Origin: Campylobacteraceae bacterium
GTDB taxonomy: Bacteria; Campylobacterota; Campylobacteria; Campylobacterales; Arcobacteraceae
Direction of reading: 5' to 3'
Length of the DNA stretch: 40,600 nucleotides
NCBI GenBank assembly: GCA_013215985.1
Contig: JABSOL010000006.1
Location: 1 to 40,600 of the forward strand
A program made the translations under genes and the position numbers. The notes beneath the pieces were generated by a model. That model had not been told where the DNA came from and made no database searches. It was given only the letters and a program-made list of their open reading frames with translations. How positions within the stretch are numbered: the stretch's first letter is position 1; every line of letters starts with the position of its first letter. Below, piece by piece: positions 1-40,600 of this stretch.

Positions 1-67
1 GTCAAGCTCTTCATCGCTGATAATACTGCAGGGTCCCCTTGACGGAAACGTAGGCCGTTGCCAGATT
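1..67 (+). rRNA. rrf: 5S ribosomal RNA, 3' part
   Basis: The first 67 bases match the 3' part of a bacterial 5S rRNA: the helix IV/V region with GGGTCCCC, then GGAAACGTAGG, then the closing GTTGCCAG that would pair with the missing 5' end. The 5' part lies outside the window, so an rRNA operon must end here. A strong hairpin terminator follows at once. The exact 3' end is uncertain by a few bases. Confidence 0.85.
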
Positions 68-80
68 TAAGTATTTTTAC

Positions 81-131
81 AAAGCTTATATGAAATTCAA
101 CTTAGTTGTTTTTTATATAAGCTTTTTTTTT
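81..131 (+). terminator. rRNA operon terminator
   Basis: An 11-bp perfect stem (AAAGCTTATAT at 81-91 with ATATAAGCTTT at 115-125) contains a small inner CAAC/GTTG helix and runs into a T-tract at 123-131. This is a classic intrinsic terminator just downstream of 5S rRNA. The following 117 bases hold a TATACT box at 215-220 that could be the promoter of the next gene. Confidence 0.85.
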
Positions 132-248
132 GCCCTTTTTTTAGGATATTTTCTATTAAATAGAATTTCTTTCACTTTTTTCACTCTTTATCTTCTTATT
201 AATTGATTAATTGTTATACTCCCCTAAATAATTTATATTTGGAGAATA

Positions 249-1094
249 ATGCAAAAAGATATATCAGAATCTTTTATTGATAATAAAAGAATAAAACTTA
301 TTAACGAGCTTTGTGGTGTAAGTGAGTCTAATGTAATTAAAAATAAAATTGACGAATGTTTTAATACTTTTTTACCTCTACTTGATTCAAATACTCAAAG
401 ACTTTTAACTTTTATTAATGAGATTGATAATATTTTAGATAAAAATGACGAAAATGTAGATTTATATTCTTTATCTTCAAAAAAAGTTTTTGTGATAAAT
501 AATGATGAAGACTTAGAAATTGCAGTTAAAAATATAAAAAGATCTAAAATAATAGGTTTTGATACAGAACAAAAACCTATATTTAAAAAAGGTGCTAAAG
601 CTTCAAAGATTGCGATTATCCAAATAGCAGATAAACACAATGCTTATGTATTCCAAATACAACAAATTAAAGATATCTCAAGTTTATTATCTCTTTTATC
701 TTCTTCAAAAATTACAAAAGTAGGTATTGGTTTAAAAAATGATGTAAATGTTTTATATACAGAATTTAAAATTAATTTAAATTCTTATATTGACTTCGGT
801 ATATTATTTAAATCTAAGTTATTTTATAAAAATGATTTAGGTGCAAAAAAAGCTACATTATTATTTTTAAATCAAAAATTACAAAAATCAAAAAATACTT
901 CAAGATCTAATTGGGAGAATAAAGATTTGAGTTCATCTCAAATTAAGTATGCAGCAGAAGATGCAGCTTGTGTATATGATTCTTTTTGTGAAATGTTAAA
1001 ACAACACGAGTTCTTAGTAAAAATATTACCTAAATATTTTCAAGAAAATTATTCTAATAATATATATATAAATGAGTTAAGTGGAGTAAATTAA
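249..1094 (+). CDS. RNase D-like 3'-5' exonuclease (DEDDy)
   Basis: 281 residues. From about residue 80 to 250 it has a DEDDy 3'-5' exonuclease fold as in RNase D and WRN: motif I FDTE (D105, E107), motif II GLKNDV (D165), motif III Y234-AAED (D238). All five catalytic residues are present, so it should be a metal-dependent nuclease on RNA or DNA ends. The first 80 residues match no domain I know, and there is no HRDC domain, so it is shorter than true RNase D. The ATG has a GGAG site 5 bases upstream. Its stop codon abuts the ATG of the GntR gene, so the two are probably cotranscribed. The link to the catabolic genes downstream may be only positional. Confidence 0.82.
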   Translation: MQKDISESFIDNKRIKLINELCGVSESNVIKNKIDECFNTFLPLLDSNTQRLLTFINEIDNILDKNDENVDLYSLSSKKVFVINNDEDLEIAVKNIKRSKIIGFDTEQKPIFKKGAKASKIAIIQIADKHNAYVFQIQQIKDISSLLSLLSSSKITKVGIGLKNDVNVLYTEFKINLNSYIDFGILFKSKLFYKNDLGAKKATLLFLNQKLQKSKNTSRSNWENKDLSSSQIKYAAEDAACVYDSFCEMLKQHEFLVKILPKYFQENYSNNIYINELSGVN

Positions 1095-1751
1095 ATGATT
1101 AATCATAGAAATAAAAATAAATTAAAAAAAGATAGAAATAAAACTATGACAGAACAAGTTTATGAAAAACTTGAGAATTTAATTGTTTTTTGTGAAATTG
1201 AACCTGGCTCAATTTTAACAGAAGCTGAAATAGCAGAAATTGTAGGAGCGGGGAGAACACCAGTTCGAGAAGCTTTAAGACTTTTATCAAAAAGATTTTT
1301 AGTTAATATTTCTAGAGTTGGTATTGTAATTCCTGAAATGAATGCAAGAGTACAATTACAATTATTAGAAGTAAGAAGAGTAATATTAAAACTATGTATG
1401 GAATGTGCCGTTAAAAGATTAACAGAGATAGATAAAAATAATATTCAAGATCTGCTTGATACAATTGATGAGCAAGATGATGTAGAATTTTTACATTGGC
1501 TTAAAAAAAGACAAGAAGTATTAGCTAAATGTTCTAAAAATGAATTTATATATGAAGAGCTTCGTAATGCTCAAGGTTTATCTCGACGTTTTTGGTATTA
1601 TTATGCAAAAAAAGAAGATCATCTCGAAGTTAAAAAATTACATAAACTTATTTTACAAGCAGTATATGATCAAAATGAGAAAAATGCATTAAAATATGTT
1701 GATGAAATGATTGATTATATAGAAGAATTTGTTCGAAGACACTACGTATAA
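1095..1751 (+). CDS. GntR/FCD-family transcriptional regulator
   Basis: 218 residues. Residues 18-80 form the GntR winged helix: a T-E-Q-V-Y-E-K-L helix, PGSILTEAEIAE, then the recognition helix with GRTPVREALRLL (53-64) and a wing ending near GIVIP. Residues 85-210 are helical and read as an FCD effector domain, though the usual FCD metal-binding histidines are mostly not evident. Members of this family usually bind a small carboxylated effector and repress the neighbouring catabolic operon. The ATG directly follows the upstream stop, with GGAG inside the end of that gene. A perfect 48-base palindrome lies 6 bases past the stop and precedes the RidA-to-oxidoreductase genes, which are therefore the likely regulon. 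Confidence 0.88.
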   Translation: MINHRNKNKLKKDRNKTMTEQVYEKLENLIVFCEIEPGSILTEAEIAEIVGAGRTPVREALRLLSKRFLVNISRVGIVIPEMNARVQLQLLEVRRVILKLCMECAVKRLTEIDKNNIQDLLDTIDEQDDVEFLHWLKKRQEVLAKCSKNEFIYEELRNAQGLSRRFWYYYAKKEDHLEVKKLHKLILQAVYDQNEKNALKYVDEMIDYIEEFVRRHYV

Positions 1752-1757
1752 TCCCAA

Positions 1758-1805
1758 TTAACTTAATATATACTTAAGATATATCTTAAGTATATATTAA
1801 GTTAA
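1758..1805. promoter_or_regulatory. Perfect 48-base palindrome, likely operator
   Basis: Every base from 1758 to 1781 pairs with 1805 to 1782. The centre is TCTTAAG/CTTAAGA-like and the outer arms read TTAACTTAATATA. No T-tract follows on the + strand, which argues against a simple terminator. The palindrome sits between the regulator gene and the operon and ends just before a possible -35 element. The arms could give two spaced half-site pairs for a GntR dimer. The operator role is inferred. Confidence 0.55.
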
Positions 1806-1809
1806 CTAA

Positions 1810-1839
1810 TTGTAAACTTTTCCTATCTTATTTTATAAA
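1810..1839 (+). promoter_or_regulatory. Possible promoter of the catabolic operon
   Basis: TTGTAA at 1810-1815, an 18-base gap and TATAAA at 1834-1839 form an acceptable sigma-70 promoter about 40 bases before the RidA start. It directly follows the palindrome, so a protein bound there would meet RNA polymerase. AT-rich sequence makes chance boxes common. Confidence 0.35.
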
Positions 1840-1882
1840 TAAAAAAAATTTATAAAAAAAATTAAATAAGCTAAGGATTACA

Positions 1883-2266
1883 ATGAATAAAAAAACTCCA
1901 GTAAAAACAGACTTATTTGCTTCAAAAGCTCCATTAGAGTGGGCAATTGTTTCTAACAATACTTTATATACAGCTCAAATTCCTATTAATAAAGAAGGTG
2001 CAGTCGTTGTTGGTGGTATAGAAGCTCAGACTAGACAAACAATGGATAACTTAGTTCATACTTTAAAGTGTGCTGGTGTAACATGTAATGAAGTTTTACA
2101 AGTTATGATTTATGTAACAGACAGATCTTATTTAGCAACAGTAAATAAAGTTTATGCTGAATATTTTGAAGCTCCATTTCCAAATAGAGCGGCGATTGTA
2201 GTTGCAGGTCTTGCAAGAGAAGAAATGTTAGTAGAACTTGTAGTTTACGCACAAGCAAGCAAATAA
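1883..2266 (+). CDS. RidA family protein (imine/enamine deaminase)
   Basis: 127 residues, the usual length of the RidA/YjgF/UK114 family. The C-terminal signature is clear: FPNRAAIVVAGL with the substrate-binding arginine R102, then MLVELVVYA with E118. RidA proteins hydrolyse reactive imines or enamines released by amino-acid enzymes; some close relatives act on pathway-specific intermediates. The ATG has AAGGA 6 bases upstream and the next gene starts 21 bases after the stop. Its place as first gene of a catabolic operon suggests a pathway-specific enzyme that handles an enamine or imine product. Whether it is RidA itself or another Rid subgroup cannot be settled by eye. Confidence 0.9.
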   Translation: MNKKTPVKTDLFASKAPLEWAIVSNNTLYTAQIPINKEGAVVVGGIEAQTRQTMDNLVHTLKCAGVTCNEVLQVMIYVTDRSYLATVNKVYAEYFEAPFPNRAAIVVAGLAREEMLVELVVYAQASK

Positions 2267-2287
2267 TAAAAATATTAAGGAAAATTT

Positions 2288-3736
2288 ATGACATATAATT
2301 ACGAAGAAAGTTTATATATTAATGGTTCATGGGAAAAAGGTGTTTCAACTATTGAAAACATTAATCCATCTGATATCTCAGATAATATTGGTAATATTGC
2401 ACAAGCTAGTAGTGAGCAAGTAAATAAAGCAATTAAAGCTGCAAGAATAGCTCAACCTATTTGGGAAAAAACTCCTTTAGAAACAAAATTAAATATTTTA
2501 CAAAAAATTGGTGATGAACTAATTGAGAGATGTGAAGAATTAGGTGAACTTCTAGGAAGAGAAGAAGGAAAATCTAAAGCAGAAGGTAAGGGAGAAATTT
2601 ATAGATCTGGACAATTTTTTCAATATTATGCTGCTGAAGTTCTAAGACAAATGGGTGAAAATGCTTTATCAGTAAGACCTGGTATTGATATTGATGTAAC
2701 TAGAGAAGCTGTTGGAGTTATTGGTATAATCTCACCTTGGAATTTCCCAACTGCAACTGCTGCTTGGAAAATAGCACCTGCTTTAGCTTTTGGAAATGCA
2801 ATTATTTGGAAACCAGCTAATTTAACTCCTGCTTCTGCTATTGCTTTAACTGAAATTATTTCAAGACATGGTTTACCAGATGGTACATTTAATCTTGTTT
2901 TAGGATCAGGGTCAATTGTTGGAAATGAACTTATTAATTCTAAAGAAATTGATGCAATTTCATTTACAGGATCTGTTGAAACAGGAAGAAAAATTGCAAT
3001 TGCTACTGCTGCTAATTTTGTTAAGTGTCAGTTAGAAATGGGTAGTAAAAATGCTTTAGTTATTGCTGATGATGCAGATATCTCTACAGCTGTAGAATCT
3101 GCAATTGCTGGTTCATTTTCAGGAACAGGGCAGAAATGTACTGCTTCTTCAAGGTTAATTGTAACAGAATCTATTCATGATGAATTTGTATCTGCTCTTG
3201 TAAAAAGAATGGGTGATTTAAAGGTTGGACATTATTTAGAAGATGGTATTTTTATGGGACCAGTTTCTGATAAAGCACAATTTGATTCAAACTTTAAATG
3301 GATTGAGAGAACTAAAGAACTTGGTGGTAAATTAGCATTTGGAGGTGAAAAACTATCTATGAAAACTGAAGGTTATTTTATGAGTCCAACTTTATTTGTT
3401 GACACAAAAAATGACTGGGATGTAAACCAAGAAGAAGTATTTGCACCAATGGCTTGTGTTATTAAAGTTAAAGATTTAGATGAAGCTATTAAAACTTGTA
3501 ATGACACTAGATTTGGTTTAACTGCTGGAATTATTACTCAAAGTTTAAAAACTGCAGCAATCTTTAAAAAGTCTGCTCAAAGTGGTTGTGTAATGGTTAA
3601 TTTACCAACTGCAGGAACTGATTACCATGTTCCTTTTGGAGGAAGAAAAGAATCAAGTTTTGGACCACGTGAGCAAGGTTCTTATGCTAAAGAATTTTAC
3701 ACTATTGTTAAAACAACATATCAAAAACCTTATTAG
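2288..3736 (+). CDS. NAD(P)-dependent aldehyde dehydrogenase
   Basis: 482 residues, full length for the ALDH superfamily. It shows SPWNFP (149-154, oxyanion asparagine N152), the KPAN cofactor loop, FTGSVETGRKI, the general base in LEMGSKN (E250), and the nucleophile in GQKCTASS (C284); PMACVIKV follows the EEVFA motif. Overall it is most like succinate-semialdehyde, alpha-ketoglutarate-semialdehyde and related dehydrogenases. LEMGSKN, instead of the common LELGGK, is shared with ketoglutarate-semialdehyde types as I recall. AAGGA precedes the start and the M19-like gene begins 8 bases after the stop. It should oxidise a semialdehyde made in the pathway to a carboxylate; the substrate is unknown. 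Confidence 0.92.
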   Translation: MTYNYEESLYINGSWEKGVSTIENINPSDISDNIGNIAQASSEQVNKAIKAARIAQPIWEKTPLETKLNILQKIGDELIERCEELGELLGREEGKSKAEGKGEIYRSGQFFQYYAAEVLRQMGENALSVRPGIDIDVTREAVGVIGIISPWNFPTATAAWKIAPALAFGNAIIWKPANLTPASAIALTEIISRHGLPDGTFNLVLGSGSIVGNELINSKEIDAISFTGSVETGRKIAIATAANFVKCQLEMGSKNALVIADDADISTAVESAIAGSFSGTGQKCTASSRLIVTESIHDEFVSALVKRMGDLKVGHYLEDGIFMGPVSDKAQFDSNFKWIERTKELGGKLAFGGEKLSMKTEGYFMSPTLFVDTKNDWDVNQEEVFAPMACVIKVKDLDEAIKTCNDTRFGLTAGIITQSLKTAAIFKKSAQSGCVMVNLPTAGTDYHVPFGGRKESSFGPREQGSYAKEFYTIVKTTYQKPY

Positions 3737-3744
3737 GAATTATT

Positions 3745-4734
3745 ATGTATAAAGATCAAATAATTATCGATGGTTTACAATATTGTTATTGGGACCGTTC
3801 TTATTTTGAAAGTTTACAAAGAAGTGGAATTACAGCCGTTCATGTAACTATTGTTTATCATGAAATGGCTAGAGAAACTCTAAGTAGATTTGCACAGTGG
3901 AATAAATATTTTGAGTTATATTCTGATTTAATTATGCCTATTATGAATATGGCTGATGTAAAAATTGCTAAAGAGAAAAAATTAGTTGGAATCTTTTTTG
4001 GTGCACAAAATTGTAGTCCAATAGATGATGAAATTGGTCTAATTGAAGTAATGAGAAAACAAGGTTTACTTATTATGCAATTAACTTATAATAACCAGAG
4101 CTTATTAGCTACTGGTTGTTATGAAAAACATGATAATGGAATCACTAGATTTGGAAAACAAGCAATTGCTGAAATGAATAGAGTTGGCATGATTATAGAT
4201 ATGAGTCATAGTTCTGAAATATCAACACTAGAAGCAATTGATTTATCTTCAAGACCAATTTGTATTTCACATGCAAACCCAAATTTTGCTCATAAAGCGT
4301 TAAGAAATAAATCAAATACAGTAATAAAATCTTTATGTAAAAGAGGAGGATTATTAGGATTTTCTTTATATCCTTTCCATTTACCAAATGCAAGTAAATG
4401 TACTTTAGAAAACTTTACACAAATGATTGCTGATACAGCAGATATGGTTGGAGTTGAACACTTAGCACTTGGAAGTGATTTATGTTTAAATCAACCAACA
4501 GAAGTTTTAGAATGGATGAGAAATGGTAAATGGTCTAAAGCTATGGATTATGGAGAGGGAAGTGCATCAAATTCAGGTTGGCCTGATGATTTACCTTGGT
4601 TTAAAGATGAAAAAGGAATGGAAAATATTTATAATGGCCTTTTAAAACAAGGTTTTAAAGAGAAAGAAGCTAATCAAATTCTTGGCGGGAACTGGTTTAA
4701 CTTCTTAGAGAGCGGTTTAAAAGCTCAAAATTAA
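3745..4734 (+). CDS. M19 dipeptidase-like protein lacking canonical metal ligands
   Basis: 329 residues of the M19 (renal/membrane dipeptidase) TIM-barrel family. It keeps DMSHSS (H155), SHANP (H176) and GSD (D245). The usual N-terminal HxD ligands are replaced (DGLQY, 9-13), and no glutamate occupies the bridging-metal position (FFGAQN, 84-89). It has no signal peptide, so it is cytoplasmic. As I recall, the dipeptidase-like gene of the Pseudomonas dimethylglycine (dgc) locus has the same subgroup features: DGL start, GxQN, TGCYE, AEMNRVGM. That suggests a role in betaine or N-methyl amino-acid breakdown, not peptide hydrolysis. Start has AGGAATT upstream. Family is certain; activity is not. 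Confidence 0.83.
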   Translation: MYKDQIIIDGLQYCYWDRSYFESLQRSGITAVHVTIVYHEMARETLSRFAQWNKYFELYSDLIMPIMNMADVKIAKEKKLVGIFFGAQNCSPIDDEIGLIEVMRKQGLLIMQLTYNNQSLLATGCYEKHDNGITRFGKQAIAEMNRVGMIIDMSHSSEISTLEAIDLSSRPICISHANPNFAHKALRNKSNTVIKSLCKRGGLLGFSLYPFHLPNASKCTLENFTQMIADTADMVGVEHLALGSDLCLNQPTEVLEWMRNGKWSKAMDYGEGSASNSGWPDDLPWFKDEKGMENIYNGLLKQGFKEKEANQILGGNWFNFLESGLKAQN

Positions 4735-4791
4735 TCTTTAAAAGATTTATTTTGGCTTATATTATCAAAAATACCATGATAGGGAGATAAA

Positions 4792-6342
4792 ATGGAAACT
4801 TTGAATAAAAATAGTATTAATATTGAAGAGATTGAGAAAAAAGAAAAAATTGATAAAATATCACTTTTTTTAAGTTCTGGATTTTTAGTTACTTTTGTTG
4901 CTTTAGCTTTATATGATGCTGAATTATTAACAAGTATAGTAAATGCAGGTTTTGGCTGGTCTGCAAAAATTTTTGGTGCATATTGGCAATTTTTATTATT
5001 TGCAACATTTATTGTAGGAATTGGTCTTTCTTTAGGAAGAACAGGTTCTGTAGTTTTAGGTAATTTAAAATCTCCAGAAATGAGTACATTTCAATGGATG
5101 GCTATTATCTTATGTACATTATTAGCTGGTGGTGGAGTGTTTTGGGCAGCAGGTGAACCAATTGCTCACTTTGTATCTCCTCCTCCATTTTATGGTCCTG
5201 AAGCAGATGTTTTTCAAAGAGCAGTTAATGCTTTATCTCAAAGTTTTATGCATTGGGGATTCTTAGCATGGGCAATTTTAGGTACATTAACTACAATTGT
5301 ATTAATGCACTTACATTATGATAAAGGTCTACCTTTAAAACCTAGAACACTTTTATATCCAGTATTTGGGGATAGAGTTATTCATGGACCCTTAGGTTCT
5401 ATTGTTGATGCTGCCTGTATTGTTGCAGTTGCAGCTGGTACTATTGGACCAATTGGATTTTTGGGTTTACAAATTTCATATGCTTTAAATGCATTATTTG
5501 AAATTCCAGATGGTTTCACTACTCAATTAATTATTATTATAATTGCTATTTTAATTTATACTATATCTGCTCTATCAGGTGTTACAAGAGGAATTCAGAT
5601 TTTAAGTAGATGGAATGTAGTTTTAGCTGTTTTTTTAATGGCATATATTTTTATTTTTGGTCCAACTGCTTTTATTATTGATGCTTATATTCAAGGTGTA
5701 GGTTCAGTATTGCAAAACTTTATTCCAATGGCTACATTTAGAGGTGATACTTCTTGGTTAAGTTGGTGGACAGTATTCTTTTGGGGATGGTTTTTAGGTT
5801 ATGGACCTATGATGGCAATTTTTATTGCTAGAATATCAAGAGGAAGAACAATTAGAATGTTAATTTTAGCTGTTAGTATTTTTGCGCCACTAATTACAAT
5901 GTTTTGGTTTACAATTGTAGGTGGATCTGGTTTATCATTTGAAATAGCAGAACCTGGATTAATTTCAGAAGCATTTAAAGGTTTTAATTTACCAGCAGCC
6001 TTATTAGCGATTACACAAGCTTTACCTTTTCCAATAATTACATCAATATTGTTTTTAATTTTAACAACAGTATTTATTGTAACAACAGGAGATTCAATGA
6101 CTTATACTATAAGTGTTGTTGTATCTGGTAATACTGAACCAAATCCATATTTAAGAGTATTTTGGGGAGTATTAATGGGAGTATTAGCAATTGTATTAAT
6201 TTCAATAGGTTCAGGTGGAATATCTGCTTTACAATCATTTATTGTAATAACAGCAGTACCTGTATCTTTAATACTTTTACCCGCATTATGGAATGCACCA
6301 CAAATTGCAATTAAAATGGCAGATGAACAAGGTTTAAAATAA
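4792..6342 (+). CDS. BCCT family betaine/choline/carnitine-type transporter
   Basis: 516 residues with about 12 hydrophobic segments. It shows BCCT hallmarks: GGVFWAAGEPIAHFVSPPP near residue 115, a tryptophan-rich stretch (SWWTVFFWGWF), and FIARISRGRTIR in the cytoplasmic loop. BCCT proteins import zwitterionic quaternary-ammonium or sulfonium compounds by Na+ or H+ symport, or by exchange. The tryptophans match the aromatic box that holds the onium group. The C-terminal tail is short, without the long charged osmosensor tail of BetP, which fits nutritional uptake. GGGAG lies 6 bases before the ATG. Being inside a catabolic operon makes it the likely importer of the substrate. Confidence 0.93.
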   Translation: METLNKNSINIEEIEKKEKIDKISLFLSSGFLVTFVALALYDAELLTSIVNAGFGWSAKIFGAYWQFLLFATFIVGIGLSLGRTGSVVLGNLKSPEMSTFQWMAIILCTLLAGGGVFWAAGEPIAHFVSPPPFYGPEADVFQRAVNALSQSFMHWGFLAWAILGTLTTIVLMHLHYDKGLPLKPRTLLYPVFGDRVIHGPLGSIVDAACIVAVAAGTIGPIGFLGLQISYALNALFEIPDGFTTQLIIIIIAILIYTISALSGVTRGIQILSRWNVVLAVFLMAYIFIFGPTAFIIDAYIQGVGSVLQNFIPMATFRGDTSWLSWWTVFFWGWFLGYGPMMAIFIARISRGRTIRMLILAVSIFAPLITMFWFTIVGGSGLSFEIAEPGLISEAFKGFNLPAALLAITQALPFPIITSILFLILTTVFIVTTGDSMTYTISVVVSGNTEPNPYLRVFWGVLMGVLAIVLISIGSGGISALQSFIVITAVPVSLILLPALWNAPQIAIKMADEQGLK

Positions 6343-6352
6343 AATTTTATAA

Positions 6353-6380
6353 AAAAGAAGTAATATAAATTACTTCTTTT
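6353..6380 (+). terminator. Intra-operon hairpin, possible partial terminator
   Basis: A 12-bp perfect stem (AAAAGAAGTAAT at 6353-6364, ATTACTTCTTTT at 6369-6380) with a 4-base loop is followed by a short T/A-rich stretch. It separates the transporter from the 804-residue protein gene. It could terminate part of the transcripts, protect an upstream mRNA end, or mark two transcription units. No clear new promoter is seen after it. Confidence 0.5.
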
Positions 6381-6397
6381 TATTATAGGAGAGAAGA

Positions 6398-8812
6398 ATG
6401 AAATTAATAAATAATCTAGCACTTAGAGAATCAAGTGATGTTATGAATTTAAAAAGAATGGGTGCAATGCATCAGTCTAGAATATCATTTACAAGAACTC
6501 TAGTTAGAAAAATGGCTAATGAAAATTGGATTGTTAAAAAAAGCCTATGGGATTTATGTGAAAATGGTTATGGTACTGTTATTTATGAGTTGAAAACTCC
6601 AAATAGTATTTATAATTTAGTAGTTTTTTCTAATTATATTGAAGATCATGAAAGAAATGATAGGGTAATTGCAGAAAAGTGGGATGTTACTTTTACTTTA
6701 ATAGATGGTGAAGTAAGTTCAAAACTTTTAAAAATGTTAAAAGATAATGTTCCTTTACAAGAAGCAGGAAGAAATACAAATAGAGCAATGGTATTGGCAC
6801 GTGCTAATAAAAGTGTAAGAGTATTTAATCATATTGTAGAATCTTTAGCCTGTGGTAAACAACCTGATTGTGATGAATTATCAAAAGTTGGTTATATTTT
6901 AAGAACAACAGCCGTATATGGTAGTGGTAAATTTGGTATTACAGATTTTGATAATTTAAAAGATAAAGTAGATTTCTCTCAATCTTTTTCTGCTGAAATG
7001 TGTGCGGTTTATATTCTTAGACAATTTTCTTTAGATTTAGTTAATTATTTAGCTAAAAATAAAGGTAAAGATAAATCAGTTACTTTAGATAAAAATATTC
7101 AAAGATATTTAGGAATAGGGAATGCAACTGGGCTAGGTATGGCACCTTATTTAATCAAACATCCAAAAGTAGTTGATAATTGGTTATATCAAAGAGAATC
7201 AGCATTAAGCCAAGTATCATTAGAAAAAATTACAAAAGAAAAAATTAAAGAAATAAAAAAATACTTATATAGAGCAAAACAGCATCTTAATGAAGTTATT
7301 ACTATTAATGAAAATCAAAAAAAATTAAATATAATTGCAGCAAATGAAATTGATTCAATTATTGAAATAATAGAAAACTCTCTAGTTTCAAATAATATAT
7401 GGGCCAAAATTATAAAAGAAATAAAAGTTTTCTCTTATGAAGCTCAAGAATGTACTATTTCATCTTTAATTGAATTATTTCCATCTTTAGTAGATGAGTA
7501 TGCAAATAAAATGACAATTGATGAACAAGCTTTAGAATTAACAGATATTTCTTTATCTGATTTAAAAACAATATTAAGAGAAAAATATTCGTGGGCAATT
7601 AATATTGATTTCACAAAAGACGATAATAACTACTGGTTTTGGTATGTATCACAAGATAAAGAAGAACCAAGATTAGGAATTAGAAATGTTGATAATGGTA
7701 GTGAGTTAGAACAACCATTAGATATTGCAAGACAAGCAAATAAACTTTATAATAAAATTAAAGATATGAATAATGAAGATACTATTAGTAAGTTTTTATT
7801 ATTAAATCCTGAATTTACATCTATTACTAGAAGAGTTTGGACTATGGGTCATTGTGTAATGGGTGAAATTCAAGCTAATGTATTAGCAAAAGATTTTTTA
7901 CCAATGGATTTATTAAGAGCTAAACTAGCTATGTTTGGTGCTACTAAATTTGATCCAAGATCAGATAGATGGGTACAAGTTACATTTTACCAAAGTGCCC
8001 CTTTATTAGATGAAATTCATGCAAATGAATGGTTGTTCCCCTTATTAGAAAAAAACAAAGATGATAAACTTGATTTTAATGATAATAAAATTTGTGTTTC
8101 ACAAACTGAATTAAAAACTTTATGTGCAAAAGCATTTAATGGATTAAAATTAAAAGCAGGTGAAGCTGATGTAATTGCTAAAATGGTTGTTGAACTTGAA
8201 CTTGTTGGATTAAGAGGAGTTGATCATTTTATTGAAGCATTAGATCATTTAAAAGATGATAATGCTTTAAGTGTTAGTATAGCATCAAGTGAGAATAAGA
8301 TATCAGTTGATTTAGGTTCTTGTAGTATTTTATGTCATTTACAAATTGTATTAGCTTATGCAATTGAGCATATGAAAAACAATGATTATGTACTTCTTGA
8401 AATTAAAAATTGTTATAACAAGTGGTTAAGTTATACTCAGTTAAAAAGATTATCAAGTAAAGAACTAAATGCTAAATTTTATTGGACAAGTTCAAGTGAT
8501 AATAAAAGTATTGAATATTCTATTAATAAAAATGAAGAATATCCAAATGTAAAAATTTCAAATAAATCTTTATTTGAAAAAAATACTTTGATTATAGAAA
8601 TATCAAAAAATAAAATAACTAATGATTCTTTTGATTTAGAGTATGAAAAGATTAAATCTATTACTTTAAAAGACTCTTATAATAATTCGTTAGATAGTGG
8701 TATTTTACTGGAAAAAGATTCTTGGAATAAAATAAAAGAAGTTGCAAAAGGTATACTAGTTGAGTCAAGTGAGAAATCAAAAAATGATGCTGGTGGAGTA
8801 GTTACACTATAA
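6398..8812 (+). CDS. Large uncharacterised cytoplasmic protein
   Basis: 804 residues; I do not recognise the family. It has no signal peptide or membrane segment and mixes regular alpha/beta stretches with charged helices. Striking, probably conserved stretches are near residues 125-150 (NRAMVLARANKSVRVFNH), near 240-260 (GIGNATGLGMAPYL), the WFWYVSQDKEEPRLGIRN segment near 410-425, and RRVWTMGHCVMGEIQAN near 480-496. There is no nucleotide-binding loop and no CxxC cluster. The last 120 residues are Ser/Lys/Asn-rich and look less conserved. GGAGAG precedes the ATG. It lies between the transporter and the molybdoenzyme, 19 bases before the latter, so it is likely a pathway enzyme or partner of that oxidoreductase. 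Confidence 0.8.
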   Translation: MKLINNLALRESSDVMNLKRMGAMHQSRISFTRTLVRKMANENWIVKKSLWDLCENGYGTVIYELKTPNSIYNLVVFSNYIEDHERNDRVIAEKWDVTFTLIDGEVSSKLLKMLKDNVPLQEAGRNTNRAMVLARANKSVRVFNHIVESLACGKQPDCDELSKVGYILRTTAVYGSGKFGITDFDNLKDKVDFSQSFSAEMCAVYILRQFSLDLVNYLAKNKGKDKSVTLDKNIQRYLGIGNATGLGMAPYLIKHPKVVDNWLYQRESALSQVSLEKITKEKIKEIKKYLYRAKQHLNEVITINENQKKLNIIAANEIDSIIEIIENSLVSNNIWAKIIKEIKVFSYEAQECTISSLIELFPSLVDEYANKMTIDEQALELTDISLSDLKTILREKYSWAINIDFTKDDNNYWFWYVSQDKEEPRLGIRNVDNGSELEQPLDIARQANKLYNKIKDMNNEDTISKFLLLNPEFTSITRRVWTMGHCVMGEIQANVLAKDFLPMDLLRAKLAMFGATKFDPRSDRWVQVTFYQSAPLLDEIHANEWLFPLLEKNKDDKLDFNDNKICVSQTELKTLCAKAFNGLKLKAGEADVIAKMVVELELVGLRGVDHFIEALDHLKDDNALSVSIASSENKISVDLGSCSILCHLQIVLAYAIEHMKNNDYVLLEIKNCYNKWLSYTQLKRLSSKELNAKFYWTSSSDNKSIEYSINKNEEYPNVKISNKSLFEKNTLIIEISKNKITNDSFDLEYEKIKSITLKDSYNNSLDSGILLEKDSWNKIKEVAKGILVESSEKSKNDAGGVVTL

Positions 8813-8831
8813 GATATATAAAGGTTAAAAA

Positions 8832-11069
8832 ATGATTGTTGATATAAAAACAGTAAAAACAGCAGGTGGATGGGGTGCTTTAAAATCATCTGGTCATTTT
8901 ATGATAAAAGAAGGTTTTTTTAAAACCTTCAAAACTCTATTATCTGCAAATCAAGTAGATGGTTTTGATTGTCCAGGATGTGCCTGGCCTGATCCAAAAG
9001 AAAAAGATAGATCAATGAATGAATACTGTGAAAATGGTGTTAAAGCAATATCTTTTGAGACTACAGATAAAAGAGCATCAAAAGAGCTATTCTCTAAATA
9101 TACAGTAAAAGAATTAAATGAGTTTGATGTTCATAAAATTACTAATCAGGGACGATTAAGTGAACCTTTTTATTATAATAAAATCACTGATAAGTATGAA
9201 AGTATATCATGGGAAAAATCTTTCTCAATTATAGGAAGACATTTAAAAAATTTAAATAAAGCAGATGATGCAATATTTTATACTTCAGGAAGAACGTCTA
9301 ATGAAGCTGCTTTTTTATATCAGTTAATGGGAAGAATAATAGGTACTAATAATTTTCCTGATTGTTCAAATATGTGTCATGAAAGTTCTGGTGTTGGAAT
9401 GACTGAATCAATTGGTATTGGGAAAGGTACAGTTGATTTAGAAGATTTTGATAAATCAGAGTTAATTATGATTTTTGGTCAAAACCCAGGTACTAATCAT
9501 CCTAGAATGTTAAGCGAATTAAAAAAAGCTAATGAAAGAGGTGCTAAAGTTATTAGCATTAACCCTTTAAAAGAAGCAGGTTTAGTATCATTTATTCATC
9601 CTCAAGACATAAGCCAAATGATTACAAATAAAGCTCAAGCTATAAGTACTCATTATTACCCAATAAAAATGGGTTCAGATATGGCACTTATTCAAGCTAT
9701 TGTAAAATACATTTTAGAAAACTTTGAAAATGATATTGATAAAGACTTTATACAAGAACATACTTTTGGTTTTGAAGAATATAAAAATGAAATATTATCA
9801 AAAGATTGGGATACCTTAATTAAACAAAGTTCATTACAAAAAGATGAAATTATTGAAATAGCCAAATTGTATATGAGTTCAAGCAAAACTATATGTTGCT
9901 GGGCTATGGGTTTAACTCAACATGCTCATGGAGTTGCCACAATAGAAGAAGTAATGAATTTACTTTTATTAAAAGGAAATATAGGAAAAGAAGGAGCAGG
10001 TGCCTGTCCTGTAAGAGGTCATAGTAATGTTCAAGGAGATAGAACAGTAGGAATTGCAGAAGCTCCAAAAGAAGATTTTTTAAAGAAAATTGATAAAGTT
10101 TTTAATTTTACATCTCCAAGATCTCATGGTTATGATGTCGTTCATGCAATTCAAGCTATGCATGAAGAAAAAAACAAAGTATTTATAGGACTTGGTGGAA
10201 ATTTTGCAGCAGCAGCGCCAGATACAAAATATACTTATGAAGCTTTAAGAGCCTGTACTTTAACAGTTCATATTTCTACTCATCTAAATAAAAGTCATTT
10301 AATCTGTGGTAAAGAAGCTTTAATTCTTCCTTGTTTAGGAAGAACAGAATTAGATATACAACAAAGCGGAGTACAAGAAGTTACAGTTGAAGACTCAATG
10401 TCAATGGTACATTCTTCAAAAGGTAAAAATATTCCAGCAACTAGAGATTTAAAATCAGAACCTGCAATAATTGCAGGAATAGCAGATGCTACATTAGGTA
10501 ATAAGAAAGTAGATTTTATAGATCTAATTTCTGATTATTCAAAAATTAGAGAAAAAATAGAAGAAGTATTACCTACTTTTAAAAACTATAATGAAAATAT
10601 AAAAAAACCAGGAGGTTTTGAATTATATAATGGTCCTAAAAATAGAGTATGGTTAACGCCTAATAAAAAAGCTAATTTTTTAATTAATGAAGCACCTGAT
10701 TTAGAATTAAAAGAAAATCATTTAATTTTAATGACAATCAGATCACATGATCAGTTTAATACTACTGTGTATGAAAAAGATGATAGATATAGAGGAATAA
10801 AAAATCAAAGAGAAATAATATTTCTAAATCCAAAAGATATAAAGAAGTTAAATTTTAAGAATGGAGATTTAGTTAATATTACTTCACATTATTCTGATGA
10901 GGTAAATAGAGAAGTTAAAAACTTTAAAATTATTTCTTATGATATTAAAGAAGGTTGTGCTGGTGCATATTTTCCAGAAGCAACACCTTTAGTATCTTTA
11001 AATCATCATGACTCAAAAAGTTTCACACCTTCTTATAAATTTATAGATATTACATTAACTAAAGTATAA
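8832..11069 (+). CDS. FdhF/YdeP-type molybdopterin oxidoreductase
   Basis: 745 residues, close to E. coli YdeP in length. It has no Tat signal, so it is cytoplasmic. FDCPGCAWPDP near the N-terminus (C47, C50, with C66 after) is typical of this family and may hold an iron-sulfur cluster. The Mo-ligand region NMCHESSGVGM aligns with the Sec-His of formate dehydrogenase H and gives C182 as the likely metal ligand. GQNPGTNHPRM, GNIGKEGAGACPVRGHSNVQGDRT and a C-terminal molydopterin-dinucleotide-binding domain (about 630-745) follow. The family is poorly characterised; formate is not assured as substrate. A weak AAGG site precedes the start. As last gene of the block it could carry the oxygen-independent redox step. 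Confidence 0.88.
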   Translation: MIVDIKTVKTAGGWGALKSSGHFMIKEGFFKTFKTLLSANQVDGFDCPGCAWPDPKEKDRSMNEYCENGVKAISFETTDKRASKELFSKYTVKELNEFDVHKITNQGRLSEPFYYNKITDKYESISWEKSFSIIGRHLKNLNKADDAIFYTSGRTSNEAAFLYQLMGRIIGTNNFPDCSNMCHESSGVGMTESIGIGKGTVDLEDFDKSELIMIFGQNPGTNHPRMLSELKKANERGAKVISINPLKEAGLVSFIHPQDISQMITNKAQAISTHYYPIKMGSDMALIQAIVKYILENFENDIDKDFIQEHTFGFEEYKNEILSKDWDTLIKQSSLQKDEIIEIAKLYMSSSKTICCWAMGLTQHAHGVATIEEVMNLLLLKGNIGKEGAGACPVRGHSNVQGDRTVGIAEAPKEDFLKKIDKVFNFTSPRSHGYDVVHAIQAMHEEKNKVFIGLGGNFAAAAPDTKYTYEALRACTLTVHISTHLNKSHLICGKEALILPCLGRTELDIQQSGVQEVTVEDSMSMVHSSKGKNIPATRDLKSEPAIIAGIADATLGNKKVDFIDLISDYSKIREKIEEVLPTFKNYNENIKKPGGFELYNGPKNRVWLTPNKKANFLINEAPDLELKENHLILMTIRSHDQFNTTVYEKDDRYRGIKNQREIIFLNPKDIKKLNFKNGDLVNITSHYSDEVNREVKNFKIISYDIKEGCAGAYFPEATPLVSLNHHDSKSFTPSYKFIDITLTKV

Positions 11070-11095
11070 AAGCCTAAAACTTTTATACTTTAGTT
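11057..11095 (+). terminator. Terminator of the catabolic operon
   Basis: A 16-bp perfect stem (11057-11072 with 11080-11095, loop 7) overlaps the last codons and stop of the oxidoreductase gene. The trailing T-tract is short. It is the strongest hairpin at the end of the block and marks its 3' border. Confidence 0.65.
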
Positions 11096-11120
11096 TAATA
11101 AAGTTTTAAATAAATTTAAC

Positions 11121-11126
11121 TATAAT
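11121..11126 (+). promoter_or_regulatory. -10 box of the tRNA gene
   Basis: A perfect TATAAT lies 57 bases before the tRNA, predicting a start near 11133 and a leader of about 45 bases. No good -35 element is visible, which is usual in Campylobacterota. Confidence 0.4.
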
Positions 11127-11177
11127 GTTGAAAAATTACAAGCTTGCATATCTCTAACGGTAGAGCAAGTATAGAGT

Positions 11178-11250
11178 GCTGGATTCGCTTAATCGGATAA
11201 AGCAGGCCCTTGGTAAGGGTCAGCTACGAGTTCAATTCTCGTATCTAGCA
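11178..11250 (+). tRNA. tRNA-Thr(GGU)
   Basis: A complete cloverleaf can be drawn by hand: acceptor GCTGGAT/ATCTAGC, D-stem GCTT/AAGC with GG in the loop, anticodon stem GGCCC/GGGTC with loop TTGGTAA (anticodon GGT at 11212-11214), a 4-base variable loop, T-stem ACGAG/CTCGT with loop TTCAATT, and discriminator A. G1-C72 and C2-G71 with G35 and U36 are the known threonine identity elements. CCA is not encoded, so it must be added. Position 9 is C, which is uncommon. The acceptor pairing continues 3 bp outward, so the discriminator is paired in the precursor. The anticodon assigns Thr; the gene stands alone. Confidence 0.8.
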
Positions 11251-11408
11251 CTGTGTACTTCTCTATGACAATTCTAACAAAGTAATACGTACTAACTCCT
11301 TGCGGATACGGCGACTTACTTCAAATTAAAGTTATCATTCTTCATTACTTTTATTTATGATATGAACTTAAGAATACTAGGTACAAATCCTGTTCTTAAA
11401 ACCATAGT
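11251..11408. other. Non-coding stretch between tRNA and hisA end
   Basis: No reading frame or RNA family is recognised here. One hairpin stands out at 11368-11399 (TTAAGAA with TTCTTAA around an inner AGG/CCT helix and a TACAAAT loop). It lies downstream of hisA on the minus strand and might end the his transcript, although no T-tract follows it. The rest shows no repeat. Confidence 0.4.
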
Positions 11409-12119
11409 CTAATCTAAAACTTTAAATGCTTCTTCTAAATCAAGTGTTCCTTCATAGAATGCTTTTCCTACAATCACACCAGCAATGTTTCCATTATCTA
11501 AACATGAAGTAATATCATTTATATCTTTTACTCCACCAGAAGCAATTGTATCAATTCCTGAAGCTAATGCTATCTCTTCCGTAAACTCAACATTTACTCC
11601 ACACAACATTCCATCTTTTGAGATATCAGTACAAATAATAGCTTCAACACCTGCTGATGCAAATTCACGTGCCAGATCAGTTGCTTTCATAGTTGAAATT
11701 TCTGCCCATCCTTCAACCGCTACCATTCCGTTACTTACATCAATTCCAACAGCAATTGGATATTTTTTTGCCATATCTTTTACAAATTGTGGATCTTTTA
11801 CTGCAATTGATCCTAAAATTAGTCTATCAACTCCTAATTCTATATACATTTTGATAGTTTCCTCATCTCTGATTCCACCACCTAATTCAATTTTTAAATT
11901 ACAGTTTTCTCTAATTTTCTTAATTTGATCTAAGTTTGCAGGTTCTCCTACAAAAGCTCCATTTAAATCAACAATATGTAACCATTTAGAACCTAATTCT
12001 TCAAATCTTTTAGCTACTTGCCACGGTTCATCAGAATAAATCTTAGCACTTTCCATAAGACCTTTACTAAGCCTTACCGCTTTCCCATCTTTTAAATCAA
12101 TTGCTGGTAGTATTTCCAT
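11409..12119 (-). CDS. hisA: ProFAR isomerase HisA (histidine biosynthesis)
   Basis: 236 residues, normal for HisA. It isomerises the ProFAR aminoaldose to PRFAR in histidine synthesis in the cytoplasm. The beta/alpha barrel starts with [17 protein letters not shown], where the aspartate D8 is catalytic in the family. The two phosphate-binding repeats are seen as [12 protein letters not shown] and ASGGVKDI, and the second catalytic aspartate falls in [16 protein letters not shown] precedes the start. It follows hisH on the minus strand with a 22-base gap, so both are cotranscribed; HisF and the other his genes are outside the window. Confidence 0.96.
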
Positions 12120-12141
12120 CTTAACTCCTTTTATATATACT

Positions 12142-12747
12142 TTATAATTTTGAAAAGTTTTTTAGTATTTGAATTCCATTATTATGTGATTTCTCTGGAT
12201 GAGGCTGAAAACCATAAATATTATCTTTATTTACAGCAGATGTGAATTTATAACCATATTCAGTTTCACCAATAATATTGTTTTTAGTAGTTTTTACATG
12301 AAATGAATGTACAAAATATAAATACGGATCTTCTAAACCTTCAAATAATTTAGAATTATTATTAATAATTTTATTCCACCCCACATGTGGTATTTTAATA
12401 TCTTCATGCATCTTTGATTTATCAAATTTAATAACTTCTCCATTTATTAAAGATAAACCTTCTGTATGACCAAATTCCTGAGATGATTCAAATAATAATT
12501 GCATCCCTAAACAAATACCAATCATAGGTTTTCCACTTTTTGCAAAATCATAGATTGCATCTTTCATACCTGTTTCATTTAAATGAGACATTGCATCTGC
12601 AAATGCACCAACTCCTGGAAGTATTATTCTATTAAAGTTTTTTAACTCTTCAGGATTTTTAACTATTTCAACTTTTGTATCTAATAATAAACATGCATTA
12701 TAAACACTAGCTAAATTCCCCATATTATAATCAATTATACCTATCAA
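12142..12747 (-). CDS. hisH: Imidazole glycerol phosphate synthase glutaminase subunit HisH
   Basis: 201 residues, a class I glutamine amidotransferase. It supplies ammonia to HisF for imidazole glycerol phosphate and AICAR formation. The sequence shows [15 protein letters not shown] at the start, [11 protein letters not shown] for the oxyanion region, the nucleophile elbow [11 protein letters not shown], and the His/Glu pair in QPHPEKS. Its specific partner in the cell is HisF, which is not in the window. It lies directly upstream of hisA on the same strand, the usual order being hisH-hisA-hisF. The start is divergent from the FadL gene at 12906 and the 158 bases between must carry both promoters. 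Confidence 0.96.
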
Positions 12748-12905
12748 AATTTACCCTTTTTATAAAAATATATTATACATAAATTCTATAATATTTTAAT
12801 GTTTTTGTTTTAAAACATTTTTCATTCAAAAGATAAAAAATAACGTGTAAATTATCAATATTTTATAAATAAAATGATATAAACTATCCTAATAAAAGGA
12901 AAATA

Positions 12906-14180
12906 ATGACAATAAATAAATTAATAGTTTTAAGTTTGGCAGCTTGTACTTCACTTTACAGTGCAGGATATAAAATACCAGAACAATCTCTAAACGCAGT
13001 TGCTTTAAGTGCTGCATATGTTGCAAATGCAAATGGTGCAGATGCAGCATATTATAATCCAGCTAATATGGTTTTTTCATCTAGTGAAAATGAATTAGAA
13101 ATGAACTTAACATATATTTCATTACCTAAAATGGATTTTAATGAAACAGAACACTCAAAAGCTGAAAATTTTTTAATACCTACTATACATTATATATTAC
13201 CAAGTAATCTAAAAGATATTAAATTTGGTATATCTTTTGTGGCACCAGGTGGTTTATCAAAAAGATGGGACACTCCTATAGGAAAAACTTTTTCTAAAGA
13301 GTTTACTCTTGAGATTTTAGAATTAAATCCAAGTATTGCATATAAAGTTAATGATAACTTTTCAATTGGTGGTGGTTTAAGATTAATTAAAACTCATGGA
13401 ATCGTCAAAAGTGATGGAATTGCACCTTTACCTTCTTCAACACCTGGTATCGTTAGTAAAGAAACTGGAATCGTAAAAATTAAAAGAAATATGGAAGGTG
13501 ATGATTTATCTTTTGGATATAACTTAGCTTTAACATATAAAGTAAGTAATAAAACTACTCTAGCTGCTACTTATAGATCAAATGTCAATTTAAATATTGA
13601 AGGTAATGCCACATTATCTGCATATACAGAGAATAAATATCTTAATAAACTTAATGGACCAGTTAATACTTCTGCTTCTGTTTCAATACCTTTACCTGCT
13701 GCTTTAAATTTAGCTGTTTCTCATACTTATAATGATTTAACTGTTGAAGCTGTATATGAAAGAACATTTTGGTCAACATATAAAGATTTAGATTTTGAAT
13801 ATGCAAAGGATATTGAAAACCCAGTATTAACTGGAGCTTTTGATGATTCAAAAGATAAATCTTGGAAAGACACTAATACTTATAGAATCGGTTTAACTTA
13901 TATTGCAAGTCCTAAATTAACTGTTATGGGTGCTATAGGATATGATGAAACTCCAGTTCCAACAGAAACTATTGGATTTGAACTTCCAGATGCAAATGCT
14001 AAAATTATTTCAACTGGATTTAAATATAAATTAAGTAAAAAATCTACGTTTGGTATAGCTTATTTATTATCTGTTAAAGATGATAAAAAAGTAACAATGG
14101 TAAATGAAAATAAATTTACTGGTGAATTCTCAAACTCTAAAGTATCTTTGCTTACTGTAGGATACAACTACAAATTCTAA
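12906..14180 (+). CDS. FadL/OmpP1 family outer-membrane channel (copy 1)
   Basis: 424 residues. Signal peptide residues 1-20 end at LYSAG, and the mature protein starts GYKIPEQSLNAVALSAAYVA, the FadL N-terminal hatch region. AAYYNPANM is the family's NPA-type motif, and the rest is amphipathic beta-strands ending in an aromatic-terminated strand (GYNYKF), as needed for barrel assembly. FadL proteins let hydrophobic molecules such as long-chain fatty acids or hydrocarbons cross the outer membrane. It is close to copy 3 (17040-18317) and less so to copy 2. AAAGGA precedes the ATG. With two paralogues and a lipase next door, fatty acid uptake is plausible, but the ligand is unknown. Confidence 0.92.
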   Translation: MTINKLIVLSLAACTSLYSAGYKIPEQSLNAVALSAAYVANANGADAAYYNPANMVFSSSENELEMNLTYISLPKMDFNETEHSKAENFLIPTIHYILPSNLKDIKFGISFVAPGGLSKRWDTPIGKTFSKEFTLEILELNPSIAYKVNDNFSIGGGLRLIKTHGIVKSDGIAPLPSSTPGIVSKETGIVKIKRNMEGDDLSFGYNLALTYKVSNKTTLAATYRSNVNLNIEGNATLSAYTENKYLNKLNGPVNTSASVSIPLPAALNLAVSHTYNDLTVEAVYERTFWSTYKDLDFEYAKDIENPVLTGAFDDSKDKSWKDTNTYRIGLTYIASPKLTVMGAIGYDETPVPTETIGFELPDANAKIISTGFKYKLSKKSTFGIAYLLSVKDDKKVTMVNENKFTGEFSNSKVSLLTVGYNYKF

Positions 14181-14186
14181 AAAAAC

Positions 14187-14219
14187 TAATAATATAAAGA
14201 TTTTTTCTTTATATTATTA
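14187..14219 (+). terminator. Hairpin after FadL copy 1
   Basis: A 14-bp perfect stem (14187-14200 with 14206-14219) with a 5-T loop lies just after the gene. No T-tract follows, so it may be a weak terminator or an mRNA 3'-end stabiliser. Confidence 0.45.
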
Positions 14220-14323
14220 AATACTTATATATTTACTATATACAATATATTAATTATAATTATTTATTTTATACATATTTTTTCTGTGTTATTATTATTT
14301 TACACATAAAAAAGGAGATTTAA

Positions 14324-15646
14324 ATGAATAAAATAATCATAAATCTAAAATATATTGTAATTATTACAATAATTTCATTATTCACAGCTTGCACTAGTGA
14401 AAATGAAGGAACAAACTCAGTTGGAAGTAATTTTGTTGAAGCAAAACTTTTAAACGAAGTTAATGCTACTACTAATTTAGCCTATATAAAAGGTTCTTTT
14501 AAACCTGATGCCACAAATGCATTTTCATATAAATCAATTAAAATTAAGTATAAAACAATAAATCAAGAAGGAAATGAAGTATTGGCTTCGGGTGTTCTTG
14601 TTTTACCTACACCTACAAAAGCTTATCTTCTATACTTGAAATCTTTAGGAAAAACTTTCTCAATCTCAACTATTGTTGAAAATCATGGAACAATATTTAC
14701 TAATGCAGAAGCACCAAGTAAATCAATACTAACTGTTGGGTCTGCAAGTCAAGGAACAGCTTTATTAATGAGCGGACTTTCAGGTTTTGCAGTAGTAATG
14801 CCCGATTATTTAGGTTATGGAGATTCTAATGATTCTTACCATCCCTATATCCTTAAAAAAACATCTGCTAGAGTTTCTATTGATATGTTAAGAGCAAGTG
14901 TTGCTTATATGACAAACAATAATATTATATTTAATGGACAAGTATATATTTCAGGTTATTCAGAAGGTGGTTATGTTGCAATGGCTATGGCTAAAGAATT
15001 GCAAGAAAACTATTCTTCATCATTTAATGTAAAAGCACTTGCTGCAATGGCTGGTCCTTATGATGTTAAGTCATTAGCGGATAAAGAAATTGATGAAAAT
15101 AAAACAATGGTATATCCAGCATTTTTAGCTTACCTTTCTCACTCTTATTTAAAAGCATATTCAGGTTTAAGTTTTAAAGATTCACTTGTATATGAAAATG
15201 AAGAAAATTTTCATAAATTATTTAATGGTAGTAGCACGGGAACTACTATTAATATTTCTTTATTGAATGATACTTTACAAGGTGGATACAATGTTGCAAA
15301 AGCTGATAAATTATTTAAATTATCTTTTATTAACGAATATAAATCAAATGTAAATAATAGCTTCAAAGTTAGATTCTCTGAAAATAATGTATTTGATTGG
15401 GCTCCTCGAACTAAAGTTAATCTTATTCATTGTGTAGATGATGAAATTGTACCTTTTTCTATGTCCCAAACAGCATATGATAAATTTATTTCAAATGGCG
15501 CAAGTAAAAGTAATATTACATTAAGTGCAATTCCAACATCAGCTTTATCAACTGAAGTTACTTTTATTCATAGTAAATGTGGTGAAAAAGCATATGGAGT
15601 TGCCGTAACTTGGTTTGATAAAATTAGAAAAGGAGAAATAAAATAA
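14324..15646 (+). CDS. Secreted lipoprotein, alpha/beta-hydrolase lipase-like
   Basis: 440 residues. The first 22 residues are a lipoprotein signal with lipobox LFTAC, so C23 would be lipidated and the enzyme anchored to a membrane outside the cytoplasm. The nucleophile elbow is GYSEGG (S213), with an oxyanion-side DYLGYGDS segment near 161-168, a VDDEIVPF segment that likely carries the acid aspartate, and a late FIHSKCG histidine. This resembles secretory lipases and cutinase-like esterases (LIP family). GGAG lies before the ATG. It overlaps the following FadL gene by one base, so lipid hydrolysis and uptake of the released fatty acid appear coupled. Substrate chain length cannot be read. 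Confidence 0.85.
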   Translation: MNKIIINLKYIVIITIISLFTACTSENEGTNSVGSNFVEAKLLNEVNATTNLAYIKGSFKPDATNAFSYKSIKIKYKTINQEGNEVLASGVLVLPTPTKAYLLYLKSLGKTFSISTIVENHGTIFTNAEAPSKSILTVGSASQGTALLMSGLSGFAVVMPDYLGYGDSNDSYHPYILKKTSARVSIDMLRASVAYMTNNNIIFNGQVYISGYSEGGYVAMAMAKELQENYSSSFNVKALAAMAGPYDVKSLADKEIDENKTMVYPAFLAYLSHSYLKAYSGLSFKDSLVYENEENFHKLFNGSSTGTTINISLLNDTLQGGYNVAKADKLFKLSFINEYKSNVNNSFKVRFSENNVFDWAPRTKVNLIHCVDDEIVPFSMSQTAYDKFISNGASKSNITLSAIPTSALSTEVTFIHSKCGEKAYGVAVTWFDKIRKGEIK

Positions 15647-16878
15647 TGAAAAATATATTATTAAAAACAAGTCTTTTAAGTATATGTGCTTCAAGTGTTT
15701 TATTAGCTAGTGGATGGAGAATTCCTGAACAAAATTCTTCTTCTATAGCTTTAAGTGGAGCTTTTATTTCAAATTCATATAACGCAAGTTCGTCATATTA
15801 TAATCCTGCAAATATGAGTTTTTCAAAAAGTGAGAATTCAGTAGAATTTGCACTTACTTATATTAACTTATCCAAAATTAAATATAAAGATGCAGATTCA
15901 AGTAAAAATGGTGAATCCTTAAGCGAAGAATTTATTATTCCAAGTATATTCTACTCTTCTAAAGATTATTCAGGTTTTAGATATGGTGCTTCTTTTACAG
16001 CACCAGGTGGTTTATCAAAAAGATGGAATACTCCTTATGCTAAAAAATATGCAGAAGAATTTACTTTGAAAATCTTAGAGTTCAATCCTGTAGTTTCATA
16101 TTTATTAAATCCACAATTAGCAATTGCAGGTGGTATTAGATTTATATATAGTGAAGGAATAGTAAAAAGTGATGGATCTGAAGTTGCTAGTCCTGCAAAA
16201 AGAGAAATGGAAGGTGATACATTTGAATATGGATATAATTTAGCTCTAGCTTATAAACCAACAGCTTATTCTAATATATCATTAACATATAGATCTAATA
16301 TTGATATAAAAGAAGAAGGTAATGCAAAATTATATCTAAGTGGTACAAAAGTTTATGATGGTGGATCTAGTGTAGAGATTCCACTTCCTGCAGTTCTAAC
16401 ATTGGCAAGTTCTTATACATATAAATATACTACGATTGAATTAGTATATGATAGAACATATTGGTCTGTATATAAAGAACTTGATTTTGAATATAAAAGT
16501 TCTATTCCTGCTGTACTAAAACCAGCTTTTGATAATCCAGGAGTTAAAGAATGGAAAGATACAAATGCATATAGAATTGGTTTAACATACAAATATTCAT
16601 CTGATTTAGATTTAATGTTTGGCTTCGCAATTGATGAAAATCCTGTTCCATCAGAATACTTAGGATTTGAACTACCCGATTCTGATGCAAAACTATATTC
16701 ATTTGGATTTAATTATAAAAAAGATAAAAATTCAACAATTGGATTTGGCTATTTATATGATCAAAAAGAAAAAAGAACTGTTTCAAATAAAGATGAAGCA
16801 GGTAATACATATATAAATGGAACATTTACAGATGCTTCTGCACATTTAGTATCAGTATCATACATTTTGTCATTTTAG
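15646..16878 (+). CDS. FadL/OmpP1 family outer-membrane channel (copy 2)
   Basis: 410 residues. Signal peptide about 1-22 ends at LLASG; the mature start GWRIPEQNSSSIALSGAFI and the SSYYNPANM motif are FadL features, and the C-terminus is an aromatic beta-strand (VSYILSF). It is the most divergent of the three copies, with GWRIPEQN instead of KIPEQSLN. The start codon overlaps the stop of the lipase-like gene (TAATG), implying coupled translation. The pair therefore forms a likely functional unit: surface hydrolysis of an ester, then import of the product. Confidence 0.92.
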   Translation: MKNILLKTSLLSICASSVLLASGWRIPEQNSSSIALSGAFISNSYNASSSYYNPANMSFSKSENSVEFALTYINLSKIKYKDADSSKNGESLSEEFIIPSIFYSSKDYSGFRYGASFTAPGGLSKRWNTPYAKKYAEEFTLKILEFNPVVSYLLNPQLAIAGGIRFIYSEGIVKSDGSEVASPAKREMEGDTFEYGYNLALAYKPTAYSNISLTYRSNIDIKEEGNAKLYLSGTKVYDGGSSVEIPLPAVLTLASSYTYKYTTIELVYDRTYWSVYKELDFEYKSSIPAVLKPAFDNPGVKEWKDTNAYRIGLTYKYSSDLDLMFGFAIDENPVPSEYLGFELPDSDAKLYSFGFNYKKDKNSTIGFGYLYDQKEKRTVSNKDEAGNTYINGTFTDASAHLVSVSYILSF

Positions 16879-16908
16879 ATAGATATTAATGTCTTAAATA
16901 AGCTATTT

Positions 16909-16962
16909 TTAAGAATAAAACTTATTAGTTCTTAATTATTATATTAAACTAAGTTTAATATA
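16909..16962 (+). other. Two hairpins between FadL copies 2 and 3
   Basis: TTAAGAA at 16909-16915 pairs with TTCTTAA at 16929-16935, and TATATTAAAC at 16940-16949 pairs with GTTTAATATA at 16953-16962. Neither has a T-tract. They may end the copy 2 transcript or lie in the promoter region of copy 3. Confidence 0.35.
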
Positions 16963-17039
16963 GTACTCTAAATTAATTATTTTATATAATGTATATATTA
17001 TATAGATAATTAAATTAATTAAATTAAATAAGGATTAAA

Positions 17040-18317
17040 ATGAGTTTAAATAAATTTATTGCTCTAAGTCTTGCTGCTGCAACTGCTGCTTATGCTGCTG
17101 CGTACAAGATTCCTGAGCAATCATTAAATGGAACAGCTTTAGGTGCTGCTTATATTGCTAATGCACATGGTGCTGATGCTTCATATTACAACCCTGCAAA
17201 TATGGTTTTTTCATCTGATGATAACGAATTAGAACTTGGCCTATCATATGTAAGTGCTTCAGAAATTGATTTTGAGACAAGTGGACCATATACTCCATAT
17301 TCAAGTTCATCAGAAAAAGAAAATGTAGTAATTCCTACATTACATTATATCATTCCATCATCTATTAAAAATACTAAATTTGGAGTTTCACTTGTTGCTC
17401 CTGCTGGATTATCAAAAAGATGGAATGCACCTTTTGCAAAAACATATGCAGAAGAATTTACTTTGAAAATTGTAGAATTAAACCCTACTATTGGATATAA
17501 AATCAATGATAAATTAGCAATTGGTGGAGGTCTAAGATTTGTATATACTAAAGGTATTGTAAAAAATCAAGGAGCAGCTAAAATTGGTTCTAAATATGTT
17601 CCAATGAAAAGAGATTTAGAAGCTGATTCTTTTGATTATGGTTATAATCTTGCTTTAACATATAAACCTCTTAAAAATACAGTTTTAGCTATGACGTATA
17701 GATCATTTGTTGATATTGAAGTAAATGGAACTGGAACATTATTTTATAAACATCCTTCTTTTCCTAGCGCCTATAAGTATGATGGTGATGCATCTATTAA
17801 ATTCCCATTACCTGCTTCATTAAATATTGCAATTGCACAAACTTTTGGTGATTTAACAGCTGAATTTGTTTATGAACGAACGTATTGGTCTGAGTATAAA
17901 GTAATCGATTTTAATTATAATAAAGATCTTTCTACTCCTCTTGATACGAATCTTGCCTATTCTTTGTTTGACAAACCAAGAGATAAGAATTGGAAAGATA
18001 CAAATTCTTATAAATTAGGTCTTACATATAAAGCTAATAAAGATTTAACTTTAATGGGATCATATGGAATTGATGAATCTCCAGCTCCAACTGATACATT
18101 AGCATTTGAACTTCCAGATGCAGATGCAAAAGTATATTCGTTAGGATTTGATTATAAATTAAATAAAACTTCTTCTTTTGGAATGGCTTATTTAATTTCT
18201 GTTAAAGATGATAGAAAAGTAGAAATTGAAACAGGAACAGGAAATCCAAAAGTTCCAGGTGAATTTAAAAACTCTTCTGTTTCATTGTTAACTCTAGGTT
18301 ATACTCACAAGTTTTAG
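17040..18317 (+). CDS. FadL/OmpP1 family outer-membrane channel (copy 3)
   Basis: 425 residues. Signal peptide 1-20 (alanine-rich, ending YAAA), mature start YKIPEQSLNGTALGAAYIA, ASYYNPANM motif, and closing strand LGYTHKF. It matches copy 1 closely along its whole length, including AGLSKRWNAPF and the late ELPDADAK segment, so the two arose by a fairly recent duplication. AAGGA precedes the ATG and a separate 161-base leader with hairpins suggests its own promoter. It meets the comF-like gene tail to tail, only 6 bases apart. Confidence 0.92.
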   Translation: MSLNKFIALSLAAATAAYAAAYKIPEQSLNGTALGAAYIANAHGADASYYNPANMVFSSDDNELELGLSYVSASEIDFETSGPYTPYSSSSEKENVVIPTLHYIIPSSIKNTKFGVSLVAPAGLSKRWNAPFAKTYAEEFTLKIVELNPTIGYKINDKLAIGGGLRFVYTKGIVKNQGAAKIGSKYVPMKRDLEADSFDYGYNLALTYKPLKNTVLAMTYRSFVDIEVNGTGTLFYKHPSFPSAYKYDGDASIKFPLPASLNIAIAQTFGDLTAEFVYERTYWSEYKVIDFNYNKDLSTPLDTNLAYSLFDKPRDKNWKDTNSYKLGLTYKANKDLTLMGSYGIDESPAPTDTLAFELPDADAKVYSLGFDYKLNKTSSFGMAYLISVKDDRKVEIETGTGNPKVPGEFKNSSVSLLTLGYTHKF

Positions 18318-18323
18318 GCTTTC

Positions 18324-18893
18324 TTAAAAAGAAGCATCTGCTAAACATATAGCAAATAAAACTTCATTATTTTTGGAACAAACTTTAAAAGCTTCTTTTA
18401 AAGTTGTTCCAGAATTTATCAAATCATCTACTAATATAATTTTTCTATTTTTTATATTCTTTAGTTCAAAATCTTTTGGATTATTTTCTCTAAACTTATT
18501 ATTTTTACCTGAATACTTTACTATTGTATTAGCTCTTAAATGGTTGTAAATAGTTTTTATGTACTTTGAGTTGAGTTCTTTTGCTAAGATAGCAGAATAA
18601 GCATATTCTAGCCTTGTATGGTCATCAATTGGAATAGCTAATACTTCTTCAGTAAATGAGAATTCTCTTGCAAATTTTTTGTATGTAAGTTCTGCAAGTA
18701 TTTTTAAAACTCTATCTCCAAAAAAATTGTATTTTGCAGACAATAAATTTTCAATTTCTTCATATTTATAAAAAGAATAAACTTCTAAACCTTTTTTTAT
18801 TTGACGATGGTATATTGTTGGTTTTAGATGTATTGATTGACAAGTTTTACAGATTATTGAAAAAGACCAGTTTTCACAAATTATGCATTTCAT
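18324..18893 (-). CDS. ComF family phosphoribosyltransferase-like protein
   Basis: 189 residues. The N-terminal zinc-finger pattern CxxC-x8-CxxC (C3, C6, C15, C18) and the C-terminal PRPP-binding loop ILVDDLINSGTTLKEA identify the ComF/GntX family. ComF is needed for DNA uptake in naturally competent bacteria, and other members are of unknown function; the transferase substrate is not known. It is slightly shorter than many ComF proteins but both ends are intact. The gene is leftward, separate from lepA by 139 bases that contain the lepA terminator, and meets FadL copy 3 convergently. Confidence 0.85.
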   Translation of the reverse strand: MKCIICENWSFSIICKTCQSIHLKPTIYHRQIKKGLEVYSFYKYEEIENLLSAKYNFFGDRVLKILAELTYKKFAREFSFTEEVLAIPIDDHTRLEYAYSAILAKELNSKYIKTIYNHLRANTIVKYSGKNNKFRENNPKDFELKNIKNRKIILVDDLINSGTTLKEAFKVCSKNNEVLFAICLADASF

Positions 18894-18980
18894 TTAAAAT
18901 ACTTTTTATTAATTATAATCTAAGATGTTTAAAATATTATTGATTTTATATAAGTAGTAAATAAATTAAGTTAGAGGTCT

Positions 18981-19026
18981 TTTTAAAAAGAGAAGTAAAA
19001 CTTGAACTAAGTTTCAAGTTTTACTT
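18981..19026 (-). terminator. lepA terminator
   Basis: A 14-bp perfect stem (18993-19006 with 19013-19026) has a 6-base loop. On the minus strand it is followed by a T-rich run, the complement of the AAAAAG-rich bases at 18981-18992. It lies 7 bases after the lepA stop. Confidence 0.8.
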
Positions 19027-19032
19027 ATTGAA

Positions 19033-20820
19033 TTAGATTTTAAGTACTGCCATAAATGCTTCTTGTGGTACGTTTACTTTACCAATAGATTTCATTCTTT
19101 TTTTACCAGCTTTTTGCTTGTCTAATAATTTTCTTTTTCTAGAAATATCTCCACCGTAACATTTAGCTGTTACATTTTTACCTGTAGATTTTACAGTCTC
19201 ACGAGCTATAATATTAGATCCAATTGAAGCTTGAATTGCTACTTCGAATAATTGTCTAGGAATTAATGCTTTTAATGCTTTAATAAATTCTCTACCTTTT
19301 GATAAAGCTTTATTTTCTGGAACAATAATTGATAATGCATCAACTACTTCTCCTGCAACTTTAATATCAAGTTTTTGTAAAACACCTGGTCTGAAACCAA
19401 TTGGTTCATAATCAAATGATGCATAACCTTTTGTTGTAGATTTTAATCTATCATAAAAGTCTAGTACAATTTCATTCATTGGAATATCATAATCTAATAA
19501 TACTCTTGTACCAATATAATCCATGTTGTTTTGGATTCCTCTTTTGTCATTAAGAAGTTTAATAACATTTCCTAAAAATTCATCTGGAACTAAAATTGTA
19601 GCTTTTACATAAGGTTCAAAAATTGTTTCAACGTAATTTGGATCTGGTAATTCACTTGGATTTTGAATATTAATTGTAGTTCCATCTTTTTTAAGAACTT
19701 CATATACAACAGTTGGAGCTGTAGCAATTAAATCTAAATTAAATTCTCGCTCAAGTCTTTCTTTAATAACTTCCATATGAAGCATACCTAAGAAACCAGC
19801 CCTGAATCCACTTCCTAGAGCAACTGAACTTTCTGGTTCATATGAAATAGATGAATCATTTAATTTTAATTTATCTAAAGCATCTCTTAAATCTTCAAAT
19901 CTTTCAGTATCTATTGGATAAAGTCCTGCAAATACAAAAGGTTTAGCAGGTTCAAAACCATCAATAGTTTCAGCTGTTGGATTTTTTGCATCAGTAATAG
20001 TATCTCCAACTGCAATAATATCAACAGTTTTAATACCTAATACAACAATACCAATTTCACCAGTTTTAATTTCATCTGTACTTTCTCTTTTTAAAGGGTG
20101 AGGGTACATTAATGATAATACTTGTTGATCATGACCTGTATTCATCATTCTTACAACTTGACCTTTTTTAATACTTCCATCATAAACTCTAACAAGTGCT
20201 AAAGCACCAAGATAGTTATCAAACCAAGAATCATAAATTAAAGCTTTTGTAGGTGCTTCTTCATCTCCAGATGGAGATGGAATTCTCTCAACAATTGAGT
20301 CAATTAAATCTTTAACACCTAAACCAGTTTTTGCAGAAATTAGATTATTATACGTACAATCTAATCCAATTGCATCTTCAACTTCTTCTAATACTCTATC
20401 TGGATCAGCAGAAGGTAAATCAATTTTATTAACAACAGGTAATAATTCTAAATCATTTTCCATAGCAATATAAACATTAGCAATTGTTTGAGCTTCAACA
20501 CCTTGAGTTGCATCTATAATTAATAAAGCACCATCAGATGAAGCTAAAGATCTTGATACTTCATATGAAAAATCAACATGACCTGGCGTATCAATTAAGT
20601 TTAGTGTATATTCTATATCGTCTTTTGTATATTTAAGTCTTACACTTTGAGCTTTAATTGTAATACCACGTTCTTTTTCGATATCCATAGTATCCATTAA
20701 TTGTGCTGACATGTCTCTATTGGCAACTCCACCACATTCTTGAATAATTCTATCTGCTAGAGTAGATTTTCCATGATCAATATGAGCAATAATTGAGAAG
20801 TTTCTTATTAGTTTTTGCAA
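19033..20820 (-). CDS. lepA: Elongation factor 4 (LepA)
   Basis: 595 residues, standard length. LepA is a ribosome-associated GTPase that affects translation initiation and back-translocation. The GTPase motifs are complete: P-loop AHIDHGKST (12-20), switch I with [16 protein letters not shown], and NKIDLP. The LepA-specific C-terminal end is present ([17 protein letters not shown] and the basic tail GKKRMKSIG). Start begins [20 protein letters not shown], as in the family. It stands alone between the comF-like gene and the OmpA pair, each bounded by hairpins. Confidence 0.98.
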
Positions 20821-20924
20821 GGTTTTTCCTAGTATCTATTTTATAAAAATAATTAGTCTTCGCTAATATTATTCTTATGTATTTAATATCTATAATAGTT
20901 TTTGCGATTATATCTAATTTGAGG

Positions 20925-20958
20925 TTAAAGCCAAATTATCTTAATAATTTGGCTTTAA
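20925..20958 (-). terminator. Terminator of OmpA-like copy 1
   Basis: A 15-bp perfect stem (20925-20939 with 20944-20958, loop CTTA) lies 22 bases after the OmpA-like stop on the minus strand. The T-tract is poor, but the stem is the strongest structure between the two genes. Confidence 0.6.
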
Positions 20959-20980
20959 ATGATAGTTTCTAAATTTATAT

Positions 20981-21994
20981 TTATTTTGTAAAAAGAACTT
21001 CAATTCTTCTATTTTCTAATCTTCCTTCTTTTGTATTGTTATCAGCTATTGGATCTCTTTCCCCATAACCAAGTGCTTTAATATTATTTCTGTCTACACC
21101 TAAGTTTAGAAGTGCATTATAAACTCTATTTGCTCTTTTTTGAGATAGTTTTAAATTATACTTATCATTTCCTCTTGAATCTGAATACGCAGCAATTACA
21201 ACTTTTTTATTTGAAAGTTTTAAATATTGTGCAAATTCTTCTAATTTACTAGAGTAGTCTTCACTCATTTGATCTGAATTAGACTTAAAATTAATTTTTA
21301 AATTAACAGATTTAATACAGCCATTATTACCAACTTTTACATTTTGTGGAGTATTTAAACATCTATCGTTTTCATTTATAATACCATCTTTATCATCATC
21401 TAAAATTACTGGTATAATAACTTTTTTAACTTCTTTTTTAACTTCTTCATTTATAATAATAGTTTTGCTAGTATTTTTACCAAATGAAAAAGATAAACCA
21501 GCTGTATATAGAAGATTATTATCGGCATGATCTGTTTCAATTACATGTCTTAAATCAAATTTAAGGGCAGTAGTATCTGAGAGTTTGTACTTATAACCAA
21601 ATCCATAGTTTCCAAATACAGAATTTTTATTTCTATCTTCATTAGAAAATTTTTCAAGACCTAATCCTACTAATGAATACAAAGAAGAATTTGAACTAAT
21701 CGGGTAATCTTTTACAACATTAATAAAAACTCTTAAAACAGATGTATCTTCATTTGAACTTTTAAAACCTACATCTTTTAAACTATGTAAAAAACCAATT
21801 TCTACTTGATTAATAAATGAGTCTTTTAGATTAATTCCTAGACTTAAACCTGCATCTGCATAATTTCTATCTAGATCTAAATTACCTTCTGTATGTACTC
21901 CACCAATTAATAAACTAATATCATTATTATAATTTGTGTTACCTGCTAATAATAAAGAAGCACTTAATATGCTTGCAGTAATAATTTTATTCAT
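20981..21994 (-). CDS. OmpA-family outer-membrane protein (copy 1)
   Basis: 337 residues. Signal peptide about 1-18 (LLLAGN end). Residues 25-170 are alternating beta-strands consistent with an eight-strand barrel. A DDDKDGIINENDRC segment near 205 resembles a calcium-binding thrombospondin type 3 repeat, followed by the OmpA domain (about 235-335) with FKSNSD, the peptidoglycan-binding SDSRG and NLKLSQKRAN, and GYGERDPIADN. It would tether the outer membrane to peptidoglycan. The next gene upstream is a paralogue (22225-23274), and the two have a duplicated intergenic segment between them. Confidence 0.92.
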   Translation of the reverse strand: MNKIITASILSASLLLAGNTNYNNDISLLIGGVHTEGNLDLDRNYADAGLSLGINLKDSFINQVEIGFLHSLKDVGFKSSNEDTSVLRVFINVVKDYPISSNSSLYSLVGLGLEKFSNEDRNKNSVFGNYGFGYKYKLSDTTALKFDLRHVIETDHADNNLLYTAGLSFSFGKNTSKTIIINEEVKKEVKKVIIPVILDDDKDGIINENDRCLNTPQNVKVGNNGCIKSVNLKINFKSNSDQMSEDYSSKLEEFAQYLKLSNKKVVIAAYSDSRGNDKYNLKLSQKRANRVYNALLNLGVDRNNIKALGYGERDPIADNNTKEGRLENRRIEVLFTK

Positions 21995-22010
21995 TATTTA
22001 TCCTTTTGAT

Positions 22011-22106
22011 AAATTATATTAGAAGAAACTTTATAAGATATTAAATTATTTATTTAGACTGTGTTCTTTAGGAGATATGATTAAATAGAATTACCTATTT
22101 TATTTA
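22011..22106. repeat. Intergenic repeat, copy A
   Basis: About 95 bases beginning AAATTATATTAGAA and ending in a TAAATAG-AATTAC-CTATTT hairpin (22081-22100) match the stretch at 22127-22214 by eye, with small gaps. The hairpin is degenerate in this copy, with about 6 good pairs. It lies directly upstream of OmpA-like copy 1. Confidence 0.65.
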
Positions 22107-22126
22107 GCGATACAAGTCTTATATAA

Positions 22127-22214
22127 AAATTATATTAGAATGAGTTTCATAAGATGCTAAATTATTTATTAGTGATTTGAATGATAAGATAAAATAGAAT
22201 TACCTATTTTATCT
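22127..22214. repeat. Intergenic repeat, copy B
   Basis: It starts with the same 14 bases as copy A (AAATTATATTAGAA), shares the TAAATTATTTATT block, and ends in the same AATAGAATTACCTATTTTAT core. Here the hairpin is perfect over 13 bp. The tandem arrangement suggests duplication of the region at the end of an OmpA-like gene. Confidence 0.65.
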
Positions 22215-22216
22215 TA
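22185..22216 (-). terminator. Terminator of OmpA-like copy 2
   Basis: TAAGATAAAATAG (22185-22197) pairs with CTATTTTATCTTA (22204-22216), a 13-bp perfect stem with a 6-base loop, 8 bases past the stop of the upstream gene on the minus strand. It forms the end of repeat copy B. Confidence 0.6.
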
Positions 22217-22224
22217 AGGTCTTA

Positions 22225-23274
22225 TTATTTTCTAATTACTGCAGTAACTCTTCTATTCTTAGCTCTACCTTCTTCTGTAAGGTTGTCTGCAATTGGATCT
22301 TCTTCACCATATCCAATAGCTTTAAGTCTAGATTTTTTTACATTTAATCTAACTAACTCTTTAATTGTAGTATTAGCTCTTTTTTGAGAAAGTTTTAAAT
22401 TATAAGAATCTCTACCATTAGAATCTGTATAAGCTTTAATTATTACATTATAATGTGGGTTGTCATTTAAAAATTCTGCATATTCAGTAAGTTTATTTGA
22501 ATATCTAGTATTTATTTTATCAGAGTTACTTTTAAAATTAATAGCTAAATCAACAGATATGATACATCCAAGTTTATCAACTTTTGCACCAGATGGAGTA
22601 TTTTTACACTTATCATTTTTGTTTAAAATTCCATCATTATCAATATCATTGTTAACTACAATTTCAACTTCTTCTTCAACAACTTCATCAATAACTTCAG
22701 AAACAACAACTTCTTTTTTTTCTTCATATACTTTAAGAATTCTTGATCTTGGCACTGTAGTAACTCTATCTCCAAACGGAATAGATATAGCTAAAACTAA
22801 AGATACATTATCTTTTTCTCCACTTACTTTTACCATATGTCTTAGATCCGCTTTTAAAATTCCATAATCATTCATTTTATGTTTATATCCAATTCCATAA
22901 TCAACAAATACACCACTTTCGTAATCTTTTTGTTCATTTGAAACGTTTTCATTACCTAACCCAATCAAAGCAAAAAATGTTGAATCATTATTTTTACTTA
23001 AGTTAAATATACCATTTAAAGTAGTTCTTGAAATTTTTGTTGATTCAGAAGTATCTTTATAAGAAGTGTTTTTTGATTGTAAGTGTGATAATTCTATTTG
23101 ATCAATAAAAGAATCATGAAAGTTTTTTCCAAAAGCTAAACCAATACTTGATTGTTTACTAATTTCTGCATCAATAGTTTTAGTTCCAGAAGCAAGAAAA
23201 GAAACTTCGTAATTTTTATCTTGAGCAGATATATTAGACAGTAAAATTAGAAATACAAATATAATTTTATACAT
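22225..23274 (-). CDS. OmpA-family outer-membrane protein (copy 2)
   Basis: 349 residues. Signal peptide about 1-17 (ILLSNISAQ), a barrel domain about 20-170, a valine/glutamate-rich linker (VVSEVIDEVVEEEVEIVV) near 190-210, a DIDNDGILNKNDKC calcium-type repeat, and the OmpA domain (about 245-348) with FKSNSDKI, TDSNGRDSYNLKLSQKRAN and GYGEEDPIADN. It is clearly a paralogue of copy 1; the OmpA domains are very similar while the barrels and linkers differ more. Both probably anchor the envelope; why two are kept is unknown. Confidence 0.92.
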   Translation of the reverse strand: MYKIIFVFLILLSNISAQDKNYEVSFLASGTKTIDAEISKQSSIGLAFGKNFHDSFIDQIELSHLQSKNTSYKDTSESTKISRTTLNGIFNLSKNNDSTFFALIGLGNENVSNEQKDYESGVFVDYGIGYKHKMNDYGILKADLRHMVKVSGEKDNVSLVLAISIPFGDRVTTVPRSRILKVYEEKKEVVVSEVIDEVVEEEVEIVVNNDIDNDGILNKNDKCKNTPSGAKVDKLGCIISVDLAINFKSNSDKINTRYSNKLTEYAEFLNDNPHYNVIIKAYTDSNGRDSYNLKLSQKRANTTIKELVRLNVKKSRLKAIGYGEEDPIADNLTEEGRAKNRRVTAVIRK

Positions 23275-23291
23275 ATTAAACCTTTTTTTAG

Positions 23292-23328
23292 AAATAATAA
23301 CATATATTATTTTAATATGTTATTATTT
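23292..23328 (-). terminator. prs terminator hairpin
   Basis: A 14-bp perfect stem (23292-23305 with 23315-23328, loop 9) lies 11 bases past the prs stop on the minus strand. All pairs but one are A-T, and the T-tract is weak. Confidence 0.5.
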
Positions 23329-23338
23329 TCTTATTATT

Positions 23339-24268
23339 TTAGATAAATATAGTGTTAACTGATTGATTATTGTGAATTCTATGAATTGCTTCACCCATAA
23401 TTTTAGATGCTGTTAAAACAGTAATTTTTGAATGATTTTCTTTTAAAGGAATAGTATCTGAGATTACTAATTCATCTAAATCATTACTGTTTAAATTTTT
23501 ATATGCTTTACCTGATAATACACCATGAGTACAACAAGCCATAACTGAAGTTGCACCTCTAGCTTTTAATGCAGCCGCTGCTTTAACTAGTGTTCCTGCA
23601 GTATCAACCATATCATCAACTAAAATTACATCTTTACCTGCAACATCACCAATAATGTTCATAACTTCAGATTCATTAGCTTTTTCTCTTCTTTTATCAA
23701 CAATTACTAATTCTAAACCTAATTTTGAAGCATAAGATCTAGCTCTTGTTACTCCACCAATATCTGGACTAGCAATAATTGGATTTTTAAAGTTTTTACC
23801 TTTAATATAATCTACAAATAAAATTGAACCAAATAAATTATCAGCAGGAATATTAAAGAAACCTTGGATTTGTGCTGCATGTAAATCAAGAGTAATAATT
23901 CTATCAATTCCAGCTTTTTCTAATAAGTCTGCAACTAATTTTGCAGTAATTGGAACTCTTGGAGCTGCTTTTCTATCTTGTCTTGCGTAACCATAATAAG
24001 GTACAACAGCAGAAATAGATTTTGCACTTGATCTTTTAAATGCATCTATCATAATTAATAGTTCCATTAAATTATCATTTGTTGGTGAACATGTAGGTTG
24101 AATAATGTAAACATCTTCACCTCTTACACTTTCAGTAATTTGTACTGAAATTTCACCATCTGAAAATTGTTTAAGACTTGCGTCTCCAACTTCTACATTT
24201 AAATATTTACCAACTTTGTCTGCAAATTCTCTATTAGCTGTACCGCTGAACAGTTTAAAACCACCCAT
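23339..24268 (-). CDS. prs: Ribose-phosphate pyrophosphokinase (PRPP synthetase)
   Basis: 309 residues, standard for class I PRPP synthetase. It transfers pyrophosphate from ATP to ribose 5-phosphate, making PRPP for nucleotide, histidine and tryptophan synthesis. It shows FSDGEISVQI, YYGYARQDRK (ATP loop), DLHAAQIQGFF (metal/phosphate site), VIVDKRREKAN, and the PRPP loop VILVDDMVDTAGTL. Start MGGFKLFSGTAN is typical. It is bounded by hairpins on both sides and stands as a single gene. Confidence 0.98.
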   Translation of the reverse strand: MGGFKLFSGTANREFADKVGKYLNVEVGDASLKQFSDGEISVQITESVRGEDVYIIQPTCSPTNDNLMELLIMIDAFKRSSAKSISAVVPYYGYARQDRKAAPRVPITAKLVADLLEKAGIDRIITLDLHAAQIQGFFNIPADNLFGSILFVDYIKGKNFKNPIIASPDIGGVTRARSYASKLGLELVIVDKRREKANESEVMNIIGDVAGKDVILVDDMVDTAGTLVKAAAALKARGATSVMACCTHGVLSGKAYKNLNSNDLDELVISDTIPLKENHSKITVLTASKIMGEAIHRIHNNQSVNTIFI

Positions 24269-24381
24269 AAAATTCCTTTTATTTATTTATGTTTATATGC
24301 GATTATAGCAAAAAAAAGCTTGATTATTTTTATTTTGAGAATGTTTTTTGAATTATTATTAATTAGTATTATTTAAGTAGT

Positions 24382-24409
24382 ATAATTTAGGATTAAAATC
24401 CTAAATTAT
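24382..24409 (-). terminator. mnmA1 terminator hairpin
   Basis: A 12-bp perfect stem (24382-24393 with 24398-24409, loop TAAA) lies 22 bases after the mnmA1 stop on the minus strand. No strong T-tract is present. Confidence 0.5.
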
Positions 24410-24430
24410 GTTTGTTTTCGTTATTTATTG

Positions 24431-25465
24431 TTATTTTGTGCCAATAATCCATGCTGATCCAATTACTTGTTCACCTCTATAAAATACAGCTAATTGACCA
24501 GATGCAACACCAAAAGCTGGATCTTCTAATGTAATTTGAGCAATTCCATCTTTAATTAGAACTTTACATGCAACTGTTGGAGATCTATATCTTAGTTTAA
24601 CTCCACATTCAAAGTCTGTTTCATCTGAATACATATTTAAGTCATTTGCTCTAACTTCATTTACTTCAAGAACTTCTTTTTTACCAACAACTATAGTATT
24701 GTCTTTTGGATTTAATTCTTTTACAAAATGTGGCTCGTGAGCACCGTTTACAATAAATCCTCTTCTTTTACCAATTGTATAATGCATATAACCTTTATGA
24801 GAACCAACAACATTACCCTTTGTATCTAAAACTTTACCTGGTAAATCAATATTTGCATGTTTTTTAATTACATCAGTATAAACAGTTTCCACAAAACAAA
24901 TTTCTTGTGATTCATTTTTTTCAGTAATTTCTTTATAAACAGAAGAAAGAGTTGCGGCAAATTTTATAATATCTTCTTTTTTATAAGTACTTAAAGGAAA
25001 CATCATATGTCTTAAAGCTTTTTTATCAACTTGAGATAAAAAATAACTTTGATCTTTTGATTTATCATCAGCTTCATAAAGGAATTCACCATCAGTTTTT
25101 GCATAATGTCCAGTTGCTAAAAACTCACATCCCTTATCTTGTGCAAATTTAAGCATTGCACCAAATTTAATCTGTTTATTACATTTAACACATGGGTTTG
25201 GAGTAGTACCTTCTAAGTATGATTCTACAAAATAATCATAAATCTCAGTAGTAAATTTATCTGCTAAATCTAATACATGATATTTAATATTTAAAAACTT
25301 AGCTACATCTTCTATATAACCTAAGTTTCTTTCATGGTAACCATCTGTTCTATTATGAAGTTTTAAATAAACACCTTCAACTTCGTAACCTTCTTTTTGT
25401 AACATGTATGCAGTAACTGATGAATCAATTCCTCCACTCATACCTACCATTACTTTTTTTTTCAT
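24431..25465 (-). CDS. mnmA: tRNA-uridine 2-sulfurtransferase MnmA (native type)
   Basis: 344 residues. MnmA thiolates U34 of tRNA-Lys, Glu and Gln at C2, using ATP and a sulfur relay. The PP-loop is GMSGGIDSS (8-16), the first catalytic cysteine is in NPCVKCN (C95, with C92 beside it), and the second is ESQEICF (C190). The NPCVKCN and KNESQEIC forms differ from the NPDILCN and DSTGIC of the E. coli type and fit the version common in Campylobacterota and Gram-positives, as I recall. AAGGA sits 8 bases before the ATG, at the end of a broken folK copy. A second mnmA of another type lies upstream. Confidence 0.93.
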   Translation of the reverse strand: MKKKVMVGMSGGIDSSVTAYMLQKEGYEVEGVYLKLHNRTDGYHERNLGYIEDVAKFLNIKYHVLDLADKFTTEIYDYFVESYLEGTTPNPCVKCNKQIKFGAMLKFAQDKGCEFLATGHYAKTDGEFLYEADDKSKDQSYFLSQVDKKALRHMMFPLSTYKKEDIIKFAATLSSVYKEITEKNESQEICFVETVYTDVIKKHANIDLPGKVLDTKGNVVGSHKGYMHYTIGKRRGFIVNGAHEPHFVKELNPKDNTIVVGKKEVLEVNEVRANDLNMYSDETDFECGVKLRYRSPTVACKVLIKDGIAQITLEDPAFGVASGQLAVFYRGEQVIGSAWIIGTK

Positions 25466-25474
25466 TATTTATCC

Positions 25475-25740
25475 TTTTTAAGGGAATAGTAACTGCTTCT
25501 CTATTTTGCCAAAACTTATGGGGAATAATTAGTTTTTTAGTATTCACTTTTTTAGAAGCGAAAAATATTATATCTATATCCAGGGTTCTAGGCGCATCTT
25601 GAAAGGACCGCTTTATTCCATATCTTATTTTAAGCCTCTGTAATTATTTAAAAAAATCATTACGACCTAAATTAGTTTTAAGTGCGATTATAGCATTAAA
25701 AAAAGTATTTTACTCAAGAAAATAAAGTGTGGATTGACAA
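25475..25740 (-). pseudogene. Broken folK C-terminal copy
   Basis: Read on the minus strand this matches the second half of the intact folK at 27088-27564. The region from RTLDIDIIFFASKKVNTKKL to VTIPLK is almost unchanged, with roughly 90% base identity by eye over about 160 bases. It has an in-frame stop (FFK-stop-LQRL) and a one-base deletion near the NPxF segment, and lacks the first half including the GGNVGD motif. It cannot make HPPK. It ends right at the mnmA1 ribosome-binding site, so its 3' end has the same position relative to an mnmA gene that folK has relative to mnmA2. Confidence 0.85.
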
Positions 25741-25763
25741 GGAGGGAAGGGGAAAATTATAAG
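25734..25763 (+). promoter_or_regulatory. Consensus sigma-70 promoter of an intergenic transcript
   Basis: TTGACA (25734-25739), 17 bases, then TTATAA (25757-25762), on the strand opposite to all genes around. A perfect -35 is rare in this genome, where -35 elements are mostly degenerate. Predicted start about 25769. The spacer holds an unusual purine run (GGAGGGAAGGGGAAAA). Confidence 0.55.
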
Positions 25764-25768
25764 TAAAT

Positions 25769-25912
25769 CAAATAGTATTAATTTTTTTAACACTATTAAT
25801 ACTATTTTAGAAATTGTAGTTTGTTTATTTATTATAAAATCTTATTAGGAATATTCTAGTGTTTTTTTACTTAATATCATTGGAGATAGTAAACTATCTC
25901 CAATGTTTTTTA
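25769..25912 (+). ncRNA. Candidate small RNA, about 144 nt
   Basis: The interval starts just after a good promoter and ends with an intrinsic terminator oriented rightward. A 5' hairpin (25771-25782 with 25795-25806, 12 bp, 12-base loop) opens the transcript, then comes an A/T-rich middle, then the terminator. No open reading frame of note is present and none of the common RNAs (6S, SRP, RNase P, tmRNA) is recognised. All surrounding genes run leftward, so this terminator and promoter are not explained by any neighbour. Existence of a transcript is inferred. Confidence 0.5.
25878..25912 (+). terminator. Rightward intrinsic terminator of the small RNA
   Basis: CATTGGAGATAGT (25878-25890) pairs with ACTATCTCCAATG (25893-25905); the tip pairs must open to leave a loop. 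Six T's follow at 25906-25911. On the minus strand the bases after the stem are not T-rich, so the signal works mainly for rightward transcripts, although mnmA2 ends 18 bases away. Confidence 0.7.
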
Positions 25913-25929
25913 GACTTTATTTCGTATTT

Positions 25930-27033
25930 TTAATTAAAATAATCACTTATAAATCCACCACCTAAACAAAACTCACCATCATATAAAACAAGACTTTGTC
26001 CAGAAGTTACAGCTCTTTGAGGCTGATCAAATTTAACAATAACTTTGTCATCATTAATTTCTATAACTGTACAAGCTTGTTTTTGTTGACGGTAACGTAC
26101 TTGTGCCATTAGTTTATCACCAATTTTAGCTGGTTCATCTAATACCCAGTGCATATGACTAGCTTCAACATTCTGGTTCATAAGTAATGGATGATTAGTA
26201 TCTTGAACAATTGTTAATGTATTATTTTCTAAGTCTTTTTTGGCTGCATACCATGGGTTATGTATATGATTAGCAGATTCTGTCTCTTTCATTCCACCAA
26301 TACCAATACCTTTTCTCTGACCTAGTGTGTAACAAATAAGACCTTTATGTTTACCTATTACTTTTCCGCTTTCATCAATAATATCTCCAGGAATTGCTTT
26401 TAAATGTTGAGTAATAAATTCATCAAACTTTTGTTTACCAATAAAACATATACCAGTACTGTCTTTTTTATCACTTACAGGTAGCTTATGTGCTTTGGCT
26501 ATTTCTCTAACTTCTTTTTTTGTAAGATCTGCTAAAGGAAACATAGCTTGTGATAGTTGTTTACTTGATAAAGCGTGTAAAAAATAAGTTTGATCTTTTG
26601 TATCATCTTTAGGAGTTGATAGTACATGACGATCGTTATGCATTTCAATTTTGGCATAATGTCCAGTTGCAATCATATCAGCACCCATTTTTTTTGCTTC
26701 ATTTAAAAATACAGTAAATTTAATCTCACGATTACAAAGAATATCTGGATTAGGCGTAAGACCTTTTTTTAGACCTTCTAAAAATACATCAAATACTTTA
26801 GTTCTGTATTCTTCTACAAAATCTATACCTTTTACTTCAATTCCTAATAACTTACCTACTTTAATAGCATCTTCAAATTCTATACGATTAGGACATTGAC
26901 TACCTTTAATACCGTAGTCCCAATTTCGCATGAATAATCCTGTTACTTCATATCCTTGCTGTTTTAACAACAATGCAGTAACAGAAGAATCAACACCACC
27001 AGACATACCTACAACAACTTTTTTTTTGTTCAT
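25930..27033 (-). CDS. mnmA: tRNA-uridine 2-sulfurtransferase MnmA (E. coli type, second copy)
   Basis: 367 residues, full length. PP-loop GMSGGVDSS (9-17), first catalytic cysteine NPDILCN (C100), second DSTGICFIG (C196), and late LGQRKGIGIGG and NPWYAAKKDLENN segments read like E. coli MnmA and unlike the copy at 24431-25465. All catalytic residues are present. Both should thiolate U34 of tRNA-Lys/Glu/Gln. It follows intact folK on the minus strand with a 54-base gap. The class difference suggests acquisition from a gammaproteobacterium-like donor, not duplication. Why both are kept is unclear: backup, different sulfur donors, or different tRNAs. Confidence 0.93.
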   Translation of the reverse strand: MNKKKVVVGMSGGVDSSVTALLLKQQGYEVTGLFMRNWDYGIKGSQCPNRIEFEDAIKVGKLLGIEVKGIDFVEEYRTKVFDVFLEGLKKGLTPNPDILCNREIKFTVFLNEAKKMGADMIATGHYAKIEMHNDRHVLSTPKDDTKDQTYFLHALSSKQLSQAMFPLADLTKKEVREIAKAHKLPVSDKKDSTGICFIGKQKFDEFITQHLKAIPGDIIDESGKVIGKHKGLICYTLGQRKGIGIGGMKETESANHIHNPWYAAKKDLENNTLTIVQDTNHPLLMNQNVEASHMHWVLDEPAKIGDKLMAQVRYRQQKQACTVIEINDDKVIVKFDQPQRAVTSGQSLVLYDGEFCLGGGFISDYFN

Positions 27034-27087
27034 TTTTTTACCTTTAAAATTTCTTTTTCAAGAAATTATTTACAACCATTTGTTGTT

Positions 27088-27564
27088 TTATATGTGTTTT
27101 AAAGGAATAGTCACTGACTCTCTATTTTGCCAAGATTTATGGGGAATAATTAGTTTTTTAGTATTCACTTTTTTTGAAGCAAAAAATATTATATCTATAT
27201 CCAAGGTTCTAGGCGCATCTTGAAAGGACCGCTTTCTTCCATATCTAATTTCTAACCTCTGCATATTTTTTAAAAATTCTTTAGGGGCTAGATTAGTTTT
27301 AAGCGTGATTATACCATTTAAAAAGTCTTTTTGATCCAAGAAACCAAAAGCAGGATTTTGTAAAAGTGGTGAAGTTTGTAAAATATCAAATCTTGTATCT
27401 TGTATTAGACATAAAAGTAACTTATTAAAAGTCTGTTTCACATCGCCAACATTTCCCCCAATTCCTAGGGTTACTTTATATCTTTTTGTACTTTTTGTGT
27501 TTATAATTCGTGGATAAGTACTAGAATAAAAAAGGATTAAATCTTTTGTTAGTTTTTTTTTCAT
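27088..27564 (-). CDS. folK: 2-amino-4-hydroxy-6-hydroxymethyldihydropteridine pyrophosphokinase
   Basis: 158 residues. FolK transfers pyrophosphate from ATP to hydroxymethyl-dihydropterin in folate synthesis. The family start LGIGGNVGDVKQTF falls at 33-46 after a 32-residue basic extension, and the Mg/ATP motif DAPRTLDIDIIFF is intact. PHKSWQNRESVTIPL closes the fold. The order folK next to an Xaa-Pro peptidase and aroQ resembles Campylobacter gene order, so this is the ancestral site. A broken copy of its C-terminal half lies at 25475-25740. Confidence 0.93.
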   Translation of the reverse strand: MKKKLTKDLILFYSSTYPRIINTKSTKRYKVTLGIGGNVGDVKQTFNKLLLCLIQDTRFDILQTSPLLQNPAFGFLDQKDFLNGIITLKTNLAPKEFLKNMQRLEIRYGRKRSFQDAPRTLDIDIIFFASKKVNTKKLIIPHKSWQNRESVTIPLKHI

Positions 27565-27577
27565 ATTTCTTTCTTAC

Positions 27578-27610
27578 ATATAATCTTTAGTATAGAACTA
27601 AAGATTATAT
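27578..27610 (-). terminator. Hairpin between Xaa-Pro peptidase gene and folK
   Basis: ATATAATCTTTAGT (27578-27591) pairs with ACTAAAGATTATAT (27597-27610), 14 bp with a 5-base loop. It could end the peptidase transcript ahead of folK. T-tracts are weak on both strands. Confidence 0.45.
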
Positions 27611-27670
27611 TTTCTTAATTTTGTTTAAAAATATATTTTCACAATATAGAAGTATTTACTTGTGTATATC

Positions 27671-28696
27671 TTATATAATTACAGCTCTACCATTTTCAAT
27701 ACAAACAGTATCTTCAATTCTAACACCAAATTCGCCAGGGAAATAAATACCAGGTTCAATTGTAAAAACCATATTTTCTTCAATTATTATTTCGCTACTT
27801 CCATGTATAAATGGAAATTCATGTATATCTAAACCAACACCATGTCCAGTTGAATGAATATATTGTTTTCCATAACCAGCTTTTGTGATTACAGATCTTG
27901 TATAATTATCAACATCAGAAGCTTTATCCCCAACTCTAATTTTAGAAATAGCTTTTTTTTGTGCTTTTAAAACAATATCGTAAATTTTTTGATGTTTTTT
28001 CTTTGTAAACTTTTGATCTCTTCCAAAATTAAAGTTCTCAAAATCAACATGTGAAGTAGATGTTCTATCTGAACAATATCTTTTATATTTAATACCTGCA
28101 TCTACAAGTAATAAATCACCTTTTTGAAGTTTTGTTTTAGTAGGCAAAGCATGTGGTTTAGCAGCATTAGCATTAATACCAATAATTGGAGCAAAACTAG
28201 TATTGTATAAAGCTTTTTGAGTCATTTTTTCATAAGCTTTAAAATATAATGCTCTTTCATCTTTATTCTCACCCTTAGATCTAATGTACTTAGCAAGTTG
28301 GGTAAACCCTTCTAATCCAATCTTCGCTGCTTTTTTTAACAAAAGTATTTCTTCATCGCTTTTAATCATTCTTTTTAATTGCGAGAATTTTTCTTTATTT
28401 TTAAATTCTGTTTTTACTTTTGAAGCAATTTTTAAATATAAAGCATAAGAAAAGTCATTTGCATCATAAATAATCTTTTTAACTTTATTTTTATTTAAAA
28501 TCTTGATTGTTTCTTCAATTATATTAGAAGATTGAATAACTAAAGTACCTTTAGTAGCCGCTTTTGCTTCAATAGTATATCTAGCATCTGTTATAAAAAT
28601 CTTGTCATTCCCTAATTGTAAAAAAATTACATTATCACATGAATAGCCACATTCATAGTATATTGCATTTTCATTTTTTAAAATAAAATTCCTCAT
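27671..28696 (-). CDS. M24 family Xaa-Pro aminopeptidase
   Basis: 341 residues. The pita-bread fold metallopeptidase motifs are complete: LLLVDAGIKYKRYCSDRT (two aspartates), HSTGHGVGLDIHEFP (histidine), EPGIYFPGEFGVRIEDT (two glutamates). The N-terminal creatinase-like domain is short (about 1-120), placing it with the PepQ/YpdF-like aminopeptidases rather than the long PepP type. It should remove an N-terminal residue preceding proline from peptides in the cytoplasm. It is divergent from aroQ with a 74-base shared promoter region, and upstream of folK on the minus strand. Confidence 0.92.
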   Translation of the reverse strand: MRNFILKNENAIYYECGYSCDNVIFLQLGNDKIFITDARYTIEAKAATKGTLVIQSSNIIEETIKILNKNKVKKIIYDANDFSYALYLKIASKVKTEFKNKEKFSQLKRMIKSDEEILLLKKAAKIGLEGFTQLAKYIRSKGENKDERALYFKAYEKMTQKALYNTSFAPIIGINANAAKPHALPTKTKLQKGDLLLVDAGIKYKRYCSDRTSTSHVDFENFNFGRDQKFTKKKHQKIYDIVLKAQKKAISKIRVGDKASDVDNYTRSVITKAGYGKQYIHSTGHGVGLDIHEFPFIHGSSEIIIEENMVFTIEPGIYFPGEFGVRIEDTVCIENGRAVII

Positions 28697-28733
28697 GTTA
28701 GCCTTTTTGATATTAGATTAATTATAAATTAAA

Positions 28734-28739
28734 TATAAT
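28734..28739 (+). promoter_or_regulatory. -10 box of the aroQ operon
   Basis: TATAAT at 28734-28739, 32 bases before the aroQ ATG, predicting a start near 28746. It sits in the 74-base gap shared with the divergent peptidase gene. A -35 match is not obvious. Confidence 0.45.
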
Positions 28740-28770
28740 CATAGCTTAAAAATATAAAAGGATAGATAAT

Positions 28771-29271
28771 ATGAAAATCGCAGTAATACAAGGTCCAAAC
28801 CTTAATATGTTAGGTGTACGAGAACAAAATATTTATGGACCAATGACTTTAGATCAAATTCATGAACAAATGAAAGCTACAGCTGCACAAAATGGTGTTG
28901 AATTAGAATTTTTCCAATCAAACTTAGAAGGTGAAATTGTTGATAGAATTCAAGAATGTTTAGGTGAAACTGATGGTATTATTATTAATCCAGCAGCATA
29001 TTCTCATACTTCAATTGCAATTAGAGATGCTTTATCAGCTGTATCTTTACCAACAGTAGAAGTACATATTTCAAATATTTACAAAAGAGAAGAATTTAGA
29101 CAAACTTCAATTACAGCTCCTGCTGCAACTGGTGTTATTACTGGATTTGGACCATTTGGTTATCATTTAGGTTTATTATCTTTAACTCAAATAATTTCTG
29201 AAATTAAAGCAATGGAAGAAGCTCAAGCAGCTCACGAATCTCAAGAAACTCAAGAGCAAGCTCAAGCATAA
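28771..29271 (+). CDS. aroQ: Type II 3-dehydroquinate dehydratase
   Basis: 166 residues. AroQ dehydrates 3-dehydroquinate in the shikimate route and forms a dodecamer. Features: [16 protein letters not shown] (catalytic arginine and tyrosine side), [32 protein letters not shown] (with H in the active site), [15 protein letters not shown]. The body ends near residue 148; a last tail of about 18 residues is rich in Ala, Gln and Glu ([18 protein letters not shown]) and is not part of the fold. AAAGGA precedes the ATG. Its stop overlaps the next gene by one base (TAATG). Confidence 0.97.
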
Positions 29272-30491
29272 TGAAAATTTTAAAAGCATCATGGTTAATA
29301 ACTTCTGATGATACTAGCAGCATTATAAAAGATGCTGCTATTGTATATAATGAAAAGATTATTGATTTAGGTACATATGAGTATATAAAAGATAAGTATA
29401 GTGAATTAGAAGTAGAAGACTTAGGGGATAACTCTGTACTTTTACCTGGGCTTATTAATTCGCATGTTCATTTAGAGTTTTCAGCTAATACTACAACACT
29501 AGAATATGGTGATTTTATGAAGTGGTTATATTCTGTTATTAAAAATAGAGAAACTTTAGTAGAAAAAGCAAGTTCTGAATTAATATCTAAAAAACTTAAA
29601 CTAATGCTTAAAACTGGTACTACAACTATAGGGGCAATATCATCTTATTCCTATGATTTAGATGCTTGTGTAAAAAGTTCTTTAAATACAGTATTCTTTA
29701 CAGAAGTAATTGGATCAAAAATGGAAATGGCAGATACTTTATTTGCAGATTTTACATCTAGATTAAACCAAGCAAAAAAGAATAAGTCTAAAAACTTTAT
29801 TCCAGCAATTGCTATACACTCACCTTATTCAGTTCATCCATTTTTAGTAAGAGAAGCTATAAAAATAGCAAAAGAAGAAAACTTGGCAGTATCAACTCAT
29901 TTTTTAGAATCCAAAGATGAATTAAAATGGTTAAATACAAGTACAGGTTCTTTTGTAGATTTTTTTAAGAACTTCTTACAACAAGATAAATCATTATGTG
30001 AACCATTTGAGTTTTTAAATTGTTTTAAACATATAAACAAATTATCATTTACTCACTGTGTGGAAGCTAATGAAGAAGAACTAGAACAAATTAAACAAAT
30101 GGGTGGAATTATTAACCACTGTGTTACATCAAATAGATTATTGAATAATACAAAACTTGATTTAGATAAACTGAATGTTCCTTATTCAATAGGAACAGAC
30201 GGTTTAAGTTCAAACAATTCTTTATCTATGTTTGATGAACTAAGAAATGTTTTATTAATGCATGTAGACAAAGACATTAATGTTTTTGCAAAAGACTTAA
30301 TAACAGCAGCTACTAAAAATGGTGCTTTAGCTCTTGGATTAAATAAAGGTGTATTAGAAAAAGATTATGATGCTGATATTATAAGTATAACTTTACCAGA
30401 CGAAGTAGAAAATGAAGAGTTTTTATGTACTCAGGTAATATTACACGCAAAATTAGCTAAAAAGATTATTATAGGAGGAACAAATGTTTAA
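29271..30491 (+). CDS. Aminofutalosine deaminase-like amidohydrolase
   Basis: 406 residues of the amidohydrolase superfamily, cytoplasmic. Metal-site motifs: LPGLINSHVHLEF (HxH), AIHSPYSVHP, STHFLES, FTHCVEA, GTDGLSSNN (aspartate). In Campylobacter the gene between aroQ and an SppA-like protease is the aminofutalosine deaminase of the futalosine menaquinone route; sequence and position agree here. The enzyme converts 6-amino-6-deoxyfutalosine to futalosine. It overlaps aroQ by one base and the next gene by 8 bases, so all three are translated from one message. Close relatives such as guanine or chlorohydrolase-type deaminases are the alternative. Confidence 0.85.
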   Translation: MKILKASWLITSDDTSSIIKDAAIVYNEKIIDLGTYEYIKDKYSELEVEDLGDNSVLLPGLINSHVHLEFSANTTTLEYGDFMKWLYSVIKNRETLVEKASSELISKKLKLMLKTGTTTIGAISSYSYDLDACVKSSLNTVFFTEVIGSKMEMADTLFADFTSRLNQAKKNKSKNFIPAIAIHSPYSVHPFLVREAIKIAKEENLAVSTHFLESKDELKWLNTSTGSFVDFFKNFLQQDKSLCEPFEFLNCFKHINKLSFTHCVEANEEELEQIKQMGGIINHCVTSNRLLNNTKLDLDKLNVPYSIGTDGLSSNNSLSMFDELRNVLLMHVDKDINVFAKDLITAATKNGALALGLNKGVLEKDYDADIISITLPDEVENEEFLCTQVILHAKLAKKIIIGGTNV

Positions 30492-31371
30492 ATTTTTTAA
30501 ATGGATTTTTACACCAATTACGTTTACTTTAGATTTTATTACTAAATATTTTAAAACAATAGTATTTTTAACACTAGTATATTATTTCACAGTAGGTATT
30601 GATGATAATACAGGTGAAAAAACTAATACTCTTGCAAATTTACAAAAAATAGAATTATATGGTCCTATTATGAATGCAGATAAAGTATTAGAAAATATTG
30701 AATCTGCAAAAACTAATAAAAACATTAAAGGTGTTTTATTTGTAGTTAATTCTCCAGGTGGAGCAGTATCTCCTTCGGTTGAATTAATGTATGCTATTAA
30801 AGAATTAAAAGAAATTAAACCTGTTGTTGCCTATGCAGCTGGAACTATGGCTAGTGGTTCTTATTATGCTTCTATATATGCTAACAAAATATTTGCAAAC
30901 CCAGGTTCAATGATTGGTTCAATTGGAGTTATATTTCAAGGTGCTAATGTAGAAGAATTAATGCAAAAAATTGGTATTAAAACTCAAACTGTTAAAGTAG
31001 GGTCTTATAAAGAAGCAGGTACTCCTACAAGATCTTGGAATAATTATGAAAAAGCAGAATTAGAAAAAGTAATTAATGATACTTATGATATTTTTATTTC
31101 TGATGTAGCAACTGCAAGGGGACTTAAAAAGTCTGATCATAAAATATATGCTGATGCGCATATCTTTACTTCAAGACAGGCAAAAGTAGTAGGACTTATT
31201 GATGAGGTAGGAAATATTACAGCAGCAAAAAAATACTTATATAAAATATCTAAAGTAGAAAATCCATCTTGGAAAAAACAAGATAAATTTGATGCTTTTA
31301 TGGATAAAATAATATCTGAAGCAGTAAGTTCTTTTTCTATTAATTTTCAAGGATCTTTAAAAGCTTATTAG
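30484..31371 (+). CDS. sppA: Signal peptide peptidase SppA-like S49 protease
   Basis: 295 residues, the short single-domain S49 type. One N-terminal membrane helix (about 18-42) anchors it, with the protease domain outside the cytoplasm or facing the periplasm. The catalytic serine is in GTMASGSYYAS (S123-like) and the lysine lies later near VKVGSYKEAGT; VNSPGGAVSPS is the substrate-binding loop. It degrades leftover signal peptides after export. It overlaps the deaminase-like gene by 8 bases and ends before a bidirectional terminator. Confidence 0.92.
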   Translation: MFKFFKWIFTPITFTLDFITKYFKTIVFLTLVYYFTVGIDDNTGEKTNTLANLQKIELYGPIMNADKVLENIESAKTNKNIKGVLFVVNSPGGAVSPSVELMYAIKELKEIKPVVAYAAGTMASGSYYASIYANKIFANPGSMIGSIGVIFQGANVEELMQKIGIKTQTVKVGSYKEAGTPTRSWNNYEKAELEKVINDTYDIFISDVATARGLKKSDHKIYADAHIFTSRQAKVVGLIDEVGNITAAKKYLYKISKVENPSWKKQDKFDAFMDKIISEAVSSFSINFQGSLKAY

Positions 31372-31391
31372 TTTTATAGATTTAGATATAA

Positions 31392-31425
31392 AAAAAGGGA
31401 CTTTACATATGTAAAGTCCCTTTTT
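31392..31425. terminator. Bidirectional terminator between sppA and ackA
   Basis: A perfect 34-base palindrome: AAAAAGGGACTTTACAT followed by its complement. The outer T/A tracts serve both strands, ending sppA rightward and ackA leftward. Confidence 0.88.
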
Positions 31426-31444
31426 CATTTAAGTAGTTTTGATT

Positions 31445-32641
31445 TTATAAAGCTGATACTATTTTATAAGTATCATTAGCAATAACATATTCTTCATTTG
31501 TAGGAATTACAAATATTCTTGCAGCTGAAGAGTTTGTTGCTATATCTTTAGCTTTACTAGATCTTTTGTTATTTTTAGTAGGATCTATAATTAAACCCAT
31601 TCCATCTAACCCTGCACATACAATTTCTCTAATAAGTGCTGAGTTTTCACCAATACCACCTGTGAAACATAAAGCATCAATACCATCAAGAGCTGCCACA
31701 TAAGCGCCAACATATTTTTTGATATTATAAGCTACCATTTCAACAGCTAATCTACACTTATCATCTCCATTTTGCATACCTTCAAGAACTTCTCTTAAAT
31801 CTGATGATTTTCCAGAAATTCCTAAAATACCTGATTTTTTATTCATAATGTCTAAAGTCTCATCAATACTAAGACCTTCTTGAGTCATCATATAAGAAAT
31901 AGCTCCTGCACCAACATCACCAGCACGTGTTCCCATCATAAGACCTTGAACTGGAGTTAAACCCATAGATGTATCAATACATTTACCGTTTAATACAGCA
32001 GATACAGATGAACCATTTCCTAGGTGACAAACAATAATTCTAGTATTATGTTTTTTATCTAACATACCCTGTGCTTCATTTGAAACAAAAAAGTGGCTAG
32101 TTCCATGGAAACCATATTTTCTAATACCATGTTTAGTATATTGTTCATATGGTAGTGGATACATATATGCATAATCAGGCATTGTTTGATGAAATGCTGT
32201 ATCAAATACAGCAACATTTGGAACACCTGGCATTAGATCTTGACAAATTTCCATTCCCATAATATTTGCAGGATTGTGTAAAGGTGCTAAAGGAATAAGT
32301 TTTCTCATTTCTTCAATAACAGTTGGAGTAACCATAGTTGATGCTGAAAATTTTTCACCACCATGAACAGCTCTATGTCCAATAGCTTCAATTTCATTAA
32401 TTGAAGAAATTACCGCACCTTCACCTTCAGTTAAAGTTTTAAGTACTAATTCAATAGCTTCTTTATGAGTAGGCATAGAAATCTCTTTTTTGATTTTTCC
32501 ATCTTCTTTAAACTGATGTGTTAAAACACCATCAATACCAATTCTCTCACAAATCCCAAGAGCTAAAACCTCTTTATTAATCGGGTTCATTAACTGATAC
32601 TTTAACGACGAACTTCCTGCATTTAAAATGAAAACTAACAT
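31445..32641 (-). CDS. ackA: Acetate kinase (copy 1)
   Basis: 398 residues with the start chosen at 32641. AckA makes acetyl phosphate from acetate and ATP, or the reverse. Motifs: LNAGSSSLKYQ, VFDTAFHQTMP, GFHGTSHFF, ICHLGNGSSVSAV-type, and GLMMGTRAGDVGAG. An ATG two codons upstream (32647) leaves no room after AAGGA; from the inner ATG the spacing is 6 bases and the protein then begins MLVFILNAGSS exactly like copy 2. It follows pta by 77 bases. A second ackA lies on the other side of pta. Confidence 0.96.
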   Translation of the reverse strand: MLVFILNAGSSSLKYQLMNPINKEVLALGICERIGIDGVLTHQFKEDGKIKKEISMPTHKEAIELVLKTLTEGEGAVISSINEIEAIGHRAVHGGEKFSASTMVTPTVIEEMRKLIPLAPLHNPANIMGMEICQDLMPGVPNVAVFDTAFHQTMPDYAYMYPLPYEQYTKHGIRKYGFHGTSHFFVSNEAQGMLDKKHNTRIIVCHLGNGSSVSAVLNGKCIDTSMGLTPVQGLMMGTRAGDVGAGAISYMMTQEGLSIDETLDIMNKKSGILGISGKSSDLREVLEGMQNGDDKCRLAVEMVAYNIKKYVGAYVAALDGIDALCFTGGIGENSALIREIVCAGLDGMGLIIDPTKNNKRSSKAKDIATNSSAARIFVIPTNEEYVIANDTYKIVSAL

Positions 32642-32718
32642 AAACATTCCTTTTATATTATTTGAAATTTAATCTTTAGTAAATAGCCAAAATACTAAAA
32701 ACAACAGTCTTTAAATCC

Positions 32719-33714
32719 TTATTCTACTTGAGATGCAGTAATTGCAACTAAATTTGAAATATCTTCTACTGAACAACCTCTTGATAAATCATTTACTGGT
32801 TTATTTAAACCTTGAATAATTGGTCCATGAGCTGCAGCATGTGCAAATCTTTGAACTAATTTATATCCAATATTTCCAGCTTGTAAATCAGGAAAAATTA
32901 ATACATTTGCTTGTCCTGCTACTTTTGAATCAGGAGCTTTCTTTTTAGCAATTGCAGCAACAATTGCAGCATCAGCTTGCATTTCACCATCAAAAGTAAA
33001 ATCAACATTTCTCTCTTTTAAGATTTCAACAGCTTTAGTAACTTTATCAACCATTGGATGCTTAGCAGAACCCATAGTTGAGAATGATAACATTGCAACT
33101 TTTGGTTCAATACCAACAACATTTTTAGCAGTAGCAGCAGTAGATGCAGCAATATCCGCTAATTGTTCGCTTGTAGGGTCTGGTAATACAGCACAATCAC
33201 CAAATAATAATAAACCGTTATCACCAAATTCTTTATCTTGTGTTTCCATAATAAAAGAAGAAGATACAGTTTTAATTCCAGGAGCTGTTTTAATAACTTG
33301 AATAGCTGCTCTTAAAACAGATGCAGTAGGAGAGTTTGAACCAGCAACAACACCATGGGCATGTCCTAATCTAACCATCATACAAGCAAAAAATCTTGAT
33401 TCAGTGCTCATAATTTCTTTAGCATCATCATAAGATAAACCTTTTTTTGCTCTTAATGTAACAAGTTCATTAGTATATTCTTCTAAAGAATCAGATGATA
33501 AAGGGTCAATTATTACTGCACCTTCAATATTTGCACCAGCAGTTTTTGCATCAGCTAAAACTTTTTCTTTGTTACCAATTAAAACAATTTTTGCAGTTTT
33601 TTCTTCTAGTACTATTTGCGCTGCTAATAATACTCTTTCATCTTCTGACTCTGGAAGTACGATTGTTCTTAATTCTTTTTTTGCATTTTCTTTGATTTTG
33701 TCTATTAAACTCAT
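32719..33714 (-). CDS. pta: Phosphate acetyltransferase
   Basis: 331 residues, the short Pta type without the N-terminal DRTGG domain. It converts acetyl-CoA and phosphate to acetyl phosphate and back. VLPESEDERVLLAA begins the fold, HAHGVVAGSNSPTASVLRAA carries the active-site loop, and SFSTMGSAKHP, FPDLQAGNIGYK and LNKPVNDLSRG follow. It sits between the two acetate kinases; the gap to the upstream ackA is 224 bases and likely holds its own promoter. Confidence 0.96.
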   Translation of the reverse strand: MSLIDKIKENAKKELRTIVLPESEDERVLLAAQIVLEEKTAKIVLIGNKEKVLADAKTAGANIEGAVIIDPLSSDSLEEYTNELVTLRAKKGLSYDDAKEIMSTESRFFACMMVRLGHAHGVVAGSNSPTASVLRAAIQVIKTAPGIKTVSSSFIMETQDKEFGDNGLLLFGDCAVLPDPTSEQLADIAASTAATAKNVVGIEPKVAMLSFSTMGSAKHPMVDKVTKAVEILKERNVDFTFDGEMQADAAIVAAIAKKKAPDSKVAGQANVLIFPDLQAGNIGYKLVQRFAHAAAHGPIIQGLNKPVNDLSRGCSVEDISNLVAITASQVE

Positions 33715-33907
33715 ATTTTATTTCCTTTTGTATTTGTATTGAAATTATTTATTCAAAACTAAAATATAAACTTCTATATATAATCTTAGTAAATAATAGA
33801 AGAAATGTATATAATAATAAAGAATAAAATAATAAATAATGTAAGTGTGAAGAATAGTAATAGAATATTGACCTTTTTAAGATGATAATTTTACTACTTT
33901 TATGCTC

Positions 33908-33953
33908 ATGTACAAGAATTGTACATTAACAAAGGGGATTAAACCTTTGTTAA
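33908..33953 (-). terminator. Double hairpin ending ackA copy 2
   Basis: Two adjacent hairpins: TTAACAAAGG (33926-33935) with CCTTTGTTAA (33944-33953), which overlaps the gene's last codons, and ATGTACAA (33908-33915) with TTGTACAT (33919-33926). Neither has a long T-tract, so termination may be partial, allowing read-through to pta. Confidence 0.45.
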
Positions 33954-35126
33954 TTTATATGTATCTCTTGCTATAACAAGTTCTTCATTTGTAGGAATAA
34001 TGAAGATTTTAGTTTTAGAGTCCTCAGTATTGATTTCTCTATTTTCGCTATTTCTAACTTTATTTTTTGTTTTATCTAAAGAAACACCCATGAATTCTAA
34101 TCCAGAACATACTTTTTCTCTAATTAAATCAGCATTTTCACCAATTCCAGCTGTGAAACAAATTGCATCAACTCCACCTAATATACCTGCATAAGAACAA
34201 ATATATTTTTTTATTCTGTTACATTTCATATCAATTGCTAACATTGCTTTTTCATCACCATTAGTAGAAGCTTCAATGATTTCTCTTAAATCAGAAGAAA
34301 TTCCAGAAATACCTAATAAACCAGATGATTTATTTAAGTAATTTACTAATTGCTCAGCAGACATTTCTTTTTTCTCCATAAGGTAAGCTAAAACAGCAGG
34401 ATCTAAATCACCAGATCTTGTACCCATGATTAATCCTTCTAAAGGAGAAAGACCCATAGAAGTATCAACTGATTTACCATCTTGAACAGCACATATAGAT
34501 GAACCATTTCCTAAGTGACAAACAATTACTTTAGAATTTTCTTTATTTAACATTTTAGATGCTTGATCTGAAACATAATAATGAGAAGTTCCGTGGAAAC
34601 CATATTTTCTAACACCATGATTTGTATAATCATCATATGGTAATGCATACATAAATGCTGCTGGTTCCATAGTTTGGTGGAAAGCTGTATCAAATACTGC
34701 CACATTTGGTTTAGTAGGCATTAATTCTTTACAAATATTAATTCCAATAATATGAGCTGGATTATGTAAAGGTGCTAAAGGAACTAAAGACTCTAATTTA
34801 GAAATAACATCATCATCAATAATTACAGATTCAGAAAAGTACTCACCACCATGAACAACTCTGTGTCCAATTGAGTCAATTTCTTCAATTGAATCAATAA
34901 CTTTACCTTCACCTGATGTTAAAGATTCAAGTACTATTGCAATTGCTTCTTTATGTGTTGGCATTGCAAGATCTTTTTTAATTTTAAGATCATTTGCTTC
35001 GTGAATTAATCTTCCATCAATTCCAATTCTCTCACATAGACCTGAGGCTAAAACTTCTTGTGATTCTGGATTCATTAACTGGTACTTTAATGAAGACGAA
35101 CCAGCATTTAAAATAAATACTAACAT
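33939..35126 (-). CDS. ackA: Acetate kinase (copy 2)
   Basis: 395 residues, full length with the same motifs as copy 1: LNAGSSSLKYQ, VFDTAFHQTME, GFHGTSHYY, GNGSS, GLIMGTRSGDLDPAVL. AAGGA precedes the ATG by 8 bases. Copies 1 and 2 are very similar at the start and active sites but differ clearly in surface parts (for example DDDVISKLESLVPL against MRKLIPL), so this is an old duplication or two distinct lineages. Having two kinases next to one pta may allow one for acetate use and one for acetate release. Confidence 0.96.
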   Translation of the reverse strand: MLVFILNAGSSSLKYQLMNPESQEVLASGLCERIGIDGRLIHEANDLKIKKDLAMPTHKEAIAIVLESLTSGEGKVIDSIEEIDSIGHRVVHGGEYFSESVIIDDDVISKLESLVPLAPLHNPAHIIGINICKELMPTKPNVAVFDTAFHQTMEPAAFMYALPYDDYTNHGVRKYGFHGTSHYYVSDQASKMLNKENSKVIVCHLGNGSSICAVQDGKSVDTSMGLSPLEGLIMGTRSGDLDPAVLAYLMEKKEMSAEQLVNYLNKSSGLLGISGISSDLREIIEASTNGDEKAMLAIDMKCNRIKKYICSYAGILGGVDAICFTAGIGENADLIREKVCSGLEFMGVSLDKTKNKVRNSENREINTEDSKTKIFIIPTNEELVIARDTYKLTKV

Positions 35127-35188
35127 GTATTGTGTCCTTTTTATGTATAACTTTTTTTTAGTATAATTTGTTATGATTTAAAACTTTA

Positions 35189-35806
35189 TTAAATCTTGAC
35201 TTTATGCATATTTTTTAGCTTTAAAAATATCAAAGAGGTCATAATTGTATCATTTAGAGCATCATGTTTTCCAAAATTTGGTATTTTTAAGTCATCTAAA
35301 ATTGTATTAAATCTCAAATCTATGTTAGATTGAGGTATTTTTTCAATTTTATAGTCATGATATATGGCTGATACTTCATAAGTTTTATTGGGTAAGTTTA
35401 TACCAATAATATCTTTTAAATTTTTATTTACCATCTTAATATCAAACTCTAAATAATAACCAACAAGTTTTCTATTTCCAGTAAAATTAATAAAGTCTCT
35501 AATAACTTCATCTATATTCTCTGCATTTTGCACATCACATTCTCTAATATGGTGTATTTTTATTGAGTTCTCATCTAAATTCTTTTTTGGTTTAACAAAT
35601 CGTTCAAATTTTTCACTTGATACAATTTTATTATCTTTTATTAAAACGGCAGCTATAGAAATAATGTCGTCTATTTTGGGATTTAAACCAGTAGTTTCAC
35701 AGTCAAAACATATGTATTCATCTGTTTTATTTTCATCAAATAAGTATGAATAATTTTGATCTTTTAAATTCTTTTTATTAAAATAGTTTTTAACTTTTCT
35801 AAGCAT
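35189..35806 (-). CDS. DEDDh 3'-5' exonuclease (DnaQ-like, copy 1)
   Basis: 205 residues. Exo I CFDCETTGLN (D and E), Exo II GYYLEFDIKMV, Exo III HDALNDTIMT (H and D) are all present, the DnaQ/RNase T type of exonuclease. It has no polymerase-binding tail, so it is a stand-alone nuclease. The start overlaps the end of the cNMP/CBS/DUF294 gene by 8 bases on the same strand. In many bacteria a DnaQ-like exonuclease lies next to a DUF294 protein and an acetate permease, as I recall; the arrangement here matches. It could trim nucleic acid ends or act on a small nucleotide signal. Confidence 0.88.
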   Translation of the reverse strand: MLRKVKNYFNKKNLKDQNYSYLFDENKTDEYICFDCETTGLNPKIDDIISIAAVLIKDNKIVSSEKFERFVKPKKNLDENSIKIHHIRECDVQNAENIDEVIRDFINFTGNRKLVGYYLEFDIKMVNKNLKDIIGINLPNKTYEVSAIYHDYKIEKIPQSNIDLRFNTILDDLKIPNFGKHDALNDTIMTSLIFLKLKNMHKVKI

Positions 35807-37640
35807 AATTTAACTTATAATAAAGCTCTAATTTTTTCTTTAATTTATTAACAATTTTAAAACTATCTTTTAATAAATCTTTTTGCATAGTATTTAAGTC
35901 TTTTGGATTAATATAATTATTTATATGTTTTCTCTGATCTAATTTATCTAATCCTGATTGCAGTTTTATTGTTGATAAAAAGTTAAAAGCTTCTATTAAT
36001 TCTTTTGAAAACTCATTTTCTAGAACTCCTAGTTTCTCTAGTGCTTTAATTCTTTTAATAGTATTTGTTTTAAATAATTTATGCTCTAGACTTAAAGTTC
36101 TAATACCTTGAACTAAAATAAATATTCCACCTTTTTTAATATCAATTTCATTTGAATGTTTTTCATTCTTATTATCTAATACAAATCCATCAAAAAATCC
36201 TAAGGGAACAGAAAAATCCATAATTACTTTTGCAAAATGCATGTAAAAAGTTTGTGAAGTTGAACCTATTTTAAATATATATTCTTTTAATTCTTTTAAT
36301 AAGTTTTTGTTTCCTGATACACATAAAGCATCATAAAAAATTGCTAAGTTCATAAAACTCTCACCATTTGGAGATGTAATCCATGAAAATATTAAATCTT
36401 TAAACTCTTTTTGTGATCTACACCAATAAGGGTTTGATATCATGATATTACCCTCACATCTTGGATATCCAAAATCTACTAAAGTATCTATATATTTACA
36501 GGTAAACTCTTCTATTTCTTTTTTACTTAATGTACAGGCATCAGAAATTATTAAAGCATTGTCTTGATCAGTTTTAAGTACCTGTTCTCTTCTTCCTTCA
36601 CTTCCCATAACAACAAGAGCACAATTGTCAATTAATTCTTTAGGTGCTAAGATATGAAATAATTTATCTAAAACTCTTTTATTTAACTGAGATATTAAAT
36701 TTGATATAAAATCAATTTTTACGCCCTTGGCATTTAAAGTTTTAATTATTTTAATAAATGCTTTCGATGCTGATTTAAGTTCTTCTACTGTATCTGCTTT
36801 GTCAATTTCATTAGAAACTGAAAAAGTATTTGTTGCAAAAAATGATGATAAAGAAATTTGATCAATGATACCAATGATTTCATTTTTATCATTTTTAACT
36901 ACAAGTCTTTTCAGCGAATGTTTGGCCATTATTAATTGAGCATTAAATAAATAATCATTTTCATATACATAAATAAGACCTGGATTTGAAATTTTACCAA
37001 CTTCATCATCATAAGACATTCTATTTAAAATTACTTTTTCTCTAAAATCAGAATCAGTTACAATAAACATATTTTCGTTTTCATCTTCTAATAATAAAGT
37101 AGGGACTTTTTCTTTTTTGATTATTTTTGCAGCTTCGTAAATAGATGTAGTAAAAGGTACAATTACACTTTTATGAATTCTTGCATCTTTTACAGAAGCT
37201 AACATAATATTTGATAATTCTTTATTTTTTTCATTATGAATATTATTATTTAGTTTTTGTGAAATTGATTGAAAAAAGTAACTCTCCAAATCTTTATTTT
37301 CTCTCAATACTTTTATAAATACATTTCTTGGAAGAATGTAACAGATTGTTTCTTCTGCTGTAATGTAATCATATTTAGAATAATTTTCTAATAAAGACAT
37401 AGCATCAAATATATCATTTGAAGAGTGTAAAGTATTTACTTCATCATCAGATTTTTCTTGAACAAGGCCTTTAATTATAAAATATAAAAATTCAGGTTTT
37501 TGTGATTTTTTTTGAATTATTTCATCTTTTTTTAAATAAATAATATCAAGGTTTTTAGCAAAAATATCAAGTTCATTTTTACTTAAATTTTCAAAAGGGT
37601 GGATAGATTTTATAAAATTTTTAGCTTCATGTATTTCCAT
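35799..37640 (-). CDS. cNMP-binding/CBS/DUF294 nucleotidyltransferase-like regulator
   Basis: 613 residues, cytoplasmic. Residues about 10-125 form a cyclic-nucleotide-binding-like domain; 155-270 is a pair of CBS domains, which bind adenosine nucleotides; 330-450 is a DUF294 nucleotidyltransferase domain with MGSEGRREQVLKTDQDNAL (GSEGRRE 346-352; D358, D360), the GlnD-like catalytic motif; the rest is the DUF294 C-terminal helical part. The catalytic aspartates are present, so it may uridylylate or adenylylate a partner. It overlaps the exonuclease gene and follows actP. A role in controlling acetate uptake through adenylate level is inferred. Confidence 0.86.
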   Translation of the reverse strand: MEIHEAKNFIKSIHPFENLSKNELDIFAKNLDIIYLKKDEIIQKKSQKPEFLYFIIKGLVQEKSDDEVNTLHSSNDIFDAMSLLENYSKYDYITAEETICYILPRNVFIKVLRENKDLESYFFQSISQKLNNNIHNEKNKELSNIMLASVKDARIHKSVIVPFTTSIYEAAKIIKKEKVPTLLLEDENENMFIVTDSDFREKVILNRMSYDDEVGKISNPGLIYVYENDYLFNAQLIMAKHSLKRLVVKNDKNEIIGIIDQISLSSFFATNTFSVSNEIDKADTVEELKSASKAFIKIIKTLNAKGVKIDFISNLISQLNKRVLDKLFHILAPKELIDNCALVVMGSEGRREQVLKTDQDNALIISDACTLSKKEIEEFTCKYIDTLVDFGYPRCEGNIMISNPYWCRSQKEFKDLIFSWITSPNGESFMNLAIFYDALCVSGNKNLLKELKEYIFKIGSTSQTFYMHFAKVIMDFSVPLGFFDGFVLDNKNEKHSNEIDIKKGGIFILVQGIRTLSLEHKLFKTNTIKRIKALEKLGVLENEFSKELIEAFNFLSTIKLQSGLDKLDQRKHINNYINPKDLNTMQKDLLKDSFKIVNKLKKKLELYYKLNYA

Positions 37641-37675
37641 TTTTCTACCTTCTTAGTATAAAAATATTCTAGTTC

Positions 37676-37707
37676 AAATGTATTTAATTCTTTAATTAAA
37701 TACATTT
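37676..37707. other. Hairpin upstream of the DUF294 gene
   Basis: AAATGTATTTAAT (37676-37688) pairs with ATTAAATACATTT (37695-37707), 13 bp with a 6-base loop. It lies 36 bases before the DUF294 start and after the actP terminator. It could be an operator or part of the 5' leader. Confidence 0.35.
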
Positions 37708-37712
37708 AAACT

Positions 37713-37743
37713 AAAAAACTAAAGAGCAGAGCTCTTTAGTTTT
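37713..37743 (-). terminator. actP terminator
   Basis: AAAACTAAAGAGC (37715-37727) pairs with GCTCTTTAGTTTT (37731-37743) with a 3-base loop; on the minus strand the stem ends in a run of six T's. It lies 21 bases after the actP stop and separates it from the DUF294-exonuclease pair. Confidence 0.85.
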
Positions 37744-37764
37744 AAATTAAATAGATATAGTTTA

Positions 37765-39423
37765 CTAATGATCAACTGCACCATCAGAACCAAATCCAGT
37801 CTCAGCTCTAACTTTTTGAGCTTCGAATGCAATGATTTCTGCTTTAGCACGTTCTGATTTATCAGTAACAGAGAAGTACCAAATTCCTAAGAATGCAGTA
37901 GTTACAGAGAATAATGCTGGATGTTTATAAGGGAAGATAGCTTCTTCGAATCCTAATACACCAACCCATACAACCGGACCTAAAATAACAAGTCCAATAG
38001 CAGTTAATAATCCCATCAGTCCACCAATAAATGCACCTCTAGTTGTTAATTTAGACCAATAAATTGATAAGAAAAGAATTGGGAAGTTAGCAGAAGCTGC
38101 AATAGCAAATGCAAGACCAACCATGAAAGCAATATTTTGATGTTCAAATGCAATTCCAAGAACAACACCAACAACACCAATTACAACAACAGCTCTTTTA
38201 GAAACTTTCATTTCCATTTCTTCATTAGGTTTACCATCACAAATAACATTTGCATAAATATCATGAGATATTGCAGATGCTCCTGCTAACGTAAGTCCTG
38301 AAACAACAGCTAAAATAGTAGCAAATGCAACAGCTGAAATAAATCCTAAGAATATATCTCCACCAACAACATGTGATAAGTGAATAGCAGCCATATTATT
38401 TCCACCAAATAATTTACCATCTGCAAAGTATTGAGCAGCAGTAATATCTTCAGCATTTAAGTATACAATTGCACCTAAACCAATAATTGCAATAACTAAA
38501 TAGAAGTAACCAATAAATGCAGTTGCATAAACAACAGATTTTCTAGCTTCTTTAGCATTACCAACTGTGAAGAATCTCATTAATACATGAGGTAAACCAG
38601 CAGTTCCTAACATTAAAGCAAGTCCTAATGAAATAGCAGAAATAGGATCAGATATGAATCCACCTGGTTCCATAATCGCTTGACCATCTTTATGTACTTC
38701 AACAGCTTTAGTTGCTAATAGAGTAAAATCAAAATTAAATTCTTTTAAAATCATAAATGCCATAAATGTAACACCAGATAATAATAAAATAGCTTTAATA
38801 ATTTGTACCCAAGTAGTAGCTAACATTCCACCAAAAGTTACATAAATAATCATCATTACACCAACAAGAATTACTGCATATTCATATTCAAGACCAAATA
38901 ATACTTGAATTAATTTTCCAGAACCAACCATTTGAGCAATTAAATATAAAGTAACAACAGATAATGAACCAAATGCTGCTAATATTCTAATTTCTTTTTG
39001 ACCTAGTCTAAATGCTGCTATATCAGCAAAAGTAAATTTACCTAAGTTTCTTAATTTCTCGGCCATTAAGAATAAAATAACAGGCCAACCAACTAAAAAT
39101 CCTACTGCATAAACTAAACCATCATAACCTTTTAAATAAACTAAACCAGATAGTCCTAAAAAAGATGCAGCTGACATATAATCACCAGCAATAGCCATAC
39201 CATTTTGGAAACCTGTAATTCCACCACCAGCTGTATAAAAATCACTTGCTGATTTAGTTTTTTTAGCTGCCCAATATGTAATACCTAAAGTTGCGCCTAT
39301 AAAGATAAAGAACATTACAATTGCAGGAATATTAATATCTCTTTTTGAAGCTTCAAATGTTGCATCACCACCAGCAAAAGCTGCTATTGCAAAAATTGAA
39401 ATAAATGCTATAATTTTTAACAT
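37765..39423 (-). CDS. actP: Cation/acetate symporter ActP-like (SSS family)
   Basis: 552 residues, about 13 hydrophobic segments, and a signal-like N-terminus (ending FAGG). SSS hallmarks: [52 protein letters not shown]. This matches E. coli ActP in length and family signature; ActP imports acetate with a cation. Its start overlaps the stop of the DUF485 gene by one base (TAATG). It lies beside ackA and pta and upstream of the DUF294 pair, so acetate is the likely substrate, although related short carboxylates such as propionate are possible. Confidence 0.93.
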
Positions 39424-39737
39424 TATAATAAATCCTTTACATCTTCTTTAACTTTGTTCGTTAAGTCTTCAAACTCACCATTCGCACGTCTTACATATAT
39501 TAGTGTTGTAATAAAACTAATAATAATAATTGCAGCTGCTATTGGAAAAGCAATAGTCATTACTCCATCTCCAATTCTCGTTCCTAAAAGTGTAGGTTCG
39601 AATGCAATTGTTAATATAAATGCATAAAACATTACTAATACAAAAATAGAAAGTTTAATAGAAAAACTATTTCTTTTTTTTATCAGTTCTTGATAACTTG
39701 GATTAGCTTTGATTTTTTCAACTAATTCATCATTCAT
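39423..39737 (-). CDS. DUF485 membrane protein
   Basis: 104 residues with two membrane helices (about 30-50 and 70-95) and short charged ends. DUF485 proteins almost always precede an ActP-type symporter, as yjcH does actP in E. coli. Its role is unknown and is presumed to be in assembly or control of the symporter. GGAAAT lies before the ATG. The one-base overlap with actP implies coupled translation. Confidence 0.9.
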
Positions 39738-39794
39738 GATATTTCCTTTTATAAATTTCTAATGAAGAAATATGATTCTTCTTTTATTAGATCT

Positions 39795-39820
39795 TTATTA
39801 ATTATACTTATAATTAATAA
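39795..39820. promoter_or_regulatory. Perfect 26-base palindrome upstream of DUF485-actP
   Basis: TTATTAATTATA (39795-39806) pairs with TATAATTAATAA (39809-39820). It lies 58 bases before the DUF485 start on the minus strand and after the stop of the upstream exonuclease. No T-tract follows, so an operator is as likely as a terminator. Confidence 0.35.
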
Positions 39821-39917
39821 TAAAAAGGAATGAAAAAATAATATATAGAACTTTGCTATTTTACTGCCATTTTAAGTAACTTAATGAAACATAGTACATA
39901 GCATTAAAATAGCATCT

Positions 39918-40550
39918 TTAAGAAGTAAAAAAAGTAGTTTTGGCAGAAGTCATTTTTTTAAGCTTTAAAAACATCATGGCTGTCATTATTGCATCATTTA
40001 AAGCATCATGCTTCCCTAATTCTGGGATCTCTAGGTTCTTCATGATAGTATCGAATTTTAAATCTATAAATTCGTACTCAGTTGTCTTCTTTTTTGTTCT
40101 ATAATACATTGATGAAACTTCAATTGACTCATTTGGTAACTTTATACCTATATAATCTTTAGTATATCGTGAAATAATCTTAATATCAAAATTTATATAG
40201 TAACCAACAATAGGCCTTGATCCTATAAAATTAAGAAGTTCATAAATAGATTCTTTAGGGTCTTTAGCATTTTCTAAATCAATTGGACGTATGTGATGTA
40301 TGGTAATAGATTCTTTTTTATTATTCTTAGACGATTTTAAAAAAACATTAAATGTTTTTCTCATAATGATTTTATTATCTTTTATTAATACAGCAGCAAT
40401 TGATAATATTTCATCTTTTCTAGTATTTAAACCAGTAGTTTCACAATCTAAGCTTATGTATTCACCTTCTATATATTCATCAAATAAAAATAAAAACTCC
40501 TTATCTTTTAATTTACTTTTTTGCCATTTAATCATTAAGTTTTTAAACAT
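39918..40550 (-). CDS. DEDDh 3'-5' exonuclease (DnaQ-like, copy 2)
   Basis: 210 residues. Exo I SLDCETTGLN, Exo II GYYINFDIKII and Exo III HDALNDAIMT carry the DEDDh residues. It is a paralogue of the exonuclease at 35189-35806: both have AAVLIKDNKI, HHIR, PxxGKHDALND and a LKxMxxxKI-type end. Here no DUF294 gene lies directly upstream; the DUF485-actP pair follows. Whether each paralogue has its own target is not known. The upstream region is cut off by the window edge 50 bases beyond the start. Confidence 0.88.
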   Translation of the reverse strand: MFKNLMIKWQKSKLKDKEFLFLFDEYIEGEYISLDCETTGLNTRKDEILSIAAVLIKDNKIIMRKTFNVFLKSSKNNKKESITIHHIRPIDLENAKDPKESIYELLNFIGSRPIVGYYINFDIKIISRYTKDYIGIKLPNESIEVSSMYYRTKKKTTEYEFIDLKFDTIMKNLEIPELGKHDALNDAIMTAMMFLKLKKMTSAKTTFFTS

Positions 40551-40600
40551 TATAAAATCTTTTCAATTCTAAAAGTAAAAGATATGAATTTTTTAAAGTT

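Follow-up and report, generated by a model that had tools for sequence, protein, structure and literature searches.

A conserved catabolic operon in Arcobacteraceae with a probable role in homarine import and degradation

The window analyzed here is a stretch of 40,600 nucleotides from a Campylobacteraceae bacterium (Arcobacteraceae; assembly GCA_013215985.1, contig JABSOL010000006.1, forward strand, positions 1-40,600). Seven intact open reading frames, all on the plus strand, occupy positions 1095-11069 and are separated, in order, by intergenic gaps of 131, 21, 8, 57, 55 and 19 bases. Their coordinates and Pfam families bear out the gene set, common orientation and short gaps given in a preliminary description of this DNA. 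The features are as follows:

1095-1751, plus strand: GntR/FCD-type regulator (Pfam GntR, 2.7e-13; FCD, 1.1e-7)
1756-1807, no strand: 52-base palindrome, proposed operator (core ACTTANNATATATNNTAAGT at 1772-1791)
1883-2266, plus strand: RidA-family imine/enamine deaminase (Pfam Ribonuc_L-PSP, PF01042, 8e-23; catalytic Arg)
2288-3736, plus strand: aldehyde dehydrogenase (ALDH; Pfam Aldedh; nearest profiles, alpha-ketoglutaric semialdehyde dehydrogenases)
3745-4734, plus strand: non-canonical M19 amidohydrolase (Pfam Peptidase_M19, 2.8e-66)
4792-6342, plus strand: BCCT-type betaine importer (Pfam BCCT, PF02028, 2e-149, residues 26-503)
6398-8812, plus strand: 804-residue fusion of an approximately 550-residue protein with DUF3726, proposed ring-opening enzyme (DUF3726, 3.4e-11)
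8832-11069, plus strand: FdhF/YdeP-type molybdopterin oxidoreductase, proposed formate dehydrogenase (TIGR01701, 909.6 bits)

A genome-contig scan revealed one such locus only. Comparison was extended to 26 loci, comprising 10 from Campylobacterota and 16 from the 21 plasmid records that were opened out of 168 found. The core of ALDH, M19, the approximately 550-residue protein (548) and DUF3726 was present in all 26 with at least 37% identity, in Campylobacterota, Vibrio, Pseudomonas, Caballeronia and alphaproteobacteria; identities to Ruegeria TM1040 and Phaeobacter were 58-59% for ALDH, 51-54% for M19, 56-58% for BCCT and 39% for the 548 part. A betaine-type importer was found in 24 of these loci, either a BCCT protein (19 loci, that of L059 being merely 25% like the BCCT protein of the window) or, in its place, a glycine-betaine-type ABC transporter (L004, L054, L056, L058 and L061), and L007 has a branched-chain-type ABC transporter where the betaine importer would be. 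Among 104 Arcobacteraceae genomes, the gene for the 804-residue protein occurs in eight, always adjoined by the whole set, which led us to reject independent scatter of the operon genes in this family, a possibility that the preliminary description had raised; FdhF alone proved separable, as genome G090 carries it without the operon, beside a glutamine amidotransferase gene. The seven-gene set is a conserved catabolic operon, and the earlier view of a single unit for uptake and breakdown is supported.

Relatives of the GntR regulator were detected in seven other Arcobacteraceae loci (64-98% identity) and in L028 (64%), and none was found at locus L029. The palindrome lies 3′ of gntR within the 131-base gap, and its arms, with one mismatch allowed, reach 26 bases, whereas 500 dinucleotide-shuffled versions of this gap gave at most 16. 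In ten whole genomes, its core was found at nine sites (six genomes), every one in the interval that separates gntR from the porin or RidA gene in this operon, and a reversed-pattern control gave no site. The palindrome thus looks like a dedicated operator of the operon, a candidate site which GntR would leave when the substrate is present. The BCCT protein would import that substrate, as would an OprD-type porin in five relatives.

Marine algae and animals contain homarine (N-methylpicolinate) as an abundant osmolyte. A homarine operon, homABCDER, with N-methylglutamate as the product, was reportedly described by Ferrer-Gonzalez et al. in 2026 (Nat Microbiol 11:1531). Ruegeria TM1040 has a LysR-ALDH-M19-(BCCT)-548-DUF3726-Ldh operon (TM1040_RS02315-RS02345) beside mgd-type genes; if this operon is hom, its five enzymes and regulator fit the letters of homABCDER, and the Arcobacteraceae operon shares four of these five protein families. 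Compared to the TM1040 operon (and to hom only if that identity holds), the Arcobacteraceae operon has GntR instead of LysR and RidA instead of Ldh, its 548 and DUF3726 parts are fused, FdhF/YdeP is added, and mgd was not found in the Arcobacteraceae genome. The putative identity with the published pathway rests on the mgd linkage; a 2026 paper (PMC13390433) describes tmaR-mgd synteny and cites Mgd as taking part in homarine catabolism.

Substrate and chemistry are what we infer from these relationships, and the reading we modestly favor is that the locus is the Campylobacterota representative of a widespread operon type serving an N-methylated pyridinium betaine, most likely homarine, with ring opening by the 804-residue protein, an exit through RidA and a molybdenum enzyme as an add-on. 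The earlier proposal of an N-methyl betaine substrate is supported, and so is homarine as the best single candidate; the core is shared with the operon found next to mgd-type genes in roseobacters. This marine Arcobacter relative would then probably possess a tightly regulated set for the import and degradation of homarine, which, if true, would add some Arcobacteraceae and other Campylobacterota to the homarine degraders; no paper in the literature searched pairs homarine with Arcobacter. That the same core serves another quaternary amine, such as stachydrine, trigonelline, carnitine, glycine betaine or a further one, appears rather unlikely. Several observations would suit such a substrate: BCCT and betaine-type ABC importers are unspecific; the AraC protein next to the TM1040 locus has the glycine-betaine regulator GbdR as its best match (under the cut-off); the surroundings of the Phaeobacter and Pseudomonas loci include genes for a Rieske oxygenase and an FAD-dependent oxidoreductase; and distant members of the 548/DUF3726 family, in the archaeon Natrinema and in Sinorhizobium, Mesorhizobium and Neorhizobium, are accompanied by different gene sets. 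However, the conserved core includes neither a demethylating oxygenase nor a methyltransferase, and the DpkA-kind imine reductase and possible mgd genes of related loci fit an N-methyl alpha-imino acid, the direct product of N-methylpicolinate ring opening.

Under the homarine reading, the 804-residue protein would open the pyridinium ring. The preliminary description had called this protein unrecognized, which holds for the approximately 550-residue part but not for the C-terminal third, where Pfam DUF3726 matches residues 567-633. The two parts are unfused in most proteobacteria; Ruegeria, Aminobacter, Phaeobacter, Pseudomonas and Vibrio, among others, encode them in two genes that lie side by side. 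Alignment of 18 family sequences gave 36 invariant columns; across the 26 core sequences, only one His and no Cys is invariant, which speaks against a metal-dependent oxygenase. Single-sequence and profile searches found no relatives in the PDB, and AlphaFold on the single sequence gave a mean pLDDT of 37.3 and a pTM of 0.24. For a possible kinship of DUF3726 with Ldh2, hhalign gave a probability of 20% (pairwise E 0.0011), and 1 of 18 members hit Ldh_2 at E 0.25. When viral contigs were scanned using the family alignment, 71 stretches came up, none of which was confirmed, and no paper in the literature searched mentions DUF3726. On the homarine reading, this uncharacterized 548/DUF3726 family is the likely ring opener, and its enzymology is directly testable.

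The C5 semialdehyde from ring opening would be oxidized by ALDH, whose earlier assignment to a semialdehyde is supported by its nearest profiles (NF042993, 475 bits; NF052305, 463 bits; each under its cut-off), and no PDB match was found for it at E <= 1e-100. The M19 protein would strip the remaining one-carbon (formyl) group. M19 dipeptidases bind binuclear zinc through HxD, Glu, His, His and Asp; in an alignment of 17 M19 proteins (16 from core loci), the operon's M19 protein (nearest solved structure 2i5g, 2.3e-56) has no N-terminal HxD and has Gln for Glu (GAQN), with His, His and Asp retained. A dipeptidase role was rejected because of these lost metal ligands, and the deformylase role is an unproven prediction. 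The overall conversion (homarine + O2 + 3 H2O = 2-oxoglutarate + methylamine + formate) amounts to a 4-electron oxidation; ALDH accounts for two of these electrons, which leaves the proposed route short of an oxidant. Since the route requires one more 2-electron oxidation than ALDH supplies, the operon could not be confirmed as complete, as it had been called. A comparable case is trigonelline degradation by TgnABCDE, in which an N-methylpyridinium carboxylate ring is opened, formate and methylamine are lost and an aldehyde dehydrogenase acts. The proposed route shares these steps, whereas the Pfam matches of the operon include no flavin monooxygenase and its ring-opening candidate belongs to a family with no known relative.

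An alternative route would need no O2 and lose no carbon: simple hydration would open the ring to N-methyl-2-aminomuconate semialdehyde, ALDH would yield N-methyl-2-aminomuconate, RidA would release 4-oxalocrotonate and methylamine, and M19 would be a decarboxylase. The modified meta pathway of AmnE includes a semialdehyde dehydrogenase, just as the Arcobacteraceae operon has ALDH, and a RidA-subfamily protein there likewise hydrolyzes an unsaturated alpha-amino acid in catabolism, although the imine proposed here is N-methylated and the operon has no recognized ring-cleavage dioxygenase family. In line with this alternative, AmnE, a 2-aminomuconate deaminase, is assigned to the RidA subfamily in PMC6742747, the deaminase structure 6izh appears among the PDB relatives of our RidA together with RidA/YabJ, and the residue pattern of the 804-residue family and the altered M19 ligands would also agree with it. 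Nevertheless, we consider it unlikely: ALDH scores 475 bits with the alpha-ketoglutaric semialdehyde models, far above the 301 bits that it reaches with the model for 2-hydroxymuconic semialdehyde, a 4-oxalocrotonate decarboxylase or hydratase is not among the seven genes, and a six-carbon skeleton does not lead to N-methylglutamate, the reported homarine product.

In the favored homarine route, RidA would hydrolyze an N-methyl enamine or imine to 2-oxoglutarate and methylamine. Action on an enamine or imine, as suggested before, is supported by the family profile and by the catalytic Arg (RidA Arg105), which is kept within a PNRA motif in all eight window-type RidA proteins compared, from among the 14 loci that have one; action on a secondary imine is predicted and unproven. 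Rid deaminase activity depends on that Arg, according to PMC5619798 and PMC4433059; in the latter, on Rid gene clusters, the terms dipeptidase, betaine, semialdehyde and sarcosine do not occur. The idea that RidA leads to N-methyl amino acids is reversed here, as imine hydrolysis would lead away from them: their maker would be the DpkA-like Ldh of the alphaproteobacterial versions (nearest structure, delta1-piperideine-2-carboxylate reductase 1wtj, 4.5e-73), and RidA stands where that enzyme would be. Among the 26 loci, 14 have window-type RidA, 11 have Ldh, none has both and L053 (Sulfitobacter) has neither. This exclusion tracks the tree closely and may reflect one historical switch. No Ldh match was detected in the ten Campylobacterota genomes.

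Where Ldh is present, reduction would instead turn this imine into N-methylglutamate, and Mgd would then demethylate that product to glutamate. A four-subunit Mgd/sarcosine-oxidase-type operon with an AraC/GlxA regulator lies in the stretches fetched around 5 of the 11 Ldh loci (L005, L006, L058, L059 and L061) and was absent from those around the 15 non-Ldh loci; purU adjoins two Ldh-type loci and folD one. The four-subunit enzymes may not be Mgd, because the only models that they match are generic ones for sarcosine oxidase, and the AraC protein of TM1040 is nearest to GbdR, under the cut-off. Searches of the ten Campylobacterota genomes revealed no MgdB orthologue, with weak matches in eight (best 58.6 bits, 24% identity) and nothing in two, while controls in two records scored 962 and 876 bits with a query called Mgd by synteny alone. 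The Arcobacteraceae operon thus seems to end homarine breakdown differently from the version in other bacteria. If so, the exit enzyme would set the fate of homarine nitrogen and methyl, with methylamine leaving through RidA, or glutamate and a folate-bound one-carbon unit formed by Ldh and Mgd, and a second, RidA-type pathway would imply two ecological outcomes for one osmolyte: methylamine released or methyl kept in the folate pool. The wider proposal, in which a new ring-opening family (approximately 550 residues plus DUF3726, from Campylobacterota to an archaeon, without the conserved His and Cys residues typical of metal-dependent oxygenases) is coupled to a shorter RidA-type second homarine pathway to 2-oxoglutarate and methylamine, is offered tentatively, as a possibility open to considerable doubt.

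The remaining enzyme, FdhF/YdeP, scored above the TIGR01701 cut-off (582.15 bits). Formate dehydrogenases use Cys/Sec, His and Arg in the active site; C182-H183 of the FdhF-like protein align with the Cys-His of 7qv7 and the X-His of 9t1s, and R395 aligns with the Arg of PLRGQNNVQG in solved formate dehydrogenases, whereas Bacillus YjgC (8rqz) has Gln at that His position. The likeness to formate dehydrogenase H and YdeP has a limit, in that the operon enzyme has only three cysteines (47, 50 and 66) in its first 90 residues; it is predicted to oxidize formate, here the formate released by the route, and its genomic role seems accessory. The preliminary description suggested that this enzyme may take over the step for which an oxygenase is otherwise used, which we consider highly improbable. 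One oxidation does lack an assigned enzyme, and FdhF is tied to the operon in Arcobacteraceae, being present in 9 of 104 genomes including all eight with the operon (hypergeometric 3.5e-11, kinship ignored). However, it was not found beside the core in the opened stretches of 16 loci outside Campylobacterota, nor at E <= 1e-30 in the whole Campylobacterota genome G193, where the core is present; it occurs on its own in G090, and its residues are of the formate dehydrogenase kind. Because it is missing beside the operon at the loci examined outside Arcobacteraceae, it is no stand-in for an oxygenase and was rejected as such, and by its distribution it is an Arcobacteraceae-specific addition. 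Genome G000 has another FDH-like gene (C254) and G193 lacks FdhF, so that formate oxidation need not rely on the FdhF-like enzyme.

Seven intact genes form the operon, with intergenic gaps of 131, 21, 8, 57, 55 and 19 bases in operon order, in the following setting:

Window 249-1094, upstream of the operon: exonuclease-type gene, its final base directly abutting the gntR start
Window 1095-11069, all on one strand: genes for a GntR/FCD regulator, RidA, an aldehyde dehydrogenase (ALDH), an M19 protein, a BCCT importer, an 804-residue protein and an FdhF/YdeP molybdoenzyme
Downstream of the operon, opposite orientation: hisA/hisH-like pair, the his names being read from translations

The 804-residue gene was found in 8 of 104 Arcobacteraceae genomes, all of which carry the seven genes together (in genome G095, the contig ends within fdhF and a further fdhF piece lies on a different contig). 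A sample of 397 Campylobacterota genomes added two carriers from other families, G193 and G199; both have the RidA-ALDH-M19-BCCT-804 genes, with GntR and no adjoining FdhF in G193, and with no GntR match in the stretch of G199, whose contig ends past the 804-residue gene. The seven-gene set is a real and conserved unit, and its substrate is probably homarine. In five relatives (loci L016-L020) a porin gene is inserted between gntR and ridA; that of L018 matches Porin_4/OprD and shares 83-98% identity with those of the other four, of which the L017 gene is in two pieces. No porin gene was detected in the stretches of the window, L001, L021, L028 and L029. The region 3' of fdhF in L018 (14191-18319) and L020 (12703-16005) contains another GntR gene, with 69-71% identity to that of the window, together with a small Trans_reg_C-like gene, a DctP TRAP binding protein gene and an arylmalonate-decarboxylase/racemase-family gene, which possibly represent a linked substrate module.

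The 131-base gap 3' of gntR contains a palindrome whose arms, allowing one mismatch, are 26 bases long, whereas 500 shuffles of the gap gave arms of at most 16. Its core, ACTTANNATATATNNTAAGT, occurs at 9 sites in 6 of the 10 operon-bearing Campylobacterota genomes (26.6 Mb searched; approximately 0.33 sites expected from base composition), and the reversed pattern, used as a control, has no site in the same ten genomes. By coordinate comparison, all nine sites lie between gntR and this operon's porin or ridA gene; the pattern was built from these loci, so its occurrence in them is no test, and the informative result is its absence from elsewhere. A copy that differs at one position is present in genome G070, and the core was not found in G093, G193 and G199. 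Because the core sites occur only at this operon, the palindrome looks like an operator to which GntR would bind, the two forming a one-operon regulator-operator pair.

The 804-residue protein is a fusion of a 548-type protein and a DUF3726 protein, and a tblastn search with it gave matches in 168 plasmid records, 21 of which were examined: 16 share 37% identity or more with the query, and the other 5 are distant. The 16 plasmid loci and 10 Campylobacterota loci constitute 26 core loci, all of which have ALDH, M19 and, by annotation or blast, a DUF3726 counterpart (weak in L003, 1e-5 to 4e-8). DUF3726 is a separate gene in 15 loci and is fused to the 548 part in Campylobacterota and Mesorhizobium L007. 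BCCT was detected at >490 bits in 18 of the 26 loci; the BCCT of L059 is less similar, a betaine-type ABC system is found in L004, L054, L056, L058 and L061, a branched-chain-type one in L007, and L057 is unannotated. Distant paralogous 548/DUF3726-like pairs (~24-31% identity) sit in other gene sets (L048, L049, L050, L051 and L062), such as those with M19, an ABC transporter and an aminotransferase on Sinorhizobium meliloti pSymB, or ALDH and an ABC transporter in Mesorhizobium ciceri. In Neorhizobium the neighbours are an M19-like gene and an ABC transporter, and in the haloarchaeon Natrinema they are ALDH and BCCT. Given these varied gene sets, the pair appears to supply the core reaction of a wider enzyme family, the distant members pointing to multiple substrates.

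The core loci differ in their predicted exit from the pathway. Window-type RidA (at least 58% identity) is present in 14 of 26 (10 Campylobacterota, 2 Vibrio, Caballeronia and Pseudomonas) and an Ldh-family oxidoreductase in 11, none of which has a RidA match, so that no locus has both; Sulfitobacter W027 has neither, its RidA-family gene being too distant to match. The nearest solved structure of Ldh is delta1-piperideine-2-carboxylate reductase (1wtj, 4.5e-73), an enzyme class that can also combine alpha-keto acids with methylamine to give N-methyl amino acids. A four-subunit sarcosine-oxidase/N-methylglutamate dehydrogenase (Mgd)-type operon with an AraC/GlxA regulator lies near 5 of the 11 Ldh loci (L005, L006, L058, L059 and L061) and near none of the 15 others (Fisher test, 0.007, ignoring kinship), the stretches searched around the operon at proteobacterial loci reaching ~4-8 kb upstream (0.9 kb in L053) and 8-10 kb downstream. 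The ten Campylobacterota genomes gave no Ldh match and no MgdB orthologue: eight have generic amine-oxidase matches that do not exceed 58.6 bits and two have none, whereas the two control records score 962 and 876 bits. In Ruegeria pomeroyi, AraC-type tmaR adjoins mgdABCD, an arrangement described as common, and Mgd is reported to participate in homarine catabolism (PMC13390433). Together, the Mgd linkage, the missing Ldh and MgdB orthologue in Campylobacterota and the RidA/Ldh exclusion lead us to propose two exits from one N-methyl alpha-imino/enamino acid, which Ldh would reduce to N-methylglutamate for Mgd and RidA would hydrolyse to 2-oxoglutarate and methylamine. The tree places Campylobacterota in a clade next to Vibrio and groups the Ldh-type loci, with the Sulfitobacter locus among them, in another (support 100/99); long Pseudomonas and Caballeronia branches are placed unsurely. 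Since the exclusion tracks the tree, the RidA and Ldh counts are not independent and may reflect a single historical switch.

Homarine is N-methylpyridinium-2-carboxylate, and cleavage between C5 and C6 would leave a formyl group on the methylated nitrogen and a C5 semialdehyde at the other side, from which ALDH and a deformylase-like M19 protein would yield the enamine. The ALDH scores best, at 475 bits, with the profile for alpha-ketoglutaric semialdehyde dehydrogenase, followed by 463 for dioxovalerate dehydrogenase and 301 for 2-hydroxymuconic semialdehyde, all three under their cut-offs. The main chemical rival is a hydrolytic, 2-aminomuconate-like route; 2-aminomuconate deaminase AmnE belongs to the RidA subfamily (PMC6742747). 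For oxidative opening, the balance (homarine + O2 + 3 H2O = 2-oxoglutarate + methylamine + formate) is a four-electron oxidation, of which ALDH accounts for two; ring opening must therefore use O2 together with a reductant, unless the scheme lacks a further oxidant. Among 53 invariant H/C/D/E/K/R/Y/W/N/Q/S/T positions of the 804-residue protein in the 26 core sequences there is one His and no Cys, which argues against an iron- or heme-type oxygenase. Eight arginines stay invariant even with five distant members added, and neither a search for PDB relatives nor structure prediction gave an assignable fold.

The homarine pathway study reportedly named an operon homABCDER, giving N-methylglutamate and glutamate. 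The core has probably been described already in roseobacters, and control by GntR and its proposed operator, the fusion, the proposed exit through RidA and the molybdoenzyme are variant features unless that study describes them too; the novelty lies in these features and in the unstudied family of the 804-residue protein, a candidate ring-opening enzyme. R. pomeroyi is reported to draw homarine down rapidly (PMC12817926). Our literature search found no paper linking homarine with Arcobacter and none on DUF3726.

Alignment of the M19 proteins revealed no N-terminal HxD and a Gln in place of the bridging Glu, with His, His and Asp retained (Asp replaces one of the His residues in a Shinella protein, and the N-terminus of the Sulfitobacter protein cannot be judged because its annotated start lies too far in); these positions are the metal ligands of M19 dipeptidases. 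A dipeptidase is ruled out by the HxD loss and the Glu-to-Gln change. The nearest solved structure, 2i5g ("amidohydrolase"), likewise has DGL and GFQN at these places.

In the molybdoenzyme, C182-H183 aligns with the Cys-His of CO2 reductase FdhF (7qv7) and the X-His of 9t1s, whereas Bacillus YjgC has Gln at this His position; R395 matches the arginine in RGQNNVQG. We read it as a putative, optional formate oxidiser. The preliminary description had placed the 804-residue and FdhF/YdeP genes in one set, which stands for the Arcobacteraceae carriers: FdhF (E <= 1e-60) occurs in 9 of the 104 genomes, including all eight with the operon (overlap probability 3.5e-11, ignoring kinship). The pairing is not strict, as the ninth, G090, has FdhF alone beside a glutamine-amidotransferase gene, and neither the G193 genome nor the 16 non-Campylobacterota core stretches gave a match; in Caballeronia, a protein with 50% identity is encoded at another place on the operon's plasmid. 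A further formate-dehydrogenase-like gene in the window's genome (G000:C254:10914-11762) has an in-frame TGA, probably encoding selenocysteine.

Elsewhere in the window, three consecutive FadL/TodX-type outer-membrane proteins (12906-18317), the first and second separated by a secretory-lipase-like protein, likely form a fatty-acid or hydrocarbon uptake cluster, and two MnmA-type tRNA thiolation genes (tRNA_Me_trans) lie near each other on the (-) strand (24431-25465 and 25930-27033).
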